A DNA stretch of 64,000 bases. It comes from Rhizobium leguminosarum (GTDB lineage: Bacteria > Pseudomonadota > Alphaproteobacteria > Rhizobiales > Rhizobiaceae). Below the pieces are notes generated by a model. That model did no database searches, was not told where the DNA came from, and worked only from the letters and a program-made list of their open reading frames with translations. Where the stretch lies: contig NZ_CP016286.1 in the NCBI RefSeq assembly GCF_001679785.1, positions 4,908,501 to 4,972,500 on the forward strand, given 5' to 3'. Positions 1 through 64,000 of the stretch are shown piece by piece. The translations under genes were made by a program, and so were the position numbers. The first letter of the stretch is position 1; every line of letters begins with the position of its first letter.

Positions 1-748
1 CCATCACCGTATCCTCGGCTTCGAGCGGACCTTCCGCCGTCATGATCTTCCAGCCGGAGCCGAACGGGCCGAGCGAGGCGGCATCCCCCGTGACGAACCG
101 GCCGCCAAGGCTCTCGAAATAGCGGCGATAGGCCGATGTCAGCGCATGCGGGTCGAGCACCGACCAGGGATCGCGCCAGTGGATACCGCCGGCGAAATCG
201 CCGGTCATATGCGGTTCCATGCGGGCGATATCGGCCGGAGTCAGGCTGTCATACTCCACGCCGAATTCATTCTGCCAAAGTGCTGCCTCTGCAAAGGCCC
301 CGTCGCGCTTGGCTTCAGTGCGGAAAATCTTGATCCAGCCGTCCTTGCGGATCAGCCCTTCGGCCTGCGACGCTTCGATCAGATCCTTATGTTCGACGAT
401 CGAATTTTCGATCAGCGGCGCATAGGCCCGGGTGATGATCGCGTGGCGTCGCGCATTGGAGTTCCACCAGTAGCGGGCGAGAAAGGCGATCTGGCTCGGC
501 AGCGTGCGCAGGTGATAATGCGCGTCGATGCGGTTATTCAGCGCATAACGCAGCAAAAGGCCGAGCTGCTGGGGAAAACCGTAGGGTGCTACACCTTCGC
601 GCTGGATCAGGCCGGCATTGCCGAAGGAGGTTTCGTTACCCGGATCTTTGCGGTCGATCAGCGTCACCTGCCGGCCGCGCCGCTGAAGATGGATGGCCGT
701 GGAAACCCCGACGATGCCGGCGCCGAGCACAATTGCGTTTTTCGCCAT
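1..748 (-). CDS. FAD-dependent oxidoreductase, DadA-like (C-terminal part outside window)
   Basis: Reading the minus strand from an ATG at 748 gives an N-terminal Rossmann FAD motif (GAGIVGVST, residues 8-16) followed by an acidic residue after the second strand (TLID). This is the layout of the DAO/DadA family of D-amino acid dehydrogenases and related amine oxidases. The frame stays open to base 1, so the C-terminus lies outside the window. An in-frame ATG at 760 is an alternative start; neither has a strong ribosome site. It lies 76 bases downstream of the methyltransferase gene on the same strand and may belong to the polyketide group, where it could oxidise the product. The substrate cannot be told from the sequence. 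Confidence 0.8.
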   Translation of the reverse strand, partial: MAKNAIVLGAGIVGVSTAIHLQRRGRQVTLIDRKDPGNETSFGNAGLIQREGVAPYGFPQQLGLLLRYALNNRIDAHYHLRTLPSQIAFLARYWWNSNARRHAIITRAYAPLIENSIVEHKDLIEASQAEGLIRKDGWIKIFRTEAKRDGAFAEAALWQNEFGVEYDSLTPADIARMEPHMTGDFAGGIHWRDPWSVLDPHALTSAYRRYFESLGGRFVTGDAASLGPFGSGWKIMTAEGPLEAEDTVM

Positions 749-824
749 TTCCGCTTGCATTCCGCTTTGTTTGTCGGGGTGAAAATGCCCGGGCCGATAC
801 CGCGACGCAAACGGAAAATCGCAT

Positions 825-1325
825 TCATTTCAAAATCATTGCGCTTTTCAGTGCGGCATTTTCAGCCTTCACGCGGACATGGAGGATAAGCGCGTTGAGA
901 AGGGAAAAGACGATCGCGTAAAGCGGCAGGCCGAAGGCGAGGGGAAGGGCGGCGATCTCGCCGACGACGATCGCATAGTTCGGATGGTGGAGGAAACGAT
1001 AGGGCCCGGATCTGACGAGCGGCGCGCCGGGCAGGATGATGATACGCGTCGTCCAGCGGCCTTTCAGCGTCGCCAGTACCCAGAGCCGCAGCGCCTGCAG
1101 CCCCATGAACACCAGAAACCAGAAGAGCGCGACCGGCCTGCCTGGTGCAGTGAGCCAGAGGCCGATGATCCAGCCGGCATGCAGCGCCACCATGACGGGA
1201 TAATGCTCGGGTGCGACCTCTCTGGCGCCTCTGGCAAGAAGCGCCGCCGTGTTGCGCCGGGCGAGCACAAGTTCTCCCAGCCGCTGCAGCGTCACGAAGG
1301 CAAGGAGGGCGATCGACGGCCACAT
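825..1325 (-). CDS. Isoprenylcysteine carboxyl methyltransferase (ICMT)-family membrane protein
   Basis: A 166-residue protein with four to five hydrophobic segments and the conserved ICMT/PEMT C-terminal pattern, in which GPYRFLHHPNY is followed by a glycine/alanine-rich helix that binds S-adenosylmethionine. The start ATG at 1325 overlaps the TGA of the polyketide synthase by one base; a GTG at 1328 is also possible. Bacterial ICMT-like enzymes next to type III polyketide synthases (Bacillus BpsB/YpbQ, Streptomyces SrsB) methylate alkylpyrone or alkylresorcinol products, so the same role is inferred here. A protein-prenyl substrate is unlikely because bacteria lack CaaX prenylation. Confidence 0.85.
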   Translation of the reverse strand: MWPSIALLAFVTLQRLGELVLARRNTAALLARGAREVAPEHYPVMVALHAGWIIGLWLTAPGRPVALFWFLVFMGLQALRLWVLATLKGRWTTRIIILPGAPLVRSGPYRFLHHPNYAIVVGEIAALPLAFGLPLYAIVFSLLNALILHVRVKAENAALKSAMILK

Positions 1326-2377
1326 CACGCGACCCTCCTGAGCGTCACGCAGCTGGCTGAAAAGCCCGGTCCCATCGCGATCATCGCGGCGCGCGCCGGC
1401 AATCCGGCGCGGATCGCCCGCTCCAGCACGAAGAGGATGGTCGGCGAGGACATGTTGCCGTATTCGGCAAGCACGGCGCGTTCGTGATCCAACGTGCCCG
1501 GTGCCATCGAAAGCGCGCTCTCCATCGCAGCCAGCACCTTCGTGCCGCCGGGATGGCAGATGAAGCGGTCGATATCCTCCACCCTCAGCCCGTTTCGCGC
1601 CAGAATGGCCTTTACCGCCGGGCCGAGTTCCTTTTCGGCAAAGGGCGGCAGCGATTGCGCCAGCACGATACCGAAGCCGCCGTCATCGATCTTCCAGCCC
1701 ATGATATCGAGCGTGTCGGGAAAAAGATGTTCGCCGGTCGATTCCACCTCCGCCAGCCCGCCTTCGCCTGATCGCAGCACGCAGGCGGCCGCGCCGTCGC
1801 CAAAAAGCGCTGTTGCGATGATGTTCGGGCGCGTCAGCTCGTCCAGCCGGAAGGCCAGCGTGCAAAGCTCGATCGAGACGAAAAGCACAACAGCGCCCGG
1901 CCGGCTCCGCGCCAGCCTTGAGGCGATCGCAAAGCCCGACACGCCGGCAGCACAGCCGAGCCCGAAGACCGGCACGCGTTCGATGTCGGGTCTGAAACCC
2001 ATCCGGCCAGCTAGCCGCGCATCGAGGCTCGGCGTCGTAAAACCGGTGGAGGAGACGGTCACGACACAGTCGACATCGCTGGCCTCAAGCCCTGCCTGGC
2101 GAAGGGCAGAGGTGGCAGCTTCGACGAAAAGCCCGCCTGCCACCTCTGCAAAGGCCTGCATCCGGTCCTGCCAGCCATGCGGCTCGTCGAACCAGGCAAG
2201 CGGGCGCGCCGCATGGCGCTTTTCGATGCCGGCGCTATCGAAGACACGGGCAAGATGGCGGAAATCCTCGAAACGGTCGGCAAACAGCCGGGCGGAGGCT
2301 TCGACCGCCTGTTTTTGGAAAATGACATGTTCGGGTGTGGCAACGGCGAGGCTGACGAGTTTGACGGTGTCGGTCAC
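1325..2377 (-). CDS. Type III polyketide synthase (chalcone/stilbene synthase family)
   Basis: A 350-residue protein of normal length for the family. It carries the Cys-His-Asn catalytic triad in the expected order: Cys142 in FGLGCAAG, His275 in ICHPGG, and Asn308 in YGNMSSPT. The frame runs further upstream, but the GTG at 2377 is chosen because AAGGAG sits eight bases before it and the homologous region starts there. Such enzymes extend an acyl-CoA starter with malonyl-CoA into pyrones, resorcinols or phloroglucinols. With the overlapping methyltransferase it forms a BpsA-BpsB-like pair. It is divergent from the TPR/ECF-sigma genes across 166 bases. Product unknown. Confidence 0.92.
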   Translation of the reverse strand: MTDTVKLVSLAVATPEHVIFQKQAVEASARLFADRFEDFRHLARVFDSAGIEKRHAARPLAWFDEPHGWQDRMQAFAEVAGGLFVEAATSALRQAGLEASDVDCVVTVSSTGFTTPSLDARLAGRMGFRPDIERVPVFGLGCAAGVSGFAIASRLARSRPGAVVLFVSIELCTLAFRLDELTRPNIIATALFGDGAAACVLRSGEGGLAEVESTGEHLFPDTLDIMGWKIDDGGFGIVLAQSLPPFAEKELGPAVKAILARNGLRVEDIDRFICHPGGTKVLAAMESALSMAPGTLDHERAVLAEYGNMSSPTILFVLERAIRAGLPARAAMIAMGPGFSASCVTLRRVA

Positions 2378-2543
2378 AGAATTCTCCTTGTCCCTCCGGC
2401 GGACGAAGGAAAACACGCGGACGCCCAAATTATTCAGCTCTGAAGCTTCACGAAAGGGTGAAGAAAGAAATGCAAGCGGCAGCCGAATAAAGCTGGATGC
2501 AGCGGTGTTCTTTCGTCGCAACGTCACTTTCGAGGAGTTCCCC

Positions 2544-3080
2544 ATGACGATCATGACAGCCCGCATCGCTTCCATCATTCTCGGCGGCTGCCTTGCCGCT
2601 TCTGTAGCCTCTGGACCGGTCTTTGCGGTCGGCGATGACAGCAGCACGACCCCGGTCTGCAAGAAGGGCGAGATCTACGACCAGAAGACCAAGAAATGTG
2701 TCAAGCAGCAGAGCGCCAACGTCTCCGACGAGAACCGCGCCGACTATGCCTATTCGCTGGCCAAGGCCGGTCGCTACGAGGAGGCGCTTGCCATGCTCGA
2801 CACGGTCAAGGATCAGAACACCGCCGAAGTGCTCAATTATCGCGGCTATGCCACGCGCAAGCTCGGCCGCACCGACGAAGGCATCTCCTATTACCTGCAG
2901 TCGGTGAAGATGGACCCGCAATACGCCAAGGTCCGCGAATATCTCGGCGAAGCCTACATCATCAAGGGTCAGCTCGATCTCGCCAAGGACCAGCTGAAGT
3001 CAATCAAGGCGATCTGCGGTACGGCTTGCGAGGAATATCAGGATCTGAACGCTGCAATCCTCGATCCCTCGAAGATCTGA
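2544..3080 (+). CDS. Secreted tetratricopeptide-repeat protein
   Basis: A 178-residue protein with an N-terminal signal peptide (hydrophobic stretch residues 7-28 ending in PVFA), so it is probably periplasmic. A short cysteine-containing stretch (VCKKGEIYDQKTKKCV) follows, then about three TPR units from residue 63 (YAYSLAKAGRYEEAL, LNYRGYATRKLGRTDEGI, REYLGEAYIIKGQLDLA). Two more cysteines lie near the C-terminus (CGTAC) and could form disulfides. The ATG at 2544 has GAGGAG at 2532-2537. It is followed 47 bases later by the ECF sigma gene, suggesting co-transcription. A scaffolding or stress-sensing role is only inference. Confidence 0.88.
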   Translation: MTIMTARIASIILGGCLAASVASGPVFAVGDDSSTTPVCKKGEIYDQKTKKCVKQQSANVSDENRADYAYSLAKAGRYEEALAMLDTVKDQNTAEVLNYRGYATRKLGRTDEGISYYLQSVKMDPQYAKVREYLGEAYIIKGQLDLAKDQLKSIKAICGTACEEYQDLNAAILDPSKI

Positions 3081-3127
3081 TCAGCAGGCCACGGGCAGGA
3101 AAATGGAAGCACGAAAGGGATGTCAGA

Positions 3128-3733
3128 ATGTCGGTCGCGCGCACGCATTTTCCTGCCTATAGTCGCGCCAGAATGGAATCGCCGGTTCATCCGGCGGTTT
3201 CGAAAAATGCAGGATTGGCGGAGGCGGCCATCGCGAGCGAAGCGGATATCAGGAGCGGCCTGACGGAAAATCTGGCAAGGCTGTGGCGTTATGGTCTCGT
3301 TCTCTCGCATCAGCGCGATGTCGCCGACGACCTGGTCCAGGCGACCTGCCTTCGTGCGCTGGAGCGCGCCGATCAATTCATCCCCGGCACCCGGCTCGAC
3401 CGCTGGCTGTTTTCGATCCTGCACTCGATCTGGCTGAACGAGATCCGCTCCCGCCGGGTGCGCCAGGGCCAGGGTTTCGTCGATGCCGGGGAGACGCTGA
3501 CCTTCGACGGTGCGCACGACACCGAAACCCATGTGATGGCGGGGCAGGTGCTGAAACAGGTGAATGCGCTGCCCGAGGCGCAGAGGACGGTGGTTTTTCT
3601 CGCCTATGTGGAAGGACTTTCCTATCGCGAGGTTGCAGGCATATTGGATATCCCGATCGGAACCGTGATGAGCCGGCTGGCGGCTGCCCGCGCCAAGCTC
3701 TCCGACGCCGGACCGGAAGGGGGACGGCAATGA
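3128..3733 (+). CDS. ECF-family RNA polymerase sigma factor
   Basis: A 201-residue protein with sigma region 2 (DDLVQATCLRALE ... RLDRWLFSILHSIWLNEIRSR, residues about 60-110) and sigma region 4.2 helix-turn-helix (LPEAQRTVVFLAYVEG ... YREVAGILDIPIGTV). The first ATG has AAAGGGA upstream; an internal ATG at 3173 would shorten it by 15 residues to the usual ECF start. Its stop overlaps the start of the next gene (ATGA), the standard sigma/anti-sigma arrangement. It probably directs transcription of a small regulon in response to an envelope signal. I saw no clear autoregulatory promoter by eye. Confidence 0.92.
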   Translation: MSVARTHFPAYSRARMESPVHPAVSKNAGLAEAAIASEADIRSGLTENLARLWRYGLVLSHQRDVADDLVQATCLRALERADQFIPGTRLDRWLFSILHSIWLNEIRSRRVRQGQGFVDAGETLTFDGAHDTETHVMAGQVLKQVNALPEAQRTVVFLAYVEGLSYREVAGILDIPIGTVMSRLAAARAKLSDAGPEGGRQ

Positions 3734-4533
3734 CGACGAAACACATCATTCCCTCCGACGAGGACCTGACCGCCTTCATCGATGGCGAATTGACAGCCGA
3801 AGAGGCTGCGCGCATTGAAGCTATTGTGAACGAAGACGAGAGCGTCGCCGAGCGGCTGGAATTGCTGGCACGCGCCAGCCTGCCGTTCAAGCAGGCCTTC
3901 GCCCCGCTGCTCGCCGAAGCGCCGCGCGAGAAGCTGCAGGCGATGCTTGCCGCCATCCCTGTGCAGGAAAGCGCAAAATCCAGCCCCGCGCCCGTATTCG
4001 CCAGCCGCCGCCGCTTCCTCGGCGCGCTCGCCGCCTCGCTGGTCGCCGGCATCGCCATCGACCGCGCCGTCATCGGCATCGGAGCACGCTTTTCGGCAAA
4101 GGACGAAAACAGCGAGTGGCGCGCCGTCGTCGCCGACTATATCTCGCTCTATACCGCCGAAACGCTCGCCGGCCCCGCCCCCGGCAGGGAGGACCAGGCC
4201 GCCCAACTCGCCGGTCTTGACGAGAAGCTCGGTCTGTCGCTCTCCCCCGAAGCCGTCTCGCTGCCGGGGATCGATTTCAAACGCGCCCTGCTGCTGCAAT
4301 ATGATGGTAAGGCGCTCGCCCAGATCGCCTATCTCGACCCCGAGACCGGGCCGATGGCGCTCTGCATCGTCAAGTCTGACGCTGGGCCGAAGGCGCCGGA
4401 CCTCGAAAACCGCAAAGGTATGAATGTCGTCTACTGGTCGAACGCGACGCACGCCTTCATGCTGATCGGCCGCATCCCCGTAGACCGGGTGCAGGAATTG
4501 GCGGAGAACGCCCGGAGCAGGCTTTCAAGCTGA
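3730..4533 (+). CDS. Membrane-anchored anti-sigma factor
   Basis: A 267-residue protein whose start overlaps the sigma factor stop by four bases. The cytoplasmic N-terminus has the anti-sigma signature SDEDLTAFIDGELTAEEAARIE (residues 9-30) but lacks the HxxxCxxC zinc motif. An arginine-rich stop (SRRRRFLGALAASLVAG) and one membrane segment follow at about residues 92-115, then a periplasmic C-terminal domain of about 150 residues ending in VYWSNATHAFMLIGRIP. This matches the rhizobial transmembrane anti-sigma type that sequesters its cognate ECF sigma. The signal that releases the sigma factor is not evident. Confidence 0.88.
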   Translation: MTTKHIIPSDEDLTAFIDGELTAEEAARIEAIVNEDESVAERLELLARASLPFKQAFAPLLAEAPREKLQAMLAAIPVQESAKSSPAPVFASRRRFLGALAASLVAGIAIDRAVIGIGARFSAKDENSEWRAVVADYISLYTAETLAGPAPGREDQAAQLAGLDEKLGLSLSPEAVSLPGIDFKRALLLQYDGKALAQIAYLDPETGPMALCIVKSDAGPKAPDLENRKGMNVVYWSNATHAFMLIGRIPVDRVQELAENARSRLSS

Positions 4534-4567
4534 CCAGCTCTGCGGACTTCAGCTTCGCCGGGTTTTC

Positions 4568-4985
4568 TTGGGGAGCGCATTTGAGCTCGAAATTGACGCT
4601 TTGAAGAAGGACATCGGCTTCACCACGGTCGGACAGGGCGCTGTCGTCAGGCTCGACGCCTTTCCCTTCACTCGCTACGGAACGATCGCAGCCCACGTCA
4701 CCAAGATTGCGGCAGATGCGATCCTCGAACCCGACGCGGCACGCCGTGAGGGCGACCCCGCGGCACGACGGCCGGAGACAACGTTCGACGGCGCCGAAAC
4801 AATGCGGACCTCTCGCTTTCCCGATATCACCAAGCCTGAGGCTTATTAAATTTCAGCAGATGACCGTAACGTCAATTTAAGTGCCGCCGTGGCAGCAATT
4901 GCGGAGGTTCGGACGGGCGAGCACCAGGATCCTGGAATATGTCTTCTGGCCTTCGATAGAGGAGAAAGCGCTTCAGGAGCGTTAG
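4568..4985 (+). pseudogene. Decayed C-terminal end of an HlyD/PrtE-type secretion adaptor
   Basis: Frame 2 encodes a stretch very like the last beta-domain of HlyD-family type I secretion adaptors: KKDIGFTTVGQ, then LDAFPFTRYGTI, then VTKIAADAI. It meets a TAA at 4847-4849, continues in the same frame as LSAAVAAIAEVRTGEH, and then needs a one-base shift near 4925 to read RILEYVFWPSIEEKALQER followed by TAG at 4983-4985. That is the typical HlyD C-terminus. The membrane-anchor and coiled-coil parts are absent. The gene is therefore 5'-truncated, has a nonsense codon and a frameshift, and is a fossil. It lies directly upstream of the RTX protease, the natural client of such a secretion system. 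Confidence 0.85.
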
Positions 4986-5106
4986 TTACTAGGTCAAAAA
5001 AACTTTCCTGAAGAGAAATAAAGCTTTTAGTTGAATTTTCCTCTGATTTCGGGCAGAGGGAAACCGGCATTAGGCGCGGCGAATGGAATAGGCAAACGGG
5101 TATTTT

Positions 5107-8100
5107 ATGACGAATCTTATTACTTGGATGAAGTACGTCAATTCGACAGGGGATCAGAGAATTGACGGGCTGTTCGGCGGCACTGCCTGGGACGGGACGA
5201 TAACATATGCGTTCCCCACTCTCTCGACATCATATTCCTATAGCGGCGAGAAAGATTTCGATTTTTCGTCGATTTCCTCGCAACAGCAGTCTGTAGCCTT
5301 ATTTTTTATGGAGCAATCCTATGGAAACGCGGCAAATGACGGCTTTTCGGTTGAGGGGTTTACGAACGCCAACTTTGAGGCCGGAAGCGCGGATACCGCA
5401 ACGGTGCGGTTCGCTCAGTCGTCGGATCCAGAGCTTGTGACAGCATGGGCCTATTATCCGGATGCTGGCATCAGCGGCGGCGATATCTGGTTCGGGACGG
5501 AATATGCCGGCACGGAATCCGACTATCGCTATCCGGAGTTCGGCAATTATGCGGGACATACCCTGGCGCATGAACTGGGTCACGCTCTCGGGCTGAAACA
5601 TGCTCACGAACCGGATTTCTTTTACAATCCCACGGTCGTTCCGCGTGCCTACGATTCGGTCGAATATACGATCATGACCTACCGCACATATGTCGGAGAT
5701 AATGGGGACGGGTACGAGTATGAACATGACGGGGCGCCACAGACCTTCATGATGCTCGACATCGCCGCCCTGCAGGAAATGTATGGTGCGGACTACACGA
5801 CGAACAATGGCGATACCGTCTATAAGTGGAATCCGAACGAAGGCGTCACCTATGTCGACGGGGTGGCCGCCATCACCCCCGATGCCAACCGGATCTTCGC
5901 AACAATCTGGGACGGCGGTGGTATCGATACCTATGATTTGAGCGCTTATACCACCGCCCTCAAGATCGACTTGCAAGCAGGGGGGTATTCGGTCTTTTCC
6001 CAGAGCCAGTTGGCCGATCTGTGGGGTGGTCCGAACAATGGCTATGCCCGCGGCAACATTTTCAACGCACTTCTTTATAACGGCAACGTTGCGTCCTTGA
6101 TCGAGAACGTTCAGGCCGGCTCCGGCAACGACAACATTATAGGCAACGAAGCGAACAATACGCTTTGGGGCAATGCCGGAAATGATTCCCTTTATGGTGG
6201 TGCCGGCGCTGACACATTGATTGGAGGGGCTGGTTCCGACTGGATGGTGGGCGGGGTGGGTAACGACCTCTATGTTGTCGACGATAATTTCGATTTTGTG
6301 ATCGAGAGCCCGAATCAGGGGACGGACACAGTTCAGACGGCGCTTTCAAGTTATACGCTCCGCGAAAATATCGAGACCCTGACCTATACGGGATCCGCCA
6401 GCTTCACCGGCACCGGCAATGCGCTCGCCAACACGATCACCGGCGGCGCCGGCAACGATACGCTGAACGGCGGAGCCGGTGCGGACAGCTTGATCGGCGG
6501 TGCGGGCGACGACACCTATATCGTCGATCATGCCGGCGACATCGTCACCGAAGCCGCTGATGAGGGGATCGACACGGTTCGCGCGACATCGGCGAACTAT
6601 ACGCTTGGCGCCAATCTCGAGAACCTCACCTATATCGGAACGGCGGCCTTTACCGGGACGGGCAATGACCTTGCCAACACGATCAGGGGTGCGGCAGGTG
6701 CCGACACCCTGGACGGGAAGGCCGGAGCAGACACCCTGATCGGCGGAGCGGGCAACGACACCTATACTGTCGATAACGTTGGCGATGTGGTCACCGAAGG
6801 ACTGAATGAAGGGACCGATCTGATCAAGACGGCGCTTTCAATCTATACGCTCGGCAACAATGTTGAGAACCTGCTCTATACGGGATCGGCCAGCTTCACC
6901 GGCACCGGCAATGCGCTCGTCAACACGATCACCGGCGGCGCCGGCCATGATCTGCTGGACGGCGGTGCCGGCAATGACACGCTGATCGGCGGAGCGGGCA
7001 ACGACATCTATGCGGTCGACAGTGCGAGCGATGTCGTCATCGAGGCGGTCAGTGCCGGCACCGACGAAATCCGCACGGCGCTTGCAGCCTATTCGATCGC
7101 CGCATTGGTCAATGTCGAGAACCTGAGCTACACGGGATCGGCCAACTTCACCGGCACTGGCAATGCGCTCGCCAACACGATCACCGGTGGCGCCGGCCAT
7201 GATCTGCTGAATGGCGGGGCAGGCGCCGACACACTGATCGGCGGTGCGGGCGACGACATCTATATCGTCGACAATGCCGGTGATGGCGTTGCCGAGAACG
7301 CCGCCGCGGGAACCGATACGGTTCGCACGACATTGGCAAGCTATGCGCTTGGCGCCAATCTCGAGAACCTCACTTATATCGGAACGGCGGCCTTTACCGG
7401 CACGGGCAATGATTTTGCCAACACGATCACTGGTGGTGTCGGCAACGACATCCTGGATGGTGCGTCTGGCGCTGACATACTGATCGGCGGAGCGGGCAAC
7501 GACACCTATATCGTCGACAATGCCGGCGACCTCGTCACCGAAGCGGCCGAGGTGGGTATTGACACGGTTCGCACGACGCTGGCCGCCTACACACTCGGCA
7601 ACAATGTCGAGAACCTGCTCTATACGGGATCCGCCAGCTTCACCGGCACCGGCAATGCGCTCGTCAACACGATCACCGGCGGCGCCGGCAACGACATACT
7701 GGACGGCGGGGCAGGTGCCGATAGCTTGATCGGCGGTGCGGGCAACGACATCTATGTGGTCGACACTGCGAGCGACGTCGTCACCGAGTTGGCCAGTGCC
7801 GGCACAGACGAAATCCGCACGTCGCTTGCGACCTATTCGATCGCTACACTGATCAATGTCGAGAACCTGAGCTACACGGGATCGGCCAACTTCACCGGCA
7901 CCGGCAATGCGCTGGCCAACACGATCACCGGCGGCGCCGGCCATGACACGCTGAATGGCGGGGCAGGCGCCGACATGATGATCGGCGGTGCGGGCGACGA
8001 CACCTATATCATCGACAATGCCGGCGACAGCGTTGCCGAGAACGCCGCCGCGGGAACCGACACGGTTCGCACGGCCCTGGCAAGCTATACGCTTGGCGCC

Positions 8101-11073
8101 AATGCCGAGAACCTCACCTATATCGGAATCGGAACGGCAGCCTTTGCCGGCACCGGAAACGATCTCGACAATGTAATCACAGGGGCGGCGGCCGCTGATA
8201 CGCTGTCAGGCGGCGCCGGCAACGACACGCTGAATGGCGGGGCAGGTGCCGATAGCCTGATCGGCGGTGCGGGCGACGACACCTATATCGTCGACAATGC
8301 CGGCGACAGCGTTGCCGAGAACGCCGCCGCGGGAACCGACACGGTTCGCACGGCCCTGGCAAGCTATACGCTTGGCGCTAATGTCGAGAACCTCACCTAT
8401 ATCGGAATCGGAACGGCAGCCTTTGCCGGGACAGGCAATAGCCTCGCCAACACGATCACCGGTGGTGTCGGCAACGACACGCTGAATGGCGGGGCTGGCG
8501 CTGACACGCTGATAGGCGGAGCGGGCAACGACATCTATATCGTCGATGATCTGGCCGACGTCATCACCGAGGCGGCCAGTGTCGGCACCGACGAAATTCG
8601 CACGTCGCTTGCGACCTACTCGATCGCTGCACTGACCAATGTCGAGAACCTGAGCTACACGGAATCTGCCAACTTCACCGGCACCGGCAATGCGCTCGCC
8701 AACAGGATCACCGGCGGCGCCGGCAATGATCTGCTGGACGGCGGTGCCGGCAATGACACGCTGATCGGCGGAGCGGGCAACGACATCTATGTCGTCGACA
8801 CTGCGAGCGACGTCGTCACCGAGTTGGCCAGTGCCGGCACAGACGAAATCCGCACGTCGCTTGCGACCTATTCGATCGCTACACTGATCAATGTCGAGAA
8901 CCTGAGCTACACGGGATCGGCCAACTTCACCGGCACCGGCAATGCGCTGGCCAACACGATCACCGGCGGCGCCGGCCATGACACGCTGAATGGCGGGGCA
9001 GGCGCCGACATGATGATCGGCGGTGCGGGCGACGACACCTATATCATCGACAATGCCGGCGACAGCGTTGCCGAGAACGCCGCCGCGGGAACCGACACGG
9101 TTCGCACGGCCCTGGCAAGCTATACGCTTGGCGCCAATGCCGAGAACCTCACCTATATCGGAATCGGAACGGCAGCCTTTGCCGGCACCGGAAACGATCT
9201 CGACAATGTAATCACAGGGGCGGCCGCCGCTGATACGCTGTCAGGCGGCGACGGCGACGACACGCTGAATGGCGGGGCAGGTGCCGATAGCCTGATCGGC
9301 GGGGCGGGCGACGACACCTATATCGTCGACAATGCCGGCGACAGCGTTGCCGAGAACGCCGCCGCGGGAACCGACACGGTTCGCACGGCCCTGGCAAGCT
9401 ATACGCTTGGCGCCAATGTCGAGAACCTCACCTATATCGGAACGGCAGCCTTTGTCGGGACAGGCAATAGCCTTGCCAACACGATCACCGGTGGTGTCGG
9501 CAACGACACCCTGAATGGTGCGGCTGGCGCTGACACCCTGATCGGCGGAGCGGGCAGCGACATCTATATCGTCGATGATCTGGCCGACGTGGTCACCGAA
9601 GGGCTGAATGAAGGAACCGATCTGATCAGGACGGTGCTTTCTTCCTATGCCTTGACCAATATTGCCAATGTCGAAAACCTGGCTTTCATCGGCGCCGGCG
9701 ATTTTATCGGCACCGGCAATGCGCTCGTCAATACGATCACCGGCGGCGCCGGCAATGATCTTCTGGACGGCGGTGCCGGCAATGACACGCTGATCGGCGG
9801 AGCGGGCAACGACATCTATGTGGTCGACACTGCGAGCGACGTCGTCACCGAGTTGGCCAGTGCCGGCACCGACGAAATCCGCACGTCGCTTGCAGCCTAT
9901 TCGATCGCTGCACTGATCAATGTCGAGAACCTGAGCTACACGGGATCGGCCAACTTCACCGGCACCGGCAATGCGCTGGCCAACATGATCGCCGGCGGCG
10001 CCGGCCATGATCTGCTGAATGGCGGGGCAGGCGCCGACACGCTGATCGGCGGTGCGGGCGACGACATCTATATCGTCGACAATGCCGGCGACAGCGTCGC
10101 CGAGAACGCCGCCGCGGGAACCGACACGGTCAAGACCGTGCTGGCAAGCTATGCGCTTGGCGCCGATCTCGAGAACCTCACTTATATCGGAATCGGAACG
10201 GCAGCCTTTGCCGGCACGGGCAACGCGCTGAACAACGTCCTGACCGGTGGGGCAGCTGCGGACAATCTCAGCGGTGGCGCCGGCAACGACACATTGCTCG
10301 GTGGTGCTGGTTCCGACACGATGTCAGGCGGGACGGGTGACGACATCTATGTCGTCGATATCGCGACCGACCTTGTGATCGAGAATGCGAACGAGGGGAC
10401 AGACACGGTCCAGACGGCGCTTGCCAGCTATACGATTGGCAACAATGTCGAGAACCTCACCTACACGGGATCGGCCAACTTCACCGGCACCGGCAATGCT
10501 CTCGCCAACACGATCACCGGCGGCGCCGGCAATGATGTGCTGGATGGTGGCGCCAGCAATGACACGCTGATCGGCGGCGCTGGCAACGACATCTATGTGA
10601 TCGACAATGCCGTCGATATCGTCGCCGAAAACGTCGATGCGGGGACCGACACCGTGCGGACGACACTGGCGAGCTACACGCTTGGCAGTGATGTCGAGAA
10701 CCTCACCTATATCGGAACGACGAACTTTGCCGGAACAGGAAACTCGCTGGACAACCTAATTGTCGGCGGTAGCGGGACCGACACCCTTGCCGGTGGCGCC
10801 GGCAACGACATCCTCGTTGGTGGCGACGCGGCAGACTTGTTCGTTTATTTGCCGAACTGGGGCCACGACACGATCATAGACTTCATGGCAACCGGCACGG
10901 CGCACGACACGATCAGAATCGATCACAATATTTTCGCCGACTGGGAATCGCTTTTTGCGGCATCCAGTCAGTATGGCAACGATACAATCGTTACAGCCGA
11001 TATCGACAACACCATAGTGCTGAGGAACGTAGCCTTGACGAGCCTAGACTCGGGGGATTTCTTTTTTGCGTGA
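5107..11073 (+). CDS. Giant RTX serralysin-like metalloprotease (M10)
   Basis: A 1988-residue protein. The N-terminal M10 peptidase domain has the zinc motif HEXXHXXGXXH (H155, E156, H159, G162, H165) and a Met-turn (IMTY, M190). A serralysin-type linker and calcium-binding nonapeptide repeats (GGxGNDxLx) begin at about residue 340. About 17 units of 82-93 residues follow, each with two to three nonapeptides, an (Y/I)xVD strand and an ENLxYxGxxxFxGTGN strand. The protein ends in a hydrophobic tail (DSGDFFFA) typical of a C-terminal type I secretion signal. Ordinary serralysins are about 480 residues. No signal peptide is present. No ABC exporter is in the window and the adjacent adaptor is dead, so export would need a system elsewhere. 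Confidence 0.95.
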   Translation: MTNLITWMKYVNSTGDQRIDGLFGGTAWDGTITYAFPTLSTSYSYSGEKDFDFSSISSQQQSVALFFMEQSYGNAANDGFSVEGFTNANFEAGSADTATVRFAQSSDPELVTAWAYYPDAGISGGDIWFGTEYAGTESDYRYPEFGNYAGHTLAHELGHALGLKHAHEPDFFYNPTVVPRAYDSVEYTIMTYRTYVGDNGDGYEYEHDGAPQTFMMLDIAALQEMYGADYTTNNGDTVYKWNPNEGVTYVDGVAAITPDANRIFATIWDGGGIDTYDLSAYTTALKIDLQAGGYSVFSQSQLADLWGGPNNGYARGNIFNALLYNGNVASLIENVQAGSGNDNIIGNEANNTLWGNAGNDSLYGGAGADTLIGGAGSDWMVGGVGNDLYVVDDNFDFVIESPNQGTDTVQTALSSYTLRENIETLTYTGSASFTGTGNALANTITGGAGNDTLNGGAGADSLIGGAGDDTYIVDHAGDIVTEAADEGIDTVRATSANYTLGANLENLTYIGTAAFTGTGNDLANTIRGAAGADTLDGKAGADTLIGGAGNDTYTVDNVGDVVTEGLNEGTDLIKTALSIYTLGNNVENLLYTGSASFTGTGNALVNTITGGAGHDLLDGGAGNDTLIGGAGNDIYAVDSASDVVIEAVSAGTDEIRTALAAYSIAALVNVENLSYTGSANFTGTGNALANTITGGAGHDLLNGGAGADTLIGGAGDDIYIVDNAGDGVAENAAAGTDTVRTTLASYALGANLENLTYIGTAAFTGTGNDFANTITGGVGNDILDGASGADILIGGAGNDTYIVDNAGDLVTEAAEVGIDTVRTTLAAYTLGNNVENLLYTGSASFTGTGNALVNTITGGAGNDILDGGAGADSLIGGAGNDIYVVDTASDVVTELASAGTDEIRTSLATYSIATLINVENLSYTGSANFTGTGNALANTITGGAGHDTLNGGAGADMMIGGAGDDTYIIDNAGDSVAENAAAGTDTVRTALASYTLGANAENLTYIGIGTAAFAGTGNDLDNVITGAAAADTLSGGAGNDTLNGGAGADSLIGGAGDDTYIVDNAGDSVAENAAAGTDTVRTALASYTLGANVENLTYIGIGTAAFAGTGNSLANTITGGVGNDTLNGGAGADTLIGGAGNDIYIVDDLADVITEAASVGTDEIRTSLATYSIAALTNVENLSYTESANFTGTGNALANRITGGAGNDLLDGGAGNDTLIGGAGNDIYVVDTASDVVTELASAGTDEIRTSLATYSIATLINVENLSYTGSANFTGTGNALANTITGGAGHDTLNGGAGADMMIGGAGDDTYIIDNAGDSVAENAAAGTDTVRTALASYTLGANAENLTYIGIGTAAFAGTGNDLDNVITGAAAADTLSGGDGDDTLNGGAGADSLIGGAGDDTYIVDNAGDSVAENAAAGTDTVRTALASYTLGANVENLTYIGTAAFVGTGNSLANTITGGVGNDTLNGAAGADTLIGGAGSDIYIVDDLADVVTEGLNEGTDLIRTVLSSYALTNIANVENLAFIGAGDFIGTGNALVNTITGGAGNDLLDGGAGNDTLIGGAGNDIYVVDTASDVVTELASAGTDEIRTSLAAYSIAALINVENLSYTGSANFTGTGNALANMIAGGAGHDLLNGGAGADTLIGGAGDDIYIVDNAGDSVAENAAAGTDTVKTVLASYALGADLENLTYIGIGTAAFAGTGNALNNVLTGGAAADNLSGGAGNDTLLGGAGSDTMSGGTGDDIYVVDIATDLVIENANEGTDTVQTALASYTIGNNVENLTYTGSANFTGTGNALANTITGGAGNDVLDGGASNDTLIGGAGNDIYVIDNAVDIVAENVDAGTDTVRTTLASYTLGSDVENLTYIGTTNFAGTGNSLDNLIVGGSGTDTLAGGAGNDILVGGDAADLFVYLPNWGHDTIIDFMATGTAHDTIRIDHNIFADWESLFAASSQYGNDTIVTADIDNTIVLRNVALTSLDSGDFFFA
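6370..10830 (+). repeat. Tandem array of about 17 RTX repeat units (246-279 bp each)
   Basis: Within the RTX gene the coding sequence repeats in units that each begin at ENL(T/S/L)Y. Units fall into recurring subtypes (LSYTGSANF, LTYIGTAAF, LLYTGSASF). Units are very similar at DNA level, so the array is prone to unequal recombination. Long open frames on the opposite strand here are by-products of the repeat composition. Confidence 0.9.
7741..9440 (+). repeat. Recent in-frame segmental duplication inside the RTX array (offset 1035 bp)
   Basis: The segment 7741-8405 is nearly identical to 8776-9440, with only a handful of substitutions seen by eye. The offset of 1035 bp equals 345 codons, so four repeat units were duplicated in frame. 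The match is broken by a six-base indel (8406 versus 9441 region), which removes two residues. Confidence 0.85.
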
Positions 11074-11201
11074 ACCCAATCGGACCTCCTGGTAAACCCT
11101 GCGGGGGAGATCGAGCATGCTTCGGCGGAGCGGATGACGGCGATTGCGGACGGGTTCGGGGGAGGGTGGCGGTGTGACCGGCTATCGGCGGCCGCGTGGA
11201 T

Positions 11202-12029
11202 TTACGCTGATAAATCCTGCGATCGATTGCGCATCAGGAACTGGCCCAACCGGTTCACGATCTTAAAGGCCCAGAACATCGATGTTGAGACCTTCAGGCC
11301 ATTGTCGGCAAGGGCGGACAGCACCTCCTTGTTCTGACGCGATATATTTTGAACGTTCTTGTTCGTGGCGCCCCCTAAGCGCATCCTGACCAGGACTCGC
11401 GGGATATAGATTGTTCTGATCCGCGCGACTTCCAAAAATCGCATCATGAGCTCGACGTCGGCTGCAAGCCGATAACGCAGATCAAACCGCCCGAACTGTT
11501 CATAAACGCTACGTCGAACATAAAATGTCGGATGTGGTGGACACCAGCCACGGGCGAAAGAACCGGATCTGAACGCACGCGATTTCCAGTAGCGGATTTT
11601 GCGATCGACATGCCGGTTGGAAACATAGACGAGATCGCCGTAGCAGCCGTCATATGCTTCATCTTCCAGCGCAGCCGCCACAGTTCCGAGGGAGTCGCTG
11701 CTCTCGAAAATATCGTCCGCATTCAGGAACCCGATAATATCGCCGGTTGCTAGACCAATTCCTTTGTTCATCGCCTCATAGATGCCTCCATCCGGTCCCG
11801 AAAGCACACGGCGGTTCTCGGCGGGCGCCGAAGCGATGATGGCGAGCGTAGAATCGCTTGAGCCACCGTCGATGATGATGTGCTCGAAATCGTGGTAGGT
11901 CTGCGTGTCGATGGACCGCAACGTATCGGCAATGGTCCGCTCGGCGTTCCAGCAAACGGTGATGAGGCTTATCCGGGGAGTACGTGGATCGGCGGTGTCT
12001 GCAGCCATTTTAACGGGTGTCTTGCTCAT
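11202..12029 (-). CDS. Family 2 glycosyltransferase
   Basis: A 275-residue GT-A fold enzyme. It starts with the GT2 core ISLITVCWNAERTIADTL (residues 20-37), then DGGSSDST and a DxD-type metal/nucleotide site in FLNADDIF (about residue 105). A later (R/K)-rich acceptor region ends near HPTFYVRRSVYEQFGRFD. The start is ATG at 12029; an internal ATG at 12008 is possible. It is the most downstream gene of the minus-strand polysaccharide group and probably adds one sugar to the lipid-linked O-chain in the cytoplasm. Donor and acceptor are unknown. Confidence 0.85.
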   Translation of the reverse strand: MSKTPVKMAADTADPRTPRISLITVCWNAERTIADTLRSIDTQTYHDFEHIIIDGGSSDSTLAIIASAPAENRRVLSGPDGGIYEAMNKGIGLATGDIIGFLNADDIFESSDSLGTVAAALEDEAYDGCYGDLVYVSNRHVDRKIRYWKSRAFRSGSFARGWCPPHPTFYVRRSVYEQFGRFDLRYRLAADVELMMRFLEVARIRTIYIPRVLVRMRLGGATNKNVQNISRQNKEVLSALADNGLKVSTSMFWAFKIVNRLGQFLMRNRSQDLSA

Positions 12030-12381
12030 ATTCGAAGAGGCGGAATCTAGCCAACCCGTAGCAGACGGAAAGGCGGCGTCGCAATCCAGTACTGCAGATT
12101 ATCGTTGATCAATGCAGGGGTGTCTCTTGTCTTCGAAGAAAAAGCTGCTCAAGGACATCTTGTTAGCCGGGGGCTCGAGCACTCGGCTCCATCCTTGCGA
12201 CCCTCGCCATCTCGAAGCAACTTCTTCCGGTTCTTGACACGCCATACCTCATTGTATCCAGCCTCGCGGCGTGGGCTTGGACTGCACCCGTGCCTGCTAT
12301 CCGCTCCTATGCAGTCGGAGCGTTCCGTTGAATTCTCCTACGTGCGATCGCCTGACCTTGCGGGAGAGCGGGGTGGAATTT
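12030..12381. other. 352-bp gap holding an rmlA fossil and no intact gene
   Basis: The gap separates the GT2 gene from the methyltransferase gene. Apart from the rmlA remnant at about 12139-12255, the short frames here look non-coding: they have no ribosome site and no recognisable motif. Confidence 0.6.
12139..12255 (+). pseudogene. rmlA: Frameshifted N-terminal remnant of glucose-1-phosphate thymidylyltransferase
   Basis: Frame 1 reads KDILLAGGSSTRLHP, the nucleotide-binding signature of RmlA. After one extra base at about 12196 the plus-one frame continues ATLAISKQLLPVLDTPY, which is the next conserved block of RmlA (normally SKQLLPVYDKPM). Homology ends there. No start or downstream part of the gene is present. 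The remnant lies on the strand opposite to its neighbours. It points to a lost dTDP-sugar pathway. Confidence 0.85.
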
Positions 12382-13404
12382 CTAGATCGGCCTCAGCACG
12401 AAGAGAAGGCTGTCGCCCTTGCCTGCGGCATCCAGAATTCGATTGCCCAATCCCATCACCATCCCGGCCCCACGTGCACCACGCGATAGGCCTACGTTCT
12501 TCAGCCGAGTGAAGAACGGTGGCCTGACTTGGATTGCATCAGCATTGTGCGTCCAGGTGGATGATGACTTGCCCTCCTGCTTCCGCTCGCGTGCAGTGCG
12601 TAATTGCAGGACCGACCAGAGATTAGGCGTAACCGTTCTGACGTTTTCGACCTTGTAACCAAACTTGCCGGCCAGTTTGGTAAAAGAGGTGCGGTTGAAA
12701 TGATTTTGGTGATAGGGAATGTGCCAATTGATCCAGCGGTCTTTCCAGATCTTGTGATGAAACGAGCCGGTATTGGGGAACGCCATGATCACGCGACCCT
12801 GGGGGGTGAGACGTTCTCTTACCGCCTGAAGCATGGCCGAGGGATCCGGCACATGTTCGAGCACCTGATTCAATACAATCAGGTCGAACTTCATGTCGGG
12901 AAAAGGCAGATCGTAAATGTTGCCGATATGGACCTGCAGATCGAAATGATCAGCGATTGTCCGCACATTCGGATCCGCCTCGATCCCCCAGCTTTCGATA
13001 CCCTTGTTGCGCATTTCAAGGAGTGAAATGCATGAGCCGCAACCGACATCCAGTACCTTCTCACCAGGCTGCGCCAGATAGTGGCCTTGGTGATCGGTGC
13101 CGGCCATCCAACGATTGAAAGCGGCGAAAGGCTTGTTGACCAGCGCAGCTTCTCGCTCTATGGCGGAGAAATCGACTTCCCGGCGTGGATAATACGTACT
13201 GTAAAGCCCAGGCAGGTCTTCTTCCGTGAGCGGCGGTGTCGTCGTCATATGACCGCAAGACACGCACCTCTCGATCGAATATACACCGGGGCAGCCGTAT
13301 CGATCGTCGGATATGCGCTCGATAAATGTTTCCATATTCGAACCGCAGGCAATACACTGCATCTGATGATCGCTCTTCATCGCGTTGTTATTGTCCTTTT
13401 TCAT
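12382..13404 (-). CDS. SAM-dependent methyltransferase with N-terminal zinc-ribbon
   Basis: A 340-residue protein. Residues about 16-50 contain two CxxC pairs (CIACG and CVSCG), a zinc-ribbon found in sugar C- or O-methyltransferases. The class I methyltransferase core follows: motif I VLDVGCGSCIS, motif II acidic residue in WGIEADP, motif IV LNQVLEHVPDP and motif VI AFPNTGS. The ATG at 13404 overlaps the upstream GT2 stop (ATGA), which favours it over an ATG at 13380. Methylation of O-chain sugars is common in Rhizobium LPS and is the likely role; the target sugar is not evident. Confidence 0.85.
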   Translation of the reverse strand: MKKDNNNAMKSDHQMQCIACGSNMETFIERISDDRYGCPGVYSIERCVSCGHMTTTPPLTEEDLPGLYSTYYPRREVDFSAIEREAALVNKPFAAFNRWMAGTDHQGHYLAQPGEKVLDVGCGSCISLLEMRNKGIESWGIEADPNVRTIADHFDLQVHIGNIYDLPFPDMKFDLIVLNQVLEHVPDPSAMLQAVRERLTPQGRVIMAFPNTGSFHHKIWKDRWINWHIPYHQNHFNRTSFTKLAGKFGYKVENVRTVTPNLWSVLQLRTARERKQEGKSSSTWTHNADAIQVRPPFFTRLKNVGLSRGARGAGMVMGLGNRILDAAGKGDSLLFVLRPI

Positions 13405-14258
13405 TTCTTCGCTCGCAGAGCATGAGCCATCCGGATAATCATGAAGGCCGCCATGCGCAATGGCGCTGTCAGCCGTTGCAAAGGTGTGCCGATCAAAGAA
13501 TAGAACGCGGCCCGCTGAAATACATTGTGGGGCGAGCGCCGGCCAAAATGCTTCTTCCACGAAGACGTATTCGACACGTGAGCGCCGTAGACTGGCGGTG
13601 AATAAACTATGGCTTCGCTGGAAACAAGGAGTTGTACGCCCGTTCGTGCGAAGCGCATGGATATTTCGTAATCGGCCATATAATGCGGCAGGAAACGCGG
13701 ACGCATGGTTCCATGCCGTTTGAACAGTTCCGCGGGAAACAACGTTCCGCGACCGCTGAGCGCGTCCGCCTTATAGAGCGGCTTGGGATTCCGGCGCTCC
13801 TCTTCACTCAACTCGGCAAGAATGTCCCACACCGCAATACGATTTATGTTCAAGCGCGGTCCCACGCCCGTCAAAGGCGGGTCGCTCTCCTCCTCATGAA
13901 CGACGCTGCCGACAATGGCATCCCCATTTTCGCGTGAACACCGTATCAATGTCTCGACATAGGTCGGGCCAAACCACGTGTCATTGTTGACGAACAGGAT
14001 GTAGTCTTCGGGGCCGCAGTCGGGCAGAACCCGCTTCAGACCGACCTCTATGGCTCCGCCCCACCAAAGATTGCCGTCGCCTCTTATGCTCGTCACGTCA
14101 GGCTGCGCCGCGAGGAACTCAGCCGTTTCATCGGTGGAGCCGTCATCGATGACAACAATTCGAATATTGTCGACAACGGTTTGGGCCCTCAAGGCCGCGA
14201 TAACTTTGCGAGTGTGCTCAAGTCGGTTGAAGACCGGAATTAGGACGTTTACGCGCAT
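13401..14258 (-). CDS. Family 2 glycosyltransferase (WbbL/rhamnosyltransferase-like)
   Basis: A 285-residue GT-A enzyme beginning MRVNVLIPVFNRLEHT, with DDGSTDET at about residue 40 and the DxD-like NNDTWF at about residue 93. A GRGTLFP / HYMADYE block follows (acceptor side and catalytic base region). Both are typical of the COG1216 group. The frame extends upstream to a TTG at 14288, but the ATG at 14258 matches the family N-terminus. It overlaps the following methyltransferase gene by four bases. Probably cytoplasmic O-chain assembly. Confidence 0.85.
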   Translation of the reverse strand: MRVNVLIPVFNRLEHTRKVIAALRAQTVVDNIRIVVIDDGSTDETAEFLAAQPDVTSIRGDGNLWWGGAIEVGLKRVLPDCGPEDYILFVNNDTWFGPTYVETLIRCSRENGDAIVGSVVHEEESDPPLTGVGPRLNINRIAVWDILAELSEEERRNPKPLYKADALSGRGTLFPAELFKRHGTMRPRFLPHYMADYEISMRFARTGVQLLVSSEAIVYSPPVYGAHVSNTSSWKKHFGRRSPHNVFQRAAFYSLIGTPLQRLTAPLRMAAFMIIRMAHALRAKK

Positions 14259-14379
14259 CAAATATTGTCGTCTTTCCTTACGAACCAACAGAAATCCGGC
14301 CGTTGTACAAAAGACACATCGGCGACAGCGAACCGCGCGTTTGTTCTATCAACCAGTATTGACGCAGGATGAAGACGCT

Positions 14380-15246
14380 TCATTCTTCGAACCAAGCTTG
14401 GAAAGGCCGCCTCTCAAATTCGTCCAGTGCTCCGCCGGGTGTGGAATTGACGACGCGGATACCATTCGCTTTGGCGATATTTGAGATGGCTCGATACTGC
14501 CGCCACAGCCGCGCCAGCTGCTGAAACTCGTCGTGGCGGGTCCTTGTCAGGGTGCCGTCCGCATTTACGGTGAAATCTTTTCCCTTTTGCACCTTGAGGT
14601 CGAAGGCGTATCCGTAGTTCGATGTCAGGAAACGATCGTGGTCGACGCCGAGCAGGATGATCTCTTTGAAACCAAGATACATCGCTATCATCAAGGCCAT
14701 CACCGGCACCGACTCTACACGAGGGACCGGTCGAGAGATATCGACGACTTCCTCTGATGTTCTTTCGTCGAAGCTTTCACCGAGCACAAGATACCGAACC
14801 GTTCGCCCTGAAAACAAATTGTGTTTTCGAACCAGTTCCGCTTCAGTGGAACTGAGAAACAGTTCCGCGGCGCCCAGGTGTGAATGCATCTCGTTAAACC
14901 AGTCGATCACGTCCTCCGACGTCATCGTTACGTAGGTAATTTGCGGAACACAATGATAACGAGACTGGAACTTGCCGAAATCGGAGTGCAGGTAGCCATT
15001 GGAAACAGTTATAACGGTTTCACCTTGAAGTCGCGACAGATCCAAGCCCTTGACGCTCGGGCCGTTTCCTAAAATAAAACAGCGGCCGCCCTCGTGCTGA
15101 CCAGCAAGTTGTCTATTTTCTGCCAGTGATCTCGCGACATCAGCAGAGAATTTGTGGCGAGTACTTAGCCTGCGCCTCAACTCATGCACACCATAGGGGA
15201 GCAGCATGGAGCCAAAGGTCAAAATTTTTCTCAAAGCTGCAGCCAC
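14380..15246 (-). CDS. DUF115 / MptE-like protein (possible sugar-transfer enzyme)
   Basis: A 288-residue protein with the diagnostic loop GRCFILGNGPSVKGLDLSRL (residues about 54-73), shared by DUF115/MptE-like enzymes; a similar GNGPS loop occurs in family 42 sialyltransferases. A later ILLGVDHDRF segment also fits DUF115. The GTG start at 15246 has GAGGT six bases before it, inside the end of the PIG-L gene. DUF115 domains are often encoded beside NeuB-type genes, for example in flagellin modification loci. A transferase for the CMP-activated sugar made by this module is therefore plausible but unproven. Confidence 0.75.
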   Translation of the reverse strand: MAAALRKILTFGSMLLPYGVHELRRRLSTRHKFSADVARSLAENRQLAGQHEGGRCFILGNGPSVKGLDLSRLQGETVITVSNGYLHSDFGKFQSRYHCVPQITYVTMTSEDVIDWFNEMHSHLGAAELFLSSTEAELVRKHNLFSGRTVRYLVLGESFDERTSEEVVDISRPVPRVESVPVMALMIAMYLGFKEIILLGVDHDRFLTSNYGYAFDLKVQKGKDFTVNADGTLTRTRHDEFQQLARLWRQYRAISNIAKANGIRVVNSTPGGALDEFERRPFQAWFEE

Positions 15247-15863
15247 TTTACGACCTCAAAAACCTCCGCGTATTTTACACCGATGCGCTGGCCGGCGTTC
15301 TCCGCTTCATTTCGGAAGAAGCTCACCCATTTCCGCCCCGTACGCTCCATCTCGGATTCATGGGCAAGGATCGCCTTTTCCTTCTGGTCCCAATGGGAGG
15401 TGATGTCGACGTAGAAATTCCCCCTGAAATCCACCGTCGAATGGTACCAGTTGCTGCGGTACATCAGCAGACGAGGCACATGGCGGCAGCTGTGCAGCGA
15501 TGCGCGCGACAAGGCCAGATGGTCATGGTGGATGTCTCCGACCCAGTGGGTGTAGACCATATCGATCTTCAGATCCTGCACGAGCTTGAGGATCTCGATA
15601 TTCAGCGGGTCGACGAATTCGATCTGAAGCGTTTTGAACTCGCCGCAAAACATCTTGTGAACGCCGAGAATGTCCATCGCAGCATCCGCTTCCGCCCTGG
15701 CGACCTGGCTGCTGCGGACGGACTGGTCATATTGGTTGGAAAAGCCGGATACGGTGGCGACATAGACGTAAACCGTGTCTCCGTTTGCCGCATGGCGCGC
15801 CAATGCACCGCCACAGCCTAGTTCCACGTCGTCAAAATGGGCACCGATCGCGAGAATATTCAT
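15231..15863 (-). CDS. PIG-L / LmbE-family deacetylase
   Basis: A 210-residue protein with the family zinc motif near its N-terminus (AIGAHFDDVELGCGG, residues 5-19) and the second ligand block GDIHHDHLALSRA (about residue 110). Such enzymes remove N-acetyl groups from GlcNAc-type sugars or related amides. The ATG at 15863 overlaps the WbqC stop (ATGA). In this operon it could deacetylate a diacetamido sugar or the finished nonulosonate so that another N-acyl group can be put on. The substrate is inference. Confidence 0.88.
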   Translation of the reverse strand: MNILAIGAHFDDVELGCGGALARHAANGDTVYVYVATVSGFSNQYDQSVRSSQVARAEADAAMDILGVHKMFCGEFKTLQIEFVDPLNIEILKLVQDLKIDMVYTHWVGDIHHDHLALSRASLHSCRHVPRLLMYRSNWYHSTVDFRGNFYVDITSHWDQKEKAILAHESEMERTGRKWVSFFRNEAENAGQRIGVKYAEVFEVVKWLQL

Positions 15864-16561
15864 TTGCAACTCCAGAGCAGGTCACGCGTGCCTGCAATAC
15901 CACAATTCAATAGTGTGTCGAGAATGCTGAGATAGGGAATGAACTCGCCGAATGGCTGTGGGTAAACCGGGTGGACGAAATGCTGCCATTCGATTTCGAT
16001 CCCGGCTGCCTCAAACACTTCCGGCCGCATATAGTCGCGCGCGCCGAGACCCGAGAGATAACGTGTGGCTCCCACTTTACGCAGCAGTTCGACAAGCAAT
16101 TCGTTCCTATGACCCTCGGGGCTTAGAGTGCTTGATCGTACCATCGGCATGGTGACTTCAAGCATATCCAGGATCCCTTCGAGGAAATGCATGTTGAAAT
16201 CGGCCAGCAGCTCGAATCGCCTGCCATAGAGGACCTCTATACGGGGAAAGACCTCACTCCAACCGTCAGATCTGCGATAGTTTTCCCGAAGCAGGGAAAG
16301 GTTTTGGTCTATCCATCCTGTGCCGGGTGCCAGTTCCACCGCATTGATCGGTGTACCGAAGCTTGGCTTTCTAATTCCGACGGTGAGCCAGCGGTCGCCT
16401 TGTGCCGTCTTTATCTTGTCACGATGCGTCCAGCTTTTGCTCGTGCCATGGACGAACTGAACATGATCCAGAACGATGTAGAGGTCGGCGTTCAGAAAAC
16501 GCTGAAAAAAGCCGAGATAGGATGCAAAGTCCGGCTGATGGATCACCGCTGTCATAGTCAT
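15860..16561 (-). CDS. WbqC-like family protein
   Basis: A 233-residue protein. It opens with the WbqC signature HQPDFASYLGFFQRFLNADLYIVLDHVQF-like block (residues 7-35) and has RYLSGLGARDYM and PQPFGEFIPYLSILD toward the C-terminus, both family hallmarks. WbqC proteins occur in polysaccharide and sugar-modification loci, but their reaction is not established. Here the gene is locked into an operon by four-base overlaps with the SpsG-like gene upstream and the PIG-L gene downstream. An N-acyl or amide chemistry partner of the deacetylase is one hypothesis. Confidence 0.85.
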   Translation of the reverse strand: MTMTAVIHQPDFASYLGFFQRFLNADLYIVLDHVQFVHGTSKSWTHRDKIKTAQGDRWLTVGIRKPSFGTPINAVELAPGTGWIDQNLSLLRENYRRSDGWSEVFPRIEVLYGRRFELLADFNMHFLEGILDMLEVTMPMVRSSTLSPEGHRNELLVELLRKVGATRYLSGLGARDYMRPEVFEAAGIEIEWQHFVHPVYPQPFGEFIPYLSILDTLLNCGIAGTRDLLWSCK

Positions 16562-17523
16562 GCAGCCAATCTTTCCAGCAGATCGGCAACGCGGCCGACT
16601 CCGCCAAGGTCGACCTTGGCCATGGCAGTCTCGCTCATGCTCTTGATGGGAATCGCCTTTTCCAGGATGCCGAGATCGAATGCCGAGTGATGCCCGGCGA
16701 AGAACGCTGCTCCAAGCTCTTCGAGCGCACGCCCGACCGGGATTTCAAAAGGTTCGTTGGCGATCACCACGCACGGCAAACCGGCCGCACAGGCTTCGAA
16801 TGGGGTGACACCGCCGCCGGTAATCGCCAGATCGTGTCCATGCATCTCTGCCGCAAGCGACGGCACCTGGTTGAGCAGTTTGAACTGACCCGGTGCGGCG
16901 GTCGCGACGACCCCTTCAAGCTCCGCCATGTGCTGGAAGCTCGGGCCCGTGACGATGGTGACGGGAAAAGATTTGCTGGTCAGCCATTTGGCGACGCGGA
17001 CGGTCACGCCGTAGGTATCGGCGCCTCCAAGCGTGACGAGTATCGATGCAAGACTTTGCCGAATCCTGCGATACGCCGCGATTTCAGGATTGAGTATCAT
17101 GTACTCCACTCCCAGCCGAACATCCTTGCCCTTCAGATCCTCCGTCTTTTCGAAAAGGAGAGCGCAGATGTTCATGTCGGCGAGTTCCGCGCCATCGCCG
17201 CGATCATCGAAAGTAACGAGCTTGGCGCCCAAACGCTTGATCGTTTCGCTGTGAGATCGCCGCGTATTGAGGCGGTCATTGATCCAGATCGGTGACAGAA
17301 CGCCGACGTCGACGAAACCATCCTCCCATCCCGTGACGGCGGCGAGATCGTAAAGCGCAACGTCGAAGCCGCGCTCTTGGATGATTCGCAACGAATTCGG
17401 ATGATCATTCGCCAGGAAACGGATTGAATGACCGCGCGAACGCAGTTCGGTGGCGAGCGTCAACGACCGAAACAGATGCCCCATGCCGCGTGCATGCGAA
17501 CTCTCTATGCAGAAGACGAACAT
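16558..17523 (-). CDS. SpsG/PseG-like UDP-sugar hydrolase or glycosyltransferase
   Basis: A 321-residue protein with a GT-B fold arrangement. The N-terminal HARGMGHLFRSLTLA (residues 10-24) matches the GxGHxxR loop of PseG, and the C-terminal ITGGGVTPFEACAAGLPCVVIA block is the family-28-type donor site. PseG releases UDP from UDP-2,4-diacetamido-2,4,6-trideoxy-altrose to give the hexose used by the NeuB-type synthase; Bacillus SpsG is a relative. The frame extends upstream, but the ATG at 17523 gives the family start and overlaps the SpsF-like gene by 19 bases. Position next to spsE/spsF-like genes supports the same pathway step. Confidence 0.85.
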   Translation of the reverse strand: MFVFCIESSHARGMGHLFRSLTLATELRSRGHSIRFLANDHPNSLRIIQERGFDVALYDLAAVTGWEDGFVDVGVLSPIWINDRLNTRRSHSETIKRLGAKLVTFDDRGDGAELADMNICALLFEKTEDLKGKDVRLGVEYMILNPEIAAYRRIRQSLASILVTLGGADTYGVTVRVAKWLTSKSFPVTIVTGPSFQHMAELEGVVATAAPGQFKLLNQVPSLAAEMHGHDLAITGGGVTPFEACAAGLPCVVIANEPFEIPVGRALEELGAAFFAGHHSAFDLGILEKAIPIKSMSETAMAKVDLGGVGRVADLLERLAA

Positions 17524-18182
17524 AGCTTGATCGCTTCTTCTGTTCCGAGCCAGTTCCCACCTCCGCGCGCTGCCAGAGCGCAAGCCCGTCTCCAGTCTTC
17601 TTCTGTATCTACCGTCAGGCGCAGTTCGGGGGATATTTTAGCCGGCGGCACGTCGAGCTGGCCGATCTTGAACAGTTCCGGCCGATCGGTGAAGTATTCA
17701 TTCACGTGCTCTCGATGGTGTGGCAGCTTTCCCTCGCGATGACTGCGCGCCAAAGCTTCGAACGTAAATATCTCGGCGCCAACGCCAATCGGTAACTGAC
17801 CGAACGCATGCGTGTAGTCGAATCCTTGCTTTTGGTGCAGATCGATTAGCCTCTCAAGCTCCTCGATGTCAGTGAAGGGATTATCCGCGGTCAATCGAAC
17901 AATGTCGGACATTCCGAGCGATTTCGCGCATTGAAAATAACGATCGAGAACATCGGCTTCGTCGCCACGAAAACAGCTTACACCATGCTCAAGGCACCAG
18001 GCTTCGATCATATCGTTCTCGCCGGCCGATGAGGTCGCAACGACAACCTTAGCAGGCCGCGTCAACATCTGAAGCCTACCCAGAACATGTCCGAGAAGCG
18101 GCTTGCCGGAAATGTCGCGAAGCACCTTTCCCGGCAATCGGGTGGATCCCATCCGCGCCTGGATAATGATTCCAAGCGTCAC
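17505..18182 (-). CDS. SpsF-like cytidylyltransferase (CMP-sugar synthetase type)
   Basis: A 225-residue protein with the nucleotidyltransferase loop IIQARMGSTRLPGKVL (residues 6-21), VRLTADNPF as metal-binding block and a C-terminal LRLTVDTEED. These define the SpsF / COG1861 family, related to CMP-KDO and CMP-sialate synthetases. The GTG at 18182 is chosen because it forms a GTGA overlap with the synthase stop and has GGAG nine bases before it. It probably activates the keto-acid sugar made by the NeuB-like enzyme as a CMP-sugar. Confidence 0.88.
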   Translation of the reverse strand: MTLGIIIQARMGSTRLPGKVLRDISGKPLLGHVLGRLQMLTRPAKVVVATSSAGENDMIEAWCLEHGVSCFRGDEADVLDRYFQCAKSLGMSDIVRLTADNPFTDIEELERLIDLHQKQGFDYTHAFGQLPIGVGAEIFTFEALARSHREGKLPHHREHVNEYFTDRPELFKIGQLDVPPAKISPELRLTVDTEEDWRRACALAARGGGNWLGTEEAIKLCSSSA

Positions 18183-19195
18183 GCCAGATCGCTCCACTGG
18201 AGAACGGCGTCCACATCAAGATCCTTTACGAGCCGTCGCCCTGCAAGAGTTTCGAGATGCTTCGGTTCAATCCCTGTCCCAGGTCGTTTGACCGAGATAT
18301 CGCCGGCAGAGATGACATGGCCGGCTTTGAGCGGTCGATTGACGACAATACTCTTGCGGTTGTTCAATCTTGTCGTCGCCTCACTGGCTGCCGGTTCCTT
18401 GCGACCACTGCCTTTCATCACCTCGAAAGCACGTATCGCATCCACGAGCCATTTCATTTCCCCCGGATCGGCCGAGAGCATGTGGTCGGGACCGTCGGCG
18501 GCTTTGTCGTAGGTGAAATGCCGCTCTATAACCCGTGCGCCCATCGCGGCGGCACAAAGGCTTGCGACCGGGGTCAGCGTATGGTCGGAATAGCCAACGT
18601 CGAGATCCGGAAACGCCTCCATCATCGTTTGCATGGCGCGCAGGTTCACATTTTCCGGATGCGTCGGGTAGCTTGTGATGGCGTGCAGCAGAATGAGCTT
18701 CTGATTGCCTGCCTCCTTGATTGCGGCAACGGATTCCCGAACTTCGTCGAGCGTCGACATCCCGGTCGACAGGATTATGGGCTTGCCCGTTTTTGCCAGA
18801 TAGCGGAGGAAGGGGATGTTGACTGCATCGTCCGAGCCCACCTTGTGGGCACCAACCCCGCAATTCTCCAGCAGATCGACATCCGTTTCGTGTGAGGGCG
18901 ACGAAAACCAGTCCAGCCCATGCTCCTCGGCATAGCGGAAAACCGCTTCGTGAAGCTCCTGACCGACTTCATATTTACGGAAAAGCTCGAATTGCGAGGT
19001 AACGCCGGTGTTTTCCATATCGAACATGGCGTTGCGGCTCGACAGAGTCTCTGCGCGATAAGTCTGGAGCTTGACAGCATCCACGTCGGACGCCTTGGCC
19101 TCGTCGATCAGCCGTCTTGCCTGATCAAAAGTCGTAAAATTCCCGCCGATTTCGGCGATAATATAACACCGGTCGGGTCGGTAGTTCCGGAACAT
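18179..19195 (-). CDS. NeuB/SpsE-family N-acylneuraminate (nonulosonate) synthase
   Basis: A 338-residue protein of the normal NeuB length. The TIM-barrel part has IAEIGGNF, AVKLQTYRAETL, WFSSPSHETDVD, ILSTGMSTLDEV and DHTLTP; the last 60 residues form an SAF/antifreeze-like domain (VVNRPLKAGHVISAGDI ... LAGRRL). Such enzymes condense phosphoenolpyruvate with a six-carbon sugar to give sialic, legionaminic or pseudaminic acid. The ATG at 19195 has GGAG six bases upstream. It is linked to SpsF- and SpsG-like genes in the same order as Bacillus spsEFG. Which isomer is made cannot be decided from the sequence. Confidence 0.92.
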   Translation of the reverse strand: MFRNYRPDRCYIIAEIGGNFTTFDQARRLIDEAKASDVDAVKLQTYRAETLSSRNAMFDMENTGVTSQFELFRKYEVGQELHEAVFRYAEEHGLDWFSSPSHETDVDLLENCGVGAHKVGSDDAVNIPFLRYLAKTGKPIILSTGMSTLDEVRESVAAIKEAGNQKLILLHAITSYPTHPENVNLRAMQTMMEAFPDLDVGYSDHTLTPVASLCAAAMGARVIERHFTYDKAADGPDHMLSADPGEMKWLVDAIRAFEVMKGSGRKEPAASEATTRLNNRKSIVVNRPLKAGHVISAGDISVKRPGTGIEPKHLETLAGRRLVKDLDVDAVLQWSDLA

Positions 19196-19307
19196 CTGCT
19201 ACTCCTGCAATTCACTATACGGCCGGCGTTCCAATAGCGGTAGCCAGCTCAGTCCAGCTCTGTGCAATGTCATCCCGCACACGACCGATATGCACCCGGC
19301 TGCTGCT

Positions 19308-20378
19308 CTATTTTCCGATTTCCTGGGCCCGATCCACGTAATTTCGGACGATCACTTTCCTGCCGCAGATTTCGGTCGGCTCATCATCCGTCAGGCGAGG
19401 CAGATAGCATCGGCGGCATACTTCGCTTTTCAAGAAGCCCTGCGGTTCTTTGTGCAAGGCGCGGACTGCATTCATTTTTTCGCCGTGCCAAATCTGGTGT
19501 ACCGTCTCCGTCGTCGCGTCACCAATGACTTCGCGATTTTCCTCGTCGTTCGAGCACTTCATCACAAGTCCGTCGGCGCCGATAACGAGGCGCTGGTATT
19601 GCTGCGGGCAGGTGAAGTTATCCAGATATTGAACGTCAGAATCGTTGCCGAGATAGTCGATCAGCGGATTGAAGGCGACCAGATCCACGTGAGGTGCAAA
19701 CGTCTCATAGTAAAGATCCGGATTTTCCCTGATCGCCGGCCAGATGCCTTGCACCTTGATGACCGGACGGTGGAGACCACGCTCATCTTTGTACTTCTTG
19801 ATGTCCTTGATCTTATCGAGTAGCGCCTCGAACTTGATCGGCTTGCGTATCTTCTCGTAGGTCTCACCGGTGCCATCGATCGAAACGGTGATCCAGTCGA
19901 TGCCGGCATCGACGAGCTGAGCGAAATAGTCTCTGTTGAGCTTGAAGCCGTGCGTGAGGGTCGAGACTTCCTTGATCCCATGGTCCTTGGCATAGCGCAC
20001 GCAGTCGGCGAAGCGCTTGTGCAGCGTGGCTTCGCCCCGCAGCGACAGACGGATCGCAGGAACCTTGCCGCCGATCTCATCGATGATACGGCAGTAGAGA
20101 TCCCAGTCCATCCGCGTCGTGTTCACACTTTTCTTGAACTCGTCGCTGATCGTATAACACATCGGGCAGCGCAGATTGCAGATCGATGCCAGCTCGAGAT
20201 CGACGAGCAGTGGATAGTCCGAAACCTGCTGGTTCAGGGCATATTCTGACCATTTGCGACGGTAATCCGCGTATTCTGCTTCCCAGCCTTCGCCCCGGAA
20301 CTTGTCGAACGCGGCTTCGCGCTCGACTGTGTCCATCGAGTAATTGCCCTTATTGATCGGAACGTAACGCTCGTTCAA
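19308..20378 (-). CDS. Radical SAM/SPASM-domain protein
   Basis: A 356-residue protein with the radical SAM cluster CNLRCPMC (C67, C71, C74), a GEATLHKRF-type motif, SIDGTGETYEKIR, and a C-terminal SPASM-like cysteine set (MKCSNDEEN, then CRRCYLPR and a final Cys) for one or more auxiliary FeS clusters. The TTG start at 20378 is well supported: AAGGAG lies seven bases before it, inside the last codons of the epimerase gene, whose TAA ends one base upstream. It sits between the SDR and NeuB-like genes, so a radical step on a nucleotide sugar or peptide is likely. Substrate unknown. Confidence 0.9.
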   Translation of the reverse strand: MNERYVPINKGNYSMDTVEREAAFDKFRGEGWEAEYADYRRKWSEYALNQQVSDYPLLVDLELASICNLRCPMCYTISDEFKKSVNTTRMDWDLYCRIIDEIGGKVPAIRLSLRGEATLHKRFADCVRYAKDHGIKEVSTLTHGFKLNRDYFAQLVDAGIDWITVSIDGTGETYEKIRKPIKFEALLDKIKDIKKYKDERGLHRPVIKVQGIWPAIRENPDLYYETFAPHVDLVAFNPLIDYLGNDSDVQYLDNFTCPQQYQRLVIGADGLVMKCSNDEENREVIGDATTETVHQIWHGEKMNAVRALHKEPQGFLKSEVCRRCYLPRLTDDEPTEICGRKVIVRNYVDRAQEIGK

Positions 20379-20379
20379 T

Positions 20380-21225
20380 TTACGACTCCTTCATCATCGC
20401 GCGCATCCCGGCCGGCAGATCCCATTCCGGCCGCCATCCGAGAACGGCGCGAGCCCGCGAGATATCGGCCCGCACGTCAGGTATTTCATTCCGCCGAACT
20501 GTGCAAGATGACACTACAGGTAGATCAGTGCCGGCAGCTTCCTGCAAGATGTCGATTATTTCCTGCACCGAATACGACATTCCGGAGCCGATATTGATGC
20601 AATGGTAGCCTTCCACGACGTCCATGGCCTTGGCAAAGGCGCTCAGGACATCTTCAACGAAGATATAGTCACGCCGGGGACTGAGATCCAGGACCTGTAT
20701 TTCCTGCTTCGCCCGTATCCGGTTCACAAGCGTCGGTATCAGAAATTCGGGTCGCTGCCCTGCGCCATATATATTGAAAAGACGCAGTGCAACCACCGGT
20801 ATCTGCTCGTGCGTGGCGGCGAACTCACAAAGCTGTTCGGCAAGATGTTTGGAGAGAGCGTAAGGGTTGTTCGGCCTGACCGGATCGCTTTCATGGATCG
20901 GCAGCCGCTCGGGCACCCCGTAGATATAGGCGCTTGCGAACACGAGTTTGGCCTTGTGTCGCTTGCACCAGCTCAAAGCGTGTTGCGTTCCGAGAACGTT
21001 GGCGGCCATGAAGCTCGGGCCTTGGCTCCAGCTATCCGGGACGAATGTCCTGCCGGCAAGGTGAAACAGCGTGCGCGCCGCCGGAAGCTCCTGCCAAACC
21101 TGCTCTTCGCTTATATCTCCATGTGTTCGGTCAAGCGCAAGCACGTCAAAACCGGCCTCCTTGAGCCGTCTGACCAGACGGCTCCCGAGAAAACCGCCAG
21201 CACCGGTGACGATGGCATCAACCAT
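20380..21225 (-). CDS. NAD-dependent epimerase/dehydratase (extended SDR)
   Basis: A 281-residue protein with the nucleotide-binding motif TGAGGFLGSRL (residues 7-17), a modified active-site strand FASAYIYG and YALSK (the catalytic YxxxK). LRLFNIYGAGQRPEFLIP and YIFVEDV follow, as in extended SDR sugar enzymes. Its N-terminus overlaps the nucleotidyltransferase gene by eight bases. The missing second Ser/Thr in the active-site strand (SAYIYG rather than SSxxYG) suggests a reductase or epimerase rather than a 4,6-dehydratase. Substrate is probably the nucleotide sugar made by its neighbours. Confidence 0.85.
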   Translation of the reverse strand: MVDAIVTGAGGFLGSRLVRRLKEAGFDVLALDRTHGDISEEQVWQELPAARTLFHLAGRTFVPDSWSQGPSFMAANVLGTQHALSWCKRHKAKLVFASAYIYGVPERLPIHESDPVRPNNPYALSKHLAEQLCEFAATHEQIPVVALRLFNIYGAGQRPEFLIPTLVNRIRAKQEIQVLDLSPRRDYIFVEDVLSAFAKAMDVVEGYHCINIGSGMSYSVQEIIDILQEAAGTDLPVVSSCTVRRNEIPDVRADISRARAVLGWRPEWDLPAGMRAMMKES

Positions 21226-21931
21226 TCAAGAACCTGGACCGCATGGATTCGAACTGCTCGATCGCCAAGGCATAATCGTCAGGCCGTCCGATATCGAGCC
21301 AATAGCCTGCAAAATCTCGAACCGTGGCCGGCTTGCCGGCCGCAAGAAGATCAAGCATCAACTGATCAAAGCCGTAGGCACCACCTTGTGGTATGTGCTC
21401 GACGGCCCTCGAAGACACCATGTAGACGCCCATGCTGACTTTGTATTCGGCCGTCGGTTTCTCTCGAAAACCGGTCAGCAGCCCGGCCTCGCCGGTGTCA
21501 AGAACGCCATAGTCTATGCGATGCTGACGCGTCTTGGACGAGATCGTGAATATATTCCCGTCGCGGACGTGAGCATCATGAAAATCGGCATAGTTGAGAT
21601 CCGTCAGAATGTCGCCGTTCATCACCAGGAAATTCTCCGGCAGATCCTTTATCAGCCGCAGCGGCCCCATGGTGCCAAGAGGTTCGTCCTCGAGCGAATA
21701 GTCGATGCGTACACCCCACTTGTCGCCATCCTGGAAGAAAGCCTTGATCAGCTCGGCCTGGTGGTTGACGGCAAGTGTTATATGCTGAAATCCGCCTGAT
21801 ATCAGCTGACGAATGATCACCTCAAGAATAGGATAGTCGCCGATCGGCATCAGAGGCTTTGGAAGCACGACAGTATAGGGCCGCAACCGCGTCCCCATTC
21901 CGCCTGCCAGAATGACTGCGCGCCTAGACAT
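21218..21931 (-). CDS. Sugar-1-phosphate nucleotidyltransferase (PtmE/RmlA-like)
   Basis: A 237-residue single-domain enzyme with the signature AVILAGGMGTRLRPYT (residues 5-20), PKPLMPIGDYPILE, and the metal site VMNGDILTD. Length and motifs match glucose-/mannose-1-phosphate nucleotidyltransferases and the catalytic part of PtmE, the GlcN-1-phosphate guanylyltransferase that opens the legionaminic acid route in Campylobacter. It has no CBS domains. It overlaps the LegB-like gene by eight bases. The base and sugar used are not decided by sequence alone. Confidence 0.88.
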   Translation of the reverse strand: MSRRAVILAGGMGTRLRPYTVVLPKPLMPIGDYPILEVIIRQLISGGFQHITLAVNHQAELIKAFFQDGDKWGVRIDYSLEDEPLGTMGPLRLIKDLPENFLVMNGDILTDLNYADFHDAHVRDGNIFTISSKTRQHRIDYGVLDTGEAGLLTGFREKPTAEYKVSMGVYMVSSRAVEHIPQGGAYGFDQLMLDLLAAGKPATVRDFAGYWLDIGRPDDYALAIEQFESMRSRFLNG

Positions 21932-22904
21932 TGAAGATATCCGCCTTGTATCTCGCCAGATTCTGCGGCTGACGCAGCCAGTCGATCGTCGCTTTCAGAC
22001 CATCTTCCAAGCTGTAACGCGGCGAAAATCCTGTCAGAGACCTGATCAGGCTGTTGTCGCAGCACAGACGTTCCACTTCGCTGTTTGCCGGACGCAAACG
22101 CTGTTCATCGCATTCGATCTCGACGCTGACGCCGATGATATCAGCGATCAGCCGAACGGTATCGCCGATCGATATCTCGCTGCCGGAGCCGATATTGACC
22201 GTCTGTCCGATGGCTTCGTCGCAGGCAGCGAGCGCCAGAAAGCCGTCGCATGTATCCTGCACGAAATTGAAATCCCGGGTGGGCGAGAGCGCACCAAGCT
22301 TCAGCGTCGTCCGTCCACTCAGAAGCTGTGAAATCACAGTCGGAATAACCGCCCTTGCAGATTGTCGTGGGCCGAAAGTGTTGAAAGGCCGTGCGATCGT
22401 CACCGGTAGGTCAAAACTCGAATGATAACTGTATGCCATCGCGTCAGCAGCGATTTTTGACGCCGAATAGGGCGACTGTGCCTGCAGCGGATGACTTTCG
22501 CTGATTGGGACAAAGCGAGCCGTTCCGTAGACCTCGCTGGTCGAGGTCTGGATGACACGGCCAACGCCGGCATCGAGAGCGCCCTGAAGGACATTCAACG
22601 TGCCATTAATGTTGGTGTCCACATAGCTGGACGGCGCCTGATAGGAATAGGGAATAGCGATGAGCGCGGCCAGATGAAATATCGTGTCAACGCCTTTAGC
22701 GACGGCACGCATTTGTGCTGGGTCGCGAACGTCTCCAAGAATGACCTCGAACTTGCCGCGGTATTCAGACTGGTCCAGCCAGCCCCAGCTGGAAAACGAG
22801 TTGTACTGGCAAAGGGCGCGGGCTTCGACGCCTGCCTTTATCAGGGTTTCAACGAGGTGAGAGCCGATGAAGCCGTCCGCTCCGGTCACAAGTACTTTCT
22901 TCAT
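21924..22904 (-). CDS. NAD-dependent sugar 4,6-dehydratase, LegB-like SDR
   Basis: A 326-residue extended SDR with VTGADGFIGSHLVE (residues 6-19), the dehydratase-type active site TSTSEVYGTA and YSASK (YxxxK). RPFNTFGPRQSARAVIPTVI and DFNFVQDT follow; these blocks resemble the LegB group of 4,6-dehydratases acting on GDP- or UDP-GlcNAc. It overlaps the ATP-binding gene of the exporter by four bases (22901-22904). Together with the nucleotidyltransferase, a DegT aminotransferase and the SpsG/NeuB/SpsF genes, it would provide the 4-keto-6-deoxy intermediate of a nonulosonate. UDP-glucuronate or GDP-mannose dehydratase activity is a weaker alternative. Confidence 0.85.
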   Translation of the reverse strand: MKKVLVTGADGFIGSHLVETLIKAGVEARALCQYNSFSSWGWLDQSEYRGKFEVILGDVRDPAQMRAVAKGVDTIFHLAALIAIPYSYQAPSSYVDTNINGTLNVLQGALDAGVGRVIQTSTSEVYGTARFVPISESHPLQAQSPYSASKIAADAMAYSYHSSFDLPVTIARPFNTFGPRQSARAVIPTVISQLLSGRTTLKLGALSPTRDFNFVQDTCDGFLALAACDEAIGQTVNIGSGSEISIGDTVRLIADIIGVSVEIECDEQRLRPANSEVERLCCDNSLIRSLTGFSPRYSLEDGLKATIDWLRQPQNLARYKADIFNV

Positions 22905-24220
22905 TTCAATAGGCCCTCAGAATCGCGGCGGTAGAGCATCTTTACATCCCAAGGCAGTTGGATCGCCGAAATTGATGGTTTTCGTTGCTGGCCCAGCATC
23001 TGGATGATCCCGACATTGTCTTCGACTTCGAATCGTATGCCTTCAACCACCGAATAGATCGAAAAACGGCTGGAAATGCCCGCGCGGAGATAAAAGGTTC
23101 CGGTGTTCAACAAGCCGGCCGGAATGACGACTTGCGCCCGATAATAACCTGGAGGTCTGGCGTCGAGGCGGCTTACATCGAGTTCCGGATCAGATAGGCT
23201 GATGACGGAGGAGTAGCCATCCTCCATCATGACCTGCAGTCCGACTGACAGTCCCGTTAACGGCTCCCGCAGCTCATACTCAACCTCGATGATGAAGTTC
23301 TTTGTAAGCTCAACGGTTTGAGCGATCTCGCCGTCTTCATTTTTGATGGAAAGGCGACATATTACGGCCTTGCCGTCGATATCCTGGGGAGCCGCTTCAA
23401 AATGCATCTTCCCATTAAGCTCGGGTCGGTCGAAGTAAGCGCGTATGACATCTGAGGTGCTGCCAATGGCAGCCACCTGTCCGTCGGACAGCAGAATGGA
23501 CTGGGGGCAAAGACTGCTCACCGCCGTCATATTATGACTGACGAACATGATTGTCCGACCCGCCTTGGTCACCTCCTGCATTCGGCCCATGCATTTGTTC
23601 TGGAAGTTGACATCACCAACTGCAAGAACCTCATCGACAAGAAGTATTTCAGGGTCGAGATGTGCCGCAACGGAAAAGGCAAGCCGGACATACATGCCCG
23701 AAGAGTACCGTTTGACTGGGGTATCGATGAACTCACCGATTTCTGCGAACTCAACGATTTCATCGAATTTCCTGCGGACCTCGGCATGCGTCATTCCGAG
23801 AATGGCGCCGTTCAGGTAAACATTTTCACGCCCCGTGAGCTCGGGGTGGAACCCGGTTCCAACTTCCAGCAGGCTCGCAATCCGGCCTCGAATGCCAATG
23901 TAGCCCGAGGTCGGGCGCGTTATGCGAGACATCAGCTTCAGAAGGGTCGATTTTCCTGCACCATTGCGGCCGATGACGCCAACGATATCGCCGCGGGAAA
24001 TCTCGAAAGAGACGTCGTCGAGGGCATGGAAAATATCGTTGTTGAGGCGAGCCTTGTTCTTTCGGTCGGATGCGTAATCCGACATGGAGACATTTGGGTC
24101 AGGCAGGTTACGGCGCCGCGCCCACCAGCTTTGAAGGTCGCGATATAAGGTACCGTGATTGATGATTCCCAGCCGATAATGCTTGCTTACATTCTCGGCG
24201 CGTACAACGATTTCATTCAT
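22901..24220 (-). CDS. wzt: O-polysaccharide ABC transporter ATP-binding protein
   Basis: A 439-residue ATPase with Walker A GRNGAGKST (residues 84-92), signature RYSSGMYVRLAFS (about 171-183) and Walker B ILLVDE (192-197). It has a C-terminal extension of about 180 residues with a beta-sandwich look (VGLQVMMEDGYSSVI ... GTFYLRAGIS). That extension is the Wzt-C carbohydrate-binding domain, which reads the chain terminus before export. The ATG at 24220 overlaps the Wzm TGA by one base; a longer frame upstream is only the permease in another frame. Confidence 0.93.
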   Translation of the reverse strand: MNEIVVRAENVSKHYRLGIINHGTLYRDLQSWWARRRNLPDPNVSMSDYASDRKNKARLNNDIFHALDDVSFEISRGDIVGVIGRNGAGKSTLLKLMSRITRPTSGYIGIRGRIASLLEVGTGFHPELTGRENVYLNGAILGMTHAEVRRKFDEIVEFAEIGEFIDTPVKRYSSGMYVRLAFSVAAHLDPEILLVDEVLAVGDVNFQNKCMGRMQEVTKAGRTIMFVSHNMTAVSSLCPQSILLSDGQVAAIGSTSDVIRAYFDRPELNGKMHFEAAPQDIDGKAVICRLSIKNEDGEIAQTVELTKNFIIEVEYELREPLTGLSVGLQVMMEDGYSSVISLSDPELDVSRLDARPPGYYRAQVVIPAGLLNTGTFYLRAGISSRFSIYSVVEGIRFEVEDNVGIIQMLGQQRKPSISAIQLPWDVKMLYRRDSEGLLK

Positions 24221-25179
24221 CAGACCGTATCCATAGCGGTTGCCTCGGCCCGTGCGAAAAGTATCAAACCGCCAATCATAATCACCAGGGTGGCGGTCAC
24301 ATTCGCCAGGCAAACGCTAAGTGGGAGCGGCGACGCGTCGTACAATGCCCAGCGAAATAGCTGAACCGGTGTCGTCATCGGATTCAGATGATAAAACCAT
24401 TGATATCGTTCCGGAATTTGGCTGTAGGAGTAGACGACGGGTGTCGCATACATCCAAAGTTGAGCCACGAAACCGACGGCGTAAACCAGATCGCGATATC
24501 GGACTGTCAGCGCGGAAACCGCGAGCCCCGCGCCCACACCAAGCGTCGCAACATAGAGCAAAATCAGCGGTGTCGCCAAAACGAAACGCAAGTTGATCAC
24601 TATTCCATCCTGGCTAAGCCAGAGGACAAAAGAGATTGTAAGCAGAAGCGTGAATTGGATGGCAAATGCGACCAGGCCGCTCATCGCGACTGCGAGTGGT
24701 ACGACTAGCCGGGGGAAATACACTTTTCCAAACAAGTTCGAGTTTTTCGAAAATGTTTCTGAGTTATTGGTGAGGCAAGCTGAGAAATAATTCCAGATAA
24801 TGGTGCCGGACATATAAAAAACAAGCGGGGAAATTCCATCGGTGGAGAGATTGGCAATCTTTCCGAAGACGATGTAATAGGTGATCGTCGTCAGTGTCGG
24901 TTGTATGAGATACCAAACCGGTCCAAGCACGGTTTGTTTGTAGAAAGTCGTGAAATCCCTTTTAAAGAACATCCAGATAAGTTCACGATATTTCCACGCA
25001 GCCGTCAGCCCGACGCCTGTCTTGCCGGACGGCCTGATGATTATATCCCAGGATTCGGTTCCGATCTCGCTTTCCCGCTTCGTCAGGTGACCTGTCATAT
25101 CAGTATGCTCAAACTCTCCGTTAGCGGTCAGCCGCGCCATATCTTCTAAGGCCTGAGGGGGTTGCGTGGAGCAACCCAT
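24220..25179 (-). CDS. wzm: O-polysaccharide ABC transporter permease
   Basis: A 319-residue integral membrane protein of the ABC-2 type, with about 40 soluble N-terminal residues, then WKYRELIWMFFKRDFTTFYKQTVLGPVWYLIQP, a classic Wzm/TagG amphipathic entry block. Six membrane segments follow, and a FVAQLWMYATPVVYS-type motif near the C-terminus. It pairs with the overlapping wzt gene to move the undecaprenyl-linked chain across the inner membrane. A second ATG at 25140 could be the true start; neither has a strong ribosome site. Confidence 0.92.
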   Translation of the reverse strand: MGCSTQPPQALEDMARLTANGEFEHTDMTGHLTKRESEIGTESWDIIIRPSGKTGVGLTAAWKYRELIWMFFKRDFTTFYKQTVLGPVWYLIQPTLTTITYYIVFGKIANLSTDGISPLVFYMSGTIIWNYFSACLTNNSETFSKNSNLFGKVYFPRLVVPLAVAMSGLVAFAIQFTLLLTISFVLWLSQDGIVINLRFVLATPLILLYVATLGVGAGLAVSALTVRYRDLVYAVGFVAQLWMYATPVVYSYSQIPERYQWFYHLNPMTTPVQLFRWALYDASPLPLSVCLANVTATLVIMIGGLILFARAEATAMDTV

Positions 25180-25182
25180 GTA

Positions 25183-26394
25183 TCACGCGACTTTAGCGAG
25201 GACACGCCCCAAAATGTCTTTTAGACGGTGGTCGAAATCCTCTTGCTTCCACAAGGAAGCTCTTTCAAGTCCCTTTTTGATCAAAACGGAAGATAGGGCT
25301 TCGTCTTCCCACAGGCGGCTCATCGCTCTTTGTATTTCCTCAACGGATTGGGGCGAGAAATAAAGCGCTGCGTCACCGCACTGTTCACGCATTCCATACT
25401 TGTCTGAGATCAAGACGGGACAGCCACAGACCATCGCTTCAAGAGGCGGGATGTTTGTCGGGCCGAAAAAAGTCGGCATGACCAACCCTCTGGCACGACG
25501 ATAAAACCCAGCCAGATCCGAATCCGGCACATAACCGACGAAGTGAACAGCTTGGGATAGCCCAAGCTCGCTTGCCATCGCTTTGACGGCCGCATATTCG
25601 CGCTGTGTGTTGCCCGCCAAGACCAGTTCCATGTCCAAATGAGTCGCGCGCGCGGCTGCCAGCGCTTCTATAAGCCGCAAGTGATTCTTGTGAGGCCAGA
25701 ATTGCGCCGGATAAAAATAGAATTTTTCCGGAAGTCGGTATCGTTCGGCGAAGGCGGGCGTCTCAACCGAATCCGTAAGATAGTTCGGAGCGATATAAGG
25801 CAGCGGATACATGTGATCTTCTGGCGTGCCGTAGCTTTCCATGACATGCCGCCGCCCGGTTTCGGAATCGACGAGCACGGCAGCACTCTGGTTCGCAAGG
25901 TGACGAAACCGGCTTTCTCTCAGCTGAAAGCGCAACCAGCTTCCGGCTTCCGGGAAGCTGCGTTCGTATCTGTGCATCAAATCGTGAATGGTTGCGATCG
26001 AGGGCTCCTTGATCTGCCAGGTCAGGGCGTCTTGAGCCGGGAAAATCCACAGATCACATTGGAGAGATGCCAACTCCTGCACAAGCGGGTTCACCCATCT
26101 CGCGACGACACGCGCTACGGAGCCGGGCAGAGCCATGAACAGCTTGGCAAGTGTCTCGCCCCGCTTCCAGTGCTGCAGCGGCACGGCCTTCAGCGGGCTG
26201 GCATCAAGTTCAGAGCGCCAGGCTTCGTCCCCATAGGCAACGATGACCTCCACGTCCGTGCCGTTGATTGAAGACAGGGCCTGCACGAGGCTTTGCGCGT
26301 ACTGGAACATACCACCAGCATGGCGGCCTACTCCGAGATAGAAACCAATCCTCTTCCGACGCAAGGTAATTCGGCTGTCCAAATGTATCGCCAA
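25183..26394 (-). CDS. Family 4 glycosyltransferase (GT-B)
   Basis: A 403-residue enzyme with a Rossmann-like N-terminal half and a GT4 C-terminal donor domain: FYFYPAQFWPHKNHLRLIEAL (about residue 230), VHFVGYVPDSDL, and GPTNIPPLEAMVCGCPVLIS, the EX7E-type block. The only start before the conserved IGFYLGVGRHAGG is a TTG at 26394, three bases after the stop of the methyltransferase gene. It shares long stretches with the GT4 gene at 29672-30868, so the two are paralogues. Probably acts on the cytoplasmic face. Confidence 0.87.
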   Translation of the reverse strand: MAIHLDSRITLRRKRIGFYLGVGRHAGGMFQYAQSLVQALSSINGTDVEVIVAYGDEAWRSELDASPLKAVPLQHWKRGETLAKLFMALPGSVARVVARWVNPLVQELASLQCDLWIFPAQDALTWQIKEPSIATIHDLMHRYERSFPEAGSWLRFQLRESRFRHLANQSAAVLVDSETGRRHVMESYGTPEDHMYPLPYIAPNYLTDSVETPAFAERYRLPEKFYFYPAQFWPHKNHLRLIEALAAARATHLDMELVLAGNTQREYAAVKAMASELGLSQAVHFVGYVPDSDLAGFYRRARGLVMPTFFGPTNIPPLEAMVCGCPVLISDKYGMREQCGDAALYFSPQSVEEIQRAMSRLWEDEALSSVLIKKGLERASLWKQEDFDHRLKDILGRVLAKVA

Positions 26395-26397
26395 CAG

Positions 26398-27168
26398 TCA
26401 GCCCGCGTTCTTGCGCGCTACGACACAGACGCCCCAGGTTTCGGTCCCCGGAGTCGAACCGGACATCCACTCTTCGGCAATCACACGGCTCATCCCCGCA
26501 TTCGTCAGGAGGCGGTCTATCTCGTTCAGGAAGAGGTAGCGCATGCGGTGGGTTTCGCAAACCATTTCGGTCTTGGCGCTCAGCTTCTCCGTCGCGAAGA
26601 TCGTGTAATTGACATCCACGACGTTCTCGGCGTCATGAACGACCGACTCTCCGACGCGAACGACGGAAATCTCATCGTTTTCCAAGCGTTTGACGCGGGT
26701 ACTCGGCCGCTGCCAAAGGACTGCTGGTCCGTACCAGAAGTCGAATATGAAAATTCCGCCATCTTCGAGATGATGGGAAATAGTCTCCATCATCGCTTCG
26801 AGATCGGCATCGGACGTCTGATAGCTCAGAACATGAAAAAGGGAGATGACCGCCTGGAATCGCCGATCCGTCCGGAATGTGCGTGCATCGCCCAGCGTGA
26901 AATCAAGTTTGCCGCCCGACTGTGCCGCCTTCGGCATGGCCGCCGCAAGCATGGTTTCCGACAGCTCTACCCCCAGCACCCCATATCCGGCTTCTGCGAT
27001 CTTCTCGGCGTGAATGCCGGTGCCGGAGCCTAGCTCCAGAATCTGCGAGATTGGGCCGGTGGCATAACGCTCCAGCAGAGCTTTCACATAAGCTGTTTCG
27101 CCCTCGTAATCCTTGTCCTTATAGAGAAGGTCGTAATACTGGGAGTACAATCCGAAACTGGTCGTCAA
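26398..27168 (-). CDS. Class I SAM-dependent methyltransferase
   Basis: A 256-residue protein with motif I ILELGSGTGIHAEKIA (residues about 43-58), acidic motif II in LGVELSE, and a motif IV region (LFHVLSYQTSDADLEAMM) followed by FIFDFWYG. This is typical of methyltransferase domain 25-type enzymes in O-antigen and sugar pathways. The ATG at 27168 overlaps the DegT aminotransferase stop by four bases. It could N-methylate the amino sugar made by that enzyme, or O-methylate the chain; I cannot distinguish these. Confidence 0.87.
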   Translation of the reverse strand: MTTSFGLYSQYYDLLYKDKDYEGETAYVKALLERYATGPISQILELGSGTGIHAEKIAEAGYGVLGVELSETMLAAAMPKAAQSGGKLDFTLGDARTFRTDRRFQAVISLFHVLSYQTSDADLEAMMETISHHLEDGGIFIFDFWYGPAVLWQRPSTRVKRLENDEISVVRVGESVVHDAENVVDVNYTIFATEKLSAKTEMVCETHRMRYLFLNEIDRLLTNAGMSRVIAEEWMSGSTPGTETWGVCVVARKNAG

Positions 27169-28274
27169 CGGATGACCTCCGCTACGATACCCGCGACTTC
27201 GCGAATTTGATCTTCCCTCAGCGCCATGCCGCTTGGAATATAGAAGCCGCGGCGCGCAAGCTTTGCGGCGACGGGAAGATCTGCATCCTTGAAGAAGCCC
27301 ATCTTCTGCAGAACGGGCTGCTCGTGCATCGGCCAGAAAAACGGACGGCAGCCTACGCCTTTAGCCGCCAATCGTTTCATCGCTTCGGCTGCGTCGAAAT
27401 CGATCTCGTCCTTCAGCACGATGCCATAGACCCAATAGATATTCCGGGCATAGCTTGCCTCAGGCAACGGCAGTTGAATGCCGGGCAGATCCTGAAGCAG
27501 CTCGGTATACAGTCTGCCCATCGCACGTTTGCGCTCGACGAATTCCGGAAGGCGCTCAAGCTGCGCGCAACCCAGAGCCGCCTGCATATTCGTCATACGC
27601 ATATTCCAGCCGAGTTCCTCGTGAACGAAGCGGCGGGCAGGCAGGAAGCAGAGATTTCGCAGGCTCCGGGATCTGTCGGCGAGGGCGTCGGAATCGGTGA
27701 CGATCATGCCACCTTCGCCTGTGGTAATGTGCTTATTGGGATAGAAGCTGAAAATGCTGACATCGCCGAAACTGCCGCAAGGCTGGCCGTTATATGTCTG
27801 GCCATGCATTTCTGCAGCGTCTTCGATGATCTTGAGGTTGTGGCGGCGGGCGATCTCGTTGATCGCGGCCATATCGCAGGGCAGGCCATAGATATGCACC
27901 ACCATGATGGCGCCCGTCTTCGGCGTAATAGCTGCTTCGATCTTCGTCGGATCGATATTCCAGGTTAGAGGATCCGAGTCCACCGCAACCGGCACACAAC
28001 CAGCTCTCACGATGGCTGCGGCGCAGGAAATGATCGTGAATGACGGCATGATGACCTCAGTGCCTTCCTCCAGGCCAAGTGCCATCATGCCAGCGTCGAG
28101 AGCCATCGAACCGTTCGCAACGGCGATTGCGTGCTTGCGCCCGACAGTCGCGGCAAACTCACGCTCAAAACGTGTGATGAAGGGGCCTTCGGAGGAAATC
28201 CAGCCGGTCTCGATACATTCCAGCAGATACTTGCTCTCGTTACCATTCAGCAGCGGTTCATTAACCGGAATCAT
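27165..28274 (-). CDS. DegT/DnrJ/EryC1 sugar aminotransferase (perosamine-synthase-like)
   Basis: A 369-residue PLP enzyme. It begins MIPVNEPLLNGNE ... GWISSEG, the opening of GDP-perosamine synthases, and has EDAAEMHG (Asp152, PLP ring contact) and FSFYPNKHITTGEGGM with the Schiff-base Lys181. A C-terminal GVGCRPFFWPMHEQP block also fits Per/RfbE. The expected reaction transfers amino from glutamate to C4 of a 4-keto-6-deoxy nucleotide sugar. GDP-4-keto-6-deoxymannose from Gmd, encoded in the same locus, would give GDP-perosamine. The LegB-type intermediate is an alternative substrate. Four-base overlaps tie it to the methyltransferase and cupin genes. Confidence 0.9.
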   Translation of the reverse strand: MIPVNEPLLNGNESKYLLECIETGWISSEGPFITRFEREFAATVGRKHAIAVANGSMALDAGMMALGLEEGTEVIMPSFTIISCAAAIVRAGCVPVAVDSDPLTWNIDPTKIEAAITPKTGAIMVVHIYGLPCDMAAINEIARRHNLKIIEDAAEMHGQTYNGQPCGSFGDVSIFSFYPNKHITTGEGGMIVTDSDALADRSRSLRNLCFLPARRFVHEELGWNMRMTNMQAALGCAQLERLPEFVERKRAMGRLYTELLQDLPGIQLPLPEASYARNIYWVYGIVLKDEIDFDAAEAMKRLAAKGVGCRPFFWPMHEQPVLQKMGFFKDADLPVAAKLARRGFYIPSGMALREDQIREVAGIVAEVIR

Positions 28275-28705
28275 TCGGCACCCTTTATCTTCAGTTCCCG
28301 CACTGACGGTACAAATCGCGTCTTGTCGGATTCCCCGGCGTAAGGCCCCTGCTTGACTTCGATGATTTCAGCTTCTTCGATAATTTCAAAACCATGTCCG
28401 CCGAAGGCGAGCAGTATGACGTCGCCTGCGCGCAGGATCGCGCTTTCGTAGTATTCCTGCGCGTCGGAATAGAAGTCCACGCGGACAACGCCCGACTTTA
28501 TAAGCAGGACTTCCTTCGTATAGAGGACCTCGCGCGCAACGGCATTGTGAACGTGGGGTTGGATGACATAGCCAGTCGGTCGCTTCATATAGGCAAGTTG
28601 CTGCGAAAATTCGTCCGGCGTGAAAAATTGGATACCATCGAACGTGTAGTTCGACCGCAATATCATGGCCTGCAGTTCGCCACCGTTCGTGATCTTTTCT
28701 ATCAT
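28271..28705 (-). CDS. Cupin-fold protein of the polysaccharide locus
   Basis: A 144-residue protein with a double-stranded beta-helix pattern. PHVHNAVAREVLYTKEVLLIKSG carries the His-x-His and Glu-like ligands of cupin motif 1, and ILRAGDVILLAFGGHGFEI is motif 2 with its conserved GD and G-H. The ATG at 28705 has GGGAAAGAG just upstream, which decides against a TTG at 28720. Its stop overlaps the aminotransferase start. Small cupins beside sugar aminotransferases can be keto-isomerases (FdtA type) or epimerases (RmlC type); motif detail does not allow a firm choice. Confidence 0.8.
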   Translation of the reverse strand: MIEKITNGGELQAMILRSNYTFDGIQFFTPDEFSQQLAYMKRPTGYVIQPHVHNAVAREVLYTKEVLLIKSGVVRVDFYSDAQEYYESAILRAGDVILLAFGGHGFEIIEEAEIIEVKQGPYAGESDKTRFVPSVRELKIKGAE

Positions 28706-28733
28706 GTTTCTCTTTCCCAAATCGACCGATGCG

Positions 28734-29669
28734 TCAGGATGCCGCCAAACCGACTACTTTGCGTATGCGCTTGACCCCGGCCGAGAATACGAGCTTGTAA
28801 AAATCATTCATCCGCTGGCGGCGCATCTTTGCGAAAAAGCCCAACACGCGCAGTCGCATTTGTTCGTTAACTTCAACGGGGATCTTTTGCAATTTCCCCG
28901 GCGCATGCCCGAGGTTGCCGGCGTAATAATCGACATCGCTGCAGTGGACTCCGCTGTCGTCAAACCCTGAGTTCTCCACAAGGCTCTGGCGAGGGTAGAG
29001 GGTGAGCATATTGTCCAGATAAGCGCTGGCATGCCACCTGATCGCCCAAGATTGATTCTTGCCTTTGACTTGATTGCGCAGCATCGCCAGGAAAAAGGCG
29101 TTCCCATCGTAGTCGAAAGCTTTGGCAAGGCCTTTCTCTTTCAGGCCTATCAGAAGCTTAGCCCCATTGGGTTCGAAATGTTTCCATGCCCGGGCCCACG
29201 TGGCCCATCCCCAACAGTCCGCCCCACGTAGGAAATAGCTCTCGGGAGCATCGTCATTGGGGACTGGATAGGCGTAACCGTGAATGCTGGCGACGCGCTC
29301 CTCATCTGCATAAAGATCCAGCCCCTGGTTCATATAGCGCAAGAAGTCAGGCGAGGTTATCAGGTCATCCTCGACGACGATGACGCGGCCATATTGTTCG
29401 CACAGGCGCCCAACCCCATCGATGATAGAACCTGCAAGGCCATAGTTTCTTTCACGTTCGACGACGGTGACCGACTTGAAACCCGTTACCGTCTTTGCCT
29501 GTTCACGGACCTGGCGCACGCGCTCCGCTTCTTTTTCATTGCGCTGACCGTCGCAAAAAATGAACAGCGGCGTCTGTTCCGCCAATTCGTTTGCCTGCAA
29601 TGCAGCGACGGTCCGTGCCATATGCATGGGACGATTGAAGACAAAAAGTATGACTGGTGCGCATTCCAT
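28734..29669 (-). CDS. GT-A type glycosyltransferase
   Basis: A 311-residue protein. ILFVFNRPMHMARTVAAL opens a GT-A nucleotide-binding fold; VIVVEDDLITSPDFLRYMNQ (about residue 96) supplies an EDD metal motif like that of GNT-I-type (GT13-like) enzymes; and ADCWGWATWARAWKHFE is a conserved acceptor-side block in this bacterial family. The ATG at 29669 begins two bases after the stop of the GT4 gene, with GGGA upstream. Donor and linkage unknown. Confidence 0.8.
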   Translation of the reverse strand: MECAPVILFVFNRPMHMARTVAALQANELAEQTPLFIFCDGQRNEKEAERVRQVREQAKTVTGFKSVTVVERERNYGLAGSIIDGVGRLCEQYGRVIVVEDDLITSPDFLRYMNQGLDLYADEERVASIHGYAYPVPNDDAPESYFLRGADCWGWATWARAWKHFEPNGAKLLIGLKEKGLAKAFDYDGNAFFLAMLRNQVKGKNQSWAIRWHASAYLDNMLTLYPRQSLVENSGFDDSGVHCSDVDYYAGNLGHAPGKLQKIPVEVNEQMRLRVLGFFAKMRRQRMNDFYKLVFSAGVKRIRKVVGLAAS

Positions 29670-29671
29670 GA

Positions 29672-30868
29672 TTATTCCCAGCATTTCCTGCGTTGCGCAA
29701 ATTGCTCGAGTCTATGTACGAATAGGGTCTCGGCTTCGAGCCGCTCCGTGTCGATCGCTTTTAGCTGCTTACGCCCTTTTTCGATCAGATCAACTGCCAC
29801 CGCAGGATCCCGAATGCGCAACATTGCGTCGGCCCACTGCTCTGCGTCATTAGCGTCGGCAAACAACGCTGCATCGCCGACCTCTTCATTGAGGTGCGCC
29901 GAATAGATCAACGGGCGGCCGACTGCCCAGGCTTCCAACGGCGGTAGATTGGTCGGGCCAAAATAAGTCGACATCACGACGGCCAGAGCGCCTTCGTAAA
30001 GCGCGCGCATGTGATCGACCGGCACAAAGCCGAGAAACGTCACATTGTCAGAGACGCCTAACCGCTGCGCTTGCTGCTTGATCCGGGCCAAATTACCGCG
30101 GTCCGCACCCGAAAAGACCACGCGTATGTCGGAATTAACGGCCGTCTTTTGCTTTAACAACGAGACCGCTTCAAGAATGCGTATATGGTTCTTATGAGGC
30201 CAGAATTGCGCCGGATAGAAATAATAGCCATCCCTCAGCCCGTAATTGCCGAGCACGGCTGTGCGATCGATCGAATGCGCTTCACCTAAGAACGGAGAGG
30301 GCTCGAACGGCATCGCAATCATGCGCTCTTCGTCAACTCCGTAGCGAACGACAATCCTCTTCAGGAGCTGATGTGATGCCACCATGACGGCGACGGCACG
30401 TGGCAGGCATGTGGAAAAGTGCCGCTCGCGTTCTTCGAATCTGCCATCGGAGCTCACTTCCGGAAATTCGAGATCGTCCCGATGACAGAGATCAAGGACG
30501 GTCGTGATGTAGTTGAGCTTGCGGAAATAGTTCGGAGTTGAGGAATGGGTAACGAAATACGCCAGATCCATGCCCGCTTTCAGCAGCGCATTTTCGATTT
30601 TGTTTGCCATCCACGCTTTGCCAATTTCCTTGCGGCTTAAGCGGCGCAACACGGCGAGTGCAATTCGAGATAGCCTTCCGGGGACAGGCAGGTATTCTGC
30701 GGGAACTCCAAGCCGCTTGAGATGCTGCAGATTGGCTTTGATCGTCGTGAAAGCCACGACCTCATGCTGTTTTCCGATGATACGCTGGAGTTGTACGATC
30801 GCATTGATTGCTTGATTGAATCCGCCACCGACCTGAATCGGGTTTTCTAACAAGATGCAAATTTTCAT
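29672..30868 (-). CDS. Family 4 glycosyltransferase, paralogue of the one at 25183-26394
   Basis: A 398-residue GT-B enzyme. The N-terminal domain starts MKICILLENPIQVGGGFNQA; the donor domain has YYFYPAQFWPHKNHIRILEAV, VTFLGFVPVDHMRALY and GPTNLPPLEAWAVGRPLI. The first and last of these blocks are almost shared with the other GT4, so the pair probably arose by duplication and may add similar sugars. It is the first gene of the minus-strand run; its promoter should lie in the 700-bp gap upstream. Confidence 0.87.
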   Translation of the reverse strand: MKICILLENPIQVGGGFNQAINAIVQLQRIIGKQHEVVAFTTIKANLQHLKRLGVPAEYLPVPGRLSRIALAVLRRLSRKEIGKAWMANKIENALLKAGMDLAYFVTHSSTPNYFRKLNYITTVLDLCHRDDLEFPEVSSDGRFEERERHFSTCLPRAVAVMVASHQLLKRIVVRYGVDEERMIAMPFEPSPFLGEAHSIDRTAVLGNYGLRDGYYFYPAQFWPHKNHIRILEAVSLLKQKTAVNSDIRVVFSGADRGNLARIKQQAQRLGVSDNVTFLGFVPVDHMRALYEGALAVVMSTYFGPTNLPPLEAWAVGRPLIYSAHLNEEVGDAALFADANDAEQWADAMLRIRDPAVAVDLIEKGRKQLKAIDTERLEAETLFVHRLEQFAQRRKCWE

Positions 30869-32634
<1,766 letters not shown>

Positions 32635-33588
32635 GTGTCCGACCTGTCCAACAAGAAAATCTGGGTCGCCGGTCATCGCGGGATGGTCGGCAGCGCGCTT
32701 GTGCGCAGGCTTCACTCAGAAAACTGTACTGTCATCACGGCAACGCGACAGGAGCTTGATCTCAAACGGCAGGACGAGGTCGAGAGATTCGTCCAGACGA
32801 ACAGACCGGATGCGATCATCCTCGCTGCTGCAAAGGTTGGCGGTATTCTTGCGAACGATACCTTCCCGGCCGATTTCCTCTACGATAACCTGATTATTGA
32901 GGCCAATATTTTCGAAGCCGCGCATCGTAACGGCGTCGACAGGCTTCTGTTTCTGGGCTCAAGCTGCATTTATCCTAAATTCGCGCCGCAGCCGATTTCT
33001 GAAGATGCGCTTCTGACCGGACCGCTTGAGCCGACCAACGAGTGGTATGCTGTCGCCAAGATTGCCGGGATCAAGCTGGCCGACGCCTACCGCAAGCAGC
33101 ACGGACGCGATTATATTTCTGCCATGCCCACCAACCTCTATGGTCCGGGCGATAATTTCGATCTGCAATCAAGTCACGTTCTGCCGGCGCTAATTCACAA
33201 GGCGCACCTCGCAAAGGTGACGGGGGCATCCGAAATTGCCATCTGGGGAACCGGAAAGCCACGACGGGAATTCCTCCACGTTGACGATTGCGCTGATGCG
33301 CTGGTTTTTCTGTTGAAGAACTATTCGGACGCGCAGCACGTCAATGTCGGTTCGGGAGAGGACATTGAAATCATCGAGCTCGCGCGGTTGGTTTGCCGCG
33401 TTGTCGGTTACGAAGGAAAAATTGCCCACGACCTCTCCAAGCCTGACGGGACGCCGCGTAAGCTCATGAGCACCGACAAGCTGAAGAACATGGGCTGGAA
33501 GCCACGCATCTCGCTGGAGGAAGGTATCCGCGCCGTGTATGATTGGTTTCTGCAGTTCGAAGGAAACGCCGCCGTGGCGCGACAATAG
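32635..33588 (+). CDS. fcl: GDP-L-fucose synthase
   Basis: A 317-residue SDR with IWVAGHRGMVGSALVRRL (residues 8-25), GSSCIYPKFAPQPI carrying the catalytic Ser/Cys region, and EWYAVAKIAGIKL with YxxxK. PTNLYGPGDNFDLQSSHVLPALI is diagnostic for Fcl/WcaG/NolK. It performs the 3,5-epimerisation and 4-reduction of GDP-4-keto-6-deoxymannose. The GTG start directly follows the gmd TGA, with GGAGAG as ribosome site. Fucose occurs in Rhizobium O-antigens, which fits the locus. Confidence 0.95.
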   Translation: MSDLSNKKIWVAGHRGMVGSALVRRLHSENCTVITATRQELDLKRQDEVERFVQTNRPDAIILAAAKVGGILANDTFPADFLYDNLIIEANIFEAAHRNGVDRLLFLGSSCIYPKFAPQPISEDALLTGPLEPTNEWYAVAKIAGIKLADAYRKQHGRDYISAMPTNLYGPGDNFDLQSSHVLPALIHKAHLAKVTGASEIAIWGTGKPRREFLHVDDCADALVFLLKNYSDAQHVNVGSGEDIEIIELARLVCRVVGYEGKIAHDLSKPDGTPRKLMSTDKLKNMGWKPRISLEEGIRAVYDWFLQFEGNAAVARQ

Positions 33589-33751
33589 CTGTCGGGCATC
33601 CAGAACTCCAAAGGCCGGCGATTGGCGTGACGTGTGAGCCGTCAGCTGTAGCCGACGTGGCTGCTACCCTTGATCGAGACGATGGGGTATGCCGAAAGTC
33701 CGGACTTGAACACCAAGTTCACCGTCGTTCCCGGCGCCTGTCCGCTCAATC

Positions 33752-35728
33752 TCATGGAGAAGCGGAAGACGTTCGACCAGCGTTCGGCTGAGAACTTGCA
33801 GTTCGTTCGGATTGCCTGGCGTGCGGCGGTACCAGGAAATCGAGGAGACCGTCGCCCCTTAGGTCGGCGGTTCTCTTTTCCAGAATGTCACCAATCAGGG
33901 TCGTCAGAAATTCTGCTGTCAGATGGTTCCAGTCTGTGATGAACGGAACACCCCTGCTGCTCGTGAGGCATTTCTCCTTGTCGTAATCGCAGTGAAGCTT
34001 GACGATATCGACGTAGGTGAACGCTAGATTGGATGGGAAAAATGGCAGTTGCTCTAAAGGCTGGTTGGCCGGCGGATAGGTCGCTTCCCGCAGGCATATA
34101 GAGGCATCGGATTTTCTCTGAAACATGAGCCCCAGGCACGAGTGTAATTCGTCGAGCTGGAAATAATTTCCGAAAACGAAAACTCGCGCGTCATCCGAGT
34201 GGCTTTTCATCCAGGAAAGAAGCTCAAACCTGAAGGGGTTGACGGTGTACTCGAACGGCCGAAGGCTCGTGAGGAAGATCGCTTTCGTTCGGCTGAGCAA
34301 TGACTTGTCGTTGATAAATTTTTCAAAGGGAATGCAGTATTTATCGTAAATGCTGGCGCGAGAGGGGGCGCTGACAATATCGTTCTTGATCTCTACCATG
34401 CAGTTTAAGTAGCTGACTGCCACGACTTGATATCGGTCGATGTCGATGTAATTTTTCAGCGCGATCGACCAGTTTCTGGCGTGCGAGTCCCCAATTATGA
34501 AGATAATGGGCTTCGCAGCTTGAATGTTGTTGTTCAAGCTTAGAAAAGTGCTTTCGAGCCGTGCTTCGTTCGCCTGCGCGAGAGGTGGATAAATTTGATC
34601 CAACCTGTGAGGAAAACCGGCCATAGAGATTGCTGACACAACTGCAGCCGTGATGGTTGCAACTGATGAGCTCAGGGTGATCCAGAGAGCGCGGCTTCTC
34701 CTGGTGTGGCGAAGGGGCTTTTCGATAACGACAAAGCTCACGACCGCGACCAAGACCGTCGCTGCGATGGCGAGGAGCTTATCGCCGTTGTTGAGATTCA
34801 AGCTTGTCAGCCGCAAGAAGGCGAAGACCGGGTAATGCCACAAATATAAAGAGTAGGATACCAGTCCGGTGAGCGCCGCCGGTCGAGAAGCCAACAGGCG
34901 CCCGACTGCGTCCTGATGACCGGCAAATGCGAGCACCAGACAGGTCCCGATGACTGGGATCACAGTCAACACGCCGGGATGAACCGTGTCCTTTCTGAAC
35001 AAGATCAGTGAACCAACAACGAGGACAAGCCCGGCCGCCGCGAGTAACGGCCGAGGGCGAGTTCGTCCGCGCCTCACCTGGTGATAGGCGAGAAGTGTTC
35101 CGGCCAGCAGTTCCCAGGTCCGGGTGAGTGGCGAGTAGAAGGCCTGCTGCTGATCATACCGTACCGTCACCACACACAATACAAAGCTGAGGGACGCCAC
35201 GAGCAACACGCATGGCAAAAACCTTGATTTCAGGTATCGGCGTGTGATCAGCAATAAGAGCGGGAACCCGATATAGAACTGCTCTTCGACGCTCAACGAC
35301 CAGGTGTGAAGAAAAGGCTTGAGAAGGGTATTGGGCTCCCCGTACTGAGCCGCAGTAAAATAAAAATAGATATTCGATCCAAATAGGAGCGTCGAACCTA
35401 TGGAATTCGCGTAATCCAGCAGTTCCGATGGTAATAAAAGGTAATATGCGAAAGGAATTGTCGCGAAAATGACTGCGAACAACGCAGGAAGAATTCTTCG
35501 CGCACGCCGAGCGTAGAACTTAAGGAAATCAATACGCCCGGTTGCTTCGATTTCTGTCAACAAGATTTGGGAAATCAGAAAGCCGCTGATCACAAAAAAC
35601 ACATCGACGCCGATGTATCCGCCTCGCAGCAACGTGTGGCCGGCAACCGTGAACTCGGCGTGATACAGAATAACCGCGATCACCGATATGGCTCTTAAGC
35701 CATCGATCTCTGGTCTGTAAACCTTCAA
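33752..35728 (-). CDS. Acyltransferase-3 / SGNH-domain polysaccharide O-acetylase
   Basis: A two-domain protein of about 658 residues. The N-terminal half is the AT3 membrane domain: YRPEIDGLRAISVIAVILYHA with the catalytic His, GGYIGVDVFFVISGFLI, ARRARRILPAL, and about ten membrane segments. The C-terminal half is a periplasmic SGNH hydrolase-like domain (IFIIGDSHARNWS with the nucleophile Ser, and DWNHLT). OafA-type proteins of this fusion O-acetylate LPS or capsule sugars. The family starts at the TTG at 35728; a GTG at 35803 would add 25 basic residues. It is convergent with fcl. The last 30 residues look unconserved. Confidence 0.88.
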   Translation of the reverse strand: MKVYRPEIDGLRAISVIAVILYHAEFTVAGHTLLRGGYIGVDVFFVISGFLISQILLTEIEATGRIDFLKFYARRARRILPALFAVIFATIPFAYYLLLPSELLDYANSIGSTLLFGSNIYFYFTAAQYGEPNTLLKPFLHTWSLSVEEQFYIGFPLLLLITRRYLKSRFLPCVLLVASLSFVLCVVTVRYDQQQAFYSPLTRTWELLAGTLLAYHQVRRGRTRPRPLLAAAGLVLVVGSLILFRKDTVHPGVLTVIPVIGTCLVLAFAGHQDAVGRLLASRPAALTGLVSYSLYLWHYPVFAFLRLTSLNLNNGDKLLAIAATVLVAVVSFVVIEKPLRHTRRSRALWITLSSSVATITAAVVSAISMAGFPHRLDQIYPPLAQANEARLESTFLSLNNNIQAAKPIIFIIGDSHARNWSIALKNYIDIDRYQVVAVSYLNCMVEIKNDIVSAPSRASIYDKYCIPFEKFINDKSLLSRTKAIFLTSLRPFEYTVNPFRFELLSWMKSHSDDARVFVFGNYFQLDELHSCLGLMFQRKSDASICLREATYPPANQPLEQLPFFPSNLAFTYVDIVKLHCDYDKEKCLTSSRGVPFITDWNHLTAEFLTTLIGDILEKRTADLRGDGLLDFLVPPHARQSERTASSQPNAGRTSSASP

Positions 35729-35803
35729 TGCTAGCGCCTGCCTTCGATATCGAGAGCGTAACTTTGTCGCGCGCAAGAATGGCGCTTTTTGGCTGCCTAA
35801 CAC

Positions 35804-36234
35804 AGAGATCTTGGAGGGGAACAGTATGACCTGATAAAAGATTTGTGGGCGGGGCCGATTTCAATCTTTATTTTCTGCGCTGTTGTAAATCAGCATTCCG
35901 GAACCCTCACTAGTTTGTATTTGTTTTCCCAGTCGCTGACCAATTTTGTCTACGGCCCGTTCCAGAAGCGAGAGGACGTCAGGCCGACGCCAATAGCGCC
36001 TACCATCGCTGCCACCACGGCGCGCCCGAAATCAACAAAAATCGAAATGGGCGGGTGTAATGCGTAGATGCTGCAAGATGCTCGCCCGAGACACGATGTC
36101 GGATTTCGCTGACATCCTGCGCCCGTCGATCCAAGTGATCAGGGCAGCGAAAAGGAAGCAGGCATCGGAAGGGACGGGAGGGCAGATAAAAGCAAACCCG
36201 TTTTTGCCGTAAAATCAATCGCTCAGTGAAATAT
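35804..36234. other. 430-bp gap between the acyltransferase and tRNA-Gln
   Basis: No convincing gene. On the minus strand a short open stretch ending about 35957 reads FVDFGRAVVAAMVGAIG, which could be the tail of a lost membrane protein, but I cannot name it. No ribosome site or repeat stands out. Confidence 0.4.
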
Positions 36235-36308
36235 TGGCTGGGGAACCTGGATTCGAACCAAGATTAACGGAGTCAGAGTCCGTCGTTCTACCATTGAACT
36301 ATTCCCCA
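36235..36308 (-). tRNA. tRNA-Gln (anticodon CUG)
   Basis: The minus strand folds as a cloverleaf. The acceptor stem TGGGGAA pairs with TTCCCCA; the anticodon arm ACGGA-CTCTGAC-TCCGT has CTG at positions 34-36, which reads CAG (Gln). The T-arm contains GGTTCGAATCC, and an encoded CCA ends at 36235. It marks the right edge of the polysaccharide locus and is a possible integration site, though I saw no duplicated tRNA end in the window. Confidence 0.95.
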
Positions 36309-36551
36309 GCATAAGCGAACCGGCTGGCGGTCGGCTGGTGTGCGGCGCTTATAACCAAAAGCCGGGGAATTGCAAATAGCTGTTTTGAAAAAAATCGGTG
36401 CTGCCGCGGAAAGGTGAAACCGCTGCAAATCCCTTGGTCCAAAAAAGAATTTGGCGATTTCGGCCGGCGCTGATATTCTTGCCGCAACGCAAAAATCGAA
36501 TGAGCGCCTGCTGCATATCTCAAGACTTGCGCGGCGCGGTGGAAAAACAAC

Positions 36552-38120
36552 GTGGAAGACCCCGAAGGCGGCGCAAAGCCGCAATTTGACGGGGCGTCGG
36601 CGGCAGGGCGCAAGGACGGCAAGAAGTCCAGGCGCCGCAAGGGCAAGCGTGGCGGGCAATCCCGCAACGCGGCTCATCCCGCTTCGCATGAGCCTTCCGG
36701 CGGTGCCGGACAGCCTGCGCGCCCGATGGAAGATGCAGCCGGGAATCCGGCCCGCAAGCGCAAGCGTCGCCGTCGTGGTGGCCATGGTGCTGTGCAGGAC
36801 GGTTCACCTCTCCCCCAGGCAATGGAACAGACGGCAACGGCAGGCAATGCCGTCCGTGCCGATAGCGATTCAGCGCCGAGCCGTCGCAACCGCCGCAAAC
36901 ACCGCGGCAAGCGCGGTCTGCAGGGCCGGCCGCTGACACCGGCAAAACCATCAGGTTCCCCGCAACAGGAACGCCGCTCAGAAGAAACGGTGCTCAGGGC
37001 CGAACTGCGTGAAACACTGAATGGCGCGAGCGCCTCCCGCAGGGGCCGCCAGGAAGGCCAGTCCCATCCCGGGCATCAGGGGGATCGTCCGGCCGGCGAG
37101 CATGTGTGGCCGGAGGAGCTCTATGCCGCCCTCGATCTCGGCACCAACAATTGCCGTCTCCTCATTGCCCAGCCGACTCGTCCGGGTCAATTCCGCGTTG
37201 TCGATGCTTTTTCCCGCATCGTGCGCCTCGGCGAAGGCCTTGCGGCCAGCGGCCGTCTGTCGGATGAGGCGATGGAGAGGGCGATCGAGGCGCTGAGGAT
37301 CTGCGCCTCCAAGCTGAGGAACCGGCAGATCAGCCGCATGCGGCTGATCGCCACCGAAGCCTGCCGCCAGGCCGTCAATGGCGAGGAATTCCTCAGCCGG
37401 GTCGTTGCCGAAACCGGCCTCGCGCTCGAGATTATCGATCGAGAGACAGAGGCGCGGCTTGCCGTCTCCGGCTGCTCGTCGCTGGTCGGTCGCGAAACAC
37501 GCTCCGTCGTGCTCTTCGATATCGGCGGCGGCTCGTCGGAGATTGCCGTCATCCGCATCGGCGACAATCGCTTCAGCCGCCTTGCCAATCACATCACCCA
37601 CTGGACCTCGTTGCCGGTCGGCGTCGTGACGCTGTCGGAGCGCCATGGCGGGCACGACGTCACGCCGGAGGCTTTCGAAGGCATGGTGCGCGAAGTCGAA
37701 GGCATGCTTGGAAGCTTCGATTGCCCGGAGATCGAGGTCGCCCAGACCGGTGACTTTCACCTGATCGGCACATCGGGCACGGTGACGACGCTTGCCGGCG
37801 TCCATCTCGACCTGCCGCGTTATGACCGGCGCAAGGTCGATGGCATCTGGCTGTCCGACGATGAGGTCTCCGCCATGCAGGCAAAGCTCCTCTCCTGGGA
37901 TTTCGCAAGCCGTGCCGCCAATCCCTGCATCGGGCCTGACCGGGCCGATCTGGTGCTGGCCGGCTGCGCGATTCTCGAGGCGATCCGCCGCCGCTGGCCG
38001 AGCCCGCGCATGCGCGTTGCCGATCGCGGCTTGAGGGAAGGCCTGCTCACCGACATGATGGCCGATGACGGCGTGTGGCGGCGCAATCGCAACCGCCGCG
38101 GCCAGCGCGTGAGATCGTGA
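36552..38120 (+). CDS. Ppx/GppA-family phosphatase with long basic N-terminal extension
   Basis: A 522-residue protein. The catalytic ASKHA-fold domain starts at residue 191 (YAALDLGTNNCRLLI) and includes RIVRLGEGL, IATEACRQA, VLFDIGGGSSE and IGTSGTVTTLAG. These are hallmarks of exopolyphosphatase / guanosine pentaphosphate phosphatase. The first 190 residues are low complexity, with Lys/Arg clusters at about 21-33, 69-76 and 111-122, and the C-terminus is also Arg-rich. That suggests nucleic acid or polyphosphate binding. It starts at GTG 36552 and is followed 14 bases later by rlmE, a frequent rhizobial pairing. Confidence 0.88.
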   Translation: MEDPEGGAKPQFDGASAAGRKDGKKSRRRKGKRGGQSRNAAHPASHEPSGGAGQPARPMEDAAGNPARKRKRRRRGGHGAVQDGSPLPQAMEQTATAGNAVRADSDSAPSRRNRRKHRGKRGLQGRPLTPAKPSGSPQQERRSEETVLRAELRETLNGASASRRGRQEGQSHPGHQGDRPAGEHVWPEELYAALDLGTNNCRLLIAQPTRPGQFRVVDAFSRIVRLGEGLAASGRLSDEAMERAIEALRICASKLRNRQISRMRLIATEACRQAVNGEEFLSRVVAETGLALEIIDRETEARLAVSGCSSLVGRETRSVVLFDIGGGSSEIAVIRIGDNRFSRLANHITHWTSLPVGVVTLSERHGGHDVTPEAFEGMVREVEGMLGSFDCPEIEVAQTGDFHLIGTSGTVTTLAGVHLDLPRYDRRKVDGIWLSDDEVSAMQAKLLSWDFASRAANPCIGPDRADLVLAGCAILEAIRRRWPSPRMRVADRGLREGLLTDMMADDGVWRRNRNRRGQRVRS

Positions 38121-38134
38121 GATAAGGAATAGGC

Positions 38135-38854
38135 ATGACCAAGGCACCGATCGCGGGAAACCGCACCGGCCGCAAGCTCGGCCAGCGCGTCAAGAACAAG
38201 AAGATGAAGGCCTCTTCCCGGCAATGGCTGGAGCGCCACATCAACGATCCCTATGTGCAGCGCGCCCAGCTCGAAGGCTATCGAGCCCGGGCTGCCTTCA
38301 AGCTGCTGGAGATCGACGAGAAGCATCATATCCTGCGTGGCGCCAGGCGCATCATCGATCTCGGCGCTGCCCCCGGCAGCTGGTCGCAGATCGCCGCCAA
38401 GGTCACCGGCTCGACAGATGATGACATTCGGGTGGCTGCGATCGATTTCCTTGAAATGACCCAGCTGCCGGGGGTCAAGATCCTGCAGCTCGATTTCCTC
38501 GATCCCAGTGCGCCGGAAAAGCTGCTGGAGGCCGTCGGCGGCACACCGGATCTCGTCATATCAGACATGGCGGCGCCCACCACCGGCCACCACCGCACCG
38601 ACCATCTGCGCACCATGCATCTCTGCGAAGTCGCAGCCCATTTCGCCGTCGAAGTGCTGGGGGAAGGCGGGCACTTCCTCACCAAGACTTTTCAGGGCGG
38701 TACCGAGCGTGAGCTGCTGGCCATGCTCAAGCAGAACTTTCGCCAGGTCGTCCATGTCAAGCCGAACTCGTCGCGCGCCGAATCGGTCGAGATGTTCCTG
38801 CTGGCCAAGGGGTTCAAGGGGCGCAAGGTTGAAGGCGAAGCAGAAGAAGCTTGA
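38135..38854 (+). CDS. rlmE: 23S rRNA (uridine2552-2'-O)-methyltransferase
   Basis: A 239-residue FtsJ/RrmJ protein. The SAM site is [14 protein letters not shown]. The catalytic K-D-K-E tetrad is visible: Lys in the N-terminal [12 protein letters not shown], Asp in [11 protein letters not shown], Lys in FLTKTFQGG, and Glu in [11 protein letters not shown]. It methylates the A-loop of 23S rRNA in the assembling large subunit. A 30-residue basic N-terminal tail precedes the core, as in other alphaproteobacterial copies. Confidence 0.95.
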
Positions 38855-38889
38855 TCTTCGGGCCAGTCCTGATGGATGATGGCGATCGA

Positions 38890-38993
38890 CTGCATAATTC
38901 CTTAAATCGAGGTCGATTTAAGGATAAGATAGGCAGCAATGGAAAGCGTTGCCGCGTCCTTTGCGTGTCCGAAAGGACGCGCGGCGCTGTGAG
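38890..38993 (+). repeat. RIME-like intergenic mosaic repeat, full copy
   Basis: It has two adjacent hairpins: CCTTAAATCG at 38900-38909 with its perfect complement at 38914-38923, and CGCGTCCTTT at 38953-38962 with its complement ending at 38981. They are joined by a short linker that includes a version of the CAATTCAAAGTGTTGCA core. Diverged copies occur at 45021, 48443 and 52972. Repeats of this build are scattered between genes in rhizobia. Confidence 0.75.
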
Positions 38994-39012
38994 GATTTGA
39001 ACCGCTGATCCC

Positions 39013-39396
39013 ATGCTTCTTTACGTCACGCTCGGAACCAACGACCTTTATCGTGCAGGGCATTTTTACGATGCCGTGCTGTCTCCCCTCGGCTATCGCC
39101 GCCAACGCTCTTCCGAAGAGGAAATCGGTTATTCCGCCGAGGGCGATACGCGCTGCCGCTTCTGGGTGGTGACGCCGTTCAATCGCCGCCGGGCGACCTC
39201 AGGCAATGGCGCCATGGTCGCGCTGGCGGCCGAAACGCGGGCCGATGTCGATGCCTTCCATGCCGCGGCGATCGCGGCAGGCGCCGTGGATGAGGGCGAG
39301 CCCGGCCTGCGCTCCTACCACGCCCATTTCTATGCCGCCTATATCCGTGATCTCGACGGCAACAAGCTCTCTGCCGTCTGCGAAAGCCCGGACTAG
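39013..39396 (+). CDS. VOC-superfamily (glyoxalase/dioxygenase fold) protein
   Basis: A 127-residue protein with the beta-alpha-beta-beta-beta pattern of the vicinal oxygen chelate fold. It opens LLYVTLGTNDLYRAGHFYDAVLSPLGY and ends AAYIRDLDGNKLSAVCE, where metal ligands would be an acidic residue near the end and a histidine in HAHFYA. Close relatives are uncharacterised. It stands alone between a mosaic repeat and the convergent transporter gene. Function cannot be assigned beyond fold. Confidence 0.85.
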   Translation: MLLYVTLGTNDLYRAGHFYDAVLSPLGYRRQRSSEEEIGYSAEGDTRCRFWVVTPFNRRRATSGNGAMVALAAETRADVDAFHAAAIAAGAVDEGEPGLRSYHAHFYAAYIRDLDGNKLSAVCESPD

Positions 39397-39403
39397 CGGC
39401 TCC

Positions 39404-40828
39404 CTATTTCACCGCCTGATGTTCGGCTTCAACCGTTGCGGCCGTCATCGCCTTCGAGCGGTGGCCGGAAACGATTGCGCCGGCATTGCGGTCCATCCGG
39501 ATGAAGGGAATGGTCGCAATGACAGTCAGTCCGGCGATAATGTAGAAAGCGAGGTGGAAATCGGCCACCTGCAACGCTTCGCCGCGGAAATAGATCGAGC
39601 TCTCCAGGATCGCGGCGGCGACCGCGACGCCGAGCGCCAGGCTGACCTGCTGCATCACCGAGCTCATCGATGTCGCCTGGCTGGCTTCCGCATCTTCGAT
39701 ATCGGCGAAGGCAAGCGCATTAACGCCGGTGAACATGAAGGAGCGGGAGAAGCCGCCGAGCAGCAGCACGCCGATGATGACGAGATGCGGCGTTGACGGC
39801 GTGAACAGGCCGGTGACGACAGTCACCAGGGTCGTTACCATTGCCGCGCCGAGAAGCGTCGTGCGGAACCCGGCGGCTGCGAAGACGCGTTTCGCCATGA
39901 ACTTGGTGGTGATTGCCCCGATCGCGCCGGCAAAGGTGATGAGGCCGGATTGAAACGGCGTCAGCCCGAAGCCGAGTTGGAGCATCAGCGGCGTCAGGAA
40001 AGGCATGGCGCCGACGCAAATGCGAAAGAGCATGCCGCCCAAGGTGGAGGCCCGGAAGGTCGGGTTCTTGAACAGGTTGAGGTTGAGGATCGGCGCCGGA
40101 TGCCGCTTGGCGTGGCGCACGTAGAGGACGCCGCAGATGAGGCCGATCAAGGTGGCGGTGACGCCGATGATCGGGGGCAGGGCCGGCAGACTGACCACCG
40201 ACAGGCCGAAGACGACGCCCGCAGCCGATAGCGAGGTCAGCACGAAGCCGGTGACATCGAGCCGCGGCGGCGCCGTCGCTTCCACCTCCGGCAGAAAGAT
40301 CGTCGCAAGCCAGATGCCGATGATGCCGACCGGCACGTTGATCAGAAAGATCCAGTGCCAGCTGAAATAGGTGGTGATGAAACCGCCGAGCGGCGGGCCG
40401 GTGAGCGGGCCCACAAGCGCGGGGATGGTGAGCAGCGCCATGGCCGAGACCAGGTCGCTACGCTGCGTCGTGCGCACCAGCACGAGGCGGCCGACCGGCG
40501 TCATCATCGCGCCGCCCATGCCCTGCAGGAAGCGGGCAAATACGAATTCGACGAGGTTGGACGAAATCGCGCAGAGGATCGAGCCGATGACGAAGACCGA
40601 GATGGCAAGGCGGAAGATCTTCTTGGCGCCGAACCTGTCGGCCATCCAGCCGCTGACCGGGATGAACACCGCAAGCGCCACCATGTAGGAGGTCAGCGCC
40701 AGCTTCAGCGTGATCGGCCCGACATTGAGATCCCTAGCGATCGCCGGCAGCGCCGTTGCAATGACGGTGGAGTCCATCTGTTCCATGAAGAGGGCGACGG
40801 CGAGGATCAGCGGGACGATGCGATTCAT
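39404..40828 (-). CDS. MFS multidrug exporter, DHA2 (EmrB/QacA) family
   Basis: A 474-residue membrane protein with about 13-14 hydrophobic segments. MEQMDSTVIATALPAIARDL near the start is the DHA2 motif D1; GWMADRFGAKKIF is motif A; and ALVGPLTGPPLGGFI is antiporter motif C. These indicate proton-driven drug or metabolite export. The longer open frame upstream is not homologous; the ATG at 40828 begins the first membrane segment. It is divergent from the metallo-beta-lactamase-fold gene across 259 bases, so the two may share regulation. Confidence 0.9.
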   Translation of the reverse strand: MNRIVPLILAVALFMEQMDSTVIATALPAIARDLNVGPITLKLALTSYMVALAVFIPVSGWMADRFGAKKIFRLAISVFVIGSILCAISSNLVEFVFARFLQGMGGAMMTPVGRLVLVRTTQRSDLVSAMALLTIPALVGPLTGPPLGGFITTYFSWHWIFLINVPVGIIGIWLATIFLPEVEATAPPRLDVTGFVLTSLSAAGVVFGLSVVSLPALPPIIGVTATLIGLICGVLYVRHAKRHPAPILNLNLFKNPTFRASTLGGMLFRICVGAMPFLTPLMLQLGFGLTPFQSGLITFAGAIGAITTKFMAKRVFAAAGFRTTLLGAAMVTTLVTVVTGLFTPSTPHLVIIGVLLLGGFSRSFMFTGVNALAFADIEDAEASQATSMSSVMQQVSLALGVAVAAAILESSIYFRGEALQVADFHLAFYIIAGLTVIATIPFIRMDRNAGAIVSGHRSKAMTAATVEAEHQAVK

Positions 40829-41087
40829 AGGCGGGAGCCTTGAGGGGCGCGGATGGGAGGTGGGAAGGCCCGTGCTGTTTAGTCCCACTTCCCCGTTCTG
40901 CCAATCCCCCAATCCGGGTCCCAATTCGGGTCGATGACACGTTTGCTTCACGTCTGCGTGAGACGGCTTGCCCGCCAACGTCGGCTATCAACATTGACAT
41001 ATGGTTTCCCAGCCGGGGCAAGAAATTCGACCGGAAACGTCATCGGGGCCGAGCGGCGGCAGCCGCACATCATGGGAGAATGGATAT

Positions 41088-42080
41088 ATGACAATTTCGA
41101 CGCGAATGAAGCGACGCACACTTTTTGCCGCAGGCCTTGGCTTGGCTGCGGCGCCGGCAATTTTTAGAGATAAGGCCGAAGCGGTCGCGACTGGAGAAAA
41201 TAGAAGTATGGATGGCACGCCTTTGCCCGAAATCAATCAATTCAAACTCGGTTCCTATAAGTTCACCGTCGTCCGCGACGGCATCAACATCTCAGAAAAA
41301 CCCTATGAAACCTTCGGCACCAATCAGGATCCCGAAACGGTCAAGGCGTTGCTCTCCGCAAATTTCCTGCCGGCCGACAAGTTCCTGAACGGCTATACGC
41401 CAGCTCTCATCGATACCGGTTCGGATGTCATCCTCGTCGATACCGGTTTTGGTGCGAGCGGTCGCGCACGCGGCGCCGGCCAGCTTGCCGAAGGCCTGAA
41501 GGCGGCGGGGTATTCGGCCGACGACGTCACGCTGGTGGCGCTCACCCATCTGCACGGCGATCATATTGGCGGCCTGATGGAAGACGGCGCGGCTGCCTTC
41601 AAGAATGCCCGCTATGTCGTCGGCCAGGCGGAGTATGATTTCTGGTCGGACAAGGCGCGTGAGGGCACACCTGCCGAGGGCGGCCACAAGGCGGTGCTCG
41701 CCAATGTCGTGCCGCTCGCCGAGAAGACCACTTTTATTAAGGACGGTGATAGCGTCGCACCCGGCATAACGGCGATGCTGGCGGCCGGCCACTCGCCGGG
41801 GCATATGGTGTTCCACGTCGAATCCGAGGGCAAGCGCCTTGTGCTCACAGGCGATACCGCCAACCATTATATCCTGTCGCTGCTGCGGCCGGATTGGGAG
41901 GTGCGCTTCGACATGGACAAGACGCAGGCAGCCGCCACCCGCCGCAAGGTTTTCGAGATGATCGCCACCGAAAAGATCGCCTTCCTTGGTTATCACATGC
42001 CATTCCCGGCAGTCGGCTTCGTCGAGAGGCAGGATGGCGGTTATCGCTTCGTACCGAAGACCTATCAGTTCGACATCTGA
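41088..42080 (+). CDS. Tat-exported metallo-beta-lactamase-fold hydrolase
   Basis: A 330-residue protein with a twin-arginine-like signal (MKRRTLFAAGLGLAAAPA, residues 7-24). The zinc motif HxHxDH is in THLHGDHIGG (H154, H156, D158, H159); further ligands are in AGHSPGHMVF, LTGDTANH and GYHMPFPA. The fold is shared with lactonases, aryl-sulfatases and quorum-quenching AiiA/AttM-type enzymes. The ATG at 41088 has GGAGAA eight bases upstream. The substrate is open; lactone hydrolysis in the periplasm is one option. Confidence 0.88.
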   Translation: MTISTRMKRRTLFAAGLGLAAAPAIFRDKAEAVATGENRSMDGTPLPEINQFKLGSYKFTVVRDGINISEKPYETFGTNQDPETVKALLSANFLPADKFLNGYTPALIDTGSDVILVDTGFGASGRARGAGQLAEGLKAAGYSADDVTLVALTHLHGDHIGGLMEDGAAAFKNARYVVGQAEYDFWSDKAREGTPAEGGHKAVLANVVPLAEKTTFIKDGDSVAPGITAMLAAGHSPGHMVFHVESEGKRLVLTGDTANHYILSLLRPDWEVRFDMDKTQAAATRRKVFEMIATEKIAFLGYHMPFPAVGFVERQDGGYRFVPKTYQFDI

Positions 42081-42085
42081 TCCGA

Positions 42086-42120
42086 AGCGGTTCAGCCTTT
42101 CACGGAAGCGCTGAACCGCT
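42086..42120 (+). repeat. Perfect 11-bp inverted repeat downstream of the hydrolase gene
   Basis: AGCGGTTCAGC at 42086-42096 is matched by its exact complement at 42110-42120, with a 13-base loop. It starts six bases after the stop codon at 42080. It may protect the mRNA end or be part of a dispersed repeat; no T-run follows directly. Confidence 0.7.
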
Positions 42121-42205
42121 ATAACATATTGTTTTTACAGAATTCTGGACAGAAAATCGCTTAGCGTTATTCCCGGAATGCTCCTGGCGCATGGCACCCA
42201 TGACG

Positions 42206-42231
42206 AGCCCGGCGGGCAGGCCGGGCTTTTT
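42206..42231 (+). terminator. Rho-independent terminator upstream of guaB
   Basis: A GCCCGGC/GCCGGGC stem with a six-base loop, followed by TTTTT. It lies 126 bases after the hydrolase stop and about 130 bases before guaB. It ends either the hydrolase transcript or a small RNA encoded in between. Confidence 0.75.
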
Positions 42232-42347
42232 GCTATTTCCTTCCTGTCATAGACGTGTTACCAGCCCTCGCCAACTTCCAAGCAACCCATGCAGACCGCC
42301 GGGGCGGACGATTCGTTTCCGGACAGGGTCGCATTTTTATTAAATGA

Positions 42348-43844
<1,497 letters not shown>

Positions 43845-43846
43845 TC

Positions 43847-44401
43847 ATGAAGGCGGGCAGCGGGATTCCTCTCTGGATCGTCGCGCTGCTCGCAGCCCTT
43901 TGCCTTGCCGTGCTCGCCTGGACGACCTTCGGCTTCGTCGTTCCCTTCAAGCACGAAACCGGCCAGGCGGTGCTCGATACTTATTTCGCCGGTTACGACG
44001 AGTCTGCGGTCTTCCACATGCAGCAGCTGCTCGATGAGAACGAGACGGCGACCAGGCTGCTGCGCGCCATGTATTTCGGGCCGGAGCTGATCTTTCCGGC
44101 ATTGCTGACAGCGCTGCTGTTCCTCGCCTTCCTCAAGCTCGGTCCTGTCGGTTCGTGGTTCGGCCAATCGGTGCATCCGGTCATTAGCAAGGCGGTCTAC
44201 CTGCTGCCGTTCATCTACGGCATCGCCGACTATGGCGAGAATATCTCGAGCCTCATCGCCTTCGGCAACGGCGCGTATGCAGGTCTTGCAACATACCTGC
44301 TGCCCTGGATGACGCGATTGAAATTCGCAAGCCTTGCCATCTGCTTCATCGTCGCCGCCCGGCTCGCCATCATGCGCTGGCTCTCTTCGCGCCAGGACTG
44401 A
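43847..44401 (+). CDS. Uncharacterised membrane protein
   Basis: A 184-residue protein with four predicted membrane segments (about residues 8-34, 80-96, 112-125 and 158-176) and a polar loop between the first two (HETGQAVLDTYFAGYDESAVFHMQQLLDENE). It starts two bases after the guaB stop, so it is translated with guaB from the same transcript. I recognise no domain. Confidence 0.75.
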   Translation: MKAGSGIPLWIVALLAALCLAVLAWTTFGFVVPFKHETGQAVLDTYFAGYDESAVFHMQQLLDENETATRLLRAMYFGPELIFPALLTALLFLAFLKLGPVGSWFGQSVHPVISKAVYLLPFIYGIADYGENISSLIAFGNGAYAGLATYLLPWMTRLKFASLAICFIVAARLAIMRWLSSRQD

Positions 44402-44564
44402 GGCGCCGTATTCCATCCAGCTCCATGTCGAAAAGCCGGGATACCTGCGCCGATGTGCCTTAGCGACGCAGGTGCCGATGGGGCGTTGCCCTATGCTGGT
44501 ATCCAGCTCCCCTTTCGGCTAATGCTCGCGTCGAAAGCGGAAGCCGAAAGGAAACGACCAACAT

Positions 44565-44981
44565 ATGACCGGCTATCAAATCTTCTGGCCACTCCTCGCC
44601 CATGTGGCCCTGGTCTATGGTCTTTATGCGCTTCTGGGCATGCGTCGCGCCAGGATGGTCCGCGCCGGCAGCATCGCGAAATCGGATTACCGCGAAAACC
44701 GCGGCGAGCCGGCCGAAAGCCTGGTCGTCAAGAACTGCCTCGCCAACCAGTTCGAACTGCCTGTGCTCTTCTACGCCTGCTGCGTTCTTCTCTATATTAC
44801 CGAGGCCGACAATCTCGTCGCCCTCGGCCTCGCCTGGGCCTTCGTCGCCCTGCGTTACGCCCACGCCGCCATCCATGTCACCAGCAACGATCTGCGTTAT
44901 CGCAGCCCGATCTTCGCCGCCGGTTACCTGGTGCTTGCCGCCATGTGGATCTGGCTTGCCGCATGGATGGTGATGAGCTGA
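44565..44981 (+). CDS. MAPEG-family membrane protein
   Basis: A 138-residue protein with four hydrophobic helices. The helix-1/2 loop has RENRGEPAESLVVKNCLANQFELPVLFY; the conserved NxxExP-like segment (NQFELP) is the glutathione/membrane-contact motif of the MAPEG superfamily. RYAHAAIHVTSNDLRYR also fits. Bacterial members may be glutathione transferases or peroxidases of lipids. AAAGGA lies about 11 bases before the ATG. Confidence 0.85.
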   Translation: MTGYQIFWPLLAHVALVYGLYALLGMRRARMVRAGSIAKSDYRENRGEPAESLVVKNCLANQFELPVLFYACCVLLYITEADNLVALGLAWAFVALRYAHAAIHVTSNDLRYRSPIFAAGYLVLAAMWIWLAAWMVMS

Positions 44982-45373
44982 GGCGGCAGGCGCCGCCGCC
45001 CCATCACTTGCCCGTACCTGCTGCATAACTCCTTAAGTCGGGATCGAGCTCAGGATAAGATCATGTAACAATTCAAAGTGTTGCAGGCCGACGACGCAAG
45101 ATGCCGGCATCGGCGGCAATATGGCCGCCCGACGTTGAGTCATTCCCAACGATATTGTTTTCACCAAAGTGAAAAGGCTGGAGGACCAGTCAAAACATCC
45201 GCCTAAAGCGTGCGACGTAAGGTTGTTGTTCCCGCGCCCGATGAATATTTCAATAACATGGTTACTAATATTTAAATTGATTGGCCTATTTCTGCGCGAG
45301 CGAATGATGTGGGGACGATTTGCGAGCGAGCATGGGCGAAAGGATATGTGGAGCGGCAATCCAAGGGATGGTC
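44982..45373. other. 392-bp intergenic region with partial mosaic repeat and autotransporter promoter area
   Basis: It holds the RIME-like fragment at 45021-45097 and an AT-rich stretch (45245-45290) that is the likely promoter/leader of the autotransporter gene. No gene is evident. Confidence 0.5.
45021..45097 (+). repeat. RIME-like mosaic repeat, partial copy upstream of the autotransporter
   Basis: It has the diverged first hairpin (CTCCTTAAGTCG ... CAGGAT) and the linker core CAATTCAAAGTGTTGCA. The second hairpin is lost. Confidence 0.65.
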
Positions 45374-48300
45374 ATGCTGCGACTTGCGGGATTGGCAAGC
45401 ACTGCGGCGCTGGTCCTGGCCGTGGGACCGGGATGGGCGCAGGTCATCACCGGCAATGACACGGAGATCGTCGATGGCAACGACCCGGGCGGTACCGGCG
45501 CGGGCACGCAACCGAGCCCATGGACAATCAATACCGACCTCATCGTCGGCGATCAGAATGGTGACGATGCAGCCCTTGTCATCCGGAATGGCGGCACAGT
45601 CAGCAATGACATCGGCGTGCTCGGCGTCCATCCAGGCGCCGCAGGAACGGTGACGGTCACGGGGGCAGGCTCGACCTGGACCAATGCCGACGACCTTTAT
45701 GTCGGCCATCAAGGCACCGGCACGCTCACCATCGAAGACGGAGCTGCAGTCAACAATGCATTCGGCTATATCGGCTATTTCTCCGGCGCCAGCGGCACGG
45801 TGACGGTCACCGGCACCGGCTCGACCTGGACCAATGCCCAGGATCTTTATATCGGCGACAGCGGCACCGGCACTCTGACTATTTCGAACGGCGGAACGGT
45901 CAGCAGCGCATCCGGCTATATCAGCAACGACTCCACGGCCATCGGTGAGGTTATCGTCACCGGCACGAACTCCATCTGGATCAATTCCAGCTATGTCTCG
46001 GTCGGCGAGGCGGGAGCAGGAACACTGACTATTTCGAATGGTGGCTCGGTCATCGACAGCGAAGGCTATGTAGGCTTCAGCTCGAACGCCAGCGGCGTGG
46101 TAAGCGTGACTGGTGCGGGGTCGAGTTGGATCAACTCCGGCGCGTTGTTTGTCGGCGTATTCGGTTCGGGCAGTGTGACCGTCGACAGTGGCGGCACGGT
46201 TTCGGCTTCCGAGGTCATCATCGCCGACGATTCGGGCGCCACGGGAACGGTGCGGATTGCGGGTAGCGACGCAAACGGGCGCGGCGTCCTGGAGACCGGA
46301 TATATCGAGAGAGGCGATGGTGACGCGGACCTCGTTTTCGATGGCGGCATTCTCAGCGCAACGGGCAACGAGGCGAATTTCCTGCGCGATTTCAACGCCG
46401 GCGAGGTAACGATCGATGCCGGCGGCGCCTTTATCGATACGAACGGCTTTGCCGTCGGCATTGCCACGGATCTGCAGGGTGCCGGTGATTTGACGAAACA
46501 GAGCAGCGGCACGCTGACGCTTTCGGGCACCAGCAGTTATACCGGTGTGACGACGGTCGAGGCCGGCACGTTGCAGGCGGGCAGTGCCGGCGCCTTCGTG
46601 CAGAATGGCGCCTATGCGGTCAATGGCGGCATATTCGATCTCGGCGGCTTCGACCTGACTATGGGAGAGCTTTCGGGAAGCGGCGGCGAGATCGCCATCG
46701 GCAGCGCCGAACTCACGCTCGATCAGGCGAGCAATACCACCTATGGCGGCATATTCTCCGGCAGCGGCGACGTTATGATGCTGGGCAGCGGCACCTTGCG
46801 CCTGACCGGCAATAGCTCGGGCTTTGCCGGCACGACCACGGTTTCGGACGGACGCCTGATCGTCAATGGCAACCTTGGCGGCATCCTGATGATGACCGGC
46901 GGCACGCTGGCCGGGTCGGGTCATATCGGGACGGTGACCGCTGGTGCGGGCGTCACCATCGCGCCGGGCAACTCCATCGGAACATTGACCATTGGCGGCA
47001 ACCTCACCTTCGATCCCAGTTCCACCTATGAGGTCGAGGTCGATCCCGCTGGCACTGCCAGCGATTTGATCTCGGTCACGGGGACCGCGTTCCTCAATGG
47101 CGCCAGCGTTGCCCATGTCGGGATGAATGGCGACTACCAGCCTTTCTCCACCTATACGATCCTTACCGCCGCCGGCGGGATCAACGGAACATTCGGCGCC
47201 GTCACGTCCGATTATGCCTTCCTCTCGGCAGATCTCTCCTATGATCTGAACAACGTCTATCTGGAGATCGAACGCAACGACGTGCGTTTCAGCGACATGG
47301 CACGGACGCGCAACCAGGTTGCCACGGCAGAGGCTGCAGAGAATCTCGGAACCGGCAACGATATCTACGACGCCATCGTCACATTGCCCGATGATGACGA
47401 GCCGCTGATCCAGGCCAGCTACGACGCGCTTTCCGGTGAAATCCATGCCTCGATCAAAACAGCGCTGATCACGCAAAGCCTCTTTGTCCGCGAGGCCGCC
47501 AACGAGCGCCTGCGTTCCGCGTTCGGCGATGCCGGTGTCGGCATGATCCCGATACAGGCCTTCTGGCCGGGCGGTCCGGAACTCATCGTTGCCGATCCTT
47601 CGGGCGCGCCGGTTTTCTGGAGCACGGCCTTTGGCGGTGCAAGCGAGACACACACGGACGGCAATGCCGCCACGTTCAACCACCGGACCGGCGGGTTTCT
47701 CGCCGGCGTCGACGCCACGTTCGATGACGTCAGGCTCGGCCTGATGGCCGGTTACAGCAATTCCCAATTCGATCCGCGGCATCGAAGCTCATCGGGATCG
47801 AGTAACGATTATCACCTCGGCCTTTACGCGGGCACGCAATGGGGCGGTCTCGCCTTCAGAACCGGTCTCGCTCATACGTGGCACGAGATCGAGACCAGCC
47901 GCAGCGTCGCTCTCGGAAGCTTCGAGGACAGGCTGGAGGCGAGCTACAATGCCGGCACGCTGCAGGCATTTGCCGAGCTGGGCTATCGGTTTGAGGCGGC
48001 GGCGGCCTCTTTCGAGCCTTTCGTCAATCTCGCCCATGTCGGCATTCGAACGGCGGGTTTCACCGAACAGGGCGGGGCCGCCGCGCTTGACAGCTCCAGC
48101 CGCACGACCAACACCACGATCACCACACTTGGCCTGCATGCCGACATGAAGATCCGCCTGGGCGAGACGAACGCCACCCTGCGCGGCATGTCAGGCTGGC
48201 GGCACGCCGCCGGCGGTATCGTTCCGGTGTCGACGCATGCTTTTGCCGGAGGCGACGCGTTCACCGTCGCCGGCGTACCGGTGGCAGAGAACGCCTTCGT

Positions 48301-48424
48301 TCTCGACGCCGGGCTCGACTTCGACCTCACCGAAAGCGCCATCCTCGGCATCGCCTATTCCGGCCAGATTGCCGATAATGCGCAGCAGCATGGGGCCAAA
48401 GCGACGCTGTCGGTGAAATTCTAA
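45374..48424 (+). CDS. Type V autotransporter (repeat passenger plus beta-barrel)
   Basis: A 1016-residue protein. The signal peptide spans residues 1-23 and ends AQ before VITG. The passenger begins with five repeats of about 50 residues (TLTIxNGGTVxxxxGYIG ... VTVTGxGSTWTN ... LYVG), then autotransporter-associated beta-strand repeats (GTLTLSGTSSYTGVTTVEAGTLQ). The C-terminal 260 residues form a 12-strand barrel (FWSTAFGGASETH ... TLSVKF) ending in Phe, as BamA clients do. The ATG at 45374 is preferred because AAGGG lies six bases upstream; earlier in-frame starts exist at 45332 and 45368. It probably acts as a surface adhesin; no protease or lipase motif is visible. Confidence 0.92.
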   Translation: MLRLAGLASTAALVLAVGPGWAQVITGNDTEIVDGNDPGGTGAGTQPSPWTINTDLIVGDQNGDDAALVIRNGGTVSNDIGVLGVHPGAAGTVTVTGAGSTWTNADDLYVGHQGTGTLTIEDGAAVNNAFGYIGYFSGASGTVTVTGTGSTWTNAQDLYIGDSGTGTLTISNGGTVSSASGYISNDSTAIGEVIVTGTNSIWINSSYVSVGEAGAGTLTISNGGSVIDSEGYVGFSSNASGVVSVTGAGSSWINSGALFVGVFGSGSVTVDSGGTVSASEVIIADDSGATGTVRIAGSDANGRGVLETGYIERGDGDADLVFDGGILSATGNEANFLRDFNAGEVTIDAGGAFIDTNGFAVGIATDLQGAGDLTKQSSGTLTLSGTSSYTGVTTVEAGTLQAGSAGAFVQNGAYAVNGGIFDLGGFDLTMGELSGSGGEIAIGSAELTLDQASNTTYGGIFSGSGDVMMLGSGTLRLTGNSSGFAGTTTVSDGRLIVNGNLGGILMMTGGTLAGSGHIGTVTAGAGVTIAPGNSIGTLTIGGNLTFDPSSTYEVEVDPAGTASDLISVTGTAFLNGASVAHVGMNGDYQPFSTYTILTAAGGINGTFGAVTSDYAFLSADLSYDLNNVYLEIERNDVRFSDMARTRNQVATAEAAENLGTGNDIYDAIVTLPDDDEPLIQASYDALSGEIHASIKTALITQSLFVREAANERLRSAFGDAGVGMIPIQAFWPGGPELIVADPSGAPVFWSTAFGGASETHTDGNAATFNHRTGGFLAGVDATFDDVRLGLMAGYSNSQFDPRHRSSSGSSNDYHLGLYAGTQWGGLAFRTGLAHTWHEIETSRSVALGSFEDRLEASYNAGTLQAFAELGYRFEAAAASFEPFVNLAHVGIRTAGFTEQGGAAALDSSSRTTNTTITTLGLHADMKIRLGETNATLRGMSGWRHAAGGIVPVSTHAFAGGDAFTVAGVPVAENAFVLDAGLDFDLTESAILGIAYSGQIADNAQQHGAKATLSVKF
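45570..46320 (+). repeat. Five tandem 150-bp repeats in the autotransporter passenger
   Basis: Each unit encodes about 50 residues with the plan TLTIxNGG, then SGxVTVTGxGSxW, then a (L/V)xVGxxGxG end. The units are diverged in DNA, so the duplication is old. Confidence 0.8.
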
Positions 48425-48442
48425 AAACGTTCCGAAATACGA

Positions 48443-48520
48443 GATGCATTGCAGCGCTCCCGCGTCTTTTCAGACGCGTAAGGACATTGCAACACTTTGA
48501 GTTGCAGCATAATGCCGTAG
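48443..48520 (-). repeat. RIME-like mosaic repeat, partial inverted copy downstream of the autotransporter
   Basis: Read on the minus strand it has the core GCAACTCAAAGTGTTGCAATG and the hairpin ACGCGTC-tgaaaa-GACGCGG. It lacks the first hairpin. Its orientation is opposite to the copy at 45021, so the pair brackets the autotransporter gene. Confidence 0.65.
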
Positions 48521-48634
48521 AGCCCCGTTTTTCATACGCTTTTGCCGGTCGTTAAAATGCGAGTGTTTCCATTTACCGCCGATGAAGACCTGCATGTCAT
48601 GCCTTCCGCCGCGAACAAAAAGAATGGGAACGAC

Positions 48635-49276
48635 ATGGGCGCGGAAAGCATGGATCGCATCGGCTTGCGCAGGAAGCCGAAGCAGGAGCGCAGCATCCAG
48701 AGGCTGGACCTCATTCTCGCTGCCGCCGCCAAGATCATCGCCAAAAAGGGCGTCAGCGCCATGCGAATGACGGAACTCGCCATTGCCGCCAAGGTACCGA
48801 TCGGTTCGGTTTACCAGTATTTCCCGGAGAAGGCGGCAATCGTCAAAGCCCTGTTCGACCAGCACGCCTCGGCGATCCAGGCGAAGACGGCGGCGATGTT
48901 TACCGACGTCCAGTCACTCGACCAGGCGCTGGACCGCGTCTGCGCCATCATCGACTGGTATTACGAGTCCTACCACAACGATCCTGTCTATCTCGGCGTC
49001 TGGATGGGAACGGAGACCGATCAGGATCTGTTGCAGCTGAATATCGAACATAGCAGCCGCGTCGCCGGCATCTTCCATGACGCCGTGCGCCAGCTGGCTC
49101 CCGACCTTTGCGACGAAGAAATGTATGCGCGCACTTACCTGTTCAGCCACCTGATCGGCGCCGTCATCCGGCTTGCCGCCGTGAGCGAGGAGGCCCTGGC
49201 GCGGCGCATGCTCGATGAATGGAAGCGCGTCATTCGCGCCTCCCTTTTCGCCACCACGGTACAGCGCGCTGCCTGA
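48635..49276 (+). CDS. TetR-family transcriptional regulator
   Basis: A protein of about 213 residues. The N-terminal helix-turn-helix (RLDLILAAAAKIIAKKGVSAMRMTELAIAAKVPIGSVYQYFPEK) is typical of TetR, and the C-terminal half is the ligand/dimer domain. Several in-frame starts exist (48557, 48599, 48635); the last has GGGA eight bases upstream and gives normal family length. It lies on the same strand behind the autotransporter, separated by a repeat. The target genes are unknown. Confidence 0.88.
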   Translation: MGAESMDRIGLRRKPKQERSIQRLDLILAAAAKIIAKKGVSAMRMTELAIAAKVPIGSVYQYFPEKAAIVKALFDQHASAIQAKTAAMFTDVQSLDQALDRVCAIIDWYYESYHNDPVYLGVWMGTETDQDLLQLNIEHSSRVAGIFHDAVRQLAPDLCDEEMYARTYLFSHLIGAVIRLAAVSEEALARRMLDEWKRVIRASLFATTVQRAA

Positions 49277-49282
49277 GAGTTC

Positions 49283-50239
49283 TTACCAGCTTGGTACCAT
49301 ATTGGCCGCCTTCAGCCGCGGATAAAGGCGCGCCTGGGCGGATTTGACGTCCGCCTCGAGGCTGTCGTCGACGACAGTGGGCGTGATATTGTCGAGGCAG
49401 GCGGTGATATGCGCCGTGATCGCGTTCATTAGCGAGAGCGAAACGCCCGGCCGCTTCATGATGCCGATCTGCACCGGCGGCAGCGCCGGGAAGCCGTCCG
49501 CCTGGCTCAGCACCTTCATGCCTGTCCGCAGCGCCGATTCCGGCATGACCGAAACCGCCATGCCGGCAAGCACGGCAGCGGCAACGACGGTGCAGGACCA
49601 GCTGGTGAACAGGATCTGGTGCTCGCGTCCCACAGCATCGAGCGCCGAGCAGGCGAGCTGGCGCCACTGGCAATCGCGCCGGCCGACGGCAAGCGGCACC
49701 GGGGCGTCGTCGCGGATCGGATGGTTGGCCGAACCCACCCAGCAGAGCGGCTCGGTTCTCACCACATCGGACATGCGCTCGCGCGGATTGTGGGTGACGA
49801 GCGCGATGTCGAGTTCGCCCTTGTGCATGCGCTCGGCCAGATCCACCGAGGGCTCGCAGACGATGTAGAGCTCGACATTCGGATGCGTCTTGGCGAAGCG
49901 GCCGATGATTTCGGGCATGTAGCGGTCGGCATAATCGTCCGGCGTACCGATGCGCAGCATCCCCTCCAGCCTGTTGTCGTCGAAAGCAGCAATCGCCTCA
50001 TTGTTGAGGCGGATGATGCGCCGGGCATAGTTGAGCAGCTTTTCTCCCTCGACCGTCAGCCGATTGCCGCGCCCGTCCTTGATGAACAGCTGCTTGCCGA
50101 TGCGCTCCTCAAGACGGCGCATCTGCATGGAGACGGCCGATTGGGTCTTGTAGACCCTGTCGGCGGCCTTGGTGAAGCTGCCGGAATCGACGATGGCGAT
50201 AAAAGTCTGCAATTGGTCGAGATCAAGAGGCGCGGACAT
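49283..50239 (-). CDS. LysR-family transcriptional regulator
   Basis: A 318-residue LTTR with an N-terminal winged helix (LDQLQTFIAIVDSGSFTKAADRVYKTQSAVSMQMRRLEE) and a periplasmic-binding-protein-like effector domain (about residues 90-300). The ATG at 50239 is preferred because GGTGAAAA sits before it; an ATG at 50251 is in frame. It is divergent from the DUF1127 gene, the usual arrangement for an LTTR and its target. The TetR gene converges on it, with only six bases between them. Confidence 0.92.
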   Translation of the reverse strand: MSAPLDLDQLQTFIAIVDSGSFTKAADRVYKTQSAVSMQMRRLEERIGKQLFIKDGRGNRLTVEGEKLLNYARRIIRLNNEAIAAFDDNRLEGMLRIGTPDDYADRYMPEIIGRFAKTHPNVELYIVCEPSVDLAERMHKGELDIALVTHNPRERMSDVVRTEPLCWVGSANHPIRDDAPVPLAVGRRDCQWRQLACSALDAVGREHQILFTSWSCTVVAAAVLAGMAVSVMPESALRTGMKVLSQADGFPALPPVQIGIMKRPGVSLSLMNAITAHITACLDNITPTVVDDSLEADVKSAQARLYPRLKAANMVPSW

Positions 50240-50262
50240 GTTTTCACCCATAAAGATAGCTG

Positions 50263-50273
50263 ATGATAATCAT
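50263..50273. promoter_or_regulatory. Palindrome in front of the LysR gene (candidate operator)
   Basis: ATGAT-A-ATCAT is a perfect 11-base palindrome just upstream of the LTTR start, in the divergent intergenic region with the DUF1127 gene. LTTR sites are often short AT-rich dyads of this kind. No experimental support. Confidence 0.3.
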
Positions 50274-50452
50274 TAGAAACATTCGTTGGACTGATCAATA
50301 GGTCTTTGGCATCTTCGGGATGCAAATCAAGCAAAGTGAAGGACAGACACCCTGCCTGTCCGAGCCAATTCAGCCTTGCTCCTTCCCGTGCGACCTCGCG
50401 GGAGGGGTGGGTTGTTGCGCGCCAAAAGAAAATCGAAAGAAAGGAGAGTCCC

Positions 50453-50752
50453 ATGCGCATGACAGATCGGACAATAGAACTCGACTGTGGCAAGCTCACC
50501 CCGACGTTTTCCCAGCGTCTGGCAGCAGGCCTCGCACCGTTGACCTCCCTCTTTCGCGGGTTCCGCAATCGAATGGAGATCAACACGCTGCACGATCTGA
50601 GCGACGCTCAGCTGAGGGATATCGGCCTTAGCAGGGCCGACCTGACCTCCGCGTTCCTGGCGTCGACCTTCTTCGAGGACCCGTCGGAACATCTGACGCG
50701 CTCGGCGCGCAATCGCTGGCGCCTGTCGTTCTTCCGCTCCCACGAAGAGTAG
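50453..50752 (+). CDS. DUF1127 (YjiS-like) small protein
   Basis: A 99-residue protein whose middle (NRMEINTLHDLSDAQLRDIGLSRADL) is the Arg-rich DUF1127 helix pair ending in the typical LRDIGL. Such proteins are abundant in alphaproteobacteria; some bind RNA and affect phosphate and carbon metabolism in Agrobacterium. AAGGAGAG precedes the ATG at 50453, giving a strong ribosome site. A clear terminator follows at 50801, so it is a single-gene transcript, probably controlled by the divergent LysR protein. Confidence 0.9.
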   Translation: MRMTDRTIELDCGKLTPTFSQRLAAGLAPLTSLFRGFRNRMEINTLHDLSDAQLRDIGLSRADLTSAFLASTFFEDPSEHLTRSARNRWRLSFFRSHEE

Positions 50753-50800
50753 GAGCGTCGAGTTTCCCCGCAGGGTGATAGCCAATAGCCCTGCCGCTTG

Positions 50801-50841
50801 ACCCGGTGATCGGCTTTCCCAAGCCATCTCCGGGTTTTTTT
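50801..50841 (+). terminator. Rho-independent terminator of the DUF1127 gene
   Basis: ACCCGG...GGCTT pairs with AAGCC...CCGGGT around a TCCC loop with small internal mismatches, followed by seven Ts. Confidence 0.85.
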
Positions 50842-50846
50842 ATGCG

Positions 50847-51010
50847 CGAAAGCATGTCGCGCTAAAGTGTGCGCGGTTTTGCGATAACGACATGCGCAAA
50901 AATCTAAAGCATGTCGCGCAAAAGTGTGTCGCGGTTTTGCGGCAACGATATGCGAGAAACCAAGGACCTAAAGCGTGGCAAGCGAATCGGAAAGATCGCG
51001 ACGCGCTTCA
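50847..51010. repeat. Composite dispersed repeat: tandem AGCATGTCGCGC units plus AAAGCG/CGCTT unit
   Basis: An AGCATGTCGCGCxAAAGTGTG...GCGGTTTTGCG motif occurs twice in tandem (from about 50851 and 50909). It is followed by CCTAAAGCGTGGCAAGCG...GATCGCGACGCGCTT. Both modules resemble repeats found between genes throughout Rhizobium chromosomes. The segment lies between the DUF1127 terminator and the end of the DUF937 gene. Confidence 0.65.
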
Positions 51011-51015
51011 GAGCG

Positions 51016-51876
51016 CTATTCGCTCTTTTCCGAAGAGGGCTTCGGCCGATAGGTTTCGAAGATCGCTTCCAGGTTCCGCTGGTAGTTCTTCTGCACTTCC
51101 AGCCCGCTGTCGAACATGGCGTTCAGCATCTCGGTATAGCTGTCTGCAGCGGCCTTCGCCTCTTCGTGTGGCGCTTCCGGCATCTTGGTCGTGGTCTGGG
51201 GCTTTGGCTGCTGGCCGAGCCCGCCCATCATCTCCTGGAAGGCCTTGGCGAAAGGATTGTCGAGGAAGGGGTTCGGCGTCTGCGTTGCCGCAGGCTTCGG
51301 CACCGAAAACATCTGCTGCATCGCCTGCGTAAAGGGATTGTCGAAGACGCTGGGCTCTGAGGCCGGCTTCGGCGCGAAGCCGGTACTCTCAAGCCATTTC
51401 TGGATGGTCTCGCCCATCGCCGTATTGACGAAAGGATTGACCGGCGAGGCCATCTGGCCGGTCGTCTGCTTGAAGAGCCCGCCCATCAGCGTATCGGCGA
51501 GCACCGGCAGCATCCGCTTGTAAATGTCCTGGCCGATGCCGGTCATCTGCGCCGCCTGGGCGGCGACCGCGCGCGAAACCTCCTTCGAGCCGAAGAGTTG
51601 GGCAAGGATGTTGTTGCCGTCGGAAATACCCTCCGGCGTGAAGGCCCGGTTCATATCCTCGAAATATCGCGCATAGTTGCCGGAGGAGACCGCCTGCATC
51701 AGCCCGACGAAATCATAGGGATTGCTGGTGCTGCGTTTCAGCCCGGCGGAAAAGGCCGGCATCAGCGCCGCCATCGCCTTCGTCGCCTGTTCCTGCGCAA
51801 GGTTGAACTGCCGGGCGATCGCTTCCATCGCCGCCCCGTTCTGCGCCTGCATCATCATGTCGAAGAGTGGCAGCAT
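51016..51876 (-). CDS. DUF937-domain protein
   Basis: A 286-residue protein. Its first 150 residues match the DUF937/YidB pattern (LPLFDMMMQAQNGAAMEAIARQFNLAQEQATKAMAALMPAFSAGLKR, then LAQLFGSKEVSRAVAAQAAQMTGI and MLPVLADTLMGGL). The C-terminal third is proline-rich with repeated NPFxxAxQxM segments. The ATG at 51876 fits the family start; the frame upstream is not conserved. The biochemical role of this family is unknown. It is probably cytoplasmic. Confidence 0.85.
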   Translation of the reverse strand: MLPLFDMMMQAQNGAAMEAIARQFNLAQEQATKAMAALMPAFSAGLKRSTSNPYDFVGLMQAVSSGNYARYFEDMNRAFTPEGISDGNNILAQLFGSKEVSRAVAAQAAQMTGIGQDIYKRMLPVLADTLMGGLFKQTTGQMASPVNPFVNTAMGETIQKWLESTGFAPKPASEPSVFDNPFTQAMQQMFSVPKPAATQTPNPFLDNPFAKAFQEMMGGLGQQPKPQTTTKMPEAPHEEAKAAADSYTEMLNAMFDSGLEVQKNYQRNLEAIFETYRPKPSSEKSE

Positions 51877-52073
51877 GGAAGTCCCTTTCCCCCGGTCGTG
51901 ACGCGTTGTAACGCCACTATAACCGGAAATGGCAATGCGCAAACGGCTTTTTGCCATAAGAACTTAGCCGGATGAGGCGAAAGCGGCCATAACGACGGCC
52001 GGCCGTCACCCTCCATCGGCCTATATGGTATGCTCATCGGAAACCGATCCCTGCGCGCCGGCGTTCTTCTTCC

Positions 52074-52958
52074 ATGGCCGAAACCAAATCCTCCACTGGT
52101 CACGACGAGGCGCCACCGAATGAAGACGGTGCGAAGCCGGGCGCCGACATTTCCTTCCCCTATGACAGGATGACCGTCGAGCAATTCCGAAGACGCTTCC
52201 CCCGTGCCCGCTGGAGTGATGCCCGCAAGGCCTGGTTCGTTCCCGGGCGGACGGCGTCCCGCCGCATCGGGCAATGGCTTGCCGAGATGGAGGCTGAAGC
52301 CGACGCCCATGCCGATGCGAAGGGCCGCGACGCCTTCGCCTTCGATCCCATCGACAGTCCTTACCTTGAACTCGGCAAGGCAGGCTTTCGAATCCGCACG
52401 CCGTATTCAAAGACCGTCGTCGACGAACTGCGCGAGGTGCCATTCTCGCGATGGGACGGCGATCTCAAGCTATGGCACGTTCCCTTCCGGTCCTATGAGG
52501 AACTCAGACGCCGGTGGGCGGAGATCGAGGCGGCGGCGCGCAGAAACGAGCCGGAGGAGAGACGACGTCGAGCCGAGGAGCGGAAAGGGACCGAACGGGA
52601 TGTGCGCAGCAAGCTCCGCTCTGCGGAACGAAAGCGTCATCGCTACCCGCTTCAGAGCGACCACTTGCCGCCGATAGGCCGTCCCGTGGTCACCGCCTAT
52701 GGAATCGTCGTGTTTACCGAAATATCAGGTGAGTTGGTCGACCCGAACGTCGTTGCGGACTTCTATCTCGGCGTGACCGAGGACCACGTCTGGGGATATT
52801 GGCGGATCCCCACATTGGAAGAACTCGTCCGCACCTGGCCTGCGAAGTTGCCACCAGTTCAAGACGCCGAGTGGTGGCTGCCGACGATCGAGGAACTAAG
52901 GCCCGCCCGTCGCACGGCAAGATCGCGCGAAGCCAGAAAGCGCGCGAAGGCGCCGTGA
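52074..52958 (+). CDS. Protein with two HARP-like modules
   Basis: A 294-residue protein. Residues 27-72 (ISFPYDRMTVEQFRRRFPRARW, then KAWFVPG) and 104-152 (FRIRTPYSKTVVDELREVPFSRW, then LKLWHVPFRSYEELRRRW) repeat one pattern: a strand with PY, a helix, an invariant RW, and a K-x-W-x-V-P strand. This resembles the HARP domain of SMARCAL1/HepA-type annealing helicases, which binds forked DNA. A highly charged Arg/Glu helix follows (155-190), then a C-terminal part of unknown fold. No helicase motif is present. A DNA- or RNA-binding role is inferred. Confidence 0.7.
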   Translation: MAETKSSTGHDEAPPNEDGAKPGADISFPYDRMTVEQFRRRFPRARWSDARKAWFVPGRTASRRIGQWLAEMEAEADAHADAKGRDAFAFDPIDSPYLELGKAGFRIRTPYSKTVVDELREVPFSRWDGDLKLWHVPFRSYEELRRRWAEIEAAARRNEPEERRRRAEERKGTERDVRSKLRSAERKRHRYPLQSDHLPPIGRPVVTAYGIVVFTEISGELVDPNVVADFYLGVTEDHVWGYWRIPTLEELVRTWPAKLPPVQDAEWWLPTIEELRPARRTARSREARKRAKAP

Positions 52959-52971
52959 CCACAGCTTGCTA

Positions 52972-53012
52972 CTGCATATTCCTTGAATCGATTCCGATTT
53001 AGGGAATTCAGG
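52972..53012. repeat. RIME-like first hairpin only
   Basis: ATTCCTTGAATCG and CGATTTAGGGAAT form an imperfect inverted repeat (11 of 13 pairs), preceded by CTGCAT. It matches the first hairpin of the repeat at 38890 and sits between the convergent HARP-like and gshA genes. Confidence 0.6.
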
Positions 53013-53020
53013 GGCTCAGT

Positions 53021-54394
53021 TCAGTACTGATAGTCCTCGAACACCGGTTCGACCGAGCCCTGCCAGCGGCCGTGATAGAGCGACAGCAGATCCTCGGCGA
53101 GCGTCGCCTTTTTGGCGAGCACTTCTTCGAGCGGCGCCAGGAAGATGCTCTCGTCCTGGCCTTCCCGGTTGAGCCTGCCTCGCGCCTTGAGGCCGGCCCG
53201 TGAAATGCCGATCACCTCGCGCGCCATGTCGAAGAGCGGGTGTCCGCGGAATTGCGCCTTCAACCCTTCGGCGGGAACGGCGTTGCGCAGCGCACCGACC
53301 TCGGCAAAGCTCCAATCCTTGGTCAGTTCGTCGGCGGCTTCGAGTGCGGCATCGTCGTAGAGCAGGCCGACCCAGAAGGCCGGCAAGGCACAGATGCGGC
53401 GCCATGGGCCGCCGTCGGCGCCGCGCATTTCGAGGAAACGCTTCAGCCGCACGTCGGGGAAGAGTGTCGAAAGATGGTTCGTCCAGTCGCCCATCGTCGG
53501 CGCCGGATCGGCGACCTCGCCCTTCAATGCGCCATTCATGAACTGGCGGAAGGTGACATGGGTGCAGTCGTGATAGCGGCCGTCGCGGACGATGAAATAC
53601 ATCGGCGCGTCGAGCGCCCATTCGGCATAGTCACGGAAGCCGAAATCGTCGCGGAAGGTGAAATCGAGCAGGCCGGCGCGCCGGTTGTCGACATCGCGCC
53701 AGATATCGCCGCGCCAAGAGAGCAGCCCGTTCGGTTTGCCCTCGGTAAAGGGCGAGGATGCGAAAAGCGCGGTCGCCAGCGATTGCAGCTTCATCGAGAC
53801 ACGCATCTTCTTGCGCATGTCGGCTTCCGAGGAGAAGTCGAGATTCACCTGGATCGTGCAGGTGCGGTACATCATGTCGAGACCCTGGGTACCGACCTTC
53901 GGCATATAGCGGGTCATGATCTCGTAGCGTGATTTCGGCATCTGCGGGGTTTCCGCATAGGTCCATTTCGGACTGCCGCCGATGCCGAGGAAGCGGATGC
54001 CCATCGGTTCGGCGATTTCGCGCAGCGTCGCCAGATGCTGGTTCGATTCCCGACAGGTCTCGTGGATCGTCTCCAGCGGTGCGCCGGAGAGTTCGAACTG
54101 GCCGCCTGGCTCGATCGAGATCGCGCCCATGCCGTTCTGCTCGGCAAGCCCGATGATGTTGCCGCCGTCGGTGATCGGCTCCCAGCCGCTTTTTTTCTGC
54201 AGGCCGGTCAGGAGGGCCGAAATGCTGGCATCGCCAAAATAGGGAACCGGGCTGTTGTCGGCGCGAAAGAAGGCGAATTTCTCGTGTTCGGTGCCGATCC
54301 GGAAGCGCTCCCGCGGCTTGTTGCCCGCGGCGATATAATCGGTCAGATCCTGGACCGAAGAGAGCGGTGTCTGGTCGGTAGTGTCGCGGGCCAT
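53021..54394 (-). CDS. gshA: Glutamate-cysteine ligase (plant/alphaproteobacterial class)
   Basis: A 457-residue enzyme. It has FRIGTEHEKFAFF (ATP/Mg Glu), ISIEPGGQFELSGAP, the SRYEIMTRYMPKVG and MYRTCTIQVNLDF blocks with conserved Cys, and a C-terminal LSLYHGRW. All are typical of the plant-like class III ligases in rhizobia. It makes gamma-glutamylcysteine, the first step to glutathione, which rhizobia need for stress tolerance and symbiosis. It is alone on its strand, downstream of a 147-bp gap from rsmE. Confidence 0.95.
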   Translation of the reverse strand: MARDTTDQTPLSSVQDLTDYIAAGNKPRERFRIGTEHEKFAFFRADNSPVPYFGDASISALLTGLQKKSGWEPITDGGNIIGLAEQNGMGAISIEPGGQFELSGAPLETIHETCRESNQHLATLREIAEPMGIRFLGIGGSPKWTYAETPQMPKSRYEIMTRYMPKVGTQGLDMMYRTCTIQVNLDFSSEADMRKKMRVSMKLQSLATALFASSPFTEGKPNGLLSWRGDIWRDVDNRRAGLLDFTFRDDFGFRDYAEWALDAPMYFIVRDGRYHDCTHVTFRQFMNGALKGEVADPAPTMGDWTNHLSTLFPDVRLKRFLEMRGADGGPWRRICALPAFWVGLLYDDAALEAADELTKDWSFAEVGALRNAVPAEGLKAQFRGHPLFDMAREVIGISRAGLKARGRLNREGQDESIFLAPLEEVLAKKATLAEDLLSLYHGRWQGSVEPVFEDYQY

Positions 54395-54541
54395 GCGGGA
54401 TACCTGTATTCAAAAAGGCGCCCAGGGGGCCGGGCAATTGGAAGGGTGATTTGGACCCAAGCCACCTATGTTGCAAGTGAAATTCTTTCAACGACGCATC
54501 AAAAAAATAGCGCCGATTTCCATGTCAACCCGTTTTCGAGG

Positions 54542-55279
54542 TCAATCCCAGTCGCCGATCGCCGCCTGCACCACCGCCAGGGCCGCAACAGCTGCCGTAT
54601 CGGCTCGCAGGATGCGCGGCCCTAGCGGAATGGCGGTGACGAAATCGAGGCTTCGCAACCGCGCCCGTTCTTCTTCCGAAAAGCCGCCTTCCGGCCCGAC
54701 GAGCAAAGCGAGATGTCTTTCCCTGATCGCCGACAGCACCGGCAGCGGGTTTTGCCCGGCATCGCCCTCGTCGCAATAGATGATGCGACGCTCGCTCGGC
54801 CAGCGGTCGAGCAGGTCGAGAAGCCTCACCGGCTCGGCCACATCGGGAATGCCGAGGATGCCGCATTGCTCCGCCGCTTCGACGACATTGGCGCGCAGCT
54901 TGTCGAGATTGGTGATCTTGCCCTGGACGTGCTGGGTCATGACCGGCTGCAGCAGGCCGGCTCCCATTTCGACCGCCTTCTGCACGAGGTAGTCCATGCG
55001 GCCGACCTTGAGCGGCGCAAAGAGGTAGTGCAGGTCGCAAGGCAGCGGCTGCGGCCGCGTCTCTTCGGTTGCCGTCAACAGGATGCGTTTGCGCGTGGGG
55101 AAGGTAAGGGTCGCCTTCCACTCGCCGTCGCGGCCGTTGAAGAGCAGGATCTCCGCACCGTCCTCCATCCTCAGCACATTGCCGAGATAGTTGAACTGAT
55201 CGGCATTCGCCTCCACGACGGCGCCGCTGGAAAGCGGCGCGTCGACGAAAAGCCGTTGCATACGGAAATTGGCGCGCAT
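54542..55279 (-). CDS. rsmE: 16S rRNA (uracil1498-N3)-methyltransferase
   Basis: A 245-residue SPOUT-class protein. The N-terminal PUA-like part ([10 protein letters not shown] ... [13 protein letters not shown] [12 protein letters not shown]) is followed by [28 protein letters not shown] and the knotted SAM site [13 protein letters not shown] ... [11 protein letters not shown]. It methylates U1498 in the 30S subunit. An ATG at 55261 is a possible shorter start. Confidence 0.95.
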
Positions 55280-55296
55280 TTAAAAAACTCGGGATC

Positions 55297-56793
55297 TCAG
55301 ACGAAGAGCGCGAACATAACCCAATAAATCATTGCCGCAAGCGCTGCCGAAACCGGCGCGGTGACGATCCAGGCGGCGATGATCGTCATGAAATGCGAAC
55401 GGCGCACGAGATAGCGCCGCCGGGTCTCGTGGATATTCGGCTCTTCCGGCTCGTCGATATCAAAGCTCTCGGCCTTGCGCCTTATATAGGCGATGCGGGC
55501 CTTCGAATGGCGCGTGTACCATTCGCGGAAGAATCCGACGCCGAAGACGGCGCCGACGGCGATATGCGTGGTGCTGACCGGCAGGCCGAGCCAGGAGGCG
55601 ACGATGACGGTAAAGGCTGTCGACAGCGCGACGCAATAGGCCCGCATCGGATTGAGCTTGGTGATCTCCTCGCCGACGAGGCGAATGAGGCGCGGCCCGA
55701 AGAGCAGCAGGCCGACGGAGATGCCGAAGGCGCCGATCAGCATGACCCAGAGCGGCGGGTGCCCGATGGCGTCGCCGCCGATGCCGACCGAATGGACGAT
55801 CGCCGAAAGCGGCCCGACCGCGTTCGAAACGTCGTTGGCGCCATGCGCGAAGGACAGCAGCGCTGCGGAGCCGATCAGCGGCAGCTTAAACAGAACCCGC
55901 AGCGAGCTGTTGCGGTTTTCAAGATCCCGCGCTTGGGCGAGAACGAGCGGCCGGGCGGCAAGCCAGCTCACCAGCCCGATGCCGATCCCGATAAGGATGA
56001 TGGTGAAAGACTGAAACCTGCCCGTGGGCGACAGCTGCAGCACCATATAGGCCATGAAGCCGCCGGCCATCACCGCAACCAGCACCGGCACCCAGCGCCG
56101 CGCGGCCGCGATCTTGTCGTCGCGATAGATGATCAGGGTTTTGACGAGATAAAGCAGCCCGGCCGCGATCAGCCCGCCGATCAGCGGCGAGGTGATCCAG
56201 CTCGCGGTGATCTCCAGCATCACCCGCCAGTTCACCGGCTCCGGCCCGACGGCTGAGATGCCGGCGCCGATCACCGCCCCGACGATCGCATGGGTGGTGG
56301 AGACCGGCGCGTTCATCCAGGTTGCAAGGTTGATCCAGAGGGCTGCGGCCATCAGGGCCGCCATCATGATCCAGCCGAGCAGCGCCGGCGGTACCTGGAC
56401 GGCGTCGACAATGTTTGTGGAAATCGTCTTGACGACCTCGCCGCCGGCGATCGTGGCGCCAAGAACTTCGAAAATCGCGGCGATGATCAGTGCCTGGCCC
56501 ATCGTCATGGCGCGCGCGCCGACGGCGGCGCCGACATTGTTGGTCACGTCATTGGCGCCGATGTTCATCGCCATGTAGCCGGCAAGGGCCGCCGCCGCGA
56601 CGACGAGCATCGCTCCCGGCCGGTCGAACACGTAGACACCGGCAAAGAGCATGGCCAGACCGACAAAGATCAGCCCGAGACCAGGCGGCACCAGCCGCCG
56701 CAAAACATGCTTCGCCGCGTCCTCGGCATGGGTGATCTTGTCGAGGTCCTTATCGAGCGTGCGTTTCGTGAGGACTGCGGGACGTGGCGGCAT
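55297..56793 (-). CDS. PiT-family inorganic phosphate transporter
   Basis: A 498-residue membrane protein with two inverted halves, each with the PiT signature GANDVxN: NIGANDVTNNVGAAVG and FAHGANDVSNAVGPLSAI. GLPVSTTHIAVGAVFG and PVSTTHAIVGAVIG pair similarly. Ten to twelve helices are predicted, with a long soluble N-terminus of about 35 residues. It probably performs phosphate or metal-phosphate symport. It ends 17 bases before rsmE on the same strand. It is longer than the Pit of the rhizobial pap-pit operon and no PhoU-like gene is adjacent. Confidence 0.93.
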   Translation of the reverse strand: MPPRPAVLTKRTLDKDLDKITHAEDAAKHVLRRLVPPGLGLIFVGLAMLFAGVYVFDRPGAMLVVAAAALAGYMAMNIGANDVTNNVGAAVGARAMTMGQALIIAAIFEVLGATIAGGEVVKTISTNIVDAVQVPPALLGWIMMAALMAAALWINLATWMNAPVSTTHAIVGAVIGAGISAVGPEPVNWRVMLEITASWITSPLIGGLIAAGLLYLVKTLIIYRDDKIAAARRWVPVLVAVMAGGFMAYMVLQLSPTGRFQSFTIILIGIGIGLVSWLAARPLVLAQARDLENRNSSLRVLFKLPLIGSAALLSFAHGANDVSNAVGPLSAIVHSVGIGGDAIGHPPLWVMLIGAFGISVGLLLFGPRLIRLVGEEITKLNPMRAYCVALSTAFTVIVASWLGLPVSTTHIAVGAVFGVGFFREWYTRHSKARIAYIRRKAESFDIDEPEEPNIHETRRRYLVRRSHFMTIIAAWIVTAPVSAALAAMIYWVMFALFV

Positions 56794-56855
56794 TCTTTTT
56801 CCTGAGGATGAATCTGCTTCTACGCTGCTTTCCTAGCAGCGCAAGATGGCAGGAT

Positions 56856-57398
56856 TCATTCTGCCGGAATTTGTTTCACTTCTGGAATTTGCTTCGCCGC
56901 CTTGGCCGAAAGCCTGTCGGCCATCCTTTGCTTGAAGGCGAGGAAAAGGTGGCGGAGCTCCGGTTCGCGCACGCGCGCCGCCGCTTCGTCGAATGAAACC
57001 CATTCGATGCGGCGTTCGCCCTTTTCCTTGAAGTTCTTCGCCATGTCGGTGACTTCGAGCGCATAGACCTGCACCTTGCAGATCACCTGCACCCCGTCGC
57101 GCAGCACCTTCGAATAGGTGTAGGCGCCGAGCGTCTCCGCTTCGACGACGCCGCGGACGCCGGCTTCCTCGAAGGCTTCCTGCGTCGCAACCTCATGGGC
57201 GCATTTGCGCGTCATCGGCCAGCCCTTGGGAATGACCCAGCGGCCGGTGTCGCGGCTCGTCATCAACAGTACCTCGACCTCGCCGCTCTTCTTCTTTACC
57301 CGATAGCAGAGCGCACCATATTGCTGTCGCGGCGGACGCCGGAACATCAGTTGCACATCGGAAGCCAGTCGGGCGAGAAGAGTCAATTGTCGGGTCAC
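56856..57398 (-). CDS. NUDIX hydrolase (diphosphoinositol-polyphosphate-phosphatase-like)
   Basis: A 180-residue protein with a NUDIX box variant (PKGWPMTRKCAHEVATQEAFEEAGV), in which the final EExG metal motif is intact. The PKGWPM opening and length resemble DIPP-type/Ap4A-cleaving rhizobial NUDIX proteins. The GTG at 57398 gives the longest reading; an ATG at 57347 fits the family core. The likely substrate is a nucleoside polyphosphate, but this is inferred from family only. Confidence 0.85.
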   Translation of the reverse strand: MTRQLTLLARLASDVQLMFRRPPRQQYGALCYRVKKKSGEVEVLLMTSRDTGRWVIPKGWPMTRKCAHEVATQEAFEEAGVRGVVEAETLGAYTYSKVLRDGVQVICKVQVYALEVTDMAKNFKEKGERRIEWVSFDEAAARVREPELRHLFLAFKQRMADRLSAKAAKQIPEVKQIPAE

Positions 57399-57651
57399 CT
57401 TCGCAGTCGTCGTTAGGAATCACTCATATACGTATATCACGGAAAGCTTACTCAATCCAAAATAGGCGTGACGATTCGAAACGCGATTTGATCGCCGTTC
57501 ATAGGGAAATTGAGGCGGAACAGTTTCGAAAAATCCGCCACATCCTGTCTCGAATGCGTCACATTGCACAGCTGTACAATATGGCGTGAACTTGCCTTTC
57601 GTTCAATGGCGAGATCTAGTGATCCACCATGATTTTGTGAATGTCGTCCCC

Positions 57652-58527
57652 ATGCGTCTTCCCCCGCTCAATGCCATCCGCGCCTTCGAGGCCGTCTGCC
57701 GTCACGGCAGCATTCTGAAGGCTGCCGAAGAGCTGAATGTGGTGCGCGGCGCCGTGCGCCAGCAGATCGACATGCTGGAGAATCACTTCGGCCGCAAGCT
57801 CTTCCTGCGTGACGGCCGCAGGCTGGTCCCGACCTTGCAGGCCAGCGCTTTTGCAGCCGCCGCGAGTGCGGCTTTCGACATTCTGCAGCGCGCTGCTTCG
57901 GAGCTTGAAGGCGTGGTGCCGGGCCGCATCCGCCTTGGCGTGCCCTCCGCCTTCGCAGTCTGGTGGCTGATGCCGCGCGTGGCAGACATGCAGGCGAGCC
58001 TCGGCCATACCGTCGACATCGTGCCGATGACCGTGGTCGAACCGTTGCAGATGCACCCCGAATTGGACGCTGTGATCATGGGCGGCGAATACCGGCCGGC
58101 CGCAGGCATTACCGCCCTGCGGTTCATGGCGGACGAGTTCGGCCCGGTCGCGACGCCTTCGCTTGCCGCGACACTATCGAGCGGCCCGGCGGCGATGGGC
58201 GCGCTGACGATGCTTGTCAGCCGCAGCGTTCCGAAACTCTGGGACGAATGGTTTGCCGAAAGCGGCACGCAGCCGGTCGTCTATTCCCGCGCCCAGGAAT
58301 TCGAGGATCTGCTACTGGCGCTGGGGGCTGCCCGCTCCGGGCTTGGCATCGCGCTTGCCCCGCGTGCTTCTATCGAGGACGATCTCCAGCGCGGGCATCT
58401 GGTCGCGCCCCATGGCTTCATCTCCCGGCCATCGGGCTATAGCCTCTGCTGCCGCACGCCGGATGCGAAACGGCCGGCCTTTGCGGCTTTGTCCGGCTGG
58501 CTGCTTCGTTGCGGGATGTCGGGTTGA
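57652..58527 (+). CDS. LysR-family regulator (GcvA-type)
   Basis: A 291-residue LTTR that begins MRLPPLNAIRAFEAVCRHGSILKAAEELNVVRGAVRQQIDMLE, the N-terminal helix-turn-helix of the GcvA/AmpR subgroup. The effector domain follows (RIRLGVPSAFAVWWLMPRVADM, and a LLLALGAARSGLGIALAPR pocket strand). The start at 57652 matches the family; the frame is open upstream to 57586. The target is not evident; flanking genes are a NUDIX gene (divergent) and the SAHH-like gene. Confidence 0.9.
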   Translation: MRLPPLNAIRAFEAVCRHGSILKAAEELNVVRGAVRQQIDMLENHFGRKLFLRDGRRLVPTLQASAFAAAASAAFDILQRAASELEGVVPGRIRLGVPSAFAVWWLMPRVADMQASLGHTVDIVPMTVVEPLQMHPELDAVIMGGEYRPAAGITALRFMADEFGPVATPSLAATLSSGPAAMGALTMLVSRSVPKLWDEWFAESGTQPVVYSRAQEFEDLLLALGAARSGLGIALAPRASIEDDLQRGHLVAPHGFISRPSGYSLCCRTPDAKRPAFAALSGWLLRCGMSG

Positions 58528-58935
58528 AGGGGCGTGGCGGTTCGGACCCAATCAAGACCCCTCCCCAACCCCTCCCCACAAGGGGGAGGGGCTTAACCTG
58601 CCGCACCCGTTTTCCAGATCTGCGACGTTTCGAGTGGAAAGAGGCGGGCGCTCCGGGTTAGTCCCTCCCCCTTGTGGGGAGGGGTTGGGGAGGGGACTTT
58701 CGCAAAGGTGGACGGGGAACGGAGAGGGCGCGGAATGTCCATTCGCCCCGCAAGCTGGGGTCCGAAGGACGGGTCGAGACCTGCGGCTCGACCCCGGTCG
58801 GTGCCGGCAGGCGGATGAGGGGCACCGGACACCGGCCTGAAAGGGCAGATTTTCTGCCCCTTCGCCAGAATTACTTCCATATTCGCAGCCCTGTTGCTCC
58901 GCTAAAAACAGCACCAACACGCAAATAGGAAAGAG
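58528..58935. other. 408-bp intergenic region with long C-rich inverted repeat
   Basis: It contains the 33-bp inverted repeat at 58558-58591 / 58663-58695 and otherwise no gene. The last 40 bases are the leader of the SAHH-like gene. Confidence 0.6.
58558..58695. repeat. Inverted repeat of C/G-tract palindromes (33-bp arms)
   Basis: The left arm CCCCTCCCCAACCCCTCCCC-ACAAGGGGGAGGG (58558-58590) is matched exactly by its complement at 58663-58695. Each arm also contains its own small palindrome around ACAAG/CTTGT. Such blocks are common between rhizobial genes. Confidence 0.8.
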
Positions 58936-60096
58936 ATGATGGAAAAGAGCGCAACCCGCATCGACTGGATCGGCAACAGCTGCCGGCTGCTCAAGGCGAC
59001 GGCGGCCGAATTCGAGCGGACGCGTCCTTTCGAGGGCCTGTCGATCGGCACCGGCATTCATCTCGAGCCGAAGACGGTGGCGCTGCTGATGACGCTTCGC
59101 GCCGGCGGCGCGCGTCTCGTCTGCACCGGCAATCTCAACAGCACCCAGCCTTCGACGGTCGAGTTCCTGCGTTCCCAGGGCATCACGGTCTTTGCCACGC
59201 AGACGACCGATCCCGCCGCCCATCATCAGAGCCTCGAAGCAGTGATCGCCGAAAAGCCTGATCTGCTGCTCGACAATGGCGGCGATCTCTTCGCGATCGC
59301 GGCGGAAAAACCCTACGCCAATCTCCGCGGCGGCACCGAGGAAACCACCTCCGGCCGCACCCGCCTGCTGCCGATCCGCGAGCGCCTGAACATGCCGATC
59401 CTCGTCATCAACGACAGCCCGATCAAGCAGTTCGCCGAAAACAGGCATGCCGTCGGCCAGAGCCTGTTTGAAAGCTACCTGCGCTTCACCAACCGCTCCA
59501 CCAACGGCAAACGCGTGACGGTGTTCGGCTACGGCGCCTGCGGCAAGGGCACGGCTGCTTGTTTCCGCAATGCCTTTTCCACCGTCAGCGTCGTCGATAC
59601 CGATCCGGTGACGACACTCGAAGCCCATCTCGACGGCTTCGTCACGCCGCTGCGCGATGCGGCGATCCGCTCGGCAGATATCATCGTCACCGTCACGGGT
59701 TTTGCCGCTATCGTGACGGCGGCCGACCTGCCGCTGGTCAAGGACGGCGCGATCCTGATGAATGGCGGCCATTTCCCGCATGAGATCGATGTCGAGGCTT
59801 TCCGCCGCCATCCCGATGTCGCCGGTATCGATCGTTATGAGGCCGATCACATCGAGACCTTCCATCTCAGCGACGGCCGCTCCTTCCATGTGCTCGGCGG
59901 CGGCCACATGGCCAATCTCGCCGGCCCGCGGCCGCTCGGCAATACCGTCGAATCGATGGATCTCGGCTTCACCCTTCAGGCCCGCTGCCTGGAACGCATC
60001 GCCAAGGGCGAGGCCGGTCCCCAATCCTGCATCGTGCCTGTGCCCTCCGATATCGATGCGATGGTCGCGAACGCCTATCTCGATCTGGCGCGCTGA
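58936..60096 (+). CDS. Divergent S-adenosylhomocysteine hydrolase-like protein
   Basis: A 386-residue protein with clear SAHH architecture: GGTEETTSGRTRL (catalytic Glu), INDSPIK (Lys kept), NAD-binding FGYGACGKGTAA, and NGGHFPHEID (His kept). However, the STQD aspartate is replaced (NSTQPS), the Asp after the catalytic Lys is replaced, the adenine-side MGHP His is absent (GPRPLGN), and the protein ends before the Lys-Tyr tail that clamps NAD of the partner subunit. True AhcY is 430-470 residues. It may bind NAD and a related nucleoside substrate but probably is not the housekeeping enzyme. AGGAAAGAG precedes the start. Confidence 0.85.
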   Translation: MMEKSATRIDWIGNSCRLLKATAAEFERTRPFEGLSIGTGIHLEPKTVALLMTLRAGGARLVCTGNLNSTQPSTVEFLRSQGITVFATQTTDPAAHHQSLEAVIAEKPDLLLDNGGDLFAIAAEKPYANLRGGTEETTSGRTRLLPIRERLNMPILVINDSPIKQFAENRHAVGQSLFESYLRFTNRSTNGKRVTVFGYGACGKGTAACFRNAFSTVSVVDTDPVTTLEAHLDGFVTPLRDAAIRSADIIVTVTGFAAIVTAADLPLVKDGAILMNGGHFPHEIDVEAFRRHPDVAGIDRYEADHIETFHLSDGRSFHVLGGGHMANLAGPRPLGNTVESMDLGFTLQARCLERIAKGEAGPQSCIVPVPSDIDAMVANAYLDLAR

Positions 60097-60109
60097 ATCG
60101 GCGCCGCCG

Positions 60110-61006
60110 TCAGCGCTCCCAGTAGGGGACGGGGCCATAAAGTTCCGCGAGATAGTCGATGAACAGTCGCACCTTGGCCGGCAGGAACTGCCGGCTGGGA
60201 TAGACGGCCGACAGAGCGACATTGTGCGAGCTTTCGTAGGCGGGCAGCACCTGCACGAGGCGGCCACTCTTGAGCTCTTCGCCGATATCCCAGGTGGAGC
60301 GCAGCGCGATCCCGAGACCGGCGATGACAGCCTCGCGGATCACCTCGCTGGAATTGGTGATGAGCAAGCCCTCCGGCCTGAGGTTGAGCGCCCCGTCCGG
60401 CCCCTTCAGCCGCCAGGTGTCGTTATTATGGGCCGGCAGGCAGCGATGGTGTTTCAGCTCGTCGATGTGCTTCGGTTCGCCATGCGCCGCAAGGTAATCC
60501 GGCGAAGCGCAGAGCAGCCGGCGCACCGGCGCCAGCCTTCGGGCAACGAGGCTCGAATCGGTGAGTTCGGCAATGCGGATCGCCAGATCGAAGCCGCCGC
60601 CGACGATGTCGCTGAATTCGTCGGTCAGCACCAGGTTGATCGCAAGCTCCGGATGCGCCTCCATGAAATCCTTCAGGTGCGGCGCTATATGCATGCGCCC
60701 GAAGGAGGTCGGGGCCGAGATCTTCAGCGTGCCGTGCATCTGCGCCGAGCGGCCGGAAATATAGAATTCCGCCTCTTCAAGCCCGGCGAGAATGCCGAGA
60801 ACCCGGTCGTAAAAGCCCTGTCCGGCCTCCGTCAGCGAGATCTGTCGCGTCGTGCGCTGCAAAAGCCGGGTACCGAGCCGGTCCTCCAGCCGCTTGATCC
60901 GTTTGGAGACGACGGCCGGCGAAAAGCCGAGCGCCCGCCCGGCGAGCGACATGCTTCCGGTCGAAACGACCTTGGCAAAGATTTCGAGATCACCCAGATT
61001 GGTCAT
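60110..61006 (-). CDS. LysR-family transcriptional regulator
   Basis: A 298-residue LTTR of the AaeR/DmlR subgroup: LGDLEIFAKVVSTGSMSLAGRALGFSPAVVSKRIKRLEDRLGTRLLQRTTRQISLTEAG, then LKISAPTSFGRMHIAPHL for the effector domain. It is divergent from glcD across 160 bases that contain nested palindromes, so it is the likely regulator of the glycolate oxidase genes. It converges with the SAHH-like gene (13-bp gap). Confidence 0.92.
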   Translation of the reverse strand: MTNLGDLEIFAKVVSTGSMSLAGRALGFSPAVVSKRIKRLEDRLGTRLLQRTTRQISLTEAGQGFYDRVLGILAGLEEAEFYISGRSAQMHGTLKISAPTSFGRMHIAPHLKDFMEAHPELAINLVLTDEFSDIVGGGFDLAIRIAELTDSSLVARRLAPVRRLLCASPDYLAAHGEPKHIDELKHHRCLPAHNNDTWRLKGPDGALNLRPEGLLITNSSEVIREAVIAGLGIALRSTWDIGEELKSGRLVQVLPAYESSHNVALSAVYPSRQFLPAKVRLFIDYLAELYGPVPYWER

Positions 61007-61041
61007 ACGGTTTTCGTGACTTTTCCCCTTTTGGCATAAGT

Positions 61042-61078
61042 GCTTAGCATTTGCGCCACTTTCGGGAAAGTGCTAAGC
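61042..61078. promoter_or_regulatory. Nested palindromes between LysR gene and glcD (candidate operator)
   Basis: GCTTAGCA at 61042-61049 is inverted exactly at 61071-61078. Between them lies a second palindrome, CACTTTC-GG-GAAAGTG (61057-61072). The layout (two dyads in a divergent LTTR/target spacer) fits an LTTR recognition and activation site pair. Confidence 0.45.
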
Positions 61079-61166
61079 CGGTCTATCGGCGGCAGGGAGG
61101 TCGGGGCCGGTTTCCGTTGTCATCTTCCCGCTGTCATTCCCCGTCGTCAGGGCCAGGGAGAACGCC

Positions 61167-62606
61167 ATGTCCGACGCCATTTCGTTTCTCGAGCCCCGCG
61201 CCGACGTGCTGGCGCGCCGCGCCCAGATCGTCGCCGATCTGACCGATCTTCTGCCGCCGGAATGCCTGGTGCATGAGGCGCGCGAGCTGGTGCCGTTCGA
61301 GACCGACGCTTTCGTGTCCTACCGCCGCCTGCCGCTCGCCGTTGCCCTGCCGCGCACCACGGCCGAGGTTTCCGCCATCATGCGTTATTGCAATCGCTAC
61401 GGCATTCCCGTCGTGCCGCGCGGCGCCGGCACTTCGCTCTCCGGCGGCGCCATTCCGCAGGAAGATGCCGTCGTGCTCGGCCTGTCGAAGATGAACAGCA
61501 TCCTCGAAATCGATCTGCCGAACCGCGTTGCCGTGGTCCAGGCGGGCGTCACCAATCTCAATATTTCCGAATCCGTCTCCGCGGACGGTTTTTTCTATGC
61601 GCCCGACCCGAGCTCGCAGCTCGCCTGCACCATCGGCGGCAATATCGGCATGAATTCCGGCGGCGCCCACTGCCTGAAATACGGCGTCACCACCAATAAT
61701 CTGCTCGGCGTCAGGATGGTGCTGGTCGACGGCACCGTGATCGAGCTTGGCGGCAAGGCGCTGGATGCGGCAGGCTATGACCTGCTCGGCCTCGTCTGCG
61801 GCCATGAAGGCCAGCTTGGCATCGTCACCGAGGCGACGGTGCGGTTGATCGCCAAGCCGGAAGGCGCGCGCCCGGTGCTCTTCGGCTTCGAGGGTTCGGA
61901 GGAGGCCGGCGCCTGCGTTGCCGATGTCATCGCCGCCGGCATTATCCCGGTTGCGATCGAATTCATGGACAAGCCGGCAATCGAGATCTGCGAGGCCTTC
62001 GCCCATGCCGGATATCCGCTCGATGTCGGTGCGCTGCTGATCGTCGAGGTCGAGGGTTCGGAAGCGGAGATGGACGCGGCGCTGAAGGACATCGTCGAGA
62101 TCGCCCGCCGGCATGCTGTCAAGACCGTGCGCGAATGTCAGTCGGCGACCGAGGCGGCGCTGATCTGGAAGGGCCGCAAATCCGCCTTCGGCGCCACCGG
62201 CCGCATCGCCGACTATATCTGCATGGATGGCACCGTGCCGCTCAGCCAGCTCTCCTACGTGCTGAAGCGGACCGCCGAGATCGTCGATCATTACGGCCTG
62301 CGCGTCGCCAACGTCTTCCATGCCGGCGACGGCAATATGCATCCGCTGATCCTCTTCAACGCCAATGATCCGGAGGATGCCGCCCGCGCGGAAGCCGCCG
62401 GCAACGATATCCTGAGGCTCTGCGTCGATGCCGGCGGCTGCCTCACCGGCGAACACGGCGTCGGTATCGAGAAGCGCGACCTGATGCGGCACCAATATTC
62501 CGAGGTGGATCTCGCCCAGCAAATGGCGGCCCGCGCCGCCTTCGATCCGGGCTGGCTCCTCAATCCGTCGAAGGTCTTTCCGCTCGAGGGGCGTCCAGCT
62601 GCATGA
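61167..62606 (+). CDS. glcD: Glycolate oxidase FAD-linked subunit
   Basis: A 479-residue FAD_binding_4/FAD-oxidase_C protein. VVPRGAGTSLSGGA, FAPDPSS-type FYAPDPSSQLACTIGGNIGMNSGG, KYGVTTNNLLG, GHEGQLGIVTEAT, FHAGDGNMHPLI and GEHGVGIEKRDL are all GlcD hallmarks. It oxidises glycolate to glyoxylate together with GlcE and the FeS subunit GlcF. Its TGA overlaps the glcE ATG by four bases. Confidence 0.95.
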   Translation: MSDAISFLEPRADVLARRAQIVADLTDLLPPECLVHEARELVPFETDAFVSYRRLPLAVALPRTTAEVSAIMRYCNRYGIPVVPRGAGTSLSGGAIPQEDAVVLGLSKMNSILEIDLPNRVAVVQAGVTNLNISESVSADGFFYAPDPSSQLACTIGGNIGMNSGGAHCLKYGVTTNNLLGVRMVLVDGTVIELGGKALDAAGYDLLGLVCGHEGQLGIVTEATVRLIAKPEGARPVLFGFEGSEEAGACVADVIAAGIIPVAIEFMDKPAIEICEAFAHAGYPLDVGALLIVEVEGSEAEMDAALKDIVEIARRHAVKTVRECQSATEAALIWKGRKSAFGATGRIADYICMDGTVPLSQLSYVLKRTAEIVDHYGLRVANVFHAGDGNMHPLILFNANDPEDAARAEAAGNDILRLCVDAGGCLTGEHGVGIEKRDLMRHQYSEVDLAQQMAARAAFDPGWLLNPSKVFPLEGRPAA

Positions 62607-63802
62607 TCGATCTGATGCCGAAGACCGAGGAAGAGGCGGCGGCGATCGTCCGCGCCCATGCGGAAGCCGGCCGGCCGCTCGCAATCTGCGGCGGCGATAG
62701 CCGCTCGGGTTTCGGCAATGCGGTTGCCGCCGAAGACCGGCTGCGCCCGAGCGAAATCTCCGGCATCGTCGCCTACAACCCCGGCGAAATGGTCATGACC
62801 GTCCGATCCGGCACGCCGCTTGCCGAGGTCGAGGCGGCACTTTCAGACAGCGGCCAGATGCTCGCCTTCGAGCCGATGGATCATCGCCCGGTGATGGGCA
62901 CATCGGGCGAGCCGACCATTGGCGGCGTTTTCGCCGCCAATGTCTCCGGCCCGCGCCGCCTGATCGCCGGTGCCGCCCGCGACAGCCTGCTCGGCGTGCG
63001 CTTTGTCAACGGCAGGGGCGAGATCATCAAGGCCGGTGGTCGGGTGATGAAGAATGTCACCGGCCTCGACCTCGCCAAGCTGATTGCCGGCTCGCATGGC
63101 ACGCTGGGCTTCCTTACCGAAGTCACCTTCCGCGTGCCGCCGCGCCCGAAGACGGAGCGGACGGTGGTGCTATCAGGTCTCAACGACGCCGAGGCGGCAA
63201 ACGCCATGGCGGCGGCGATGGCCCTGCCGGTCGAAGTCTCAGCCGCCGCCCATCTGCCGCTGACGGTGACGTGGAAATTCCTCGCCGGCAAATTGCCCGA
63301 GGGCGAGGCGACGGTTCTGCGCATCGAAGGCCTGCCGGGCTCGGTCGACGTGCGCATCGAAAAGCTTGCCGCAGCAATGTCGGGCGTCGCCACGGTCACG
63401 CGGCTGGAACAGCCGGAAAGCTTCAGGCTCTGGCAGGACATCCGCGACGTGCTGCCCTATGCCGACGGCACGGCGCGACCAGTCTGGCGCGTCTCGGTTG
63501 CCCCTGGCACCGGCCATCAGCTGGTCGCAGCCCTCCGCCTCGAGGCAGGCGTCGACGCCTTCTACGACTGGCAGGGCGGCCTCGTCTGGATGCGCATGGA
63601 AGCATGCCCCGAAGCCGAACTGGTTCGTCGCTACATCAAGGCGCTCGGCGGCGGCCACGCGACGCTGATCCGTGCATCTGGTGAGGCGAGGGCGGTTACA
63701 TCCGCCTTCCATCCGGAGCCCGAGGCGGTGGCGATGTTGTCCCGGCGGGTGAAGGAAAAATTCGATCCGGCGGGAATCTTCAATCCGGGGAAGATGGGGT
63801 GA
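62603..63802 (+). CDS. glcE: Glycolate oxidase subunit GlcE
   Basis: A 399-residue paralogue of GlcD with the FAD-binding part only (GGDSRSGFGNAV, GTSGEPTIGGVFAANVSGPRRL, GRVMKNVTGLDLAKLIAGSHGTLGFLTEVTFRV) and a diverged C-terminus ending FDPAGIFNPGKM. It overlaps glcD by four bases, so the two are translated together. GlcF should follow but lies beyond the window; an inverted repeat separates them. Confidence 0.93.
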   Translation: MIDLMPKTEEEAAAIVRAHAEAGRPLAICGGDSRSGFGNAVAAEDRLRPSEISGIVAYNPGEMVMTVRSGTPLAEVEAALSDSGQMLAFEPMDHRPVMGTSGEPTIGGVFAANVSGPRRLIAGAARDSLLGVRFVNGRGEIIKAGGRVMKNVTGLDLAKLIAGSHGTLGFLTEVTFRVPPRPKTERTVVLSGLNDAEAANAMAAAMALPVEVSAAAHLPLTVTWKFLAGKLPEGEATVLRIEGLPGSVDVRIEKLAAAMSGVATVTRLEQPESFRLWQDIRDVLPYADGTARPVWRVSVAPGTGHQLVAALRLEAGVDAFYDWQGGLVWMRMEACPEAELVRRYIKALGGGHATLIRASGEARAVTSAFHPEPEAVAMLSRRVKEKFDPAGIFNPGKMG

Positions 63803-63834
63803 AGGATAAGATGAGTTTGTGCTTGGGTTACCCC

Positions 63835-64000
63835 CCTCTGTCCTGCCGGACATCTCTCCCACAAGGGGGGAGATCACGCAGGAGCCGTGACGCTCTCATT
63901 TCGACTTATCGCGATGGTAAACCTGAGCGTTGCGAGATGGGAAGCGGGTGCGGCATATCGATCTCCCCCCTTGTGGGGGAGATGTCCGGCAGGACAGAGG
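63835..64000. repeat. 40-bp inverted repeat at the right window edge
   Basis: The left arm at 63835-63874 (CCTCTGTCCTGCCGGACATC...) is the reverse complement of 63961-64000 with one mismatch. The spacer is 86 bases. The core TCTCCCACAAGGGGGGAGA is itself a palindrome of the type seen at 58.6 kb. The element may extend past the window. Confidence 0.85.

Follow-up and report, generated by a model that had tools for sequence, protein, structure and literature searches.

In the window, the 64,000-nucleotide stretch of Rhizobium leguminosarum DNA analysed here, a block of ten genes in a surface-polysaccharide locus looks like a new route to a sugar resembling sialic acid, one that dispenses with the customary aminotransferase and epimerase. 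We judge it an even call that the block, which is common in the same order to distantly related bacteria, is a self-contained pathway, spread by horizontal transfer, that leaves the legionaminic route after LegB and leads to a CMP-activated nonulosonic acid. A step in the style of bacillithiol synthesis may, by analogy, exchange the acetyl group of the sugar for another acyl group. Nonulosonic acids, which include sialic acid, shape the encounters of bacteria with hosts, phages and plants, and routes to them are usually predicted from Neu, Leg and Pse gene sets; such rules would misread the block. If true, the proposal would provide a transaminase-free nonulosonate route to which radical SAM chemistry has been added, a function for the WbqC family that predicted structures support, and a concrete, assayable prediction on the O-chain end of rhizobia.

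The open reading frames between positions 14380 and 22904 agree with a sequence-only reading of this DNA, which had listed ten minus-strand genes in the order LegB, nucleotidyltransferase (NTase), SDR, radical SAM, NeuB, SpsF, SpsG, WbqC, PIG-L and DUF115. Its description of overlaps of mostly 1-19 bases was borne out by the junctions: LegB/NTase and NTase/SDR overlap by 8 bases each, NeuB/SpsF by 19, SpsG/WbqC by 4, WbqC/PIG-L by 10 and PIG-L/DUF115 by 16, and the upstream Wzt overlaps LegB by 4. The SpsF/SpsG overlap of 79 bases shrinks to 19 with an internal ATG of SpsG. SDR and radical SAM are 1 base apart, and the one true gap, of 112 bases, lies 5' of NeuB, between it and the radical SAM gene. 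Most family assignments also stood, with LegB, NeuB/SAF, CTP_transf_3, WbqC, PIG-L, Radical_SAM and SPASM above their cut-offs; SpsG (PseG model) and DUF115 (PF01973) fell below theirs. That reading did not mention that two legionaminic enzymes, the transaminase and the hydrolysing 2-epimerase, are also missing from the window's module.

The partners that had been described as foreign to the known routes proved to be part of one conserved block. Of 35 loci retrieved, seven (L060-L066, 22-29% identity) lacked the module and were excluded from every count; the other 28 preserve the gene order of the block, and the full set of nine core genes is present in 25 of these. Because the order is kept in these 28 further loci, chance clustering and mis-called reading frames were ruled out. 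Carriers other than metagenome-assembled genomes were Rhizobium, two Rhizobiales isolates, Herbaspirillum, Pseudothauera, Propionivibrio and Neorhizobium. Metagenome-assembled carriers are labelled Chlorobiaceae, Nitrospira, Nitrospina, Bacteroidetes and others, labels that may reflect binning errors.

The first gene of the module encodes LegB, an NDP-HexNAc 4,6-dehydratase (21924-22904) that scored 514.2 bits with the NCBIfam model TIGR04180 (cut-off 475) and only 66.4 bits with the PseB model (cut-off 407.75). The motifs TSTSEVYG and YSA[ST]K are conserved in 29/29 copies, and the window protein is 55-66% identical to LegBs that adjoin LegC in five control loci. The sugar-1-phosphate nucleotidyltransferase (21218-21931) had PF00483 (131.8 bits) and PF12804 as its only Pfam matches; its top NCBIfam model, mannose-1-phosphate guanylyltransferase, reached 136.4 bits, below the cut-off of 440. 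In the proposed route NTase would provide an NDP-HexNAc, which LegB would convert to a 4-keto-6-deoxy sugar; the dehydratase class is supported by the scores above, and the nucleotide and sugar are presumed. The next gene encodes an extended-type SDR (20380-21225; PF01370, 162.4 bits) without the active-site acid of LegB and with the pattern [AVIL]S[ATG]Y[VILM]YG in 29/29 copies. Since there is no dedicated transaminase, we propose that this protein replaces LegC as a 4-ketoreductase, which would leave a hydroxyl rather than an amino group at the final C7.

Downstream, SpsG (16558-17583, likely ATG start at 17523) is a PseG-like NDP-sugar hydrolase with 112.5 bits to TIGR03590 (cut-off 153.55), no Pfam match, and the motif G[ML]GHxxR in 28/28 copies. 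By hydrolysing the NDP bond it would perform the cleavage half of the LegG/NeuC role. The NeuB/SpsE-type C9-ulosonate synthase with its SAF domain (18179-19195; PF03102, 272.6 bits; PF08666, 43.9 bits) would then form a 5-acetamido-3,5,9-trideoxy nonulosonate by condensing PEP with the released sugar. Its scores did not reach the equivalog cut-offs of NeuB or PseI (PseI model, 273.2 versus 340.25). Its residues F20, S101 and H102 are F, S and H in 29/29 copies, and the corresponding positions are H, F and D in 32, 29 and 29 of 33 other NeuBs; these 33 are the nearest sequences (the best-scoring loci plus L173-L175) rather than a fair sample, and 1-4 of them also depart from H/F/D. SpsF, a CMP transferase of the CTP_transf_3 family (17505-18197; PF02348, 112.4 bits), would make the CMP-sugar. 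The predicted CMP-activated C9-type acid is thus supported by NeuB, SpsF and the PseG-like hydrolase; the CstII-like transferase discussed below adds new support.

The nitrogen chemistry of the proposed route centers on two adjoining genes. WbqC (15860-16561) passed its Pfam cut-off, and in a fold comparison its model matched BshC best, ahead of the next row by 5.6 Z units and with 220 of its 233 residues covered. PIG-L/LmbE (15231-15869; PF02585, 68.1 bits) had BshB1 as its top NCBIfam model (82.0 bits, below the cut-off of 182.5) and carries the motif GAHFDD in 27/27 copies. In bacillithiol synthesis, BshB and BshC are thought to deacetylate and then to join an amino acid to the freed amine. 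By the same logic, PIG-L would strip the 5-N-acetyl group and WbqC, as a putative N-acyl or amino-acid ligase of BshC-like fold, would join an amino acid or another acyl group to the amine. The module resembles the BshB/BshC and MshB/MshC pairs of bacillithiol and mycothiol synthesis in that a PIG-L deacetylase adjoins a protein of ligase-like fold, but its scaffold is a nonulosonate-type sugar, WbqC has 233 residues versus 540, and PIG-L is below the BshB cut-offs. PMC5532660 calls the WbqC family functionally uncharacterised, and a 2015 review (PMC4360819) notes that in vitro evidence for BshC as a ligase was lacking at that time.

A shared fold of WbqC and BshC shows no function, and we hold it quite possible, on the lower side of even, that WbqC is no ligase but has some other HIGH/HUP-fold activity, either nucleotidyltransferase-like or that of a CoA-dependent acyltransferase, and that PIG-L trims off an acyl group so that the amine is left free. 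A sequence link between WbqC and BshC was dropped after two hhalign comparisons (28 versus 3 and 68 versus 33 sequences) gave no signal beyond that of unrelated controls; the BshC set of 33 comprised the proteins for which loci were available, with other matches and one sub-cut-off fragment excluded. Likewise, Foldseek gave no significant match with WbqC. The margin and coverage of the BshC match argue against a non-ligase role, as does the recurrence of PIG-L near WbqC outside the module: among 299 genomes sampled from the phylum, 79 have WbqC-family genes, at 83 places in all, and in 6 of the 40 places that we examined, chosen for spread and not randomly, PIG-L lay nearby. DegT genes adjoined WbqC elsewhere in 15/40 places versus 47/183 in the background, not clearly above it, and were discarded as too weak to support an action of WbqC on amines.

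The suggestion that the sugar may carry an unusual N-acyl group or a radical-generated change fits a BshB/BshC-like PIG-L/WbqC pair and a BtrN-like radical SAM enzyme, as judged from sequences and predicted structures. In its fullest form, which we put forward tentatively and by analogy, the proposal is unlikely to hold in every part: a separate mobile nonulosonic route without a dedicated transaminase or hydrolysing 2-epimerase, in which the radical SAM enzyme alters the sugar and PIG-L and then WbqC swap its N-acetyl group for an amino acid, possibly cysteine, to give a surface sugar cap that is aminoacylated or even bears a thiol. If this is true, the WbqC family (PF08889) as a whole would comprise amino-acid ligases of bacterial amino sugars.

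SpsE/F/G, LegB and PtmE relatives are known to build legionaminic- or pseudaminic-type acids. We rejected membership in a standard pathway of either type, and equally the view that the module is such a pathway with additional genes: neither LegC nor NeuC/LegG exceeded its cut-off in the carriers tested. LegC did so in 0/17 carrier genomes (TIGR04181, whose cut-off five control LegCs pass as positive controls) and NeuC/LegG in 0/20 (TIGR03568; weaker matches in 8/20, and no match at all in the window genome); within the block, no LegC was found across the loci compared. The module is like the legionaminic pathway (LegB, LegC, LegH, LegG/NeuC, LegI, PtmE) in its above-cut-off LegB, a nucleotidyltransferase and a NeuB, but instead of LegC and NeuC/LegG it has an SDR, a radical SAM protein, a PseG-like hydrolase, WbqC and PIG-L. 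With the pseudaminic pathway (PseB, C, H, G, I, F) and the B. subtilis sps operon it shares a PseG-like SpsG, an SpsE-type NeuB and an SpsF-type CMP transferase; its dehydratase, however, is LegB and not PseB, SpsG and NeuB are below the Pse cut-offs, and the module contains no PseC.

We consider it rather doubtful that a legionaminic- or pseudaminic-type pathway is nevertheless completed by a transaminase and an acetyltransferase elsewhere in the genome, with radical SAM, PIG-L and WbqC merely decorating a 5,7-diamino acid. A candidate transaminase is the DegT aminotransferase at 27165-28274 of the window, which matches LegC best among the NCBIfam models (334 bits, below the cut-off of 420; the best LegC score in the search of the window genome was 332 bits) and could serve the pathway in the source strain; a 54% relative is also found close to the L053 module, a sub-cut-off DegT of some kind occurs in 17/17 carrier genomes searched, and hexapeptide acyltransferases accompany 11/31 copies. 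Set against this, besides the LegC and NeuC/LegG results, is the context of the aminotransferases. A cupin and a methyltransferase share a cassette with the window DegT, and elsewhere this cassette occurs near the module only at L040 and L053, and without the cupin at L051; the DegT genes found in the L042, L045 and L059 genomes belong to other contexts or families; and 9/29 loci have no DegT in the available stretch, some stretches being short. The window DegT also scored below the PseC cut-off, as did six DegT proteins encoded by five further carriers. For the transaminase-free route proposed here, PMC7371886 offers a precedent for a nonulosonate without 7-N in naming the trideoxy counterpart of fusaminic acid; that compound has the glycero-L-gluco configuration, whereas the entry enzyme of the module is LegB.

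The radical SAM protein (19308-20378; PF04055 and PF13186 (SPASM), both above Pfam cut-offs) has one auxiliary-cluster (twitch) domain, with a CxxxCxxC motif and one four-Cys auxiliary site on a BtrN fold. BtrN, a dehydrogenase, is its nearest PDB relative by profile and by fold, although it has 270 residues versus 356, and ChlB, SuiB, SkfB and DesII follow within 2 Z units of it in the fold comparison. The enzyme would introduce one more modification, either into the sugar or into the acid; a dehydrogenation of the BtrN type is the likeliest. That it is instead a C2 epimerase (gluco to manno), replacing the hydrolysing 2-epimerase LegG/NeuC together with SpsG, appears unlikely. In NeoN and EpeE, a cysteine acts as hydrogen donor; in 29 rows of the alignment only Cys 67, 71, 74, 257, 275, 321 and 324 are invariant, and since these seven match the two cluster sites there is no spare conserved cysteine for that role, which weakens a Cys-dependent epimerase, as does the kinship with BtrN. 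A search of one open-access literature collection for nonulosonic acid and radical SAM together returned no match.

The last gene (14380-15246), which had been called DUF115, had PF01973 as its only Pfam match, at 23.7 bits against a cut-off of 34.6, and is better read as a CstII/GT42-like glycosyltransferase, the proposed nonulosonate transferase. Its profile (13 rows) matched CstII chains weakly (E 2.1e-5 to 3.6e-5; best stretch i-Evalue 4.9e-4) over 168 residues, with an NGPS motif in 11/13 rows; nine of its ten PDB matches at E ≤1 were sialyltransferases, the tenth being a pterin pyrophosphokinase (E 0.69). As in GT42 sialyltransferases, a CMP-ulosonate donor is expected, but the gene is missing or below 60 bits in 8/29 copies, one of them on a truncated contig. 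Upstream on the minus strand lie the O-chain ABC exporter ATPase Wzt (22901-24313; PF00005, 76.7 bits; PF14524 (Wzt_C) weakly, 27.6 versus a cut-off of 30.4) and the permease Wzm (24220-25179; NF050109, 59.4 bits, below the cut-off of 380). Wzt was found within 700 bases upstream of LegB in 21/29 copies, the window included, and not next door in 8/29. Of the claim of a terminal O-chain residue exported by the adjacent Wzm/Wzt, the adjacency holds in these 21 copies and makes export plausible; the GT42-like protein would add the CMP-sugar to the exported O-chain, probably as a cap. Decoration of a protein such as flagellin instead is highly unlikely: it is favored by the sub-cut-off PF01973 match, since PF01973-type Maf transferases glycosylate flagellins, but opposed by the position of Wzt and the sialyltransferase matches.

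The module had also been said to contain no N-acetyltransferase, which is correct for the window's module, although some other copies come with a hexapeptide acyltransferase. The gap beside NeuB (19196-19307, minus strand), empty here, is a slot that in other bacteria would take swappable tailoring enzymes, and in other copies holds a hexapeptide acyltransferase, a methyltransferase or an Acyl_transf_3 protein. The hexapeptide acyltransferases, which lie in or just before the block in the 11 copies counted above, could be N-acetyltransferases acting on a 4-amine. At L033, L038 and L039, a hexapeptide acyltransferase is located about 18 kb into the locus.

The ten minus-strand genes at 14380-22904 (LegB, NTase, SDR, radical SAM, NeuB, SpsF, SpsG, WbqC, PIG-L and a GT42-like transferase) lie where the sequence-only reading had placed them. 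That reading had also proposed a search for the same gene order in other genomes, which we carried out with the radical SAM protein as anchor in a collection of one genome per species (84,980 species). The scan returned 35 loci. Identity was 61-100% in 28 of them and 22-29% in the remaining seven, which lacked the module and were left out of the counts. The order was unchanged in 29 copies (the 28 loci plus the window), with insertions in a few (loci L047, L048 and L057). With presence scored at at least 60 bits, LegB, SDR, radical SAM, NeuB and SpsF were each found in 29/29 copies, NTase, SpsG and WbqC each in 28/29, PIG-L in 27/29 and the transferase in 21/29, and all nine genes from LegB to PIG-L in 26/29. 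The copy in L046 stops in SpsF because the contig ends there, L054 has no space for the NTase, and PIG-L was not found in L058 within the stretch examined. Two more copies lie on plasmids of 2.1 Mb in Rhizobium and 1.6 Mb in Neorhizobium galegae. Pairwise distances of seven module proteins (WbqC was outside this computation) track those of the radical SAM protein with r of 0.88-0.97 (transferase, 0.785), as would be expected of a block moving as one unit. The block is rare. Counting the window's genome each time, close matches occurred in 3/199 family, 1/385 class and 3/398 phylum genomes, in one of which (G723) the gene has a different context.

The module sits inside a region of 52-57% G+C over about 12-36 kb, compared with mostly 58-66% around it; this low-G+C island (12000-36308) ends near a tRNA-Gln gene (36235-36308). 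The genome of 8.57 Mb yielded one NeuB and one WbqC gene. Rhizobium sp. R634 (L040) matches the module and most flanking genes, and the closest named relatives at the locus are Rhizobium.

The product is very probably a CMP-activated C9 acid. In profile comparison the last module protein matches the CstII sialyltransferases (E 2.1e-5; best stretch 4.9e-4), in keeping with a CMP-ulosonate donor, and Wzt lies at most 700 bases before LegB in 21/29 copies. It is somewhat likely that this GT42-like enzyme would place the sugar as an O-chain cap.

We lean towards a product without a 7-amino group. The window LegB scores above its curated cut-off, whereas LegC was above its cut-off of 420 bits in 0/17 carrier genomes searched, with weaker DegT matches in all 17 and a best score of 332 bits in the window's genome. 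In contrast, in ordinary legionaminic clusters (L108, L112, L114, L122 and L124), whose LegB relatives are 55-66% identical to the module's, the adjacent DegT proteins reach 506-540 bits as LegC. NeuC/LegG was above cut-off in 0/20 carriers, with weaker matches in eight and no match whatsoever in the window's genome; that of the control locus L114 scored 481 bits. In three carrier genomes followed up, the DegT transaminases found were a DesI-like one adjoining a GGDEF gene (L045), WecE (above cut-off) plus a DesI-like one (L059), and one adjoining FdtA (L042). The chief caveat against a transaminase-free route is the window's own DegT (27165-28274), whose best family is LegC, although below cut-off. 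It is grouped with a methyltransferase and a small cupin (26398-28720). The same three genes lie close to the module in L040 and L053 as well, and L051 has them without the cupin. This cassette resembles an independent set of genes, for an N-methylated amino sugar, rather than part of the module. The O-chain genes at 22901-30868 are swapped around a fixed core: L032, L042, L044 and L049 have FdtA (PF05523) and DegT genes before Wzm, whereas L040 and the window carry the cassette with methyltransferase and cupin.

The interval that separates the radical SAM gene from NeuB also bears on the amine. Among 31 copies, eight have a hexapeptide acyltransferase there, four a 311-residue methyltransferase (with a remnant of it in L047) and L044 an Acyl_transf_3 protein, while the other 17, including the window, lack all three; in L051, L053 and L055 the hexapeptide protein is placed between Wzt and LegB instead. 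Such interchangeable methyl/acyl tailoring is consistent with a free hydroxyl where legionaminic and pseudaminic acids carry an amine, but the hexapeptide protein could also be an N-acetyltransferase, which speaks against the transaminase-free route. A legionaminic or pseudaminic pathway as the identity of the module was rejected, LegC and NeuC/LegG being absent above cut-off in the carriers tested.

The module NeuB falls below the cut-offs of both the NeuB and PseI equivalogs, and its closest counterpart outside the module, among 398 phylum genomes, is 42% identical. Relative to 33 NeuBs drawn from the best-scoring loci, at least five of which carry LegC, the 29 module NeuBs carry fixed substitutions: F20 (H in 32/33 others), S101 (F in 29/33) and H102 (D in 29/33), and in addition L94, S155 and A172. 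S101 aligns with Phe112 of the meningococcal enzyme. Judged from the alignment, these substitutions suggest an unusual substrate.

The chances appear even that PIG-L and WbqC perform an N-acyl exchange, and a BtrN-like oxidation by the radical SAM protein is a tentative proposal. The introduction of PMC7371886 refers to a trideoxy counterpart of fusaminic acid, so a nonulosonate lacking 7-N is not unheard of. The 7-(3-hydroxybutyramido) acid of the S. fredii K-antigen, described in PMC9037385, indicates that unusual N-acyl nonulosonates are possible in rhizobia. No literature joining 'nonulosonic' with 'radical SAM' was found in one open-access collection.

WbqC adjoins NeuB in L174 and L175 and lies within about 3 kb of it in L173; a relative of the module's radical SAM gene was not found within the stretches examined, so WbqC may serve further nonulosonate pathways. 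A WbqC relative (27% identity across 96% of the query) also occurs in MT838042.1 ('Bacteriophage sp.', human faeces, 5.8 kb), a record that could be a wrongly labelled piece of bacterial DNA. A relative of the radical SAM protein (57%) shares a single 7.3 kb contig (L106, G723:C12) with a distinct NeuB (36%), one DUF4910 protein, one GNAT protein, a glucosamine-6-phosphate isomerase-like protein and a 584-residue protein without a Pfam match; this grouping may represent a second type of ulosonate cluster that employs this radical SAM family. In L047 the module is closely followed (12.5-16.9 kb) by further genes resembling LegB, NeuB and SpsF (25-31% identity), which form a second set. Finally, the window encodes a glycosyltransferase (28734-29684) that matches the GNT-I family (PF03071; 29.3 bits, cut-off 25.4), which is best known from eukaryotes.
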